A stretch of DNA of 43,503 nucleotides from positions 1-43,503 of the IMG/VR virus record IMGVR_UViG_3300020195_000054. One strand, 5' to 3'. Position 1 is the stretch's first letter, and each line of letters begins with the position of its first letter. Under the pieces are notes generated by a model. It saw nothing but the letters and a program-made list of their open reading frames with translations, had not been told where the DNA came from and ran no database searches. The position numbers were made by a program, and so were the translations under genes. This stretch comes from a virus. This document shows, piece after piece, positions 1-43,503 of the stretch.

Positions 1-2
1 AG

Positions 3-743
3 ACAGGGCAGACGGAGTTCAACGTCACTGAAGGGCATTGGCTGGCTACGTTGAACGATGCCGGGAGGATGGTTGGGCGGCAGGCGGGTGAGGTCCGACA
101 GGTCCGAGCGAGGATACCCCTGTCGGGTCAGAAAAAGGGCGGTGTGGATGTGCCTGAGTGGCAGGTCAAATTATTCGTAGCCGTGCAGGCGGACGGGCAC
201 TACTTAAAAGATTGTCGGTCAATTCGTTTTAGATTGTCTCGCCCTCGAAAAATCGTCCGGCTCCGGGAGATTCTTGAGTTGTCCGGGCTGGACTGGAAAG
301 AAACCTCTTATCTGTCCGAACCGGACGTGACGGTATTTATTATTCGCCAGTTCCCAAGCTGGTTAGAGAATCGGAAGGAGTGGTCTTCTGAACTGTTGGG
401 GTGGTGCGGGGAGAGTCTTGATGTGCTAGTCGCGGAATTGGTGTATTGGGACGGAAGTCGCTGCGGACCCGGCTCCATAGAATACGTCACCACGTCTCAG
501 AACAATGCCGAATGGGTAGCCACCGTTGCGCATCTCACCAACCGCTCCACGACGACCTCCCTTAGAAAACGCCAAGAAGGCTGGGCAACGGCGTATCGCG
601 TGTTCATCCGAGAATCCAATGCGACCACGATTTCTCCGGAGCATTGGACGGACCTTCCCGGAGTTCCAGAGGTCTTCTGCCCCACGGCAAAGCACGGCGT
701 CTGCCTTTTCCGGTTCGGAACTAATATATTTGTATCTAAACAA
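3..743 (+). other. Intein with LAGLIDADG (DOD) homing endonuclease, N-terminus missing
   Basis: This stretch matches no polymerase domain but has intein features in the right order. A block-B-like VTEGHWLAT sits at about 24-50. A first LAGLIDADG motif (LFVAVQADGHY) is near 170-205. A second motif (LVAELVYWDGSR) followed by an AEWVATVAHL stretch is near 427-530. A C-terminal splice region (VFCPTAKHG...FVSKQ) ends at 743, directly before the extein TGRWSG. Both acidic endonuclease residues (AD and WD) are kept, so endonuclease activity is possible. The last residue appears to be Gln rather than the usual Asn, no His precedes it, and the +1 nucleophile would be Thr. Block A with the first Cys/Ser is outside the window. 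The exact junction is inferred from the polymerase family pattern. Confidence 0.8.
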
Positions 744-1793
744 ACGGGTAGATGGAGCGGGGATGCGGGTCTGAACATGCAGAACCTCCGAAAAGAGCCC
801 CTCTTTTTCGACGACCGGGGGTGGCTGATTTCTGACCTCACCCGGCTGAAGGAAATTGCCAACAGCCCGGAACGACCGGCTTATGTCGCTAATTTCCTCG
901 ACATCCGGTCCCTCTTCGTCGCGCGGCCCGGCAAGAAGCTAATCATTTCTGACCTTTCACAGATTGAACCCCGTGTTCTGGCGTGGATAGTCGGGGACAC
1001 AACGATGCTTGAACTCATGGCATCCGGGCAGTCGCCCTACGAGGCCCACGCACGCGCCACGATGGGGTTCAGCGGCGGCAATATGAAAAAGGAGGACAAG
1101 GAGGGCTACGCGCTCGCCAAGGCCCGTGTGCTGGGTCTTGGCTACGGTTGCGGATGGTTGAAATTCATCGTGGTAGCGCAGGCGATGGCGGGCCTCGACA
1201 TTACCAAGGATGACCCGGAATGGGTCCAAGCGGTAAACGAGGAGGGTCAACCTTGTTTTGACTCCAAAGGTGACCCGATTACCCTCTCGGGGTATGGTCA
1301 GAACTCGAAACGAATTGTTACGGATTTCCGGGCCACGAACCCTCTTATTGTGGGCTTGTGGAAACGGTTGGACGACGACTTTCGGGCCAGCGTAGGGGGA
1401 GACTTTGAAATGGAGCTTCCCTCGGGCCGGTCAATGAGATACCGGCAAGTCCGGTGCGAGCGCCGGATGGTCAAGGAGAAGGACAACACCATGAAGGCGA
1501 AGCGTGTTTACACAGCAGAGTCAAATGGACGGCGCGGCATATTCTACGGGGGGATGCTCACAGAGAATTGCGTGCAGGCAACCGCGCGAGATGTGTTTGC
1601 TGGCCATCTCCTCGACCTCGAAGCAGATAGCTCGCTCGATGTCCTCTTCTCGTCGCATGACGAAGCAATCAACGAGGCCGACCCGGACGTTCCGGCTTCC
1701 TACGTGGAGGAAATCATGTCGCGTTGCCCGGATTGGCTCAAGGGGTGCCCCATCTCTGCGGAGGCGTGTGAATCGGCTCACTACAAGAAATAA
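3..1793 (+). CDS. Family A DNA polymerase, intein-containing, 5' truncated by the window edge
   Basis: Replicative DNA polymerase of the Pol I (family A) type. The frame is open to the first bases of the window, so the true start lies outside; a TTG at 51 is only the first start-like codon and should not be used. After an intein (to 743), the extein resumes at 744 with TGRWSG and NMQNL, the conserved template-primer motif. Motif A (DLSQIEPR) starts at 951. Motif B (KARVLGLGYG) lies near 1116-1150, LTEN-CVQATARD near 1558-1590, and motif C (SSHDEA) near 1648-1665. These three palm/finger motifs with both catalytic aspartates are intact, so the C-terminal half should be catalytic once spliced. 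The visible extein is 349 residues. The 3'-5' exonuclease and thumb parts are not in view. The next gene starts 40 bases downstream, consistent with one replication operon. Confidence 0.93.
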   Translation, partial: TGQTEFNVTEGHWLATLNDAGRMVGRQAGEVRQVRARIPLSGQKKGGVDVPEWQVKLFVAVQADGHYLKDCRSIRFRLSRPRKIVRLREILELSGLDWKETSYLSEPDVTVFIIRQFPSWLENRKEWSSELLGWCGESLDVLVAELVYWDGSRCGPGSIEYVTTSQNNAEWVATVAHLTNRSTTTSLRKRQEGWATAYRVFIRESNATTISPEHWTDLPGVPEVFCPTAKHGVCLFRFGTNIFVSKQTGRWSGDAGLNMQNLRKEPLFFDDRGWLISDLTRLKEIANSPERPAYVANFLDIRSLFVARPGKKLIISDLSQIEPRVLAWIVGDTTMLELMASGQSPYEAHARATMGFSGGNMKKEDKEGYALAKARVLGLGYGCGWLKFIVVAQAMAGLDITKDDPEWVQAVNEEGQPCFDSKGDPITLSGYGQNSKRIVTDFRATNPLIVGLWKRLDDDFRASVGGDFEMELPSGRSMRYRQVRCERRMVKEKDNTMKAKRVYTAESNGRRGIFYGGMLTENCVQATARDVFAGHLLDLEADSSLDVLFSSHDEAINEADPDVPASYVEEIMSRCPDWLKGCPISAEACESAHYKK

Positions 1794-1833
1794 GTTGACC
1801 GCTCGGTATATCTGGGCAAGATTTAAGTAGCGC

Positions 1834-4071
1834 ATGACCACCACACCCTTCTTTGCCCTCAAGAATCTAGCGACGATTGCAACGGAGCCTTGCGTCCCTT
1901 GGGAGGTCTCTCTGCCCTTCCCAGAGAAGTGCATCAAGGACAAGAAAGCAAGGTCGGCTTGGATGATGAATCCAGAGACCCACTACAACGCCTTCAATTC
2001 ATTCGAGGGATTGAACTCCAACCAGCGGATAAAAGGCTCTCCCGGAGAGGATGGCAACCCCCCTCGGTATCATCACGCGCTGATTATTGACATTGACTAC
2101 CCTCTCTCGGAGGTAGAAGTCCGGGCGGCAATTGACCGGATGAAAATCCAGCCGAACTGGCTGGAGCGGTCTTTGTCTGACAACTGGCGAATGGTCTGGA
2201 TATTTGAGAGGCCGGTAATCATGGCCTCCTACGAGTTCGCCGTTCTATGGCTCTCGACGATTGAGCAAATCATCCAGTTTCGACAGGTCGCGGGAGTTGA
2301 CGAAGGCGCTCTCCTCGCCCCGGAGAGATACTACACCAACGGGTGCAAGTGGGAACATCTCCACGACGCGCCAGTTCCATACGCGCTGCTTCTCGGGCTG
2401 CTTCAAGAGGTTTCCGCAAAATACAATTGGGCCGGGCCGGAGATGGGCGTCGTGGTGCCGCTGGACATCGTCAAGGGGGAGCTTCAAAAGAAGTATCCCC
2501 GCTTTGTCGAATGGGATGGAGAATTCATCCTCGACGCGCAGGGTCCGACCTTCTGGGTGGACGGCAGCGCGTCCCCAAAATCCGCCATCGTCCGCTCAAC
2601 GGGAATCCAAACCTTCTCCGACCACGCCACGAAGCCATTCTATAACTGGTCAGAGCTAATATCGCATGACTTCGTCAAGACTTACAAACTTGAGGAGATG
2701 GGCCGGGCAATCGACGGGGTATTCTACGACGGTCGAAGCTACATCCGGCAGAATGAGCAAAAGGAATGGCTCTGGGAAGACAAGGACGGACTGACGCTCC
2801 AACTTCGCGTTGCGCGAGGACTCTCAGACAGACGACCGAAGGGTCAGAACTTCACTCAGATTGATTCTGCTCTGGCGATGATTAAGAATACTGCGCTGAT
2901 TTCTTCAGCGGGTTCCTTTGCGGGATACAAGAAAGGTCTGATGACCTTCAATGGAAACAAGTATCTCAACATTCACAACCGGAACGCAATGATGCCCTCC
3001 TCTGAGATTCCGGTGTGGGGCATGGACGGGGGAAATATGCCGTTTCTCTCGCACCTGTTCAACCAATACTTCACAAGCTCCGACCAAGTTGACTTCTTCT
3101 TTTCGTGGCTCTCCCGATTTTACCGCTCAGTATATCAACGCGAGCCCCGCAGCGGTCAAGCAGTGTTTATCTTCGGCCCGCCAAATCGAGGAAAGACTTT
3201 TGTTTCGAGCGCAATTCTTGCACGGCTTGTGGGCGGCTCCGCTGAAGCCAAATCCTTTTTGATGGGTGAAGATAACTTCAATTCGGAATTGTTCGACTAC
3301 TGTCTGTGGACCATCGACGACGGCAGCGTCGGAAGCAGCCAACGGCTTATGACGCACTTCGCGGAGACCGTCAAACGCTGCACTGCGAACATGACATTCC
3401 GGTCCAATGAGAAGTTCCGCAAAGCCAGCTTAGTGCAGTGGCAGGGGCGGATATGTGTCACGGGCAATGTGGATGCGGAGAGCCTTCGGCAGATTCCGAA
3501 CATGGATATTTCCATGCGAGAAAAGGTGGGACTCCTTCGAGTTCGCGAGGTTCGCGACGACGGATTTTTCTTCCCAGAGACAGACGTTACCCAGAAAATT
3601 CTGGACCGGGAGTTACCGCTCTTCGCTCGGTTCCTGCTCAATTACGAAATCCCGGAGCACTGTCAATCGGGGGACTCACGCTACGGAGTGCGCGAGTATC
3701 ACGAGCCAACCCTGCTCATGGAGGCGAATCACTCCTCCAGTTCGGGCACCTTCGCCGAAATCATCGACGAATTCCAACGCGAATACTTCACCGTCCGCGA
3801 ACCCCACGCAACAGAATGGGTTGGCACCGCGCTTCAGTTGCACAAGACCATCTTAATGGATATGACTTTAACGGAGGCAATGCGCCCATACAGCGTTCAG
3901 GCCGTCTCCCGAATGTTGAGCAATCTCGCGGTGAAAAAGATTTTTGAAGTCACCGTTGAGGGGGACGAACACCGTCGCCTCTTCCGAATAAAGCGGGACT
4001 CCCGCTATCCCCTCCTCTCCCGTAGCAATCTCTCGGCACACAACCAATCCTCTAAATTCCAAACACAATGA
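1834..4071 (+). CDS. Primase-helicase (AEP-like primase plus SF3/D5-type helicase)
   Basis: A 745-residue protein expected to prime and unwind DNA at the phage fork. The N-terminal half looks like an archaeo-eukaryotic-type primase: residues 80-90 read HHALIIDIDYP, the hydrophobic-D-x-D metal motif, with a NWRMVWIFE strand downstream. The C-terminal half is an SF3 helicase ATPase. Walker A is GPPNRGKT at about 448-455, Walker B is LWTIDDG at about 491-497, and a sensor-like strand ICVTGNVD lies at about 540-547. The C-terminal 150 residues look like a winged-helix tail. It overlaps the sigma factor start by four bases (ATGA), indicating translational coupling in the polymerase-primase-sigma-resolvase operon. 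The helicase assignment is firm; the primase half rests mainly on one motif. Confidence 0.85.
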   Translation: MTTTPFFALKNLATIATEPCVPWEVSLPFPEKCIKDKKARSAWMMNPETHYNAFNSFEGLNSNQRIKGSPGEDGNPPRYHHALIIDIDYPLSEVEVRAAIDRMKIQPNWLERSLSDNWRMVWIFERPVIMASYEFAVLWLSTIEQIIQFRQVAGVDEGALLAPERYYTNGCKWEHLHDAPVPYALLLGLLQEVSAKYNWAGPEMGVVVPLDIVKGELQKKYPRFVEWDGEFILDAQGPTFWVDGSASPKSAIVRSTGIQTFSDHATKPFYNWSELISHDFVKTYKLEEMGRAIDGVFYDGRSYIRQNEQKEWLWEDKDGLTLQLRVARGLSDRRPKGQNFTQIDSALAMIKNTALISSAGSFAGYKKGLMTFNGNKYLNIHNRNAMMPSSEIPVWGMDGGNMPFLSHLFNQYFTSSDQVDFFFSWLSRFYRSVYQREPRSGQAVFIFGPPNRGKTFVSSAILARLVGGSAEAKSFLMGEDNFNSELFDYCLWTIDDGSVGSSQRLMTHFAETVKRCTANMTFRSNEKFRKASLVQWQGRICVTGNVDAESLRQIPNMDISMREKVGLLRVREVRDDGFFFPETDVTQKILDRELPLFARFLLNYEIPEHCQSGDSRYGVREYHEPTLLMEANHSSSSGTFAEIIDEFQREYFTVREPHATEWVGTALQLHKTILMDMTLTEAMRPYSVQAVSRMLSNLAVKKIFEVTVEGDEHRRLFRIKRDSRYPLLSRSNLSAHNQSSKFQTQ

Positions 4072-4718
4072 CCTCCTCCAATACAAGCTACTATCCGGTC
4101 GGAGCCGACCTACGATTCACGATGCTTTCCGCAGCCGACGAGACCCGCCTTTTCCGAGAGGCACGGGAGGGGAGCACCGCGTCCCGAGATTTCTTGATTC
4201 AGAATCATATGCTTTTCGCGGCGATGCACGCGCGTCGGCTCTCCAAGGGACGGCTCCCCGACGACGAAGTTTTGAGCGGGGCTAATCTGGCCCTGATGAA
4301 GGCGTTTGAAGGGTTCAAATATGAACGCGGAAATCGGTTTACTAGCTACCTGAAACCCTTCATCCAAGGGGAAATCTCGGCCCTGTGGCGCAAGTATTTT
4401 GAGGCTCTGAAGGAATCTCCCGGGGGACCGCTTCGGGAGATTGGACCCCCCGTTGAGCCCATCAACAACGACCCGCATGAGGAGGCTATCGAATGGGAGC
4501 ATTCCCGATTCCTGACCTCGCTCATTGCCGACTTCAAGGACGTTCTCAATCCACACGAGCAGGAGATAATCGACCGGCACTACCTGCGAGAGGAATCCTT
4601 TGCCGACATTGCACGGAGCCGGGGGGTAACCCGCGAGGCGATTCGGGCCTCGCACGCACGGGCGATTGTAAAGCTGAAGAAAGCCCTCAAGCGCCGGGGA
4701 ATCACCACCTTGCAATGA
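4068..4718 (+). CDS. Sigma-70-family RNA polymerase sigma factor
   Basis: A 216-residue phage-encoded sigma factor, predicted to redirect host RNA polymerase to phage promoters. Region 2 is recognisable at about residues 44-110: an NHMLFAAMHARRL helix, then DDEVLSGANLALMKAFEGF (core-binding 2.2 type) and FTSYLKPFIQGEISALWRKY (2.3/2.4, -10 recognition and melting). Region 4 at about 160-208 has NPHEQEIIDRHYL and a helix-turn-helix FADIARSRGVTREAIRASHARAI (two stretches read together), the -35 reader. Region 1.1 and most of region 3 are absent, as in small alternative sigmas. It overlaps both neighbours by four bases. No phage RNA polymerase is visible, so late transcription of the minus-strand block may depend on this protein; that link is inference. 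Confidence 0.9.
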   Translation: MTSSNTSYYPVGADLRFTMLSAADETRLFREAREGSTASRDFLIQNHMLFAAMHARRLSKGRLPDDEVLSGANLALMKAFEGFKYERGNRFTSYLKPFIQGEISALWRKYFEALKESPGGPLREIGPPVEPINNDPHEEAIEWEHSRFLTSLIADFKDVLNPHEQEIIDRHYLREESFADIARSRGVTREAIRASHARAIVKLKKALKRRGITTLQ

Positions 4719-5254
4719 AGATACTCACCCTTGACCTTGGCACAAAAACTGGCTGGGCTTACCGCAACTCGGGGCGCAGCCTTCAAGCGGGAACGTGGCG
4801 TCTGATGTCTCCAAAAGAAGTCACGGCGCAGGGCAAACTTCGCGGAGACCGACGACTTGACCAGAGGATTCCCCGACTCTATGAGAAGCTCTCCGAAACA
4901 CGAGACCGAGTCGGGGGGTTGGACTGGATTGTTTTTGAAGACGTGCAGTTCGGTTCCACTACTATGCAGGCTCACTTGTGGGCGAGCTTCCGAACGGTAA
5001 TTTGGCTCTTTGCATCTCTCTCGGGCATCAAAACAGAATGTCTGGCTACTGGCAAACTGAAAGTCTTTGCAGCGGGCCACGGCGCAGCGACGAAAGACAT
5101 GATGGCGGCATGGCTTTGCAAGAAATGTCCCAATGACTTCCGGCATTTCGACGGTGCAACGCGGAGAGTTGACAACAATGAAGTCTTAGACGATAATGCT
5201 GTAGATGCAATTCACCTTTTGCTCTGGGCAGAGCAGACCTTGAAAAATCCATGA
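4715..5254 (+). CDS. RuvC-like Holliday junction resolvase (RNase H fold)
   Basis: A 179-residue protein with the acidic pattern of RuvC-type junction resolvases. A first beta strand LTLDLGTKTGWA carries Asp7, IVFEDVQFG carries Glu75, and VLDDNAVDAIHLLLWA carries Asp159/160 and Asp164. The ATG at 4715 is chosen because it overlaps the sigma stop as ATGA and starts exactly at the first core strand; an upstream in-frame extension would only re-read the sigma gene. Phage members of this family resolve branched replication intermediates before packaging, and the location among replication genes fits. It ends overlapping the next gene by four bases. Its nuclease activity is inferred from the conserved acids. 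Confidence 0.85.
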   Translation: MKILTLDLGTKTGWAYRNSGRSLQAGTWRLMSPKEVTAQGKLRGDRRLDQRIPRLYEKLSETRDRVGGLDWIVFEDVQFGSTTMQAHLWASFRTVIWLFASLSGIKTECLATGKLKVFAAGHGAATKDMMAAWLCKKCPNDFRHFDGATRRVDNNEVLDDNAVDAIHLLLWAEQTLKNP

Positions 5255-5811
5255 ACCCGAACAAACTGGCGGTCTCATTACGGACTAGAGAAGATGTCAC
5301 TGGACATCAAATCGAGTCTGTGCTCCTACTCCTCGACCATCTCCGACCCTTCCTCGTTGCGCCGGACGCGCGGGAGGGGGTCGGACCCGATATGGACGGC
5401 GGGGCGGTCATGGCGGCAGCTACCACCTTCGCCAAGGCCACCGACCGATTGGACGCGATTCTTGACGACTCCGCGCGTTGGGACATCAAAGAAATCAACA
5501 CCCTGCATGAAGCCCTGATTGCCACCCACACGGCACAGCAAGCTTTCCTCGCCGCTCAGACCAAGTCTGCGAGTGAAATTATTCGCCCCTCTTTTCAGTG
5601 TCGCCCGACCCTCTATGTAAGCGATGGAAAATTTCTCGCCGTCTGGGGAGATACCCCCGCCATTGTGGGCACCGGAAACACTCCGAACGCCGCGCTTGCG
5701 GATTTCGATGCAGCCTTTTACCGCACCTCGGAAGAGCAGGTTAAACTCACTTTCGAGGAGCCAATTCCCCCAACCCCACTCACTGTAAAACCAACCCGTA
5801 AGAAAAAATGA
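5251..5811 (+). CDS. Hypothetical protein in the replication operon
   Basis: A 186-residue protein that I do not recognise. It has a helical N-terminal half (about residues 20-110) and a short beta-like segment around 115-150 (RPTLYVSDGKFLAVWGDTP). It ends in a proline-rich, basic tail (PIPPTPLTVKPTRKKK). There are no cysteines arranged for metal binding, no signal peptide and no membrane segment. It overlaps both the resolvase and the metallophosphoesterase by ATGA, so it is certainly part of the operon and probably made in step with them. The basic tail could bind nucleic acid, but nothing specific supports this. Confidence 0.75.
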   Translation: MNPNKLAVSLRTREDVTGHQIESVLLLLDHLRPFLVAPDAREGVGPDMDGGAVMAAATTFAKATDRLDAILDDSARWDIKEINTLHEALIATHTAQQAFLAAQTKSASEIIRPSFQCRPTLYVSDGKFLAVWGDTPAIVGTGNTPNAALADFDAAFYRTSEEQVKLTFEEPIPPTPLTVKPTRKKK

Positions 5812-7052
5812 ACGCACCCAACTGGACCGACCAAGAAATTCAACTGCTGAAAAGCGACGTGTCAAATAAAAAACTGGCCTGCACGCTGGGACGCACTGAA
5901 GCTGCCATCCGGGGCAAGCGGCAGCGAATGGGAATCAAAGTGGCTCCTTCGACGGCGGTTCCAACCACCTTTGAGGAAGACAAGAAAAAGACCTCTGACC
6001 GGCATTGGAAGACCGACTATGACGCGCTCAATGTCAAATACAAAAAGGCCGTCGAACAGGCCAGCGTCACTGACCAACTCGTGGAGCTGGCGAAAGACCT
6101 CGCGCCAATCAAGTATAGTTCGATGCCGCTCGTCATACCCAAGGAAAGAGGTGGCGGTCGCGCACAGTCTGCCGTATTGCTGTTATCCGATACTCACGTC
6201 GGACAGATTGTTTCGCCCGACCAAACGCTAGGCTTCGGCGGATACAACTTCGACACCTTCCTGAACCGCCTTCAATTCCTTGAGGATGGGGTGACCTCCA
6301 TTCTACAGGACCACACCACCACCCAAATTGACGAACTCGTAATTTGTCTTGGCGGCGATATGCTCGACGGAGCCTTGGCACACGGCGCGGAGGCGAAGCA
6401 AAAGAACACCCTCTTCAACCAGTTCTACGGGGCCGGGCACGCCTTGGCACAGTTCATTCGCAACCTCGCTCCGCATGTTCCATCCGTCCGGCTGCAATGC
6501 GTGGTCGGTAATCACCCGCGCTGGGGAACTCAACACAAGATGCCGACGGAAAATCGGTATTCAAACCTCGACCACTTCTTGTATGCGTATCTGCAAGCCC
6601 TGACGGGCGAGGTGAAGAATGTCTCTTGGAATCTCAACAAGCAGCCGTTCAGCCTTTTCAACGTGCAGGGATTTCGCTTCCACCTGAGTCATGGTGACCA
6701 CCTTCGCGGCGGCGACAAGGCTCTCGGCATCCCGAACCATGCCGTTGGGCGCATGGTTAGCAGCACAACCCAACTCTATGGCAAGCATGACCTCGCCTCC
6801 CCCCATTACTATCTCCTCGGGCACATGCACCGGGGTATCCAACTCCCGCACGCGCGGGGCAGCGTCCTCGTCAACGGCGGGTTCCCCGGACTCGACACCT
6901 ACGGGCTTATCAGCGGCTTTTCTCCCGTGGACCCCTCGCAACTTTTCTTCTTCGTCCATCCGAAGTTCGGAAAGACCGCGACGTATGACATCCAGTTGAA
7001 GTTTGCGACGAACAACCATTACGAACTTCCGAAGGATGTTGACTGTATTTGA
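5808..7052 (+). CDS. Calcineurin-like metallophosphoesterase with N-terminal HTH-like segment
   Basis: A 414-residue protein. Residues 6-45 (WTDQEIQLLKSDV...AIRGKRQRMGIK) resemble a small SANT/Myb-type helix-turn-helix. Residues 120-345 carry all motifs of the metallophosphoesterase superfamily: SDTHVG (Asp128, His130), LGGDMLDG (Asp184), VVGNHPR (Asn235, His236), LSHGDH (His295 region) and LLGHMHRG (His339, His341). These bind two metal ions and cleave phosphodiester or phosphomonoester bonds. The order fits the Mre11/SbcD-like or phage DNA-repair phosphatase groups, but the substrate cannot be told from sequence. An HTH-like segment fused to the enzyme suggests a DNA substrate (inference). 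The gene ends just after the start of the next small reading frame. Confidence 0.88.
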   Translation: MNAPNWTDQEIQLLKSDVSNKKLACTLGRTEAAIRGKRQRMGIKVAPSTAVPTTFEEDKKKTSDRHWKTDYDALNVKYKKAVEQASVTDQLVELAKDLAPIKYSSMPLVIPKERGGGRAQSAVLLLSDTHVGQIVSPDQTLGFGGYNFDTFLNRLQFLEDGVTSILQDHTTTQIDELVICLGGDMLDGALAHGAEAKQKNTLFNQFYGAGHALAQFIRNLAPHVPSVRLQCVVGNHPRWGTQHKMPTENRYSNLDHFLYAYLQALTGEVKNVSWNLNKQPFSLFNVQGFRFHLSHGDHLRGGDKALGIPNHAVGRMVSSTTQLYGKHDLASPHYYLLGHMHRGIQLPHARGSVLVNGGFPGLDTYGLISGFSPVDPSQLFFFVHPKFGKTATYDIQLKFATNNHYELPKDVDCI

Positions 7053-7185
7053 CAGCCCCTTCTGGGAACAGTGCGACTGTTGCCACGAGATTCACGGATT
7101 GTTTTCCATCACTCTGAATGGTCAGCAATTCCTCTGCAAAAAGTGTCTTGACATACCTCCGAAAGCTGATACTGTAAGCAACTAG
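7036..7185 (+). CDS. Small zinc-binding protein (49 aa)
   Basis: A 49-residue protein with two cysteine pairs, CDCC near residues 11-14 and CKKC near residues 35-38, spaced about 20 residues apart as in a zinc ribbon. The ATG at 7036 lies inside the end of the metallophosphoesterase gene (17-base overlap); an extended start further upstream would only re-read that gene. It is the last gene before a strong terminator, so it closes the replication operon. Small Cys4 proteins of this kind are common in phages and may act as transcription or nuclease modulators. No function can be assigned here. Confidence 0.6.
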   Translation: MLTVFDSPFWEQCDCCHEIHGLFSITLNGQQFLCKKCLDIPPKADTVSN

Positions 7186-7207
7186 CCGGATTCCCTCCGA
7201 ACAACCA

Positions 7208-7243
7208 ACCGGGCGTGCCAAGCGCCCGGTTTTCTTTTTATTT
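7208..7243 (+). terminator. Intrinsic terminator of the plus-strand replication operon
   Basis: A perfect 8-bp stem (ACCGGGCG at 7208-7215 with CGCCCGGT at 7223-7230) and a 7-base loop are followed by TTTCTTTTTATTT. It begins 22 bases after the last plus-strand gene. Confidence 0.93.
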
Positions 7244-7267
7244 GACAGGGTCCGCATCACCCTCCCG

Positions 7268-7307
7268 CAAAACAAAAGGCCGATGCGATTTGGAATCGCA
7301 TCGGCCT
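7268..7307 (-). terminator. Intrinsic terminator of the minus-strand structural operon
   Basis: A perfect 14-bp stem (7277-7290 with 7294-7307) and a 3-base loop. Read on the minus strand the stem is followed by TTTTGTTTT. It lies 16 bases beyond the end of the last minus-strand gene, so the two convergent blocks each have their own terminator. Confidence 0.92.
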
Positions 7308-7323
7308 ATCAGGAGTGACAGGA

Positions 7324-7959
7324 TTAAACTACGGGTTTTCGGAGGGCACTGAGGATTCGACCTTGGCCGGTAGGAGAGCCGGGGGTCAGATTATCTGTGC
7401 GGGCCGTGGAGAGCTTGTTCAATACCGACGCGGGGGCCGGGTTCGGACTGGGTCCGGGAACAGTGGGAGCAGCCGGGGCAGCGGTCCTTGTCGCCTTGTC
7501 CTCGGCAATCAGTTGGTCATAGGAATTCTTAACCTCGTCGAAGGGAGTGGCGATTTCGTCCAGACGGCCCGCCGTGTCGGCGGCGGCAAGTTCTTCGAGA
7601 GAAACGACCAAAGAGTTGAATAGCACGGTGACTGGCTTGCTGTCAGCGGCATAGAACCCAAATCCGGCCTTGACCAATTCGGGAGCGTGCTTCGTGATGG
7701 TTGCCAACTCGGGGGACTTGGCGTCGAGGTTGGCGTAGAGAGCGCCCGGCTTACCTTCAAGCAGGGCGTTGAAAGCGGGGATACGCAGCACATCCTCGGG
7801 AATGTCGCCATCTTGACCAAGCAGTTCGGTGAGTTCGGGAGAGAGTCCAGAGTCCGACGAGGTAGGGGCAGCAGGCGCAGCAGGCGCAGCAGGCGCAGCA
7901 GGCGCAGCAGGCGCAGCAGGCGCAGCCGGGGCGATGTCAGTGGGTAGAATTTCAGGCAT
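7324..7959 (-). CDS. Hypothetical protein with Ala-Pro repeat N-terminus
   Basis: A 211-residue protein, last of the long minus-strand operon. Residues 10-32 are a low-complexity APAAPAAP run coded by a 9-bp DNA repeat. Residues 35-140 are acidic and helical (for example SPELTELLGQDGDIPEDVLRIPAF). A second Ala/Pro/Pro-rich linker at about 160-180 precedes a basic C-terminus (GQGRILSALRKPVV). There is no signal peptide and no membrane segment. Its position directly downstream of the giant ejection-type protein suggests a virion or virion-assembly role. I recognise no family. Confidence 0.7.
   Translation of the reverse strand: MPEILPTDIAPAAPAAPAAPAAPAAPAAPAAPTSSDSGLSPELTELLGQDGDIPEDVLRIPAFNALLEGKPGALYANLDAKSPELATITKHAPELVKAGFGFYAADSKPVTVLFNSLVVSLEELAAADTAGRLDEIATPFDEVKNSYDQLIAEDKATRTAAPAAPTVPGPSPNPAPASVLNKLSTARTDNLTPGSPTGQGRILSALRKPVV
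7868..7927. repeat. 9-bp in-frame tandem repeat coding Ala-Pro-Ala
   Basis: The unit GCAGGCGCA (plus strand) is repeated about six to seven times with almost no variation. It encodes the Ala-Pro-rich linker of the gene at 7324-7959. Such runs can slip in replication in multiples of three codons without breaking the frame. Confidence 0.9.
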
Positions 7960-7961
7960 AT

Positions 7962-8093
7962 TTAAGAGGTGGGCGTTTCAACAACTTCGTCAACTTCCGG
8001 TTCGGGCGGCAGATACTTCTGGGAGCCTTCCACGAGGGTTTTCATCTCCTCTGGGGAGAGGTCGAAATCTTCAATTTTCAGCGGTTTGTTCAT
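7962..8093 (-). CDS. Small acidic protein (43 aa)
   Basis: A 43-residue reading frame (begins MNKPLKIEDFDLSPEEMKTL) starts with an ATG that overlaps the stop of the giant gene as ATGA (8090-8093) and ends two bases before the next start. It is rich in Glu and Asp with a proline-rich C-terminus (PPEPEVDEVVETPTS). The precise coupling to both neighbours is the main reason for calling it a gene. No family is recognised. Confidence 0.6.
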   Translation of the reverse strand: MNKPLKIEDFDLSPEEMKTLVEGSQKYLPPEPEVDEVVETPTS

Positions 8094-11000
8094 TTTTTCT
8101 TAGGCTTAACATCGTCCACGGAGAGCCCAAAGTCAAGCTCTTGAAGCCCCGACGTATCCACCTTTTTCAGGGTGCCCTCGGGAGTCCTTACGGTCTTAGC
8201 GAGCAGGCTGTTGAAATCGGTCTTTCCGCTACTGGTCTTCGACAAGGTCCAACCCTGCTTTTCCCAGAAGTCCTTCTCGGCAAACCAGAGAACCGCCTGC
8301 AAGGCGTCGGGTTTGATGGCGAGAGCTTCAGCGGCCTTTCGGAAGGCTTTCTGTCCCGTGAAAAAGTCCACGTCGGTCACCCCGGTCTCATTGCCCGGCT
8401 GAATGCGCCATCGCTTCTCATTCCCGACATTTGCTAAACGGTGAAGCATCCGCATTGCCCATATGTCAATGGTCGCTTCAAAAGTTGTGCCCGAGAGGTT
8501 GCCGGTAAAATTGGGGGTCTTGGGTCCACCGACTTCAGCAGCCCATGAGCCGTCCAGAACCTTCAGCACTGGGCGGGAATTCATCCCGAACTTTTTTCCG
8601 TTGCTTTGAAGCGGAGTAAGCTTCTTTTCGGTAATCCACCAGTCGAGATAAGCTGTGCGGGTTGGGTTCTCCCCACCCGGAAAATCACCGACGGCACCTT
8701 TCTCGAAGTTCCGCTTGCCTTCGCGATATGTGTCAAGGATGCCATCATAAGCCCCCGACTTGAACTGGTTGTAGGCTTCGAGGGCGAAACCAAAGTTCAT
8801 GTTAACTGCCGTTCGGGCCGAGGTCGCCCCCAGTAATTCTGCAAAAAGCTTGGCGTCTGGGCCGAGGAGTTTTTTCAGCCGAGTGCGAGCGGTGGAATAC
8901 CACTTCTCACCAGCTTTGATTTCGGGATTCTTGACTGCCTTCTCGTAGGTTTTGACAAGCCGCTCAGAGAGTGCGTCGGTGAAGGCTTCTTCCCGTGGGC
9001 CTTCTCCGCGCACTCCCTTGGCGGCTTCCTTGGCGAGCGGGGAATCCGAAAGGGCGTAATCTTTGCGGATTGGCACCGGCTTGCCATCCTGCAACCGATA
9101 GGAGCCATCTCCCTCCTTGGCGAACTCCAATGGCAACGCCTCCGGGTAGTTCTTACTCTCGGCAACGCGATTACGGATAGCCAATTGCTGCTCTGCGCCG
9201 ACGCCCCCCTTCTCGTTAAATCCGGGGAGAGTCTGTTCGTCGGAGGGTAAGAAGTCCCCGCCAAAAGCGCGGGCGCGTTGAATGGCGCTTGGTCCCTTTT
9301 TACCAGCTTGAGAGGTGGTAGGACGCAATCCTTGCAGCATCGCAAGAGCGTCCGGGCCGGGAGTCTCACTGTCAAAAAGTCGTGCTGTCCCGGAGTCAAC
9401 TACCTGCCCGGCGTCATCCAACAGGGACACCCGCAGTTTGTCGATACTGTCAACTGTCGCGAGAACCCGGTCTTCAATGGCTTTCTTGAGGTCGCCCTTG
9501 TAGAATTTCTGATTGAGTTCAATAGCGGTGGCTCCGTTGTAATCCCGGACGCGGACGAAACCCTTGTTGATTGCTGAGAGACGGTCATTCAGAGTCGAGG
9601 CCGATTCAAAAGATGTTCCGAACTGAGCATTGAGCTTCTCGCTATGTCGGGCTAGAAAATCTTGGTGGAAGGCTTCATCCAATGGGACGAATTCTCCATC
9701 CGGCAGAATCCATCCAGTTGGCTTGGGAGAGGTGGGCTTCTGTTCTTCTGAGACGGCGTATTTGCTGAAATCAGTGAGGGCGTCTTCCTTCGCCTGCCGT
9801 GCAGCGTTCTCCTTGGTCAACTTGGGGTAGTCAATGAGCCCGTCGCGAGTCAGGGGTCGGCCCCGTTCGTCACGTTTGCCACCCTTGCCTTTAGGCTTGA
9901 CATCTCCCGGTAGAAAGTTTCGGTTCTCGCGGAACTCAACGGATTCCAGAGCCCCTAGGGATTGAATCTGACCCTTGCCCTTGTCGAGTTGCTTGATGTC
10001 TTCAGCGCGAATCAGTGCGTCGGCGCGGTTGAGAAACTCGCCTGCGTTGGTGATGAAGCCGTCCTCAAACTCTCCGCGATAATATGGCTTCCTTCTGAGA
10101 GCATTTCCAATGGCGATGGCGTGTATCTGACCCTCGACAACCGTCCCGTCGTCGAGACGAACCGCCGTCGCGCGGATGGCGCGGGGCTTTACGTCCTCGG
10201 GGACGATTCCAGTTTTACCCTCCGGGAGGAAGCTTCGCTCAACCGTCCGAGGAAGGGCGGTGGTTGAAAATTCCGTGGAGGTATCTCCCAGATTGGAGAG
10301 GAACTTGTCGATGGCAGGGAGGCTGTCCGAGGACACGTATCCCTTGAAATTTCCACTGTCCCAATACTGAACTACATGCTTGAAGTTGTCCTTCAGGATG
10401 GACTCATATCCGTCCAGAGTGGCCATGTTGTCAACCATGCCGACAGCCTTCGTTTCAGACTTAGGCTGCTGAAATCCGACAACGGTATCCTTCGCCTTCA
10501 GCTCTTCTGGGGAGAAATACACCTTCTTGTAGCGAGTGTCCTTGACCTGCTCATTCTGTTTCCAGACCTCGGGACTTGTCCGAAGTTTTTCGTCGGACAA
10601 AAAGATGCCATCCGGTTTCAGTTGCCCCTTCACGGACTTGACCTGCTCTGCCCGGTCGGGAGAGATGAATTGAAAGACCATCGACTCGTTGACTACGTCG
10701 AATTTATTCTTGTCTTTGAATTCCGGGATAACCTTACCCCCGTCTTCAAAGCTCGCTCCAAGAGCGGCCTCTTGGTAGGAAGAACCCGGAACGGAACTCT
10801 TCTCTCGAAAGAAAGCGGCCATATCAGGATTCGGGTCAACCACCACGGTTTCAATCTTTCCACCCGACTCACTGGTGATAGCTTTATTCCACGACCCCTC
10901 ACTTCCGCCAACGTCCAGAACTCGGGCTCCTTCAGGATAGGTCTTGACTAGGGCGTCCCCCTTCTGGAACTGAGTTTCCCGATACGAAGGGATAGATTTC

Positions 11001-14000
11001 GCGATATGCTCGTCGAAGTTTCCCGAGTGTTTCGCCTGCGCTTCCGCGAATCCTTTGACGGGCGTAATGTCTTTGAGAGGCACCCACGGAACTTCTGACT
11101 TTCCGAACTCTCCTTTGGTCACCGAGGAAAAGAAGTCCTTGAAGGCGAGTCCGGTCAAAGCCCGCTCGTCTCCGGGCAAAAAAGACCGCTCCCGTTTGAA
11201 CTGGTCGGACTCCAGCAAACCCTCTGCCCGCAGTGTCCCTTTCTCGGGAGTGCCCTTGAGCTGCTTGATTTTCTCCGCATGAGCCAGTGCGTCTGCCCGA
11301 TTCAGGAATTTGCCGGACTTGGTGGTGAAACCGTCTTCAATGAATCCGGGGACAGGGTTGCCTGCAAGCACGCTATCCAAAACCTCTGTCAGTGAACGGA
11401 CGCCCTCTGGCAACGTCTGCTTGGTTTCGCCACGGCTGGAGGCGTCCACGAAGTTCATCAACGCTTCGCCGTGCCAAGCGCCTGTATAGATTTCACCGTT
11501 CTCCGTTCGGATAGCCGCTTGCGCAATCGGGTCGAGGTCTTTGGCGATTTCTTCGGCGGGTAGAAAAGAGCGACCGAGTTCGCCCTTGTCGCCGGGATTG
11601 GGGGTAGGGGTAGCTTCTGTTGCACCTTTCGCAAACGGGGGCTTTCCATCCGGGAAGGCTCTGCGCCAACCGACCGTCGGGTTCGCCGCACTTCCAGTGT
11701 CGGTAGCCGCACCAATCGCCTCATTGAAAAACTGTGCGCGAGACGCATACGGCATGGCGTTGTCGAGGTCGCCAGACACCATTTTCTCACGAAACTTGGC
11801 ACTCGCCTCCGCAGCGAAATCCGTCAACTTGATTACGTCCTCGGGACTCATCAACTTGAGTCCAAGGTCGTAGGCTTCGATGGTCAGTCCTCGCGGACCA
11901 TAGACCATTTTATCGTTGACCGGGGCGTCAATAATCTTGCGACCGAACTCTTCGAGAGTGGTTCCGTCCGGCAGGAAAAATCGCGCACCCTCTCCAGCGG
12001 GCTTGTTCAGCCGTCCGTTGCGCTGGTCGAACTCGACTTCCCTTCGGGTCTTCAGCCGTTCTGCTTCAGTCGCCGGGATGCCGGACTTTTTCTTCTCTTC
12101 AAGCCGTCGGGTTACCTCAGCCGCAAGAGTGTCGCCGGGCAAAAATCCGCCGCGAATTGTGTCCGTGACGGGCGCTTTGAAATTGATGTCCGGGCGGGGA
12201 TTGACTTTCGCGATGTCTTCGACCGCGATGCGTTCGGTAACCTCAATCAGTTCGCGCACCTTCACCCCGCGAGCGGCGAGTTCGTTGCGAAGCGGGTTTG
12301 TCTCCTTAATGGTGCGAGGCTCAAAGCCCTTGAACTTCTGCTTGGCCCCGACATTCTCGGGCTTGATGACCGTCGGTGTCAAGGGCTGCTTGGCGTTGAC
12401 CTCGGCCAAAACCTGTCCCTTTACGTTTCCGGGAGTCTGGCCCTTGGTGACACGCGCGGTCTCTGGCGGATTCAACCCTTGAATGAGGTTGGCAAAATTC
12501 ATCGCCGCTTCAGAGAGCGGGACGGGCGTATAGTTCGGGTTCTCGGCTGGGATTGAGACTCCGATGTCTTCTGTGGGGCGGACAAGCTTCTGTCCGTCGC
12601 CACGGTATCCGTTGGACTGATTTTCCGCGTAGGTCTTGAGGTCCGCGACGGATTGCTTCCATCCGGCGTCTGTGAGTTTACCCCCCTCCATTGGGTAGGG
12701 AAGCAATGCTTCGGCTCCTTTGGATGCCGTATCAGAGACCACACGCGAAATGTTTGAGATGACCTTGTCGAGCGACATCGCAATCAAGGTCGGCTTGCCG
12801 CCCTGCGTAGTGAATCGCACCGGGACAAAAGTCTTCTGGTGTTCGTTGACGATGTCCGCTGGAGCATTCTTGCGGTTCTCGATTTGAAGCTCCTGTAGAG
12901 CTTCGTATCCCTGCGCTTGCGTGCCGCGCCGGGAGGTCCGGCCTTCGGGGGCTCCGGGGCCGCGCTCGCTGGCAATACCACGATGCTCGATTTCGAGGAC
13001 CGGGTTTCCTTGCTCTTGCATGGACTGGGCGATGGTATCAACCGTCGCACGAGTCTCGGGATTGCTCTCGGTTGCCTTCTGGGCTTCTGCGATGCCAGTC
13101 TCTTCCGCGCGGGCCGAAAAGGCGTCTTGCTCAGACCGCTCGACCCGGATATTCTTCGCGCCGGTCACTTCAGCCGGTTTCGCAGCGGGTGTGGGGGTCG
13201 CCGCCGGTTTGGGTAGAATGGCGGCAGGCGTAATTGGCGCGGGCGCGGCAGGCGCGGGAGACCTCGGAGTCGGAAAAGGAATCGGGGACACCGGGGCCGT
13301 CGGAACTGTTGGGGCAGCTACCGGCTGAGTCGGCGGGCCTTGAAGTGGAGCGCCCTGTCGAGACAAGACTTCCTTTGCCGCGTTGCGCAAGAGACCCTGC
13401 ACACGAAATGATGGAGTAGCCCCGAGGTTAGGAGTGACCCGTCCACTGGTCAAGTCGAGCCCGAGAGCTTCGCCCGCATTGACCGCCGTCTGCCCAAGCT
13501 TCTGCAAGAAGGTGCGGGGAGCCTTGAGGTTGTCGAAGGAACTATTGCCGAAGAGCTGGCTGAAATTCTCCGCGATAATTTCGTCGGCGGCTCTCTGGTT
13601 GCCAATTTCCTCACCCAACTTGGTGAAGTAATCCGGCTCCCCAATACGACGGGCATACTCGGCTTTGAACGTCGCAATCTGCTCCGGTGAGTAGCTATTG
13701 AAAACAGACTCTCGGAGAGCCTTCTGCTCAAGGGGACCGAGCAACGACTGAAAAAGATGTCCGGCATCGTGCGGCAATCCCTTTGCAGAGGCCCGCAGGA
13801 ACACAACCCGACGGGGATTTCCTTGTGCATCGGTGAGAGTGCCCGAGAACTCCGCATGAGTCCTCGCGTAGAGGGCAACTTGCGTCTGCTGGTCAAGGGT
13901 AAGCTGGGTTCCGGGGGGAGAGTCCTTCAGGAACTCGTCGGTCAATCGCTGTTTATACGCGGCATCATCCTGCACGTAGATTTCTCCACCAGCCTCGCGA

Positions 14001-15682
14001 ACAGCTTCGCGAAAGGTGTTGATGGCATTCTGCTCGCGTGGGGGTAGAGATTGGATTGCCGCCTCGTGACTCACGTCGAGTGCGGCGTCCGTCCCATAGG
14101 CCGGGGAGTTCGTCGCATCAAAAGGGATGTTCGCCGGGTCGAGGTAATTCTTCGCGATGCTTTTAATCGCGACTTTTCGGGTCGCGCCCACTCCCCCTGC
14201 AATACCGACAAGGGCGATACCGCCACCGAGGAGAGCGCCAGCGGTTTTACTGTCATCGGATGCCAGCGCGAGGAGTGCAGCCGCAGCCGCGCCTCCCGTA
14301 GCGCCTTTGGCGACACCCCCAGCAATCTGTCCGACGGGCGTTGTTGGAAGCTTGGTGAGGGTCTCTATAATTGCCGTCTTCGGCCCGGTAAATCCGGGGG
14401 CGAGCTGACGGCCACTGTCCGCGAGCTGTCCGCCCTTCTTGGCAATTTCAGCCGAAATTTCAACGGCGACCCGCTTTGCGGTCTCACCAGCGGCAGCTCC
14501 GACGGCGGCACCCGTCAAGGTGCCCGTTTGAACCCCGCCGATGATTGTCCCGACTGACTTGCCGGGCACCCGTTCAGCAACATACTTCGCGGCGGTAGCG
14601 CCTTTCTGGACACCCCGTCCAGTGAGTTCGATTGATTTCGCTGCGGCAGTCTTCAGTCCGTTGAGGACAGCTTCACCGCCCGCGCGAGTCGCAGCCGTGG
14701 CGAGAACCTTTCCAGCGACTCCGACCACCTTGAAAACACCGGCAGTTCCCACCAGTGTAACCGGGTCCACAAGGGAGAGACGTTCAATTGCCTCTTTGTC
14801 CAACGTGATTCCATTTTTCTGCAACGTCTCCGCGTCGAGTCCCGTCAACTTGGAAGCATCGCCAGAGCCTTCCGACAACGCCTTCATCGTCTTGGAAAAC
14901 TCCGCATCAATAAGCAAGTCCCCCAATAGTTCGTCGTCGGTCTGCTTTTCAGGAGCCTTGCCAAAAAGCTTGCGAGTTCCCTGTTGTGCGAGCTGTCCGA
15001 GTCCCGTGACAGCGGTCTCGGTTCCGGCGAGAACTTCGCTCGCGGCCTTGAGCTGGGCTTTACCTTGTTCAGCTTCAATCCCGCGCTGCGTCTCCGCATC
15101 GGTGCCGGTCACGAATCCAAAAAATCTGTTGGCTGCTGGCTGAATCCCGAGTTCAATGGCGCGTGCGCCAAGGTCAACAACGCCCCCCACCGTTTTCTTG
15201 ACCAAGCCGTAGGCTTCGGTGATTGCGGCCTTCACTACCTTGCCTGCTTCGAGCCCCCTAATCCGGCGAGCCCGGTAAATGTTGAGCAGCTTCTTAGATT
15301 TTGCCGCATCGGTGTTTACCGACGGGTTGCCTGCGATGTATTCGGCGGGACTGAACGAGTCGTCCTTTATAAGCGTGCCCTCGTCTTCGAGGTCGAGACG
15401 GTCGGCTTCTTGGAGTCCGGCGAAAACGTCATCTCCCGCGACTTCTTTGAGACCCGAAAAAGCATCGGGGGCCGTTGGCTGCACCTCTTCGAGCCCCGCG
15501 AACGGGTCGGTAGCGGCGGTTGGAGTCTGCGCCTTGAGTTTGGCAGCGGCGTTCGGGTCTTGCGCCTTGAGATTCAGCGACGGGTCCGACAACACCACCG
15601 GGCCGGGTTGAGCGGACTTGGAGCGGGCAATATCAATAGTCGGCTCTTCGGGAGGGAGGATGCCGCCGGGAAGAAGTGGCAT
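8090..15682 (-). CDS. Giant polyvalent virion-type protein (2530 aa): zincin-like, methyltransferase and repeated modules
   Basis: A 2530-residue protein, likely packaged and ejected with the DNA. Residues 59-93 hold three DxFxGLxEV-type repeats. Residues about 110-510 are helical with Gly/Ala-rich hydrophobic stretches near 375-410 and 465-505 that could cross a membrane. Near 637 a GLPHDAGHLFQ motif, followed by ADEIIAENFSQLF, resembles a zincin peptidase in which the catalytic Glu of HExxH is Asp. A Pro/Ala linker spans about 771-838. A class I methyltransferase core lies near 1580-1720 (VLDVGGSEGSW, VVVDPNP, FDVVNESMVFQF). Two homologous modules end in EDGFxTxxGxFLNRADAL (near 1446 and 1873). 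Seven FLP-type motifs punctuate residues 1178-2141. The C-terminal 350 residues form an unassigned domain (EKWYSTARTRL, IDIWAMRML). Such mosaics match the published concept of phage polyvalent proteins. Individual activities are inferred. Confidence 0.82.
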   Translation of the reverse strand: MPLLPGGILPPEEPTIDIARSKSAQPGPVVLSDPSLNLKAQDPNAAAKLKAQTPTAATDPFAGLEEVQPTAPDAFSGLKEVAGDDVFAGLQEADRLDLEDEGTLIKDDSFSPAEYIAGNPSVNTDAAKSKKLLNIYRARRIRGLEAGKVVKAAITEAYGLVKKTVGGVVDLGARAIELGIQPAANRFFGFVTGTDAETQRGIEAEQGKAQLKAASEVLAGTETAVTGLGQLAQQGTRKLFGKAPEKQTDDELLGDLLIDAEFSKTMKALSEGSGDASKLTGLDAETLQKNGITLDKEAIERLSLVDPVTLVGTAGVFKVVGVAGKVLATAATRAGGEAVLNGLKTAAAKSIELTGRGVQKGATAAKYVAERVPGKSVGTIIGGVQTGTLTGAAVGAAAGETAKRVAVEISAEIAKKGGQLADSGRQLAPGFTGPKTAIIETLTKLPTTPVGQIAGGVAKGATGGAAAAALLALASDDSKTAGALLGGGIALVGIAGGVGATRKVAIKSIAKNYLDPANIPFDATNSPAYGTDAALDVSHEAAIQSLPPREQNAINTFREAVREAGGEIYVQDDAAYKQRLTDEFLKDSPPGTQLTLDQQTQVALYARTHAEFSGTLTDAQGNPRRVVFLRASAKGLPHDAGHLFQSLLGPLEQKALRESVFNSYSPEQIATFKAEYARRIGEPDYFTKLGEEIGNQRAADEIIAENFSQLFGNSSFDNLKAPRTFLQKLGQTAVNAGEALGLDLTSGRVTPNLGATPSFRVQGLLRNAAKEVLSRQGAPLQGPPTQPVAAPTVPTAPVSPIPFPTPRSPAPAAPAPITPAAILPKPAATPTPAAKPAEVTGAKNIRVERSEQDAFSARAEETGIAEAQKATESNPETRATVDTIAQSMQEQGNPVLEIEHRGIASERGPGAPEGRTSRRGTQAQGYEALQELQIENRKNAPADIVNEHQKTFVPVRFTTQGGKPTLIAMSLDKVISNISRVVSDTASKGAEALLPYPMEGGKLTDAGWKQSVADLKTYAENQSNGYRGDGQKLVRPTEDIGVSIPAENPNYTPVPLSEAAMNFANLIQGLNPPETARVTKGQTPGNVKGQVLAEVNAKQPLTPTVIKPENVGAKQKFKGFEPRTIKETNPLRNELAARGVKVRELIEVTERIAVEDIAKVNPRPDINFKAPVTDTIRGGFLPGDTLAAEVTRRLEEKKKSGIPATEAERLKTRREVEFDQRNGRLNKPAGEGARFFLPDGTTLEEFGRKIIDAPVNDKMVYGPRGLTIEAYDLGLKLMSPEDVIKLTDFAAEASAKFREKMVSGDLDNAMPYASRAQFFNEAIGAATDTGSAANPTVGWRRAFPDGKPPFAKGATEATPTPNPGDKGELGRSFLPAEEIAKDLDPIAQAAIRTENGEIYTGAWHGEALMNFVDASSRGETKQTLPEGVRSLTEVLDSVLAGNPVPGFIEDGFTTKSGKFLNRADALAHAEKIKQLKGTPEKGTLRAEGLLESDQFKRERSFLPGDERALTGLAFKDFFSSVTKGEFGKSEVPWVPLKDITPVKGFAEAQAKHSGNFDEHIAKSIPSYRETQFQKGDALVKTYPEGARVLDVGGSEGSWNKAITSESGGKIETVVVDPNPDMAAFFREKSSVPGSSYQEAALGASFEDGGKVIPEFKDKNKFDVVNESMVFQFISPDRAEQVKSVKGQLKPDGIFLSDEKLRTSPEVWKQNEQVKDTRYKKVYFSPEELKAKDTVVGFQQPKSETKAVGMVDNMATLDGYESILKDNFKHVVQYWDSGNFKGYVSSDSLPAIDKFLSNLGDTSTEFSTTALPRTVERSFLPEGKTGIVPEDVKPRAIRATAVRLDDGTVVEGQIHAIAIGNALRRKPYYRGEFEDGFITNAGEFLNRADALIRAEDIKQLDKGKGQIQSLGALESVEFRENRNFLPGDVKPKGKGGKRDERGRPLTRDGLIDYPKLTKENAARQAKEDALTDFSKYAVSEEQKPTSPKPTGWILPDGEFVPLDEAFHQDFLARHSEKLNAQFGTSFESASTLNDRLSAINKGFVRVRDYNGATAIELNQKFYKGDLKKAIEDRVLATVDSIDKLRVSLLDDAGQVVDSGTARLFDSETPGPDALAMLQGLRPTTSQAGKKGPSAIQRARAFGGDFLPSDEQTLPGFNEKGGVGAEQQLAIRNRVAESKNYPEALPLEFAKEGDGSYRLQDGKPVPIRKDYALSDSPLAKEAAKGVRGEGPREEAFTDALSERLVKTYEKAVKNPEIKAGEKWYSTARTRLKKLLGPDAKLFAELLGATSARTAVNMNFGFALEAYNQFKSGAYDGILDTYREGKRNFEKGAVGDFPGGENPTRTAYLDWWITEKKLTPLQSNGKKFGMNSRPVLKVLDGSWAAEVGGPKTPNFTGNLSGTTFEATIDIWAMRMLHRLANVGNEKRWRIQPGNETGVTDVDFFTGQKAFRKAAEALAIKPDALQAVLWFAEKDFWEKQGWTLSKTSSGKTDFNSLLAKTVRTPEGTLKKVDTSGLQELDFGLSVDDVKPKKK

Positions 15683-15686
15683 AGAA

Positions 15687-16874
15687 TTATTGGACTGGCG
15701 ATACTACGTATTTGGGGTTTCGGAATACCCGACCATCTGGGGATTTGATAAATTGCGCGGTTGCCGGAGCTTCCGCCGGACTGTTCACCGGGACGGGCTG
15801 CGACGGGGCTGCGGGGGACGCCGCCGGGGCAGCACTTCCCGTTCGGTCAGGGGCAGAGGGTCCAATAGTTTCGGTCATCTCCTCTTCAGCCAATTCCCGG
15901 AGCGCCTGCTTAGATGCCACCAAGACTCTACTGTCGCCGTCTTGCGGGAAATACTGCATATCGGCGTCCTTGTATTCCTTCATCGCAATAGCCGCGCCGG
16001 ACTCCTTACGCAGATTCGCTGCAATCCAGTTGTTCTTCGAGGCGGTGTAAATCTGCAACTGCTCCCCTTGAAGTCGATTCGGCAAATACTTCCGGGCGGT
16101 GGTCGTCAAGGCGGTTGCATCGAACCCGGCTTCCTCGTTCTTCTTCAGGATGTCTTGGTGGAAACGCAGACGAGCTGAATATCGTGCGGCACCCGCCTGT
16201 TGTTCGGTGAGTGACGCAGCTTGTGACGAGAGCACTGTCTCACCGAGGGGTCTCCCCGTAACCTTGTCAGTGCGAACCAAGACCTCCTCTTCCTGCTTCG
16301 TTTGGGGATTGACCCGCTTGATTTTGTTCTCCGAGATATTCGCAACGCCAGCCTTGGACGCTTCGAGCTTCCTGCGCCGGTCCACTTCGACTTCAAGGTC
16401 TTCGGCCCCGCTTCCGTAATCAATTTTCCCGCCTTCGCGCGGGAGGGGCCGGCCGGGGAAAAATTGACGCCAAGCATCGGTGAACGCTTTCGGGTCTCCC
16501 CCTTGCTGGAAGTCCTCCAGAGATTTCTTGGCGTTTCCAACTAAGAGTTCTGCGTCGGCCACGGTGGCTTCGGCGACTTGAGGTTGGACCTGTGCTTGCA
16601 AATCCACCGCGCGGTTTTTGAGGTCAAGCTCTTTCGATACAACTTCCCGTTGCTTCGGGCGGACGATGTTCGTGTCGGCGAGTGCCTGCCGACGCTGCGC
16701 GTTTTCCAACGGCTTGTCGGCAGAACGCTTGGTGAGGTCGTCAACGGTGATGAAGCCGTTACGAAAAGACGACATGAGGTCACCAACACCGAGAGTCACG
16801 GAAAACTCCGCGACTTGAGAGGCGCTGTTTACGGGTGCGAGGGCTTGGACGTTTGAATCGGCAATTCCGGGCAT
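15687..16874 (-). CDS. Ejection-type internal virion protein
   Basis: A 395-residue, mostly helical protein. Near residues 283-330 it has LRKESGAAIAMKEY followed by YFPQDGDS and a K-x-x-x-R-x-x-A helix. I recall this pattern from phage proteins of the DNA-ejection region; the recollection is of the family pattern, not of a specific hit. Long charged helices fill residues 50-130 and 165-270, with a Pro/Ala-rich stretch at 340-370. It lies between the T7-core-like membrane protein and the 2530-residue protein, separated by four bases from each. This matches the arrangement of internal core proteins in podoviruses. There is no signal peptide. Confidence 0.65.
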   Translation of the reverse strand: MPGIADSNVQALAPVNSASQVAEFSVTLGVGDLMSSFRNGFITVDDLTKRSADKPLENAQRRQALADTNIVRPKQREVVSKELDLKNRAVDLQAQVQPQVAEATVADAELLVGNAKKSLEDFQQGGDPKAFTDAWRQFFPGRPLPREGGKIDYGSGAEDLEVEVDRRRKLEASKAGVANISENKIKRVNPQTKQEEEVLVRTDKVTGRPLGETVLSSQAASLTEQQAGAARYSARLRFHQDILKKNEEAGFDATALTTTARKYLPNRLQGEQLQIYTASKNNWIAANLRKESGAAIAMKEYKDADMQYFPQDGDSRVLVASKQALRELAEEEMTETIGPSAPDRTGSAAPAASPAAPSQPVPVNSPAEAPATAQFIKSPDGRVFRNPKYVVSPVQ

Positions 16875-16878
16875 ATTA

Positions 16879-17865
16879 TCAAGAGTAGGCGCTGCGAATG
16901 TTTTTCACTGCTCCAGCGGTGGTCGTCCTTCCGGTTTCATCACCACCAGTGTAAGCACCAAGAGCCGACGAGGCAAACGAAGCCCCGGCTTGGATGTAGG
17001 CAGCATTCGCTTCGCCTGCATTAAGAGCTTTCTGTGCGCGTATATCGCCCTGCTTACCCTTAATCTTCAGCAACGTGTTGCCGCGATTCTGTTGGATGGC
17101 CGCAGCCTCTCGACCAGTCAGACCAGACTCGGGAAGTGTCGAATCACCAATTCCAAAAGATACGGCGGCATCCGCCTTGCGGGCGTCTTCAGCGGCTTTG
17201 ACCGTCGGAAAAATGCTGCCAAGAATGTTCGCGCGAGACACTGTCAAATCTGAAGCTGCTCCGGCGAGAGAAATCGCCTGCTGTTGTCGGCCCTGCTTCA
17301 ACTGTTCCCCAGCGATACCAAGCGCACGGGTGATGCTGCCCCCGATGGTCTTGGCTTCAGGACTAAATCCGGCTTGACCGCCTTCGGTCACACCCGCTCG
17401 AATGAGGTCCGCTTGGAACTCTGGCGGAAGGGTTGCTCCCGAGTCAAGCTCGCTTTGAGCGCGACCAATGATGGAGTCCTTGAGAGCTTCGATACGGGGG
17501 TCCGTGGCGAGATTCTCCTCGACGAGCTTGTTCGCGATTTGTGTCGAACCGAGAGACTCATTAGGACGAGCGGTCTCACTAAGAAGCCGCTCCTTGCCAA
17601 GTTGACGAACCTTCGCCAGTTCTGGGTCAATCTCTTCTTGTAGAGCAATTCGATTCTGTGCGCGTAGTCGGTCGGCATCCGTCGCCGCTTGGTTGAGCCG
17701 GTCAAATGAAAGCTCCTCGGACAGAATTTTCTTCTGCCCCTTCAAAGCCTTCTGTTGTGCGCCTGCGGCCTGGTCCCCGGCCTTCTTTTTCGCGTAGGCG
17801 CTACCTGCCGCACCTGCGGCAACGACAATGGCTCCGGCGATAAGAATTGCTGTTGCGATTGCCAT
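16879..17865 (-). CDS. Internal core / DNA-transfer protein with N-terminal membrane helix
   Basis: A 328-residue protein. Residues 3-24 (IATAILIAGAIVVAAGAAGSAY) form a hydrophobic, Ala/Gly-rich helix, followed directly by a Lys-rich patch. The rest is helical and Gln/Ala-rich, with a second small-residue stretch near the C-terminus (AYIQAGASFASSALGAY). This layout recalls podoviral internal proteins such as T7 gp14, which form the outer-membrane part of the ejection channel. It sits four bases downstream of the GNAT gene and four upstream of the next virion gene. The function is inferred from topology and gene order. Confidence 0.65.
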   Translation of the reverse strand: MAIATAILIAGAIVVAAGAAGSAYAKKKAGDQAAGAQQKALKGQKKILSEELSFDRLNQAATDADRLRAQNRIALQEEIDPELAKVRQLGKERLLSETARPNESLGSTQIANKLVEENLATDPRIEALKDSIIGRAQSELDSGATLPPEFQADLIRAGVTEGGQAGFSPEAKTIGGSITRALGIAGEQLKQGRQQQAISLAGAASDLTVSRANILGSIFPTVKAAEDARKADAAVSFGIGDSTLPESGLTGREAAAIQQNRGNTLLKIKGKQGDIRAQKALNAGEANAAYIQAGASFASSALGAYTGGDETGRTTTAGAVKNIRSAYS

Positions 17866-17868
17866 AGA

Positions 17869-18315
17869 TTACTTCAGTTCCTTCCAGAAGGTTTGCTCGA
17901 CGAGTTCATATCCATTTTTTTCATAAAACTCCCGAAGCTTTTGCGGCGTCAAGTTTGCCAAATGGACCATCACAAGCCTCTTCGCTCCACGAGCTTTTCC
18001 GAGCGCCTCAAATCGGTAGAATAATTCCACCCCGGCGCGAGTGGCGCGATGTGAGGGCAGCACATACCAGAAAGTTTCTGCCGCGACACGATGGCCCGAG
18101 AAGGTATCGGGAAGCACTACCATTCCAAAGGCACCAACGATTTTTTCCCCGTCTTTGTAAACGAGAATCTCACCGAGACCGGACTGGATTGTGGGAAGCC
18201 ACGTCGCTTTGAAAGCCTCAAGATGAAAACCTCCGGGATACTTCGTCTCTTGGGCGAAGCTATGCCCGATTTCTTCAATCCGGTCGATTTCGTTTACGGG
18301 GAGGTGGCTAATCAT
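17869..18315 (-). CDS. GNAT-family acetyltransferase-like protein
   Basis: A 148-residue protein with the GNAT fold pattern: ILVYKDGEKIVGAFGMVVLP (central strands), VLPSHRATRAGVELFYRFEALGKARGAKRLVM (the acetyl-CoA-binding loop and helix, with a degenerate R/Q-x-x-G-x-G/A) and LREFYEKNGYELVEQTFWKEL at the end (two stretches read together). GNAT-like proteins occur beside internal virion genes in T7-like podoviruses (gp13 type). The neighbourhood here is the same, so a virion assembly role or modification of a phage or host protein is plausible. The substrate is unknown. The start ATG is preceded by TTTACTGT on its own strand, a possible weak -10. Confidence 0.75.
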   Translation of the reverse strand: MISHLPVNEIDRIEEIGHSFAQETKYPGGFHLEAFKATWLPTIQSGLGEILVYKDGEKIVGAFGMVVLPDTFSGHRVAAETFWYVLPSHRATRAGVELFYRFEALGKARGAKRLVMVHLANLTPQKLREFYEKNGYELVEQTFWKELK

Positions 18316-18353
18316 ACAGTAAAGAGATGTGACAAACTAAGGGCATGTCCACA

Positions 18354-19409
18354 TTAAGTCTTGACCAGAACCCACAAAAAGGCAGTTGGTTGCATATTCT
18401 CGTGCGCCACGGCGGCTCCTGTGTAGGCTGCGGTCGTAATCTGCCGAGAAGTAATCAACATAGTGCCTGCGCCACCTGTCCCAGACGTGCCCAACTTCGT
18501 TCCGTTGCCGGTTCCCTCACCCTTGACCTCGAAGTAGTTAGGGGGAATAATGGGTGGGATGATGATAGTTTCCGCATTGTCAACTCGATGTAGAAAGACG
18601 TTGTTGTCTGAGTTGAGCAGGGTCGAACGACCCATCAAGTGGGTATGCTGTGGAGCCTCGTCATCTGCAAGCACATACGTCTCTACGCCAAGCTTGACAC
18701 CAGAGGCGCGGGGACTGATTCCCGAATCGGTCGCAAAAGAACTCGCCGGGGTCGCGCCGGGGTCTGTGCTTGCGACACCCAGCACAAGGCCGCGAAGAGA
18801 CTGGTCACTTTGGGCCAGATATTGCCATCCGGGGTTTGCCGTCAGGGCATCCGTAAGCAGCGAATGTGCGACGAATTTGATGTCGCCGGGGGTGCCAGAG
18901 ACAGTGCGCCATGTGCCTCGCTCCCAGTGAATGAGGGCGTCGATGTCAGTATCCCAGAATTGCTCCAAGTCAACCGCCCCGGTTGGACGCTCCGCAGTAG
19001 TGCCGGACAGGGGAACGTCCGCAAAGGGATGCCAGATAGTGCCGTTCCACGCATACCATCCGATACCGCGCGTTCCGCTAGTGCGAAGCCAGAGAAGCGG
19101 GTCAGTCGCTCCCGGAGTCGGCGGGGTCGTTGGGCGGGTCGTGAAAAGGACAGTCTCCGATTGAGAGATGTCGAGCGGCACATAGCGCCCCTGTGTCACA
19201 TCAAAAACCAAAAGCTGCGTGCCGCCAAGTAGAAAAAGTCCTTGGTTGCTGGCGGGCAATACGTCACCAGAAGTAACAAAGCTCTGTCCAACGGGGCTCT
19301 GAATTTCCATCCGCTCGACCATACTCTCGAACAAATCCTGCGGGGTGCCTTCAAAATCGGCAGGGAGAGGGGCGGCAATGATGACGAGGGGGGTCTTGTT
19401 AAGTGGCAT
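18354..19409 (-). CDS. Tail fibre protein with tail-collar-type C-terminus
   Basis: A 351-residue protein. The middle is beta-rich with Trp-containing motifs (GWYAWNGTIWHPFAD, HWERGTWRTVSG), often seen in fibre head domains. The last third has the collar-like signature: DDEAPQHTHLMG near residue 255, then a loop-rich stretch, ending HENMQPTAFLWVLVKT. This resembles the receptor-binding tip of collar-domain fibres. It follows the DUF3494 protein in the tail gene set. There is no signal peptide, as expected for a virion protein. Confidence 0.75.
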   Translation of the reverse strand: MPLNKTPLVIIAAPLPADFEGTPQDLFESMVERMEIQSPVGQSFVTSGDVLPASNQGLFLLGGTQLLVFDVTQGRYVPLDISQSETVLFTTRPTTPPTPGATDPLLWLRTSGTRGIGWYAWNGTIWHPFADVPLSGTTAERPTGAVDLEQFWDTDIDALIHWERGTWRTVSGTPGDIKFVAHSLLTDALTANPGWQYLAQSDQSLRGLVLGVASTDPGATPASSFATDSGISPRASGVKLGVETYVLADDEAPQHTHLMGRSTLLNSDNNVFLHRVDNAETIIIPPIIPPNYFEVKGEGTGNGTKLGTSGTGGAGTMLITSRQITTAAYTGAAVAHENMQPTAFLWVLVKT

Positions 19410-19421
19410 ATTGAGAAAGGA

Positions 19422-20432
19422 TTATGGAACTGTTACGGGTCCGGCGATAGGAGACGCCAAGGTTTCACCAAAGCTAGGCTCGACGCCAGTCACCTTGTAA
19501 AAGAAGGTTCCAGACGGAGGACTGTCAATGAAAGAATTGCCGGTCACATTTGCAGTTATCTGTGTAAACGGGCCGGAGGTACTCGTCGCACGATAGACCA
19601 CGTAGCTAAAGATATACGGCTGAGTCGTCCATCTCAACCGAACTTGGTCAACGCCGCCCCCCGGAAGAGAGACAGCATTAGTGTCCAACGTGACCGCACC
19701 GTTACGGGCCAGCAAGCGGCCCTCAACAGACGCCCCCGCGTTTGCTCCGATGGAAGTCAAGGCCAAAATTGAGCCCTTGAACTCGGCAGTTGTGTCGAGC
19801 GTTGCCGAACTGCCTACTTGCCAAGTGATATGGTCAGCCGTAGCCCCTCCCGTCAGGAGGATTTTCCGTCCCGGCCCCATGATAAATGTTGACGCAATCT
19901 GAAAAAGGAAAGTCGCTGCTGCATTGCCGCCCGCGTCGAGCGTCAGGTCGCCCGAAGTAATCTCAAGGGAGGACGTTGACTTGTAAACCCCCGGAGTGAG
20001 CGTCTGCCCACCGATATTTCCAGCGACTACCGTCGCACCAGTAACCCCCGCTGCGGCGTTGTATTCGGCGGTCAAGTCGAGTTGCGCTTGCGCGGCTTGG
20101 GCATCCGTTATATGCTGCGTCCCGAGCACGGTTCCCGGAGGGAAGCCCGTCACGGAAGAGCCGGGGCTTAATCCGAGGTCACCATCAATTACCGTGCCGC
20201 CGGTATTGGTAACTGTCGTGCCTGCAAGAATTGCAAACCCAGTTCCCAACAGTTCCAACACCAGCGAAATAGGACCGGGCAACCGGGAGACCGGGAGAAT
20301 TCCAAGCGTAGCTGAATCGCCAGTTCCCGAGCCGGACGAGATGGGAATCACCCGGCAGACGCCCGGAGAGCGATAGTCAATTCGGAGTGCCCGACGAGTA
20401 ATGGCCGCGAGAGTTTGGAAAGGCTTGCTCAT
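19422..20432 (-). CDS. DUF3494 (ice-binding-like) virion protein with fibronectin-III-like C-terminus
   Basis: A 336-residue protein with an almost textbook DUF3494 domain at about residues 66-255. It reads FAILAGTTVTNTGGTVIDGDLGL, then SSVTGFPPGTV, DLTAEYNAAAG, GQTLTPGVYKSTSSL, SGDLTLDAGG, FLFQIASTF, ITWQVGSSATL, FKGSILALTSI and VEGRLLARNGAVTLD. In bacteria and algae this beta-solenoid family includes many ice-binding proteins, normally secreted. Here there is no signal peptide. Residues 1-60 are unique and residues 262-335 look like a fibronectin type III domain (VRLRWTT...YVVYRATSTSGPF). It overlaps the nozzle-like gene by four bases and precedes a fibre gene, so it is most likely a virion adhesin or decoration. 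Actual ice binding is unproven. Confidence 0.88.
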   Translation of the reverse strand: MSKPFQTLAAITRRALRIDYRSPGVCRVIPISSGSGTGDSATLGILPVSRLPGPISLVLELLGTGFAILAGTTVTNTGGTVIDGDLGLSPGSSVTGFPPGTVLGTQHITDAQAAQAQLDLTAEYNAAAGVTGATVVAGNIGGQTLTPGVYKSTSSLEITSGDLTLDAGGNAAATFLFQIASTFIMGPGRKILLTGGATADHITWQVGSSATLDTTAEFKGSILALTSIGANAGASVEGRLLARNGAVTLDTNAVSLPGGGVDQVRLRWTTQPYIFSYVVYRATSTSGPFTQITANVTGNSFIDSPPSGTFFYKVTGVEPSFGETLASPIAGPVTVP

Positions 20433-22429
20433 ATACCGAGTGAAAGTCCGACACTGACGATTTTCGGCAGAGACTCTTGAAGCTCCTCGACAGCCACTTT
20501 ACGGGCGATGCACTGTGCGATTTTGTCGGCGTCTTGCTGAGATATGACGCTCTCCGCGTATCCCGTTCCGACCGCCGTGATTCCGCCCTGCACAACTGTC
20601 TCAGTCTTGTTGGAAATGAACTTCGGAATGTCCCCCGAGAAAGCCGCCAATGCCTCGTCGAATACGTGGGACTCAGCCGCCGCCCCGTCGAATCGGACAA
20701 AGTTCTCTTCGGTCTCGTCAACCTCCACGGCCCCGGAAACTTCCTTGTTGGGACTGTTCGAGCCCGCCGTTCCCGTGGGGGGTTCCAGAAAATATCGAAT
20801 TCCCGCCACCGCGCCGGGGCCGGAGCCAACCACCAAAAGCTGAAAGGCGTCGTCTATGAATTCCGCGTCAGGAGACTCCACGTCGGTTGACGAGAGGGTC
20901 GTCGCACTTGCGAGTTGCCGGGCATCCTGTGTTCGGATATTTCGCATCTGCTTCTTCAACCCAAAAAGAAGGGTGTCAAAACGAATAGTTTCGCCCGACC
21001 GGATAGACCCGAGAGACGCATTGATTCGTTTCGTGAGAATCCGCTTGTATTTTCCGCGCGATGCACCAGCCCAAAAGACGGCGATGTCGAATTTGCCGGA
21101 GAGTTCTTGTAGGGCAACCTCCGCGTAGAGAAATTTCTTCTGTTGGAGCGGCAGGTCGCCGTCAATACCGCGCGTCTCCACATACCAAGTGATGGGGCAC
21201 CCGTCATCCAGCCGGTCGGGCGTGAAGGAGTCCCAAAGTCGGTTGTTCCCATCAAAATCTGTCGAGATGTGGAAAATCTGTTCGGTGCCACCGAACGAAC
21301 CATAAATCCATTGTGCTGGACGGGTGCCCGTCCAAACACTGTTCCATGCCGCAGCCGACGCTCCACCACCCCGTTGAAGGGGCGCATGGTCGAGAGCCCA
21401 TGTGTGGCGGTTCTTTAGGTCAGAGTAGGGAACGCTGACGAGGAGATAGTTTTCAAAAAACCCTATCGCAACTCCGACGAAATCAGGAGAGAGCCGCCCC
21501 TTGCTATCCGCCATCTCGTTATCCCGATATGGAAGCGCCGAGGTCTGGGTAGTGAAGCTCGCGGAGTCAAGGGAGGTCAGTCCAAAAGTCGAGAACCACC
21601 AGAGCAATCCGAGATGGGTTGTGATGGACCTTTCTGAGGCGCACCCAACCGCTGGAAAAAGGATGCGTTGGAAATTCGCAGTCGTGTTCCACACCGCGCG
21701 GTTGCGAACTCCGCTCTGAATCAGAGAGGTGCTGGATTCCGTGAATACGAGGAGTTGCGCGATTATCGCGTTCGGCACTTCGGAGAGCGCCGTGATTTCT
21801 CCGGGCAGGGAGAAGGCAGTCACCGTGGCAAAGTATTCGGGTTCGCGAAATGAAATCGGATTCGCGATGTCCGAAGCGAAGAGACTGGAGCCACGCGCAA
21901 CCCAGAGCCGGTCTCCCGACCAAGCCATCGGTCCACCCAATGGAATCGTCCCCGCTCCGCTTTGATGCTCTGCGGAAGTTCCGTCAAAGACAGCCGGTGC
22001 AGTAAGTGCGCCGTCTTGTATCACCATGACCCTGCGCGGAGGGATAAGGGTCAGTGAGCTGTCCGAATTGAATCGAATGGACTGTTCAGCTTGCTGGAAA
22101 AAAAGTTGCCGGGCATGCGGGCCGAATGCGATGCCGGGAACTGTCTGGAATTCCAGAAACGGATACGGACTGGAATAGATGACTCCGTCAATGCCGAAGA
22201 GTAGGGTCACGACTCCCTGCTGGGGTCGGAACACGGCGGCACCCTGAAAGTTTCCAGCGGGTAAAATCGTTCGACAACGATACCCCGGACGACACTGCAC
22301 AATGCCACCACGATTGGTGACGTTCATCCCACGCGAGTAGTAATCAGGCCCGAGAGTTCCGGGCTCTGCGGAAGACTCCATTCCGGCGAGGAATCGAACG
22401 TCGTAAGCATCTACGCGGGGAGTAGCCAT
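20429..22429 (-). CDS. Tail nozzle / tubular tail protein B-like
   Basis: A 666-residue beta-rich protein lying directly after the adaptor-like gene (TAATG overlap), where podoviruses encode the gp12-type nozzle. The N-terminus carries VTNRGGIVQCRPGYRCRTI and FQGAAVFRPQQGVVTLLFGI, a pattern common in these tail proteins, where strands of a propeller are decorated with RPG turns. Repeated Trp-rich strands follow (DRLWVARGSSLFAS, LLWWFSTFGLTSL). The C-terminal 150 residues are acidic and helical. There is no signal peptide and no enzymatic motif. The assignment rests on size, position and pattern, not on a precise homologue. Confidence 0.65.
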   Translation of the reverse strand: MATPRVDAYDVRFLAGMESSAEPGTLGPDYYSRGMNVTNRGGIVQCRPGYRCRTILPAGNFQGAAVFRPQQGVVTLLFGIDGVIYSSPYPFLEFQTVPGIAFGPHARQLFFQQAEQSIRFNSDSSLTLIPPRRVMVIQDGALTAPAVFDGTSAEHQSGAGTIPLGGPMAWSGDRLWVARGSSLFASDIANPISFREPEYFATVTAFSLPGEITALSEVPNAIIAQLLVFTESSTSLIQSGVRNRAVWNTTANFQRILFPAVGCASERSITTHLGLLWWFSTFGLTSLDSASFTTQTSALPYRDNEMADSKGRLSPDFVGVAIGFFENYLLVSVPYSDLKNRHTWALDHAPLQRGGGASAAAWNSVWTGTRPAQWIYGSFGGTEQIFHISTDFDGNNRLWDSFTPDRLDDGCPITWYVETRGIDGDLPLQQKKFLYAEVALQELSGKFDIAVFWAGASRGKYKRILTKRINASLGSIRSGETIRFDTLLFGLKKQMRNIRTQDARQLASATTLSSTDVESPDAEFIDDAFQLLVVGSGPGAVAGIRYFLEPPTGTAGSNSPNKEVSGAVEVDETEENFVRFDGAAAESHVFDEALAAFSGDIPKFISNKTETVVQGGITAVGTGYAESVISQQDADKIAQCIARKVAVEELQESLPKIVSVGLSLGI

Positions 22430-23376
22430 TAGTCGAGGAAATCGTTTTGGTCAGAGATAGAGTTGCGGTCGTCCACTTGGATGGGAGAGCCGCCGACGCC
22501 CGTCAAAGTTGCCTCACGTTCGGTGAGCAGCCGCGTAGCATTGGCTTCATAGGCGTTGCCGTTCGCGAGGTCGGAGTCGCGGTAAAACTTCAGTGCATGA
22601 ATCGCGAGAATCAGCGCCGGTCGGGAGTGTAAAAGAATTCGGTCGTTGACGCTTCGGACTCGCGCGGTGCGTTTCCGGTAGCAGAGTCGAACCCACCCAC
22701 AACCCGCGTTATGAATCCGCAACCGACGGTATCGCGGAACAGTTTCGTCCGCTTCAAACACGCCAAGGAGAGTGCCCGTGGAGGTGGAATTGTCGAAGCT
22801 GGATAGCCGGATGGACCCCGCTGTCACGTCTTTGACAATTCCGGTAATTCGAGAAATCGTCGGCGCTCCGACTTCAGGAACGGCATATCCGAAAATAGTC
22901 GGGACGAAATATCCGTCCTGCCATTCCGTGCCGACCTTGGTGCGAAGCGGACGCTGCTGGTCGTCGTATCCGAACACTCGAATGATTTTACCGGCATCCT
23001 CGGCACTGTCGAGAAAGGCGACAATCTTGGACGGGCACTTCAAATCTCGATAGACCGGATGAAGCCCGCTGTCATCCCACGTATAGTGGCAACTTGTCTT
23101 GAAGTCTCCGGGGCCGTTAAGGTGGAATGAAAAGAGCTGGTCGTGACCAAGGGCGGGGTGTCCGCCGATATTGCAGGCGAGCACCGTTTCGATTTCCCGA
23201 GGAAGGGTAATGCACCCGCTGTCGATGCAAATATCCACAAAACCGACGAGGGGGTCGATTTCGCCCTTCTGCGCGAGCAGTTCAATCGCGTCGGTCAGCC
23301 AGAGAAATAGCTTGTCCTCTCGGTTGAACCCGAGAATCGTCTTGGCGTCGTCAATTACATCACTCGCGAGAAACAT
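22429..23376 (-). CDS. Head-to-tail adaptor / tubular tail protein A-like
   Basis: A 315-residue protein. The N-terminal helix pair (DDAKTILGFN...LFLWLTDAIELLAQKG) and the following ITLPREIETVLACNIGG are typical of podoviral adaptor proteins that sit below the portal. A second helical segment near residues 255-295 (LILAIHALKFYRDSDLANGNAYEANATRLL) completes the pattern of helices flanking a beta core. It overlaps its upstream neighbour and the nozzle gene as TAATG, so it is made together with them. The exact role within the tail is inferred from gene order. Confidence 0.65.
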   Translation of the reverse strand: MFLASDVIDDAKTILGFNREDKLFLWLTDAIELLAQKGEIDPLVGFVDICIDSGCITLPREIETVLACNIGGHPALGHDQLFSFHLNGPGDFKTSCHYTWDDSGLHPVYRDLKCPSKIVAFLDSAEDAGKIIRVFGYDDQQRPLRTKVGTEWQDGYFVPTIFGYAVPEVGAPTISRITGIVKDVTAGSIRLSSFDNSTSTGTLLGVFEADETVPRYRRLRIHNAGCGWVRLCYRKRTARVRSVNDRILLHSRPALILAIHALKFYRDSDLANGNAYEANATRLLTEREATLTGVGGSPIQVDDRNSISDQNDFLD

Positions 23377-23696
23377 TAGTCTTCGCCTTCCTTGTCATAA
23401 TCTTCGACGAGCTTGTCGAGGGCGTCTTCGGAGCTACACTCCTCGCACTCCTTAGCCTTCACACTGACAATTTCGTGAATCTCCAGAGTGACCTCGTGAG
23501 TTTTTTCCTCGTCTGTAGTGGTATGAGTCTCACGGACCTTCTTGAATTTTACCACCATCTCACCGGAGTCCGGGAGCTTGTAGTCTCTCTTCCATTGAAG
23601 ATAGATGGTCGGGTAATGCACGTCTCCGGGTTCCGTCTTCGTTGGAACGGACATCGGATGGGATTTCTGACCAAGTTTGATTGGGTAGTTAGGCAT
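23376..23696 (-). CDS. Small acidic virion-region protein
   Basis: A 106-residue protein with a short beta-rich part (YPTIYLQWKRDYKLPDSGEMVVKFKKV) and an acidic C-terminus with two close cysteines (AKECEECSSEDALDKL). The YPTIYL pattern recalls small capsid or head-completion proteins in other phages, but I cannot name a family. It lies between an 87-residue protein and the adaptor gene and shares a TAATG junction with the latter. Confidence 0.6.
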   Translation of the reverse strand: MPNYPIKLGQKSHPMSVPTKTEPGDVHYPTIYLQWKRDYKLPDSGEMVVKFKKVRETHTTTDEEKTHEVTLEIHEIVSVKAKECEECSSEDALDKLVEDYDKEGED

Positions 23697-23703
23697 ATCG
23701 TTA

Positions 23704-23967
23704 CTAAGCGATTGTTATGGTTCCAGTGTCAAAGTTCGTTGTCGCAGTGAATCCGCGATTGGTCAACTGTGCGACAACTGCTGCACCCACCAGAGATTGA
23801 AGAATCACAGTATCGACGTTGACCGCGCACGGACTGACGCAACCGGGCGTGTCGTATAAATTGAGAGCCGAGTCGACCACGTCCATCAAGGCGTGAAATC
23901 GAACGGTCTCCTCTTGAGAAAGGCTACCCGCAGATAGTGAACGGAGATAATGGGCGTCGAGAGGCAT
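23704..23967 (-). CDS. Hypothetical small protein (87 aa)
   Basis: An 87-residue reading frame beginning MPLDAHYLRSLSAGSL, starting four bases after the collagen-like fibre stop. A longer start 36 bases upstream would run into that fibre gene, so the internal ATG is preferred. The protein has a helical N-terminal half and a predicted helix-strand end (LVGAAVVAQLTNRGFTATTN). Two cysteines (residues 43 and 47) are not in a known motif. No family is recognised. Its place just before the adaptor suggests a head-tail or fibre accessory role. Confidence 0.6.
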   Translation of the reverse strand: MPLDAHYLRSLSAGSLSQEETVRFHALMDVVDSALNLYDTPGCVSPCAVNVDTVILQSLVGAAVVAQLTNRGFTATTNFDTGTITIA

Positions 23968-23971
23968 GTTG

Positions 23972-25486
23972 TTAGAAAAATTTATAGACAGCGAAGGCCG
24001 CAAGTTCTATTGGGTTCGCCGCATTTCCCCAGTAGAAATTCACCGAGTCAAATACCCCCGCTGACTCGCCAAAGGTTCCCGAAGTGATTGCACTCCCGAT
24101 TGCGCTTGTCACAATTTCAGGAGCATCAACCGTGGGATTTTGGGCCTGCATCAATGAAAAAAACCGACTTCGGGGGCAGTGAAATTGCGCCTTTGCAGCA
24201 GTATTGGCCGCAAAGATGCTAGTCGTATATGACACGGCGGTAACCCCCGAAAACTCGGGGCGGTTGACCTCGACAAAATAGAGCGCATGACTTGCCTCCG
24301 TTGTGGGGGCCGCAAGTTTCGCGGTGGTAAAACTTCCAACTAGGGAATCTGTAGTGCCCCCGAAACGATGAACCCCCTCATAGGACTGACTGACTACGCT
24401 GGAGTTTTGAGTTCCCGCAGCAAAAGTGAAGGTATCCGTGGCCGCATCCAATTGAACAGTCCCCGCCCAATTCGTAGGAGTCGCGTTGCTATACATCGCA
24501 GCCGTTCCACTGCAAACCCCCATCGCGAAGAGCCCATCAAAATTCGCAGAGGCGTTAATTCGACAGAGGATTCCGATACGGATTCGGTTCCATTTGGCAC
24601 CCCACGGCATCCGTCGCCCGATTTCCCCCGCTCCGGTAATCTGAACGCGCTTTTGCGCATACGGCCCGTGAACCGTCCGCGATACAATGGAACAATTGGT
24701 TCCCACCCCCGCCACGGGCCAACCGACTCCCCCAGTAAAGCTGGAGATTGCCCCGACAGAATACTGTTCAAAATAATCAATCGCGAACCCGTCATAATCG
24801 CCCAACCAAGTGTCCGTAAGACCGCTGATTGAAGCCATCGAACCCGTCGCGCCCGCTGCGCCTGCTGCGCCTGCTGCGCCTGCTGCGCCAGCCGAGCCCG
24901 CAATGAAAATAGTCCAGTCGGCGAAGGTGCCCGCGCCACCTACTAAATCGACGTTGATGTCAACCGATGCGCCGTCAACGAACGTGACCAAGCCTTCCAT
25001 GAAGTTCGCCGGGTTCGCGTCAGACACCGCGCGAAGTCGTTGTCCGACGGCCCAACCGATATTGTTCGTGGTAGCCGTGTAAACGAATGTGTTGCTTACG
25101 GGTGCAATCAGAAGCGAGGTTGTGGAGGCGCGTGTTACTGCGGAATCCACGCCATCTGCACCTACCATAGTGACTCCAACAATCCACGCACCAGCCGTCT
25201 TTGGACCCCAGAAAACAGGACCGCCGACCGTCTGGTAGTAGAAGTCTCCATCGACTCCGATTCCCGCGCCCGGAGCCGCTGCCCCGCTGTAAATGATGGT
25301 GCCCGTGGAGCCGTTCGTTCCAGCAACGCCCGGAAGACCCTGCTGCCCGGTCGGACCTTGTGCGCCGACAGTGTCCGGGGAGACCTTGTGGGTAATATAC
25401 GAGCCGTCGCCCTGCAACACCGCCATGAACAGCCACCCCTGCGGCTGAGGGGACGTTTCCTCGGGATATTCAGAAATCTTGGCCAT
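23972..25486 (-). CDS. Collagen-like tail fibre
   Basis: A 504-residue fibre. Residues 1-35 form a short virion-anchor-like start (MAKISEYPEETSPQPQGWLF). A collagen-like segment (GAQGPTGQQGLPGVAGTNGSTG) follows at about 41-62. A beta region comes next, then a second Gly-Ala-Ala collagen-like run (residues about 190-215) coded by a 9-bp DNA repeat. The C-terminal 280 residues are beta-rich and resemble a lectin-like or jelly-roll receptor-binding head (YFVEVNRPEFSG, FYWGNAANPIELAAFAVYKF). Collagen repeats trimerise phage fibres. It is one of two collagen-like fibre genes separated by a 72-residue frame. Confidence 0.8.
   Translation of the reverse strand: MAKISEYPEETSPQPQGWLFMAVLQGDGSYITHKVSPDTVGAQGPTGQQGLPGVAGTNGSTGTIIYSGAAAPGAGIGVDGDFYYQTVGGPVFWGPKTAGAWIVGVTMVGADGVDSAVTRASTTSLLIAPVSNTFVYTATTNNIGWAVGQRLRAVSDANPANFMEGLVTFVDGASVDINVDLVGGAGTFADWTIFIAGSAGAAGAAGAAGAAGATGSMASISGLTDTWLGDYDGFAIDYFEQYSVGAISSFTGGVGWPVAGVGTNCSIVSRTVHGPYAQKRVQITGAGEIGRRMPWGAKWNRIRIGILCRINASANFDGLFAMGVCSGTAAMYSNATPTNWAGTVQLDAATDTFTFAAGTQNSSVVSQSYEGVHRFGGTTDSLVGSFTTAKLAAPTTEASHALYFVEVNRPEFSGVTAVSYTTSIFAANTAAKAQFHCPRSRFFSLMQAQNPTVDAPEIVTSAIGSAITSGTFGESAGVFDSVNFYWGNAANPIELAAFAVYKFF
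24846..24892. repeat. 9-bp tandem repeat coding Gly-Ala-Ala in the fibre gene
   Basis: About five near-identical copies of a 9-bp unit (GCGCCTGCT on the plus strand) encode the second collagen-like run of the fibre at 23972-25486. It is prone to in-frame length change. Confidence 0.85.
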
Positions 25487-25490
25487 GTTG

Positions 25491-25709
25491 TTACGCTTTC
25501 AGGTCGTCGTAGATGAAGTTGTTCGTAATCTCGTCGAGGATGGGGAAACCCGCCTCGTCTTGCAAGATGTCGTCCGGGTTGTCGTTCGCGATTGTCCGCG
25601 TGACCGGGGTTCGCGGGACTCGGTGAGATAGCTTCTGTCCGCCCGGTCGAGGGCAGCAATCAGAAGCAAGAACAGAATCGGTGTCACGGATTATCGGGAG
25701 GTTATTCAC
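25491..25709 (-). CDS. Hypothetical small protein between two fibre genes
   Basis: A 72-residue frame starting with GTG at 25709, two bases after the collagen-like gene stop and ending four bases before the next fibre start. The N-terminal half is basic (SHRVPRTPVTRTI) and the C-terminal half acidic (PDDILQDEAGFPILDEITNNFIYDDL). No domain is recognised. The tight packing and consistent orientation support a gene. It could be a fibre chaperone or attachment factor, but nothing in the sequence proves it. Confidence 0.5.
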   Translation of the reverse strand: MNNLPIIRDTDSVLASDCCPRPGGQKLSHRVPRTPVTRTIANDNPDDILQDEAGFPILDEITNNFIYDDLKA

Positions 25710-25711
25710 GG

Positions 25712-26812
25712 TCAGCTCAGTTTGACGTATAGGATATTAGAGCCAATCACATTGATTGTCTGAGTTCCCGCCGCGCTGCTACTCCCGGCATAGAGTTGGA
25801 TGGTGTTATTGTCCGTGAGGGTCGTCACCAACGTAGTGACATGAAATTGCTGGGGGACTGCGGCAAGATCGTCGGCAAGCGCAAAAGTCTCTGACGCGGC
25901 AATGTCGGCGGCTGTGGTCGCATTGAACAGCTTGAAAAACCATGAACGACGTGCGCTCGAACTCTGGATTCCTCCAATCTGAACAATCACCATGTAGGTG
26001 CCTGCGGAGGGGAGGTTGACCTCCAAATCAGTTGCCCCAAAATCAACCTTGGCATATGCGGCAGTCATCACGTAGTCCGTCGGACCACCAACAACAATCG
26101 AATTCGAGTTTGTCGCTACGGCACCCGCTACCCCAGTTGCGCCAGTCGCGCCAGCCGCGCCAGTCGCGCCAGTCGCGCCAGTGGCACCCGTCGCACCCGT
26201 CGCACCCGTCGCTCCAGTTGCACCCGTGATGGAAAGGCCGCGCGGACCTGTCGGCAGCACAATAGTCCCCGGAGTGATGACAGCAGCCGGAATGGGGACG
26301 GCTTCAAGGAGAGTAGCAAAAACGGTGGCGTTCTGAAACACTTGGTCAACTACCAACCAGCCAACACCGGGGACAAAAATTGTCTGACCCGCTGCGATTG
26401 TCGCGGACGGGATGGTGTTGAACTGGGTTGTGGGACTTCCCACGGTCGGTGGGATGAAAGCCGTCGTGGTGACCGTGTAGGCATTGTTGCCCGGATTTCC
26501 GGGAGCGCCGGTATCGCCTTGTGGTCCGACGAGTCCGACAATTCCTTCACCAAACAAGCGGAGGAAGTAGCAGGCGAGACCCTCGCTTGTGCCACGCGGA
26601 TTTCCCGTAAGACCCACATCGAGGTTGCATGGAAGAGTCCACGTCACAACTCCGTTCACTTCGGTTTTGACGACATTGCCGAAGAACTGCTGAATGAAAT
26701 TACTCAACGCCGACGGCAGCGTTTCCGCATCGGCGCTATTCGTGGGACAGACATTACAGGGAGTGCATCCCGTATTTCCGTTTGTGACCCCGTTGGTGCA
26801 GTCGCAAGACAT
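25712..26812 (-). CDS. Collagen-like tail fibre with C1q/TNF-like tip
   Basis: A 366-residue fibre. The start is Cys-rich (CDCTNG...CTPCNVCP). A short collagen-like piece (GPQGDTGAPGNPGN) lies near residues 98-111. A run of nine or so Gly-Ala-Thr triplets at about residues 195-225 forms the collagen-like shaft. The last 130 residues (TDLEVNLPSAGTYMVIVQI ... TINVIGSNILYVKL) look like a C1q/TNF-type jelly roll, typical of trimeric receptor-binding tips. It is the first fibre gene after the lysis-type cassette. No signal peptide. Confidence 0.78.
   Translation of the reverse strand: MSCDCTNGVTNGNTGCTPCNVCPTNSADAETLPSALSNFIQQFFGNVVKTEVNGVVTWTLPCNLDVGLTGNPRGTSEGLACYFLRLFGEGIVGLVGPQGDTGAPGNPGNNAYTVTTTAFIPPTVGSPTTQFNTIPSATIAAGQTIFVPGVGWLVVDQVFQNATVFATLLEAVPIPAAVITPGTIVLPTGPRGLSITGATGATGATGATGATGATGATGAAGATGATGVAGAVATNSNSIVVGGPTDYVMTAAYAKVDFGATDLEVNLPSAGTYMVIVQIGGIQSSSARRSWFFKLFNATTAADIAASETFALADDLAAVPQQFHVTTLVTTLTDNNTIQLYAGSSSAAGTQTINVIGSNILYVKLS
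26126..26226. repeat. Tandem repeat coding Gly-Ala-Thr shaft
   Basis: Consecutive 9-bp units (variants of GCGCCAGTC / GCACCCGTC on the plus strand) encode the Gly-Ala-Thr collagen-like run of the fibre at 25712-26812. It is partly degenerate at the third codon position, so it looks older than the repeat at 24846. Confidence 0.8.
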
Positions 26813-26814
26813 AC

Positions 26815-27399
26815 TTATTGCTTTCGGTCGTCAATTCCGTCTTTGTTAGCATCGACGATTCCTTGAAGTTTCCCGTGACGGTGAGAAAACCAATACAGAA
26901 CCGCTGCGCCGATAGCCGCCCCGAGAATTACCAGTTCATTCCCGACAATGAGCGTCGGGAGGACAATCATCGCAAGGCCCGAGAGGGCAATCACAGCACT
27001 CGTGGTAACACTACCTCCGACGACGATTTTCAGTGGGGGATAAACAAAGCTGGCGGCACCAAACAGGAAGACCAGAATACCTACCCAAACGACGCTTTTG
27101 AGTGAGGAAAGCTTGGCTCCGATTTCGCGGGCGGTATCTTTCTGAGCGGCACCAATCTTTGTCTCCAGCTCTTCGGTCGTTACCCGAACTGGGGAGGTTT
27201 TTACCGGGATGCCATCCCCGATGGACTCCTCGACAACGCGCTTGTATTTCTGGGTCGTCTCGCTTTGCGGGTTCTGTGATTGCTGAACGCTGCCGGATAC
27301 CCCCGAGGCTGAGATAAAAGAGGACTTGCCGGGATTCAGCGGCATAGCACCGCACCCGGTAAACAAACCAACGAGCAGAATTAAGAAGACACTTTTCAT
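26815..27399 (-). CDS. Predicted lipoprotein with C-terminal membrane helices
   Basis: A 194-residue protein. I start at the ATG at 27399 because it gives a type II signal peptide (MKSVFLILLVGLFTGC, lipobox ending at Cys16) and overlaps the previous stop as ATGA; the longer frame only re-reads the upstream gene. Residues 17-90 are hydrophilic. Three hydrophobic stretches follow (VVWVGILVFLFGAASFVY; VIALSGLAMIVLPTLIVG; LVILGAAIGAAVLYWF). The C-terminus (GIVDANKDGIDDRK) resembles a short Asp-rich, EF-hand-like tail. Directly after a small membrane protein, it may belong to a lysis or superinfection cassette. An o-spanin role is possible but the topology is not classic. Confidence 0.6.
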   Translation of the reverse strand: MKSVFLILLVGLFTGCGAMPLNPGKSSFISASGVSGSVQQSQNPQSETTQKYKRVVEESIGDGIPVKTSPVRVTTEELETKIGAAQKDTAREIGAKLSSLKSVVWVGILVFLFGAASFVYPPLKIVVGGSVTTSAVIALSGLAMIVLPTLIVGNELVILGAAIGAAVLYWFSHRHGKLQGIVDANKDGIDDRKQ

Positions 27400-27608
27400 T
27401 TCCGTTTGGGGTGGTCGGACTTTTGACGGCGAGCGACACCCCGACACTTCAAAGAGATGTAAATTACGGTCGCAAGGGCAACTCCAAATTGACCTACGAG
27501 CACCAGAATCTTCATCACGGGTTCTCCGATGTCCACAAACCAACCGACGCTAGGTGTCCCAAATCCAAAGAGGGAGGCCGAATAGACCTTTATGGAGTCA
27601 AAGTTCAT
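27396..27608 (-). CDS. Small membrane protein, candidate holin
   Basis: A 70-residue protein with one clear hydrophobic segment at about residues 31-52 (VMKILVLVGQFGVALATVIYIS) and a basic C-terminus (RGVARRQKSDHPKRK). The size, single helix, positive tail and location upstream of a lipoprotein suggest a holin-type protein that opens the inner membrane. No named holin family could be matched. It overlaps the lipoprotein start as ATGA. An alternative is a virion or superinfection membrane protein. Confidence 0.4.
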   Translation of the reverse strand: MNFDSIKVYSASLFGFGTPSVGWFVDIGEPVMKILVLVGQFGVALATVIYISLKCRGVARRQKSDHPKRK

Positions 27609-27610
27609 GT

Positions 27611-27694
27611 TTATGGGGATAGGGATTTCGCAATCTTGAAAAGGAGGTTGTTGTCGCTGTCTCCTTGACGGGGTTCGTTTTGACCCGGCGACTC
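27611..27694 (-). pseudogene. Second copy of a GDSDNxLLFKIA peptide without a start codon
   Basis: Read on the minus strand in the same frame as the mini-gene at 27695-27775, the codons after its TAA give ESPGQNEPRQGDSDNNLLFK, then IAKSLSP, then a stop. The core GDSDNxLLFKIA is the same as in the mini-gene. No ATG, GTG or TTG lies in this frame between the two copies. It is therefore either a decayed duplicate or readable only through the upstream stop. Confidence 0.5.
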
Positions 27695-27775
27695 TTAGAC
27701 GCTAAACAACTGCGCAATCTTGAACAGCAGGGTGTTGTCAGAGTCCCCTAGTTTTGGCGTGGTTTCGACGGGCAT
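27695..27775 (-). CDS. Mini-protein with GDSDNTLLFKIA motif (26 aa)
   Basis: A 26-residue frame beginning MPVETTPKLGDSDNTLL and ending at a TAA at 27695. The motif GDSDNxLLxKI recurs in the next 84 bases and recalls short peptides at the ends of phage tail proteins, where GD(S/T)DNxLLxKI is common (from memory). The ATG at 27775 is chosen because upstream in-frame sequence has no such pattern. It is too short for confident calling on its own; the duplication supports that it is real coding sequence. Confidence 0.4.
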   Translation of the reverse strand: MPVETTPKLGDSDNTLLFKIAQLFSV

Positions 27776-27836
27776 ATAAAATTTCCTGAACGTGGTGCCC
27801 CGGCATCCATTCCGGGGACTACGTGTGAACCAATTG

Positions 27837-28025
27837 TTACGCAGTAATGCCGAGAGCGTCCCGGAGGGCGTTGTCAAACGTCGAACCCACGCAGACTTCT
27901 GTGGGCCGATTGCTTGCAATCAGGATTGCTGCGAGGAGACTGGACAGAGAACGTCCCTCCAACGCAGAGATGCCCAACGAACGGCCATATGCCAATAAAA
28001 GAGCTTGAATTTCCGCGTAGGTCAT
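27837..28025 (-). CDS. Hypothetical small protein (62 aa) downstream of the capsid gene
   Basis: A 62-residue protein (begins MTYAEIQALLLAYGRSLGI) with a helical, moderately hydrophobic pattern (LSSLLAAILIASNRP) and a short C-terminal helix (TFDNALRDALGITA). It follows the major capsid gene after a strong hairpin. The middle stretch is not hydrophobic enough to be a certain membrane helix. No family is recognised. Confidence 0.55.
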   Translation of the reverse strand: MTYAEIQALLLAYGRSLGISALEGRSLSSLLAAILIASNRPTEVCVGSTFDNALRDALGITA

Positions 28026-28042
28026 ATTTATGAAAGGAGTAA

Positions 28043-28075
28043 AGAGTCGGCGAGTTTTTGAGGCTCGCCGACTCT
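28043..28075 (-). terminator. Hairpin downstream of the major capsid gene
   Basis: A perfect 12-bp stem (28043-28054 with 28064-28075) and a 9-base loop lie 11 bases beyond the capsid gene stop. On the minus strand the stem is followed by TTTACTCCTTTC, a weak U tract. It probably acts as a partial terminator or 3' stabiliser that raises capsid mRNA over the downstream tail genes. Confidence 0.6.
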
Positions 28076-28085
28076 CGGGTTAGGA

Positions 28086-29354
28086 TTAGCCGCAGACGCC
28101 AACGGCTGCGAACTGGTCACCGCCAGTGTATTCCGAGGCCGGAGCTACTTCGCAATCAGGCAGGCCGAGGTCAGCCACACAACGCTTGTAGATGAAGGCG
28201 ACGACATGCTGCGGACGCTGCGGCTGGTAGGCGCGAGTAATCTGATACTTGTGATGACCGAAGTCACCGAAGACGTTACAGTCATTGTCCACGATGTAAT
28301 GCCAGTCGAGTTCGCCCATGTGGAGCTGGGGCGCGAACTTGAATGAACCTTCGCCAACATACCGCTCCGGGACGAGGCGCTTGAAGCTGTTCTCAGCGAA
28401 CAGGAACGCGATTTCGTAAGGAGCCGAGAGCCATGCCGGGTTGACCTTTGCATAGGCGGTATTCTTAGCCGCGTTCGTGACGATGATGACCGGGTCCACG
28501 AGGACCGGGACGCCCGAACCCGAGATGCTAGAAGCCCGCAGCGGACGCTGGTCCGTGCCAAAGCTAATGCCCCGATAGGCACCCGCCGTCTCGAAGGAAT
28601 AGGCCGTGAGGGACTTCTCACCAAACTTGAAGGAGCCGCTTGTCAGAGCAATTAGCACCTCTTTGACGCCAGTCTCTACCCGGAACGATTCAAGAATGTC
28701 CGAACTGCCGATGAAGCGGAACATCCCGCCATTGCCATCCCCGAAGGTCTCGGCAAAAAGCGCCTCTTTCAGGTAGCGGGCAACCGTATGCAACGCCTTG
28801 AACGAGAGCGGGCCGGTGGGGTTCAACGGGGCAAATTTAACGCCCACGTCTGTCTCACTACCGCCCGTGAACAGGGATGTGAAGTCGTAACCCTTGGTCG
28901 CGTTGAACTTGGAGGCAGAACGCAGATAAAGCTGCGCCCGAATGTCGGAATTGACATACTGAGTCACGAGCTTTTTCATCGAATCCTCTGCCGTGAGGTA
29001 GCTCGATTTGAAAGCCGCGTAACCTTTCTTCACGCAGACACGGGGACCGAAGCCGCGCTTCGATTCGAGCCGAGCAGTGAAGTCCACGGCATCCGTGAGG
29101 TCTTGAAGACCGACAGTGCCGCAAAGTTCAGTGTCACAAACGAAGGTGGGCAGGGCGAGAGAATCGCCGGGAGCCGCCTGCATTTGAACGCTGTTACGGA
29201 TTTCGTCAGAGTTGCCAGCCGAAAAAGTTCCGCCGCCGATGACGTTGATGAACGGAGAGTTAGCAGCCAAAGCTTTCGCAATTGTGCCAGTGAGGCGGGA
29301 AGTGTCCTTCCGCGCAATGTCCGACAGAGCTGCCGGAGTAATACAATCACCCAT
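28086..29354 (-). CDS. Major capsid protein (probable)
   Basis: A 422-residue protein downstream of the scaffold-like gene and two glycosyltransferase-like genes. Size, mixed alpha-beta composition and position between portal/scaffold and tail genes fit a major capsid protein with the HK97 fold. Recognisable pieces include a long N-terminal helix region (PAALSDIARKDTSRLTGTIAKAL), a spine-helix-like FKALHTVARYLKEALFAETF and a conserved-looking end (PQRPQHVVAFIYKRC). It has one of the few good Shine-Dalgarno sites in the window and a hairpin after its stop, both consistent with high expression. Eight or more cysteines are unusual for a capsid protein. I have no exact family match. Confidence 0.72.
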   Translation of the reverse strand: MGDCITPAALSDIARKDTSRLTGTIAKALAANSPFINVIGGGTFSAGNSDEIRNSVQMQAAPGDSLALPTFVCDTELCGTVGLQDLTDAVDFTARLESKRGFGPRVCVKKGYAAFKSSYLTAEDSMKKLVTQYVNSDIRAQLYLRSASKFNATKGYDFTSLFTGGSETDVGVKFAPLNPTGPLSFKALHTVARYLKEALFAETFGDGNGGMFRFIGSSDILESFRVETGVKEVLIALTSGSFKFGEKSLTAYSFETAGAYRGISFGTDQRPLRASSISGSGVPVLVDPVIIVTNAAKNTAYAKVNPAWLSAPYEIAFLFAENSFKRLVPERYVGEGSFKFAPQLHMGELDWHYIVDNDCNVFGDFGHHKYQITRAYQPQRPQHVVAFIYKRCVADLGLPDCEVAPASEYTGGDQFAAVGVCG

Positions 29355-29362
29355 ATTAGGAA

Positions 29363-29367
29363 TCCTT
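29363..29367 (-). promoter_or_regulatory. Shine-Dalgarno site of the capsid gene
   Basis: AAGGA on the minus strand lies 8 bases before the capsid ATG. Most other genes here lack such a site. The 189-base gap upstream holds only short dyads (for example GTAAC/GTTAC around 29418-29434) and no clear promoter. Confidence 0.6.
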
Positions 29368-29543
29368 AGAAAGTGGATGCAGCCGCGAATTTGCGGACAG
29401 AATCCGAGTTAAAACTTGTGTAACAAAGGCTGTTACGCGCCTCGTCTCGCGGGCCGTCGAGACGGATTAGGCCCAAGTCCTACCCGGAACAAGGTGGGAG
29501 AATTTCAGTTCCAATTGAAGAGATGGCAGGCGGGGGGTCCGTG

Positions 29544-30269
29544 TCAATGGACAAATCGCTCGCGAATCCGATTCAATACCGAATTGTCTTTGATTCCGTG
29601 GAGGAATACAACGCCTTGGTCGATAAGCGCGTCAACGTCTGCGGGCTTCATCGTCGCTTGCTGCCAATAGCTCACCATTTGGGGACAATTCTCCCAACCC
29701 TCCCGAGAAAACTGTTTCGTCAAGAAGAAATCCCACCCATAAATTGGAGGGCACCCGCCAATTTTACGACTGACGAGATTCAGAAAAGGTAAGTCCCCCG
29801 AGAAGAGGCAGTTGCCGTTAATGTGGACTCCCGGATATTGCTGCATAGCCCCGTGAACTTTCACGGGACGTTTACGGTTGACCTTTCTCCATGAATCAAG
29901 GAGAGTCTTGTGCCAATAGGGGCCGAGTGGACTTGCATCGGCCTCGAAGGTTAGCACCGCGTCATACTCGGGCATTATTTTGGCCTCGGTGTATGAGCAA
30001 ATGTGGTCCATCGTGCCGAACCACAAATCATTGCACCCCGAAGGCCATCCGACCCCCCTCCGATGACGGTTGATGTAGTGCCACATCTTAAACTTTGAGG
30101 ATACATAGTCAATCGTCTTGAGGTCATGCTGACAATCGAAACGGCTTACGAAAAGAAAATCCACGTCAGGATTATGGCGGGGTTCGAGGTCGGCAATCAG
30201 TCGGGCGACTTCCATCGCTTGCGCCCGGTCCCCCTGCCAATACTGAAGCGCCAAAAGTAGTTTGCTCAT
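29544..30269 (-). CDS. Glycosyltransferase-like protein (GT-A type)
   Basis: A 241-residue protein. The N-terminal strand LLLALQYWQGDRAQAMEVARLI and the acidic motif YDAVLTFEADASPLGP (near residues 103-118), in the place of the DxD motif, suggest a GT-A nucleotide-sugar fold. A conserved-looking HGAMQQYPGVHINGNCLF and a terminal DQGVVFLHGIKDN follow. It overlaps the next gene upstream by four bases and precedes the capsid gene. It may glycosylate a virion protein or a host surface polymer. The donor and acceptor are unknown. Confidence 0.6.
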   Translation of the reverse strand: MSKLLLALQYWQGDRAQAMEVARLIADLEPRHNPDVDFLFVSRFDCQHDLKTIDYVSSKFKMWHYINRHRRGVGWPSGCNDLWFGTMDHICSYTEAKIMPEYDAVLTFEADASPLGPYWHKTLLDSWRKVNRKRPVKVHGAMQQYPGVHINGNCLFSGDLPFLNLVSRKIGGCPPIYGWDFFLTKQFSREGWENCPQMVSYWQQATMKPADVDALIDQGVVFLHGIKDNSVLNRIRERFVH

Positions 30270-31288
30270 CGCTTGTTAGGTAAAAAGACATGCTCGCCGA
30301 TGTGGCCGCAAACGAGACCCATATCCACAAAAGGTTGGTGGCCACTTTGCGCCGCGCGGAGACAGAACGAGACATCCTCCCCCTTTCCCAAACTCGAATG
30401 AGCCCTTGACAACGCCTGCCCGCGAGCAATTAACTCTCGGGCCTTGGCAATACGGACAGGCTCAGAAATTGTGGGGTCGTCGAGAACCTCTAGGGCGTTC
30501 TGGGTAGATTCCTTCAAGTCGTGTTCAGAGGGGGTAAACCAATGCCCGTAATCCCCGTCTTTATTCCTCGCGAGGTGCGGAAAGTGGGTCTCAATGTCGA
30601 GGAACACCGAGCGATGAATCAGAAGACATCCAGTCCCCACCCATCGTGTGGGCTTGATTAAATCGTGGGGGGCTTTCCTCGCATACGCCTCTTCCTCCTT
30701 GTTATGATATGCCTCGGCATACACCGGCTTACCGTGCTCCCACCGGCCTTGATATAGTGCGCCAACCAAGGTTTTACCATGTGACAGGAGGCGATTAACG
30801 GTGTGGAGTCCGGCAAAAGACTCAGAAAGAGTCGAGCGGCAAAAAGAATTGTAGAGTGGAGCATTGCCAAAAGGGAAAACCATGTCGTCGTCAAGCGTGA
30901 GTGCCCACTCGATTTTCGATTTCAAGAATCGGTCGGCCAGCTTGTTACGGGAGTGTGCAATCATTGCATCGCCAAAATCAAGCATCACGGCCATCTTCGT
31001 TCGGTCATACAGGTTGAGGAGAGAGAACTCTGTCCTCGGGTTGGTCGTCTTGTAGGAGGGTAAAAGAATGCAGACCTGACGGCCCTCCCACATTGCAGAC
31101 TCAGTCTCCTTGACTCCGGGCACCGCATCCACCGAGAAAACCCTCTCGACAGCCGCGAGCGAGACCGGCTTGGACCCCGCGTCCCACTGCCGGGCCAGTT
31201 GCTCTGACACTTCAAAAAACTCCGCTGCCTCCCCAACGGTAGGGAAGCTGCGGAGTTTTTGCAGAACCAATTCGCGCAGGTAGGACAT
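30266..31288 (-). CDS. GT2-like glycosyltransferase with N-terminal HTH-like segment
   Basis: A 340-residue protein. Residues 12-40 (LRSFPTVGEAAEFFEVSEQ then LARQWDAGSK) look like a small helix-turn-helix. Residues 70-240 form a GT2-like domain with VCILLPSYKTTN at the donor site, AMIAHSRNKLADRFL, and WALTLDDDMVFP, whose DDD (residues 133-135) fits the metal-binding DxD. A later WVGTGCLLIHRSVF and a terminal GKGEDVSFCLRAAQSGH (ED acceptor-site motif) complete the family pattern. It starts as TAATG at the end of the scaffold-like gene. An HTH fused to a GT is found in several phages, where its role is unknown. Confidence 0.75.
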   Translation of the reverse strand: MSYLRELVLQKLRSFPTVGEAAEFFEVSEQLARQWDAGSKPVSLAAVERVFSVDAVPGVKETESAMWEGRQVCILLPSYKTTNPRTEFSLLNLYDRTKMAVMLDFGDAMIAHSRNKLADRFLKSKIEWALTLDDDMVFPFGNAPLYNSFCRSTLSESFAGLHTVNRLLSHGKTLVGALYQGRWEHGKPVYAEAYHNKEEEAYARKAPHDLIKPTRWVGTGCLLIHRSVFLDIETHFPHLARNKDGDYGHWFTPSEHDLKESTQNALEVLDDPTISEPVRIAKARELIARGQALSRAHSSLGKGEDVSFCLRAAQSGHQPFVDMGLVCGHIGEHVFLPNKR

Positions 31289-32541
31289 TACGCGGCTTCC
31301 TCAGCTTCCTTGCGGAGCCGGTCGAGGGACTCCTCGGGGGTCTCATTATCCGTGGCAGGCTTTGCTTTGGAATCCGCACTCGTGTCGCGAAGCCGCGTGG
31401 TGGAGCCCTTCTTGATTTTTTCTAAGAGGGCGCTTGCCTCTTTCAAGTCCGCTCCGAGCTTCGCAATCTGCGTAGTTGTTGACGCCTTCAAACTGGCGAG
31501 TTCCGCGCGTGTGCGAAAGAGTTCCGGCCCCGCCATAGCCACGGTTGCCCGCATCTCCGGGGAGTCATCCGCCATAGCCTCCTTCAGGTAGTCCTCGGAC
31601 TCCTTAATGAGTGCGTTGTGAGCCTCGACCGACGCCTTCTCAGCCGCTTGGTCTTTGGCCTTCGGGTCCACGGTCTTGGGCTCCAACCAACGGAACTCCT
31701 TGCGGAGGCCCGCGAGAGTCGTAACGGCTCGCGTCTGGGCTTCTTTCCGCTGCCCCTCGGTCTGATTTACCCGAGTCTTCAAAAATTCATCGGCATTCTT
31801 CTTGGCATCCTCAATTGCCTTGAATTTCCTCTCGGCAATCTCCTCACTATCTACCAACTTGCTCTCTATAGAGCGCCGGGCTACCAGAGGCAGCTTGGAG
31901 AGGATGGGCTCCCAGTCGATACTTCCGGGACCGCCCATTTCCTTGATTTTCTTGATGGTGGCTTCAGCGGCCCCGTTCTGGGCCAACTTCGCATAGATGG
32001 CTTCAGAGTTATCCTCAACCTTTTTGTCGAAGCTCTTGAATTCTGGGTCGGACTCGACATCCAACTTTTTTCGGAAAGAACGTAGCTCGTCCAGTTCCGC
32101 CTTGACTTCGGGCGTGAGGACATTAGTGCCCTTGGACTCAAACTCCTTGACCTTTGCTTCTAATGCCTTTGCGCGTGTCTCGGAGGCAGTCAGCTTCTCG
32201 CGGGCAATCCGCTTGACGGTCTCGAAGGCTTCCGCCGACTTCGGCTTCAGGTTTTTTGGGGTCTCGACGGCATCGAGTTCATCCTTCTCCGGGGTCACGA
32301 CGACCGGCTCGTCTGCCTTCTCTTCGACCTTGATTTCCGGCTTGGGTTCTATCGGATGGTCAACCGCTGTTTCACCCGTAGCCGTCGAGTTGGCCTTGTC
32401 GTCAACTAGGGGGTGGTCCTCGCCCTCGCGAGCGGCAGCATCCGTCGCTTCTTTCAAGAGCGCGTCAAGTGAGGAGTCGGTTTCAGGGTCGGTCTGGGGG
32501 AGGGTATCAACTCCCGGAATGGCATCTATGTCTAAGGGCAT
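31288..32541 (-). CDS. Scaffolding-like coiled-coil protein
   Basis: A 417-residue, highly charged protein. Residues 1-95 are acidic and disordered-looking. Residues 100-200 and 240-390 are long Lys/Glu/Ala-rich helices likely to form coiled coils (EKLTASETRAKALEAKVKEF; LKASTTTQIAKLGADLKEAS). It has no cysteine and no globular motif. Its position between portal and major capsid genes is where phages encode the scaffold that shapes the procapsid. The call is by composition and gene order. Confidence 0.72.
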   Translation of the reverse strand: MPLDIDAIPGVDTLPQTDPETDSSLDALLKEATDAAAREGEDHPLVDDKANSTATGETAVDHPIEPKPEIKVEEKADEPVVVTPEKDELDAVETPKNLKPKSAEAFETVKRIAREKLTASETRAKALEAKVKEFESKGTNVLTPEVKAELDELRSFRKKLDVESDPEFKSFDKKVEDNSEAIYAKLAQNGAAEATIKKIKEMGGPGSIDWEPILSKLPLVARRSIESKLVDSEEIAERKFKAIEDAKKNADEFLKTRVNQTEGQRKEAQTRAVTTLAGLRKEFRWLEPKTVDPKAKDQAAEKASVEAHNALIKESEDYLKEAMADDSPEMRATVAMAGPELFRTRAELASLKASTTTQIAKLGADLKEASALLEKIKKGSTTRLRDTSADSKAKPATDNETPEESLDRLRKEAEEAA

Positions 32542-32560
32542 GGTTGGGGTCGGTTAGGGT

Positions 32561-32881
32561 TCACTTTGGGGAGGTAGATTCCTCGTCGGTTTCCACCCAA
32601 AATTCGTCACGGTCGAGGTCTGGATAGTTATCAGAAACTCCCTGCGCCTCGACAGGGCGGGAATGTTGCAACGAAATAATCTGGCCGACCGCATTCGTAT
32701 AACCCTTGAGTTCGCCATTGGTGACGAGGGTCTTGTTCACGTCGGCTCCGTCCAAAAGAGTCGGAGCAAAAAAGGCGAGTAGCTGAATCATTTTCTCCCC
32801 CGTTGAGGTCTTGAGAAAACCACTGAGTTCAGAGGCGTTGTCGGAATCCCATTCGGGGGCTTCGTTTACGGGTAAAATCAT
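32561..32881 (-). CDS. Small protein next to the portal gene
   Basis: A 106-residue protein (begins MILPVNEAPEWDSDNASELS). The pattern of FLKTSTGEKMIQLLAFFAPTLL followed by LVTNGELKGYTNAVGQI recurs, from memory, in small proteins encoded beside podoviral portal genes, but I cannot name it. The C-terminus is acidic. It overlaps the portal stop by four bases (ATGA), so it is translated in step with the portal. Confidence 0.65.
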   Translation of the reverse strand: MILPVNEAPEWDSDNASELSGFLKTSTGEKMIQLLAFFAPTLLDGADVNKTLVTNGELKGYTNAVGQIISLQHSRPVEAQGVSDNYPDLDRDEFWVETDEESTSPK

Positions 32882-34944
32882 GCGGGGGGAGGTTGTGGTA
32901 TATTCCCCGCTCCTTGGGCTGAATCTGCGAGTTGTTTTTGCTGTTCGGAGGCTTGCAATAGTTGCTCCATGCCCGCGCGAAGTTTTTCGAGAATGTTCTT
33001 GGGCTCCGCAAGCTCCTGCTCTGTTACCCCCGATTGAATCGCCGCGAGAAAATGCGCCTCTCCATGAACCACCATCGCTTGAAGCACGTCAACCGCATGA
33101 GGGTCATCGACAGCCGCCAGTGCGGTCTGTTCCATCGCCGGAAGCAGCACTTGGAAATGGACAATGTGATTGTCGCGCGGAGATACCGGAACTTGGGCAC
33201 CCTGCGATACAATGAGCATCAATTCCAACATCTGCAAGCGGGATTGTTCCGCAAGAACTGTCGGGTCTTCGCCGGGTAACAAAACCTCTTTGGCGAACTC
33301 CCCGTCAATCTGTGCCGTCAACTTCTTCTCTTCCATCTTGCGCTGGTCGTAGAGCGGGTTGCCGCGAGCCTCCGCAGCGATGGCGACAATCTGCTGGCGC
33401 TTCTGCTCCGTATAGTCGCGAACGGTCTCCGCAACCGTTTGAGTGGATAGAAGAGTCAACTCTTCCCGACTCATAGTCTTGAGAAGACGCTTTTGCATCT
33501 CCTTTGCATCGTCGTCACCCGTGGACGGGTCGGCGAGGCGTTTCTGCATCGTGGAGACGAAGCTGGCGAACTGGACGAGAAATCGGGAGATGATGCTGTC
33601 ACGAGTCTCCTCTTCGCGGGATGCGAAGAAATCCACGGCGGCTTTTGTGACCCGCTCGCCCTCGAAAACCTTCGGTGTCGCAGCCCCCGCCATCTGGTCG
33701 AGCAGCCGGGTTAAAAACTCGTCGAGCTTCAAAAAGGGTTCGACCCCGGCGTCAAGTTTTCGGTCGGAGATGTTGTAACCTTGACCAATCAGGATGGTGT
33801 TACCGACCACGGACATCTTGAAGCGGCGAAGCGCCTTGTCGTCGGCTTGGACGATAATCTTCCCCGCCAGATTCAGCCGGTCCACAACCTCATTGCGACT
33901 CCGGTCGATGATTCCGGCAATCGAGTAGAGTTCGCGACCGATTCCCTTGCTTCCATGAAGCGTTCCGTTGCCCTGCTGGAAGGCGAAGAAAGCCAGCGCG
34001 TCCATCATGGAATCAAACTGGTCTTCCGAGGTGAAAAGCTCCTTGAAGGAGATGTTCTCAAAAATATAGTGGGAAACCTTGCCGTCAATCTCGGTGGCGA
34101 GTAGATGCCAGACCGTCACCACACGCGCCCCGGCCTCGTGGGAGAGTCCGACATTCGATTCGCGAATCAAATCCTCATAGATACGGTCGGAGTCGCTGAA
34201 CGAGCTTCTGCGGTCATCGGGCATGGACTCGTTGAGCACCTCGACGGTGTTCTTGACGTTCCAACCACGGGTCGCCGCAGCTTTTCGGTCGTCAATCAGG
34301 CCAAACAGCTCGTGAATCAGGAAGGTCTCTTTCAAGACCGCAATCTGGGCCGCTTTTGGGTTCTGCTTGGTCCCCGTCGGCACAAAAAAGTGGTCCTGCC
34401 GAAAGAATTTTGGCATCCAATGAAATTCGTCCAGCCACGCGACGGCAGCGAAGCCAAAAAGAGCGTTTTCTTGAGCCACGTCGGCTACGAAGTTCCGCCA
34501 TTCCGGGTTTGCCCGGATAGTTGCCGTGATTTCACGGCGGAAAGCCTCTGTTTTGAGGGCGGCACCCTCAACATCGTCCGACAGTTTCGAGTTTGTGAGA
34601 TATTTCACCCCATCGACTGCTTGAACGAAGCGCGGAGCCACCTTGTCAATGAGCATCGGCAGCGGCTTGGTGGTAAAATTCGACTTCCAGCCGAGTCCCT
34701 CATTCTTCAGGGAGTCCCCCGAGTATGGGCGCTCGCTGTTATACTTGGCCATGATACGCGCATTCTTCTTGTTGCGCTCTCGGCTCGCCGATTCGACCGT
34801 CGTGATGATGTTTTTCGCCTGTTTGACATCGCGAATGGCGCGATTTCTCGGTTTCAGGCTACTAGACAAATCGGGTTGCGACACCGCGCCGTCTGACGGG
34901 GAGGTGGTTGACCCACTGGCATTTTCTGGAAGTGACTTCGGCAT
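32878..34944 (-). CDS. Portal protein
   Basis: A 688-residue protein with the size and architecture of podoviral portals. An N-terminal stem-like helix with GWKSNFTTKPLPMLIDKVAPRFV is followed by a wing with EWRNFVADVAQENALFGF-type and FHWMPKFFRQDHFFVP-type segments. A long clip/stem region with LAGKIIVQADDKALRRF follows, and the C-terminal barrel helices end in a Gln/Ala-rich tail (ASEQQKQLADSAQGAG). The ATG at 34944 is chosen; an in-frame TTG at 34983, right after the preceding stop, would add 13 residues and cannot be excluded. Its neighbours (terminase upstream, scaffold and capsid downstream) fit. Confidence 0.85.
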   Translation of the reverse strand: MPKSLPENASGSTTSPSDGAVSQPDLSSSLKPRNRAIRDVKQAKNIITTVESASRERNKKNARIMAKYNSERPYSGDSLKNEGLGWKSNFTTKPLPMLIDKVAPRFVQAVDGVKYLTNSKLSDDVEGAALKTEAFRREITATIRANPEWRNFVADVAQENALFGFAAVAWLDEFHWMPKFFRQDHFFVPTGTKQNPKAAQIAVLKETFLIHELFGLIDDRKAAATRGWNVKNTVEVLNESMPDDRRSSFSDSDRIYEDLIRESNVGLSHEAGARVVTVWHLLATEIDGKVSHYIFENISFKELFTSEDQFDSMMDALAFFAFQQGNGTLHGSKGIGRELYSIAGIIDRSRNEVVDRLNLAGKIIVQADDKALRRFKMSVVGNTILIGQGYNISDRKLDAGVEPFLKLDEFLTRLLDQMAGAATPKVFEGERVTKAAVDFFASREEETRDSIISRFLVQFASFVSTMQKRLADPSTGDDDAKEMQKRLLKTMSREELTLLSTQTVAETVRDYTEQKRQQIVAIAAEARGNPLYDQRKMEEKKLTAQIDGEFAKEVLLPGEDPTVLAEQSRLQMLELMLIVSQGAQVPVSPRDNHIVHFQVLLPAMEQTALAAVDDPHAVDVLQAMVVHGEAHFLAAIQSGVTEQELAEPKNILEKLRAGMEQLLQASEQQKQLADSAQGAGNIPQPPPA

Positions 34945-34983
34945 TTCAGTATTAAGATGTCTGAGGATTCTTAGGGTTGTCAA

Positions 34984-35226
34984 CTAGACTTTCCACTTTC
35001 CGAGAGGGCATCGTTCGGTCGTCAACTGCACCTTTAGGGAGAGGAAGCATTTGCACTCCATGCACTGGTTGGTCTCGGACTCCCGAGAAGGGCACTGTTT
35101 ACACACCGACTCCCTGTTCACAACTGTCGCTTCGTCCACAAGCAGGTTATCTCGACGGAGGACCGCTCCGATGATTCGTTTAAGGGCAAAAAAGGCGTTC
35201 TTTATCCGGGTTTTCATTTTCTCCAA
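34984..35226 (-). CDS. Cys-rich zinc-binding protein (80 aa)
   Basis: An 80-residue protein with six cysteines arranged as CKQCPSRESETNQCMECKCF and then RCPLGKW. The form C-x2-C...C-x2-C-x-C...CP-x-GKW matches a small family common between terminase and portal genes in metagenomic phages (from memory). It is likely a zinc-binding factor. The N-terminal 35 residues are basic and helical. It overlaps the upstream Cys-rich gene by 13 bases. Confidence 0.72.
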   Translation of the reverse strand: MEKMKTRIKNAFFALKRIIGAVLRRDNLLVDEATVVNRESVCKQCPSRESETNQCMECKCFLSLKVQLTTERCPLGKWKV

Positions 35227-35783
35227 CAGTTTGCCGGAAGGGACTTTTCGACGGACGGCTTCAGGGCAAGGTGAACCGATAGCTGACAGTCCTCGCCAAG
35301 CAACCCGCAGGGATATAGTGACTGATGCACCGGACCCGCATCACCAAGAAGCGCCCGACGGGCCGACTCCACCGAAGCGATACAGGAGCTACAAACGGTG
35401 GACAGGGAACTCTGGGCAGGACATACCGCGCAAATAGCCGCTCGCCGTTTGGCTTCTTCTCGACTAACCAGTCGAAGAAGACCCCGACGAAATTCCCCGA
35501 GGATGGTCCCAATCCAATTCGCAACCTTGGCAGTCACAGAGCTTCCACTAGCAACGGGATGGGGAACCGGATTGTTACCGTAACAGAGCCCCGCATACTT
35601 TGCGCAGTGGTAAGCATTTATCTCCGCGTCGAGGTCGCCCGCAGGCTTCCTGTTCCGAGTCCGGTAAGCGGTCACCACCATGCGTAAATGACGCCAAGAT
35701 TCTCCACGGTGAAGCACCCCATCGGCATCCTGAAAGGAGTAGCCATCTGGGGGATAGAGGTTTGGGTTCATGCGGAGAGCCAT
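35214..35783 (-). CDS. Cys-rich protein related to its 80-aa neighbour
   Basis: A 189-residue protein. The N-terminal 75 residues are of an unknown fold (YPPDGYSFQDADGVLH, SWRHLRMVVTAYRTRN). The C-terminal half carries CAVCPAQSSLSTVCSSC followed by CGLLGEDCQLSVHL and a final NCWRK. This is the same ordering of cysteine pairs as in the next gene, suggesting a shared ancestor. It has a strong Shine-Dalgarno site. A zinc-binding structural or assembly role is likely; no function is known to me. Confidence 0.72.
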   Translation of the reverse strand: MALRMNPNLYPPDGYSFQDADGVLHRGESWRHLRMVVTAYRTRNRKPAGDLDAEINAYHCAKYAGLCYGNNPVPHPVASGSSVTAKVANWIGTILGEFRRGLLRLVSREEAKRRAAICAVCPAQSSLSTVCSSCIASVESARRALLGDAGPVHQSLYPCGLLGEDCQLSVHLALKPSVEKSLPANCWRK

Positions 35784-35790
35784 TATCTAG

Positions 35791-35797
35791 CTCCTTT
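35791..35797 (-). promoter_or_regulatory. Strong Shine-Dalgarno site
   Basis: AAAGGAG on the minus strand lies 7 bases before the ATG of the 189-residue Cys-rich gene. It is the best ribosome-binding site seen in the minus-strand block. Confidence 0.75.
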
Positions 35798-35811
35798 CGT
35801 TTCAAGGGGAG

Positions 35812-37707
35812 TCATAAAGAATCGAATTGGTTTGTAACGTCACAGTATCCATCTCCAAAATTATCATCTCCATGGTCCTCAATATCGGGCTCTGTTGAGT
35901 TGTCGGCACTCATTCCCGGCACCAAGCCGCTCGCCCGGCGGACGGCTAGAATGAGGAGCGTGAGCCCGTCGGCATCGTCCGGCGACTTGTTCTGATTCCG
36001 GCTTTTATATTCTGGCTTGCTCTCGACCTTGGATTTCGACCCGGTAGTGCGGAAAAGACGGTTCGTAAGCTGCGGTGCCAGCTCCGTTGTGTCGAGCCCC
36101 AACGTGGCGAAGCAATACCGGAACTCCATGAACTTACGGACCCCAAACCAGAGTTCAGACTGCATCCGGTCATAGAGTTCCTTGGCAGTCCCCATGTCCT
36201 CAGCCATGATGCGGGTATCCGACGCACCCTCGTAGAAATTAACTCCGATAACTGGACCCCAGTTGTATTTGAGCATGTCAAACACCCCCTGTCCGTTACC
36301 TGTGCGGTCCACGGCTACCCACTCCGGCAAAATGTTCATGGTTTGACAAAGCCGGATAATTTCCAACTGCATGGCAACAGTATCTCCCTTGGGCATCTTG
36401 AAAATCTGCTCGACAAGGAGAACACTACGGGGCCGTCTCCGTCCCCGGTTGTCCTGAAAAAAGATTGTCTGGCCTTCCGGGTGCGCCAACGTCGGAGCAA
36501 GTTTCACCCCCGACGCCAGACCAAAAGAACCCTTGACGAACCGTGCAGAATCAGCCCCCTCAAGCGCGAGGTCGATGCCTGCGCATCCCCGAGGTGTGTC
36601 AAACCAGATTACGTCGGCCTTCCAACGGTCCAAGATACCCGGAGGGATGACGGACATCACTGTTCCCGTCGGGGGGAAGCATCCACGCGCCATCGCCCAA
36701 TATCCGGGGGAGTCCAGACCGCCCGAGTTCTGGACGATAAGGTCAAACCCGGCCTTCGTCTGCAACCCCTCGTAAATCACCCGACCCGCTTTGACATTCT
36801 CACTGTAAAGTGCATCCAGCCGGACCACGAACCATCCGCGTGAAGACACCCACTCGAAGTGTTTGTCCGGGTCAAAGGACGGCCAGCCAAACGGAGGTTC
36901 GCATCGTTGACCGACCGGGTCATTCTGATTCGTCGGGTTGAACGCACCCGCAATCTTCAGACCGTCGCCGTTGGTGTTCGACAGAAGGTTGTCAATGTCG
37001 CGCCAAATGCCGATGGGTATGTTCGCGATTTCGTCGAGAAAAATAAAGAGTCGCGAGAGCTTTCCAAAAATTGGATGTTCCTTCTTGCGCGGAAACCTCT
37101 TGACACCTTGCAGACGACCAGCGGCCTTCTTGCCAATCGGAACCACGACGCCGGATATTGAGCCCTTGCGTTGACGGGTGTCGAGTCCGATGAACAGCTT
37201 TCCAATCTGTCCCGGTAGCGGGATTCGGCTGCTCTTGTGGAGAGAGACCAGGTGGGTAAACAGGTTGTCCTCAAGATGGGTCTCAGAAGGACCGAGCACC
37301 TTGACCGTCGTGTATTCAGGGTCACGAATCCATTCGAGGAAAAGCTTGATGGCCATGGAGAACGACTTGGACATCGAACCGGCACCCATCAACAGAATGT
37401 TGTTGTGCTCCTTAAAGGCTCTCCACACTCGCTGCGTTGATTCAGGACGCGGGTCAAATTGCGTATGGCCCCATAGCAGCATGGCCGCTTCTTCCATCCC
37501 ATCGTTGTTGAGCAACCAGTGGAGGAAGATACCGAGAAGGGTGTTCGCCTGCGCGTCCGTATCAACTGACGTGTTAATCTGAAGGAAGTCACGAACCCGC
37601 TTTGCCGCTTCGATTCTTTTCTCGGCGGCGAGCAACTCGGTTACCTCCAAGGCAAGCCGTTTTGTTGGGTCGTCAGCGGCGAGCATTTTCGATGATGCAC
37701 AGTCCAA
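35812..37707 (-). CDS. terL: Terminase large subunit
   Basis: A 631-residue DNA-packaging motor. The ATPase has a phage-type Walker A, LLMGAGSMSKSFS (residues 105-117), and Walker B RLFIFLDEIA (219-228, Asp225-Glu226). The nuclease has the three acidic positions of the RNase H-like terminase domain: GIDLALEG (Asp379), VAVDRTGNG (Asp467) and SPDDADGL (Asp577-580). The length and order are typical. It begins inside the end of a 58-residue membrane protein (35-base overlap). No small terminase subunit was recognised in the window. Confidence 0.93.
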   Translation of the reverse strand: MDCASSKMLAADDPTKRLALEVTELLAAEKRIEAAKRVRDFLQINTSVDTDAQANTLLGIFLHWLLNNDGMEEAAMLLWGHTQFDPRPESTQRVWRAFKEHNNILLMGAGSMSKSFSMAIKLFLEWIRDPEYTTVKVLGPSETHLEDNLFTHLVSLHKSSRIPLPGQIGKLFIGLDTRQRKGSISGVVVPIGKKAAGRLQGVKRFPRKKEHPIFGKLSRLFIFLDEIANIPIGIWRDIDNLLSNTNGDGLKIAGAFNPTNQNDPVGQRCEPPFGWPSFDPDKHFEWVSSRGWFVVRLDALYSENVKAGRVIYEGLQTKAGFDLIVQNSGGLDSPGYWAMARGCFPPTGTVMSVIPPGILDRWKADVIWFDTPRGCAGIDLALEGADSARFVKGSFGLASGVKLAPTLAHPEGQTIFFQDNRGRRRPRSVLLVEQIFKMPKGDTVAMQLEIIRLCQTMNILPEWVAVDRTGNGQGVFDMLKYNWGPVIGVNFYEGASDTRIMAEDMGTAKELYDRMQSELWFGVRKFMEFRYCFATLGLDTTELAPQLTNRLFRTTGSKSKVESKPEYKSRNQNKSPDDADGLTLLILAVRRASGLVPGMSADNSTEPDIEDHGDDNFGDGYCDVTNQFDSL

Positions 37708-37849
37708 TGGTCACGTAGGTCTGCCCGAGCAGCCTCATGTAGCCCCTTGGATACTTCTTGCGATTGATGAGGTAGTCCGCGCCGACCGCCACTGGTGCGA
37801 CGAGAGCCGTAAGGACGAATACCGGAAAGGTCAGATATTTATTTTTCAT
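37673..37849 (-). CDS. Small membrane protein (58 aa) overlapping terL
   Basis: A 58-residue frame beginning MKNKYLTFPVFVLTALVAPV. It starts as ATGA on the stop of the upstream glycosyltransferase-like gene and ends 35 bases inside terL. Residues 7-24 are hydrophobic, followed by NRKKYPRGYMR and a second, weaker hydrophobic stretch (TYVTIGLCII). The coupling and hydrophobic layout favour a real gene. Its function is unknown. Confidence 0.55.
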   Translation of the reverse strand: MKNKYLTFPVFVLTALVAPVAVGADYLINRKKYPRGYMRLLGQTYVTIGLCIIENARR

Positions 37850-38685
37850 TGGGACAGGATGTGTCGGATTACTTCGCGAGGGGTTTTGCCGAAAGTGTTT
37901 TCGCCGTTACCGTAGGTGAAGCGAACATCGGCGACGGCGTCCAAGCCGCCGTGGCTCCAAAACTGAATCATGGGGTTGGGCAGCTTCGCCAGTTCACCTG
38001 CGTAGTCGGCGTCAAGGTTCACCCACTCATAGGAATCGTGCATGAACCTGTCGGCAAATGCGCCCATGATGTTCGACTCGGAAAAGTTGGCTGCATCACT
38101 GCGGTTGTCCTTCTGCGCGTGGGCACCAACCCGGTAAACGTATTCTTCAAACCGCATCTTGTTAAGGTTGCGAATGTGCCCGCGCACGCGAGGAAACAAC
38201 TCGCGAGGATATATCAACGGAAGCCTGCGCATGTATTCATACTCAGGTTTCCATCCGAGAGCATCCTCGGTGCCCCGCTGCCACGGCTCCATCGGCAAGC
38301 GTGCCCTGAAAAGTTCCGCGTAAGAGTTCACCAGCATGACCGGCTTACCATTACGAAAAAAAGGTTCGGGAGTAAAGATGTCCGAGACGATACAGTCCGA
38401 GCCGACCAGCCAGACGTAGTCCGCGCGGGGGCACATGATGTCGCCTTCCATCATGGAGATTTGTGCGCGGAGGTTGCCGAGGCCGGGGGGACCGTCCTTG
38501 ATGTGGACCGTTGCTCCGGGATAGTTCAGTGCGCAAATCTCCGTGGCCTCAGCGGCTTCCCCGGAGGAGACTGAGATGACCGGCGGAAGAAACCCGCGCG
38601 ACATCTTGCTGAGTGTTCGGAGACAGTATTGCAGCCAGACAAAATCTTTGACGTAGCTGGCAATTAGAATTTGATGTGTGCTCAT
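37846..38685 (-). CDS. Glycosyltransferase-like protein, first type of the terL-side cluster
   Basis: A 279-residue protein. The start (QILIASYVKDFVWLQYCLRTL) and the acidic motif ADYVWLVGSDCIVSDIFTPEP near residues 87-107, in DxD position, suggest a GT-A fold close to the DUF6492-type group. The C-terminal part (SESNIMGAFADRFMHDSY; FWSHGGLDAVADVRF) shares the SHGGLDA pattern with the two paralogues upstream. It overlaps both neighbours by ATGA. Target sugar and acceptor are unknown. Confidence 0.65.
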   Translation of the reverse strand: MSTHQILIASYVKDFVWLQYCLRTLSKMSRGFLPPVISVSSGEAAEATEICALNYPGATVHIKDGPPGLGNLRAQISMMEGDIMCPRADYVWLVGSDCIVSDIFTPEPFFRNGKPVMLVNSYAELFRARLPMEPWQRGTEDALGWKPEYEYMRRLPLIYPRELFPRVRGHIRNLNKMRFEEYVYRVGAHAQKDNRSDAANFSESNIMGAFADRFMHDSYEWVNLDADYAGELAKLPNPMIQFWSHGGLDAVADVRFTYGNGENTFGKTPREVIRHILSQ

Positions 38686-39473
38686 AGACCTGCCTCTGCA
38701 AAAGCCTGTCGCGCGGTTTTCGTTCCGCCGAACCTGTCAGTCACCGCGTCCAAACCACCCCAGCTCCAACCCTCTAAAATCTTCCCGTCGGAAGGATGTC
38801 CCCCGGACCCGAAACGGTCCACATCCCGCCAGACATACTGTTCGTAGAAAAGCGTCTGAGCTACCGCCCCGAGCGTCTCGAACTCCGCGAACCCTTGCGG
38901 AAAATCGTTCTGGCAACTCTTGACGTAAGCCTCGAAGCCCTCCGGGTGATGAAGACCTCCCACCAATGCGCGGGTCGCCTCATAGACCTCGCGGTAGTGG
39001 CAGTAGGGCGGACGGACCATCGTCGCGAGCCTTACGTCCCCACCGAGGGCGGCGTCAACCCGGCTCTTCCAAATACCGGGATGCTCCGGGGTCTTCGCAA
39101 TCGCGTTGAGATGTGCAAACGTGAAGAAGCTGCAAATCAGTTTGCCGCCTTCCATCCACGTCTCGGGAGTGACCGGCTGTGTAAACACCGTATCAGAATC
39201 AATGTGCCAGATAGCGTCGGCACCGGGAATCAAAAGGTCCGCGCAGCATTGAAACATCTGGTGCCAGTTGAACCCAAGTCCCGGCCATTCCTCTCTCGAA
39301 TCCAAACGTATTCCATTCCGCTTGCAGGGCTCCTCAAAAAGATGCCGGTCACGGTCGGGCACGAGACAGACCGCCTCGTCGAAGCCGGTCGCGAACTTGC
39401 GGTAGCTACGCACCGAGTAGTCGAACCACTCAATGTCCTTTCCGTAGGTGTTCCAGAGGAGAGCCGTTTTCAT
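38682..39473 (-). CDS. Glycosyltransferase-like protein, paralogue of the next gene
   Basis: A 263-residue protein starting MKTALLWNTYGKDIEWFDY. The ATG at 39473 is chosen because it overlaps the previous stop as ATGA and aligns with the paralogue MQTVLFWNTFGGDLAWFRY. The DxD-like motif is ADAIWHIDSDTVFTQPV near residues 80-96. Shared motifs include WMEGGKLIC, FPQGFAEFETLGAVAQ and SWGGLDAVTDRFGG. These two neighbours are clearly a tandem duplication that has since diverged. They are probable sugar transferases with unknown acceptor. Confidence 0.72.
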   Translation of the reverse strand: MKTALLWNTYGKDIEWFDYSVRSYRKFATGFDEAVCLVPDRDRHLFEEPCKRNGIRLDSREEWPGLGFNWHQMFQCCADLLIPGADAIWHIDSDTVFTQPVTPETWMEGGKLICSFFTFAHLNAIAKTPEHPGIWKSRVDAALGGDVRLATMVRPPYCHYREVYEATRALVGGLHHPEGFEAYVKSCQNDFPQGFAEFETLGAVAQTLFYEQYVWRDVDRFGSGGHPSDGKILEGWSWGGLDAVTDRFGGTKTARQAFAEAGL

Positions 39474-40258
39474 AACCCGAGACTCGCAAAAAGTTGACGT
39501 GGAGTTTGGACGCCCCCGAGGGCAGGGCCGAAGTTGTGGGTGGCGTCCAGTCCCATGGGGCTGTGACACTGCGCGAGGAAGCCCGTGGACGGATGCTGCT
39601 CTTTCGTCAGGTCAAGCCAGTGATAGCTGTCCTTGAACCAATTCTGAGCCACCGCACCCAATGTCTCGAAGTCGCAGATACCTTGCGGGAAGGTCGGATG
39701 GGCCTTACGCGCATGTTCGAGATACCCCTTCTTGTGAACGGAGTTGACCTGTTGACGGAGCTTCGCATAGACAGCGGAGTAGTGCGCCATCGGGAATCCT
39801 GTCATCGTCGCCAGCTTGGTGTCGATTCCAAGAGAAGCATCTGCCCGCAGCTTCCACTGCCACCCGCCTTGACGGCCCGAGTGTGTGAGCAGGGTGGAGA
39901 AATGCACGAAGGGGCAAATCAATTTGCCGTCTCGCATCCAGTTCTCGGGACCGACGGGTGCCGTGAATACGGTGTCCGCGTCGATGTGGAAAATGGCGTC
40001 GTATCCGGGGAAGAGAATGTCGGCTTCCCACTGCTTTACTTGGTGGTGGTTGAAGCTCGACTCCGGCCAATCGGCATAGTCGAGGAGGGTGATTCCGTGA
40101 TGCTCACAAGGAGCCCGGAAGATGTCTCGGTGCCGGGACGGAACGAGACACGCCACATGGTTGAACCGCCCTCTCGCGAACTTGGTGAAGCTCGCGGCAC
40201 TGTAGCGAAACCATGCGAGGTCGCCACCAAAGGTGTTCCAGAATAGGACGGTCTGCAT
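39470..40258 (-). CDS. Glycosyltransferase-like protein, paralogue of the previous gene
   Basis: A 262-residue protein with the same plan as its neighbour: VLFWNTFGGDLAWF at the start, YDAIFHIDADTVFTAPV with a DxD-type motif near residues 85-101, WMRDGKLICPF, FPQGICDFETLGAVAQNWF, and PMGLDATHNFGPALGG near the end. It is the first gene after the non-coding stretch with the tRNA-like element, so a promoter for the glycosyltransferase-terminase group may lie upstream, but no clear -35/-10 pair was seen. Confidence 0.72.
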   Translation of the reverse strand: MQTVLFWNTFGGDLAWFRYSAASFTKFARGRFNHVACLVPSRHRDIFRAPCEHHGITLLDYADWPESSFNHHQVKQWEADILFPGYDAIFHIDADTVFTAPVGPENWMRDGKLICPFVHFSTLLTHSGRQGGWQWKLRADASLGIDTKLATMTGFPMAHYSAVYAKLRQQVNSVHKKGYLEHARKAHPTFPQGICDFETLGAVAQNWFKDSYHWLDLTKEQHPSTGFLAQCHSPMGLDATHNFGPALGGVQTPRQLFASLGL

Positions 40259-40930
40259 TTTGCCTGAAGGCGGAAGGATTTTAAGGGCGGGCTGGGATTC
40301 ATCGTTACCCCCGCTACATTACCCAGTTGGTCGCCTACCCTGCGTTTCTTCCGCCTGCGGAACTGGACGGTGTGGTCCAAGTATCCGCCTGTTATGCCGG
40401 GCGTATGGCGACTCAAAGATATGCCGGGATGCTACTGTTACACCAAAGCAGGTCCGTGAGGACAACCGCTTGGGGGCTATGCTCCCCCACCACCGGCTTA
40501 TTAGTTGGCAGTGTTGGAGTCGAACCAACGTCTATGCCTGATTCGTCGGATGCACTTTACAGGTGCATCCAACTGCCGCCCGTCGGCGGGGGGAAGGTTT
40601 CGCGTGACCCTCCAATTTTTAGTATTTCATAAGACCGTTTCGGCTTAGGTTTTTCTTAATTCATAGTGCTAGTCTTTCTTACTCACTGTGCTCTCTTTTC
40701 ACAGGCGAGAGCATTGCCTTCACTCAAAATATGCCACGGTTGGCTCAGTTGTCAACCGAAATGCAGCACCGTTTTTCGGGAGCCCCCGGACTCCAATTCC
40801 TCGTCGATGCGGTTGCTAGCTCTGTTGAAAATGCCCGTCTGCACCGTGGCGTCAACAATGGAATACGTATGGTCGCAGCTACCCACAACAACCGGGTGGT
40901 CGAGCAGGAACCTTTTTATCTGGAGGACGG
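40259..40930. other. Largely non-coding stretch with tRNA-like element and hairpin
   Basis: No convincing gene fills this region. It holds the tRNA-like element (40506-40578), a 6-bp hairpin TGGGGG/CCCCCA with a 7-base loop at 40471-40489 just downstream of it, and the remnant Nudix-box frame from 40752. The AT-rich part near 40620-40690 might hold a promoter, but no clear TTGACA/TATAAT pair was found. Confidence 0.6.
40506..40578 (-). tRNA. tRNA-like element, no recognisable D arm, Tyr-like loop
   Basis: On the minus strand the ends pair as GGCAGT (5') with ACTGCC (3'), an acceptor-like stem of 6 bp. GTTGG-TTCGACT-CCAAC (40513-40529) is a perfect T arm with the usual loop. GGATGCAC-CTGTAAA-GTGCATCC (40548-40570) is an 8-bp hairpin whose loop equals the anticodon loop of tRNA-Tyr (GUA). 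The total length is about that of a tRNA, but no D arm can be drawn between acceptor and this hairpin, and 15-18 unpaired bases precede the T arm. It may be a decayed tRNA, an att-site remnant or a structural mimic. No CCA is encoded. Confidence 0.4.
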
Positions 40931-40976
40931 TCATCCCAGTTTCTTCCATCCCCTCCCGGAGAGCCCGCGTCGGCAC
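40752..40976 (-). pseudogene. Nudix-box fragment, shifted in frame from the zinc-ribbon gene
   Basis: A 74-residue frame starting with GTG carries RALREGMEETGMTVL, close to the Nudix-box core RExxEExGU, followed by CDHTYSIVDATVQTG, a typical Nudix strand. The first half of a Nudix domain, including the GG and first Glu, is absent. The frame overlaps the end of the upstream zinc-ribbon gene in another frame and is preceded by a stop. It could be a frameshifted remnant or a gene expressed by a frameshift. A chance match to the Nudix box is possible but unlikely at this length. Confidence 0.4.
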
Positions 40977-41170
40977 CCGTTACAGAAGGTGCGGAAGGTC
41001 GTAATCCCGTTGCGATTCCGCCAAAAGCGGGCGACGATTCGGAGATTCTCGCAGGCTTCGCACTCATGCTTGGGATGTCCGACAGGGTTATTGGTCGATT
41101 TGGCCAGAGCGAAGCTCTTCATAACCTCGGCCATCTGGTTCAGTTTGATGAGGGTAATCAGGTCGTGCAT
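40931..41170 (-). CDS. Small zinc-ribbon protein (79 aa)
   Basis: A 79-residue protein. Residues 37-69 have HECEACENLRIV and TFRTFCNGCRRG, a C-x2-C ... C-x2-C zinc ribbon with about 25 residues between pairs. The N-terminal helix (MHDLITLIKLNQMAEVMKSF) is moderately hydrophobic. It begins five bases after the previous stop. The last 15 residues overlap the Nudix-box frame. Possibly a DNA-binding or regulatory protein; no family recognised. Confidence 0.55.
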   Translation of the reverse strand: MHDLITLIKLNQMAEVMKSFALAKSTNNPVGHPKHECEACENLRIVARFWRNRNGITTFRTFCNGCRRGLSGRGWKKLG

Positions 41171-41175
41171 AGGTG

Positions 41176-41415
41176 TTATATGTTGATGTAGAAAAGGTTG
41201 CTCTCATTCCCGAGACGGGTCTCCACTCTCAGAAAAATACCAGCCGGGGACTCGCCTCGGTCAATCCGCAAAAGAAGCCCCGATGGAAGAAGGTCTATCG
41301 CTCGCGCCAACTCCTCCCGGACGACCCTTGGCAACCCTTTAGGGTCGGGGACGCCACATTCAATCAGGCGGTTGGCGATTTGAAGCAAGAGTTCCGTGTA
41401 TTTGGATGGGTTCAT
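41176..41415 (-). CDS. Hypothetical protein coupled to the recombinase
   Basis: A 79-residue helical protein (begins MNPSKYTELLLQIANRLIEC) that overlaps the serine recombinase stop as ATGA. It has regular Leu/Ile spacing in its N-terminal 55 residues and a beta-like end (GIFLRVETRLGNESNLFYIN). No domain is recognised. The coupling suggests it is needed together with the recombinase, perhaps as a directionality or accessory factor, but this is inference. Confidence 0.55.
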   Translation of the reverse strand: MNPSKYTELLLQIANRLIECGVPDPKGLPRVVREELARAIDLLPSGLLLRIDRGESPAGIFLRVETRLGNESNLFYINI

Positions 41416-42134
41416 TGGCTTTTGGGAACTACCAGTCTCGGGGTGGGGGGGTATTGGTAGAGGTCAGGACGGATGTAGGTCATATAAAGGTGTGCGACAG
41501 AACCCCTTGTCCAGAATGTCTTGCCTTTGGGAGTCAACACCTTCTCTTGATTCAAGAAGGCGCAAGTTTCGGCGTAGGAATTGCCCGCATTCATTGACTT
41601 CTCAATCATCCGCAGAACTGGGTGGGCCTCAGAGTTATCCGTATAGGGAGCGGGTCCGCCACAAGGTTTTCCTGTCTCCTTGGCTTTGCGCTTCCGTCCG
41701 TGCTGTAACTTCCTGACGAGCGAAGACTTATCCCACTCCGCGAGGGCTCCCAAAATCTGACGAATCAACTTGCGCGTCGGGTCACCTTCCGAGTTCACCA
41801 GCTCTTCACCCGAGTCGGCGGCGAAAACCTTGACTCCGCGCTGTTTACACTCCCGAAAAAAGAGTTCGCTCACAATCAAGTCGCGTCCGAGCCGGTCCAC
41901 GCACTCAATGACGATGATTTCCGTTGTTGCGGGTCCGCATAAGTCCAAGGCTTCCACCAACTTGGGTCGGTCCATGCTGTCCACGGTGCCCGAATACTGT
42001 TCCTTGAAATCCCGGAGGATGCCCCAACCTTGGCGCTCACAGAAGGCGGACACCTTGTCAGACTGACGGGGAAACCCATCGCCGTTTAGTTGTTCTGCCG
42101 TGCTGACTCGATAGTATGCTAATACTTTTTGCAT
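41412..42134 (-). CDS. Serine recombinase (resolvase/invertase family)
   Basis: A 240-residue site-specific recombinase. The resolvase catalytic domain is at residues 1-150: VLAYYRVSTAEQ with the nucleophilic Ser after the Arg (YRVS), GDGFPRQSDKVSAFCERQG, EIIVIECVDRLGRDLIVSEL (the Arg-containing helix) and GVKVFAADSGEE. A shorter recombinase-type domain follows (KGKTFWTRGSVAHLYMTYI). The 240 residues are short for a large serine integrase but longer than simple resolvases. It may integrate, invert a segment or resolve concatemers. It has its own promoter-like sequence and begins almost at the predicted transcript start. Confidence 0.88.
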   Translation of the reverse strand: MQKVLAYYRVSTAEQLNGDGFPRQSDKVSAFCERQGWGILRDFKEQYSGTVDSMDRPKLVEALDLCGPATTEIIVIECVDRLGRDLIVSELFFRECKQRGVKVFAADSGEELVNSEGDPTRKLIRQILGALAEWDKSSLVRKLQHGRKRKAKETGKPCGGPAPYTDNSEAHPVLRMIEKSMNAGNSYAETCAFLNQEKVLTPKGKTFWTRGSVAHLYMTYIRPDLYQYPPTPRLVVPKSQ

Positions 42135-42137
42135 GAT

Positions 42138-42168
42138 TAAATATCACACACTCGCGACCCGTTGTCAA
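42138..42168 (-). promoter_or_regulatory. Promoter of the serine recombinase gene
   Basis: On the minus strand TTGACA (42163-42168) is followed, after 19 bases, by TATTTA (42138-42143); with a 17-base spacer the -10 reads GATATT. The ATG begins only three bases beyond TATTTA, so the predicted transcript is leaderless. The -35 overlaps the end of the upstream gene. Confidence 0.6.
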
Positions 42169-42458
42169 AGCCAATATCTTGTAGCAGCCGAAGGCTTGGA
42201 GCCAACCCAAGCCCACATCCCGAAGGCCGCGACGTATAAGCTGCCCAGTCCGAGGGTTGGCTCCGAACCGTCCGTAGGGGGTAGGAAATACGGAAAAGAA
42301 CACTCTTCCGGCAGTTCGTCAATCGACAGACCGCCGAGTTGCCGTCGGGTGTGTGCCTGACGAGTGGAGTTGCAGTCGTCTTCTGCCCATTTGATGTCGA
42401 AGGTGGTGATATTATCCATATTGGTTATTGAGGACTGGGATGAAGTGCAGTTCGTCAT
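42165..42458 (-). CDS. Hypothetical protein between C39-like gene and recombinase
   Basis: A 97-residue frame. Its ATG at 42458 directly follows the upstream stop (TGAATG), and an internal ATG at 42419 would give 84 residues (MDNITTFDIKWAEDDC). The C-terminal half has Pro/Ser turns and ends GLGSLYVAAFGMWAWVGSKP. No domain is recognised. The gene overlaps the recombinase promoter at its end. Confidence 0.45.
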   Translation of the reverse strand: MTNCTSSQSSITNMDNITTFDIKWAEDDCNSTRQAHTRRQLGGLSIDELPEECSFPYFLPPTDGSEPTLGLGSLYVAAFGMWAWVGSKPSAATRYWL

Positions 42459-42917
42459 TCATCGTCGTAGTAGTATCGCATCCTGAAGCGGTCTCCGCAA
42501 GAAAAAAAGTGGACTCGTGGTCTCCACATAGAAATTGTGCCAAATGTTGCCGTGTTCAAACAGGAACCACGACGCCTCACCACGGCAGGACAAGCAGTTA
42601 AACATGAGGAGATGTTCGTCGGTCAGCGTTCTGTCATTCCATCGGAAGGAGGAGAGCGAGTCGCAGACCGACTGGGAGCCCAAAAGGGCAACATCCCATC
42701 CCCGCGCATCCAAAAATCGCATCACGGCACTGGTTGACCAATGCCGCTGGGACCGGGGCAACTGCTGTTCGATTATTCCGGGGTTGCGTCCGGTCACCAA
42801 AGACAGGGTCGCGGAGCCACATGTATTCCAATTCTTGGAAATGTTCGCGAACCGTGTCTTAGGCTCCCAGCCGGGCATCGTCCACGCGCCCCAATCCAGA
42901 GTTTTCAAGGTTTTCAT
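42459..42917 (-). CDS. Papain/C39-like cysteine peptidase-like protein, first gene of the right block
   Basis: A 152-residue protein. NTCGSATLSLVTGRNP (residues 31-46) looks like the catalytic Cys helix of papain/C39-like folds (Cys33). WSTSAVMRFLDARGWDVALLG follows. HLLMFNCLSCRGEASWFLFEHGNIWHNF (two stretches read together, about 102-129) would supply the His (122 or 127). I recall this pattern from phage proteins annotated as hypothetical peptidases. It lies directly behind the strongest promoter-like sequence, so it is probably an early gene. It might process a phage protein or attack a host target. Confidence 0.55.
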   Translation of the reverse strand: MKTLKTLDWGAWTMPGWEPKTRFANISKNWNTCGSATLSLVTGRNPGIIEQQLPRSQRHWSTSAVMRFLDARGWDVALLGSQSVCDSLSSFRWNDRTLTDEHLLMFNCLSCRGEASWFLFEHGNIWHNFYVETTSPLFFLRRPLQDAILLRR

Positions 42918-42923
42918 TCGGGG

Positions 42924-42954
42924 AATATATGCCCTCAGTCCGCCCGGTTGTCAA
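42924..42954 (-). promoter_or_regulatory. Promoter of the minus-strand block
   Basis: TTGACA (42949-42954, minus strand) and TATATT (42924-42929) are separated by 19 bases. The ATG starts six bases after the -10, so transcription is predicted to begin at or next to the start codon (leaderless). The arrangement matches the recombinase promoter. Confidence 0.65.
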
Positions 42955-43146
42955 GCGCCTCACGAGCGATTTTTTTCATGCCGCGCGGCGACCACTGAGC
43001 GAAGGCCGTCCGCCGATTTCCCCCCTCCGACAACTTTAACGCTACAGATGACCCTTTCCTACTCGGCAAATTTTGCCTAGTGCCAACTGTTCGGAGTGTG
43101 GTCACACTGCAGGCAGCTAAGACGTTGAGACACAACGACTACTCGA

Positions 43147-43189
43147 CGAATCGGCAGGTATTGCCTACCGATTCGGGCCGATTCGCCCG
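43147..43189. repeat. Inverted and direct repeats of CCGATTCG
   Basis: CGAATCGG (43147-43154) pairs with CCGATTCG (43168-43175), and a second CCGATTCG begins at 43178/43179 inside CGGG...CCCG. Two direct copies and one inverted copy within 40 bases look like an operator or iteron-type binding site. Confidence 0.6.
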
Positions 43190-43196
43190 GTTCAAC

Positions 43197-43503
43197 GCTG
43201 TTCAACGCCGTTCAAGAGGTCGAGCCACGCGCTCAAAATTCGCTCAAACGAACATTGGTAGTCTCATTGAAAATTGTTTGTCTTCTCTAACATTGTTTGA
43301 TGAGACAAACAATATTAGATGAGTCTAACATTTTGACATAACATGAACGAAGTAAGGAGGATGTGTAAGGAGAAGTGCTGTTCAACGCCGTTCAAGAGGT
43401 CGAGCCACGCGCTCAAAATTCGCTCAAACGAACATTGGTAGTCTCATTGAAAATTGTTTGTCTTCTCTAACATTGTTTGATGAGACAAACAATATTAGAT
43501 GAG
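43197..43503. repeat. 180-bp tandem repeat (one full unit and 127 bases of a second)
   Basis: Bases 43197-43323 recur exactly at 43377-43503, 180 bases apart, and the window ends there. The shared length is 127 bases, a k-mer size widely used by de Bruijn assemblers, so the contig probably stopped on re-entering a repeat loop. The true copy number is therefore unknown and may be more than two. Confidence 0.95.
43286..43319. repeat. Hairpin in repeat unit 1 (copy in unit 2 at 43466-43499)
   Basis: TCTAACATTGTTTG pairs with CAAACAATATTAGA over 14 positions with one mismatch around a 6-base loop ATGAGA. It is AT-rich and repeated in the second unit. It could be a protein-binding dyad, an origin element or a terminal hairpin. 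Confidence 0.75.

What the first reader, a model, noticed from the sequence alone, without database searches (positions are those of the whole stretch)
8090..15682. 2530-residue polyvalent protein with methyltransferase and zincin-like domains
A single reading frame joins N-terminal membrane-type helices, a peptidase-like HDAGH motif with a downstream ADE...AEN pattern, a class I methyltransferase core, a duplicated EDGFxTxxGxFLNRADAL module and an unassigned C-terminal domain. It is the last large gene of the ejection-protein group, so the whole set may enter the host with the DNA as early effectors. The combination of domains may be undescribed.
Basis: partly seen in the sequence, partly recalled or inferred. 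Interest (0 to 1): 0.72.

Follow-up and report, generated by a model that had tools for sequence, protein, structure and literature searches.

The report
Phage giant effector with marked junctions
A short-tailed virus of bacteria makes one very large protein that strings several enzyme-like domains together, and a three-letter tag, Phe-Leu-Pro in this virus and a different tag in its relatives, sits at nearly every joint between swappable domains, as if marking where the chain is cut or held.

Summary
The reading frame is real: 2530 codons on the minus strand. It is conserved in synteny, next to the ejection-type genes, in a family of uncultured ~72-kb podovirus-like phages. It belongs with the 'polyvalent proteins'.

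The methyltransferase is confirmed and sharpened. It is CmoA-like (profile E=1e-7 to H. influenzae YecO) but lacks CmoA's Cx-SAM-binding Arg199. The zincin is supported by family conservation (HxxH invariant in 38 sequences, downstream E..A), but this clade has HDAGH where most relatives have HExxH, and no fold search was significant. The 'unassigned' C-terminus is DUF7178, an all-helical domain in at least 310 viral loci. Relatives put ART-PolyVal, GNAT or other methyltransferases in the same slots.

In relatives the same junctions read F-S-V/P, F-L-T or F-M-P. The tag is uniform within a protein (concordance 0.82 against 0.36 shuffled) and lies at homology breakpoints (8.8 alignment ends against 2.2-2.6). 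Codons vary, so it is held at protein level. It may be a processing or docking site; no reader was found, and the zincin does not track the dialect. I call this a new variant of a known kind.

The parts
8090..15682 (-). 2530-aa giant polyvalent-type protein
   Evidence: collinear relatives
15398..15508 (-). N-terminal tail with three copies of a short acidic motif (DPFAGLEEV, DAFSGLKEV, DVFAGLQEA), residues 59-95; relatives carry about three copies of their own version
14183..15682 (-). N-terminal region (residues 1-500), Gly/Ala-rich with two weakly hydrophobic segments
   Evidence: conserved at 23-54% mean identity
13448..14107 (-). zincin-like domain, residues 526-745; HDAGH at 638-642 and AE at 704-705; HExxH in most other clades of the family
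12149..13153 (-). conserved middle domain of unknown function, residues 844-1178, among the best conserved parts across the family
12137..12145 (-). FLP junction motif 1 (residue 1180); reads FSV, FLT or FMP at the same place in other clades
11969..11977 (-). FLP junction motif 2 (residue 1236)
11573..11968 (-). small cassette, residues 1239-1370, shared between dialects
11558..11566 (-). FLP junction motif 3 (residue 1373)
11189..11557 (-). module 1 (EDGFTTKSGKFLNRADAL), residues 1376-1498
11174..11182 (-). FLP junction motif 4 (residue 1501)
10253..11146 (-). CmoA-like class I methyltransferase cassette, residues 1513-1810; position equivalent to CmoA Arg199 is Asp1732
10223..10231 (-). FLP junction motif 5 (residue 1818)
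9923..10222 (-). module 2 (EDGFITNAGEFLNRADAL), residues 1821-1920; phrog_839 match at 1872-1901
9908..9916 (-). FLP junction motif 6 (residue 1923)
9263..9856 (-). alpha/beta cassette of unknown function, residues 1943-2140, mostly confident in the AlphaFold2 model
9245..9253 (-). FLP junction motif 7 (residue 2144), in a low-confidence linker of the model (pLDDT below 50)
8168..9091 (-). C-terminal DUF7178 domain, residues 2198-2505, all-helical, most blocks above pLDDT 90
15687..17865 (-). two upstream ejection-type genes (395 and 328 aa); genes in this position are kept upstream of the giant gene in the relatives

Best explanation
The gene encodes a virion-borne, ejected multi-effector ('polyvalent') protein. 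A conserved chassis (N-terminal tail with a triplicated motif, hydrophobic region, zincin-like domain, middle domain, C-terminal DUF7178) carries an exchangeable central set of cassettes, which in this phage includes a CmoA-like SAM enzyme between two copies of a small module. Each cassette is bounded by a short exposed tag, F-L-P here. The tag is the recognition site of something that handles every junction in the same way. Most likely this is proteolytic processing that frees the cassettes, in the virion or after ejection; docking that lines up the cassettes for packaging and ejection is a close alternative. Shown by sequence: the frame, the domains, the cassette exchange, the tags at junctions, one dialect per protein. 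Inferred: presence in the virion, ejection, cleavage or docking, and the enzyme activities.
For: Virion-operon position and conserved synteny. Domain matches. ART-PolyVal, GNAT and other methyltransferases in the slots of relatives. FLP seen 7 times, 0.55 expected by composition. Codons at the seven copies vary synonymously. Motif sites have 8.8 homology-breakpoint ends within 15 residues, against 2.2-2.6 at control positions; 0 of 5000 simulations reach the total. FLP sites align to FLP in 182 cases within the FLP clade, and to FSP 43, FSV 24, FLT 21 and FMP 7 in the other clades, where FLP is absent from the listed partners. Within-protein dialect concordance 0.82 against 0.36. Homologous cassettes occur in FLP, FS, FLT and FMP proteins. 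Junctions 1 and 7 fall at or in segments of pLDDT below 50.
Against: No reader of the tag was identified. The zincin of this clade has Asp instead of Glu in HExxH. Three FLP-dialect proteins (L016, L019, L106) carry a zincin closer to the FS clade's (47, 36 and 36% against 28, 22 and 23%), so the zincin does not set the dialect. No S78, S49 or ClpP protease was found in the phage records searched. Relatedness of the proteins inflates the permutation statistics. Some members mix dialects (L030, L103, L133). There are no proteomics.
Confidence: 0.6

Rival explanations
1. The tag is a docking motif, not a cleavage site. Like the triplicated N-terminal motif, it binds a partner in the phage (ejection proteins, portal or inner core) that holds the cassettes in order for packaging and threading. 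The dialect follows that partner.
For: Two kinds of repeated short motif in one protein, both uniform within a phage and different between phages. No dedicated processing protease found. The zincin does not track the dialect.
Against: The protein just upstream does not clearly track the dialect: L141 speaks FLP, but its upstream protein scores best against the FS clade. The tag is a bare tripeptide with little flanking preference.
Confidence: 0.35
2. The junction tags are recombination scars: shared DNA words at the joints help cassettes to recombine, and the peptide itself does nothing.
For: Tags sit at homology breakpoints and cassettes are exchanged.
Against: The seven FLP copies in the window use six different 9-base words, and codons vary in relatives as well. 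The switch to FSV, FLT or FMP affects most junctions of a protein while the upstream domain ends stay homologous.
Confidence: 0.08
3. The zincin-like domain is a dead structural relic and the protein is mainly an internal structural or ejection-channel protein; the methyltransferase and DUF7178 cassettes are passengers.
For: HDAGH lacks the catalytic Glu; the middle and C-terminal domains are the most conserved; PF18818 gives no match.
Against: Both His are invariant and the third-ligand Glu is present in 87% of 38 sequences, and HDAGH itself is kept across about ten members of the clade. Relatives carry ART-PolyVal and GNAT enzymes.
Confidence: 0.2

Closest known systems
Polyvalent proteins (Iyer et al. 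2017, PMC5512222)
   Same: Giant multidomain phage protein near virion genes, zincin-like domain, modifying enzymes, exchangeable domains, predicted co-delivery with DNA; relatives carry ART-PolyVal.
   Different: CmoA-like SAM domain rather than the EcoKI/TaqI-like adenine methyltransferase described there; DUF7178; one repeated junction tag per protein, which the passages of that paper read here do not mention (searched for 'linker' and 'motif').
Maribacter phage Panino WZE63588.1 (1829 aa, annotated tRNA methyltransferase)
   Same: The same CmoA-like domain in a large protein of a virion-gene operon (41% aligned identity).
   Different: No FLP tags, no DUF7178, no shared N-terminus.
CmoA / YecO (PMC3663124)
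   Same: Full-length profile match to PDB 1im8 and 4gek; SAM-binding Asp and the DEK region kept.
   Different: The Arg199 that binds the carboxymethyl group is Asp here and K, S, G or A in relatives, so Cx-SAM synthesis is unlikely.
Phage P1 Dar proteins (PMC12810830, PMC5512222)
   Same: Head-packaged proteins ejected with DNA; DarA is trimmed by a prohead protease.
   Different: P1 uses a separate prohead protease Pro; none of the three protease families searched was found here.
MARTX toxins (analogy only, PMC3153235)
   Same: Modular effectors separated by disordered junctions; there the CPD cleaves after Leu at interdomain boundaries.
   Different: Unrelated protein, different protease class, bacterial toxin against eukaryotes; cleavage not shown here.

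Membership tests
Polyvalent proteins | several domains of disparate activity in one polypeptide | tested here: met
   CmoA-like enzyme, zincin-like domain, DUF7178; ART-PolyVal and GNAT in collinear relatives
Polyvalent proteins | encoded beside virion structural genes | tested here: met
   follows ejection-type and tail genes; synteny kept
Polyvalent proteins | a Pfam polyvalent domain in this very protein (supporting, not defining: many members are recognised by architecture) | tested here: not met
   none in the window protein; ART-PolyVal only in relatives
Polyvalent proteins | delivered into the host with DNA | not testable with these tools
   needs virion or host proteomics
Zincin-like metallopeptidase | HExxH | tested here: not met
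   HDAGH in this clade; HExxH in the other clades
Zincin-like metallopeptidase | both His and a downstream ligand Glu conserved | tested here: met
   His 100%, Glu701 87% of 38 sequences
Zincin-like metallopeptidase | zincin fold | tested here: inconclusive
   helix and strand order fits; Foldseek not significant; hhalign to N4 E=0.0024 but probability 12%; PF18818 no match
CmoA (Cx-SAM synthase) | full-length sequence similarity to CmoA | tested here: met
   E=1.4e-7 to 1im8 and 8.4e-6 to 4gek
CmoA (Cx-SAM synthase) | Arg199 | tested here: not met
   aligned residue is Asp1732; K, S, G or A in relatives (role of Arg199)
DUF7178 (PF23802) | score above Pfam gathering cut-off | tested here: met
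   43.1 bits against 27
HhH-GPD DNA glycosylase | HhH-GPD profile match for the C-terminal domain | tested here: not met
   PF00730 no match at E<=10 in nine records; the 8-oxoguanine glycosylase Tga-AGOG is only a weak Foldseek hit, E=1.2

The most novel reading that the evidence does not exclude
Every joint between exchangeable effector cassettes carries a phage-specific three-residue address tag read by a single co-evolving factor, so that this family of ejected effectors is cut or assembled by a tag code, and cassettes take on the local tag when they move between phages.
Probability: 0.4. Interest if true: 0.75.

Novelty: new variant of a known kind. Interest (0 to 1): 0.55.

Why it matters
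How giant ejected phage proteins are processed or threaded into cells is largely open. A repeated tag that marks domain joints gives exact, testable predictions of cut or contact sites, offers a way to segment such proteins into domains from sequence alone, and shows that effector cassettes are swapped under a constraint acting on the whole protein. It also adds a CmoA-like SAM enzyme that has probably lost Cx-SAM binding to the domains seen in these proteins.

Tried and rejected
The idea that the zincin sets the tag dialect was rejected: L016, L019 and L106 have FS-type zincins with FLP tags. The idea that the adjacent upstream protein sets it is not supported. Prohead or other proteases S78, S49 and ClpP were sought in 12 phage records: none. 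FLP enrichment in other window proteins: none. DNA-level repeat explanation: disfavoured by codon variation. HhH-GPD glycosylase for DUF7178: PF00730 no match, only a weak Foldseek hint. Foldseek of the zincin and middle model against PDB and viral models: nothing significant; both models held two domains and could not be searched domain by domain. PDB profile searches for the C-terminus and for zincin plus middle gave no convincing relative. A universal tag in all polyvalent proteins: not seen in Panino, Mx1 or Tunturi_5; only a hint (FSR three times) in F116p60. A generic methyltransferase reading was replaced by CmoA-like after the PDB profile search. No paper on DUF7178 was found.

Full report
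Observation. The frame at 8090-15682 is open on the minus strand for 2530 codons and ends at the stop at 8090-8092. The window is a whole IMG/VR virus record of 43.5 kb. Terminase (phrog_2) and, judged by size and gene order, portal, scaffold, capsid and tail-tube genes run towards the giant gene, which follows a 328- and a 395-residue gene. Genes in these positions are kept upstream of the giant gene in relatives.

Family. C-terminal and zincin/middle alignments found collinear full-length relatives, many in ~72-kb contigs (L015-L031, L094-L140), and one MAG contig (L141). No cultured phage in the collection has a close terminase (best 30% over 26% of the query). The C-terminal domain alone occurs in at least 310 viral loci.

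Domains. Residues 2235-2468 match DUF7178. The AlphaFold2 model of 1935-2530 is mostly confident (mean pLDDT 85.7), but Foldseek gives no significant PDB neighbour. Residues 1513-1810 match CmoA-family structures (E=1.4e-7 and 8.4e-6). In E. coli CmoA, Arg199 holds the carboxymethyl group (PMC3663124); the aligned residue is Asp1732 here and K, S, G or A in relatives, so a plain SAM-dependent transferase is more likely than a Cx-SAM synthase. The target is unknown. Phage-encoded true CmoA feeding DNA hypermodification is known (PMC12783734) and is not what this looks like.

Zincin. In 38 non-redundant members both His of HxxH are invariant and Glu701 is 87% conserved. Most clades have HExxH; the window's clade has HDAGH or HDSGH. 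The predicted strand and helix order fits a minimal zincin. Fold searches were not significant and the Pfam polyvalent zincin model does not match. I hold zincin homology as probable and activity in this clade as doubtful.

Cassettes. Relatives fill the region between the middle domain and DUF7178 with ART-PolyVal, GNAT, Phage_L5_gp82-like or other methyltransferase domains. The 'EDGF' module is duplicated around the methyltransferase.

Junction tags. FLP occurs 7 times in the window protein; shuffled sequences average 0.55 with a maximum of 4 in 2000 shuffles. The copies lie at residues 1180, 1236, 1373, 1501, 1818, 1923 and 2144, at the cassette boundaries. In the window protein and relatives with at least three dominant-dialect sites (27 proteins), motif positions have 8.8 local-alignment ends within 15 residues, against 2.2-2.6 at control positions (total 1281 against 381 +/- 47, 0 of 5000). 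Where FLP sites align to FLP-clade proteins the partner is FLP 182 times; in the other clades it is FSP 43, FSV 24, FLT 21 and FMP 7, and FLP is not among the listed partners. Examples: VTDxIRGG-FLP against STDITRAG-FSV; DEFSRGRS-FLP against DEFNRGKS-FSP. Over 132 junction sites in 28 proteins, dialect concordance within a protein is 0.82, against 0.36 shuffled (maximum 0.47 of 5000). Homologous cassettes occur under different dialects. The tree of the middle domain needs about seven label changes, so the number of independent switches is small, and shared ancestry must temper these statistics. Codons vary, so the tag is held at protein level. Other window proteins are not enriched. More distant DUF7178-bearing giants use FMP, YLPE or AMPD. 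Junctions 1 and 7 fall at or in low-confidence, presumably disordered, segments.

N-terminal motif. Nearly every member starts with about three copies of a short motif, uniform within a protein and different between phages (DPFAGLEE, DIYAGLQ, DPWASFP, DPYAGA and others). This is a second phage-specific code, plausibly a packaging tag.

Mechanism. I favour an ejected polyvalent effector whose cassettes are bounded by recognised tags. Cleavage and docking are not separable here. Against self-cleavage by the zincin: Asp for Glu in this clade, and three members with an FS-type zincin but FLP tags. Against a conventional prohead protease: no S78, S49 or ClpP in the phage records searched. The reader of the tag is unknown.

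Literature. Polyvalent proteins and their proposed zincin processing are described in PMC5512222. The word 'linker' does not occur in that text and no repeated junction motif appears in the passages read; other searches found none. Subscription papers were not searchable. MARTX toxins, cut after Leu at disordered interdomain boundaries (PMC3153235), are a working analogy only.

Noticed in passing
window 19425-20432 (-): Tail-region protein with a strong Pfam Ice_binding (PF11999) match, E=1.6e-58; an ice-binding-like adhesin domain in a phage tail operon.
   Followed up: no
window 15398-15508 (-), and N-termini of L015-L031: About three copies of a short acidic motif at the N-terminus, uniform within a phage and different between phages.
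   Followed up: partly
window 37846-40258 (-): Three tandem genes of similar length and sequence character that look like paralogous glycosyltransferases; two more candidate glycosyltransferases at 29544-31288 sit between capsid and scaffold genes. Pfam gave no match for the latter two.
   Followed up: no
window 41412-42134 (-): Serine recombinase (Resolvase, E=1e-24), possibly lysogeny or fibre switching.
   Followed up: no
window 4068-4718 (+): Protein that reads like a sigma-70-family RNA polymerase sigma factor, encoded by the phage; not tested with a profile.
   Followed up: no
L141: A giant protein 66% identical over zincin and middle domains lies on a contig binned as Candidatus Peribacteraceae; possible phage of that host or a mis-binned contig.
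   Followed up: no
L042, L055, L060, L068, L071: More distant DUF7178-bearing giants use MPD or MPE tags (such as QA-MPD, RF-MPE, RY-MPE), further dialects of the junction motif.
   Followed up: partly
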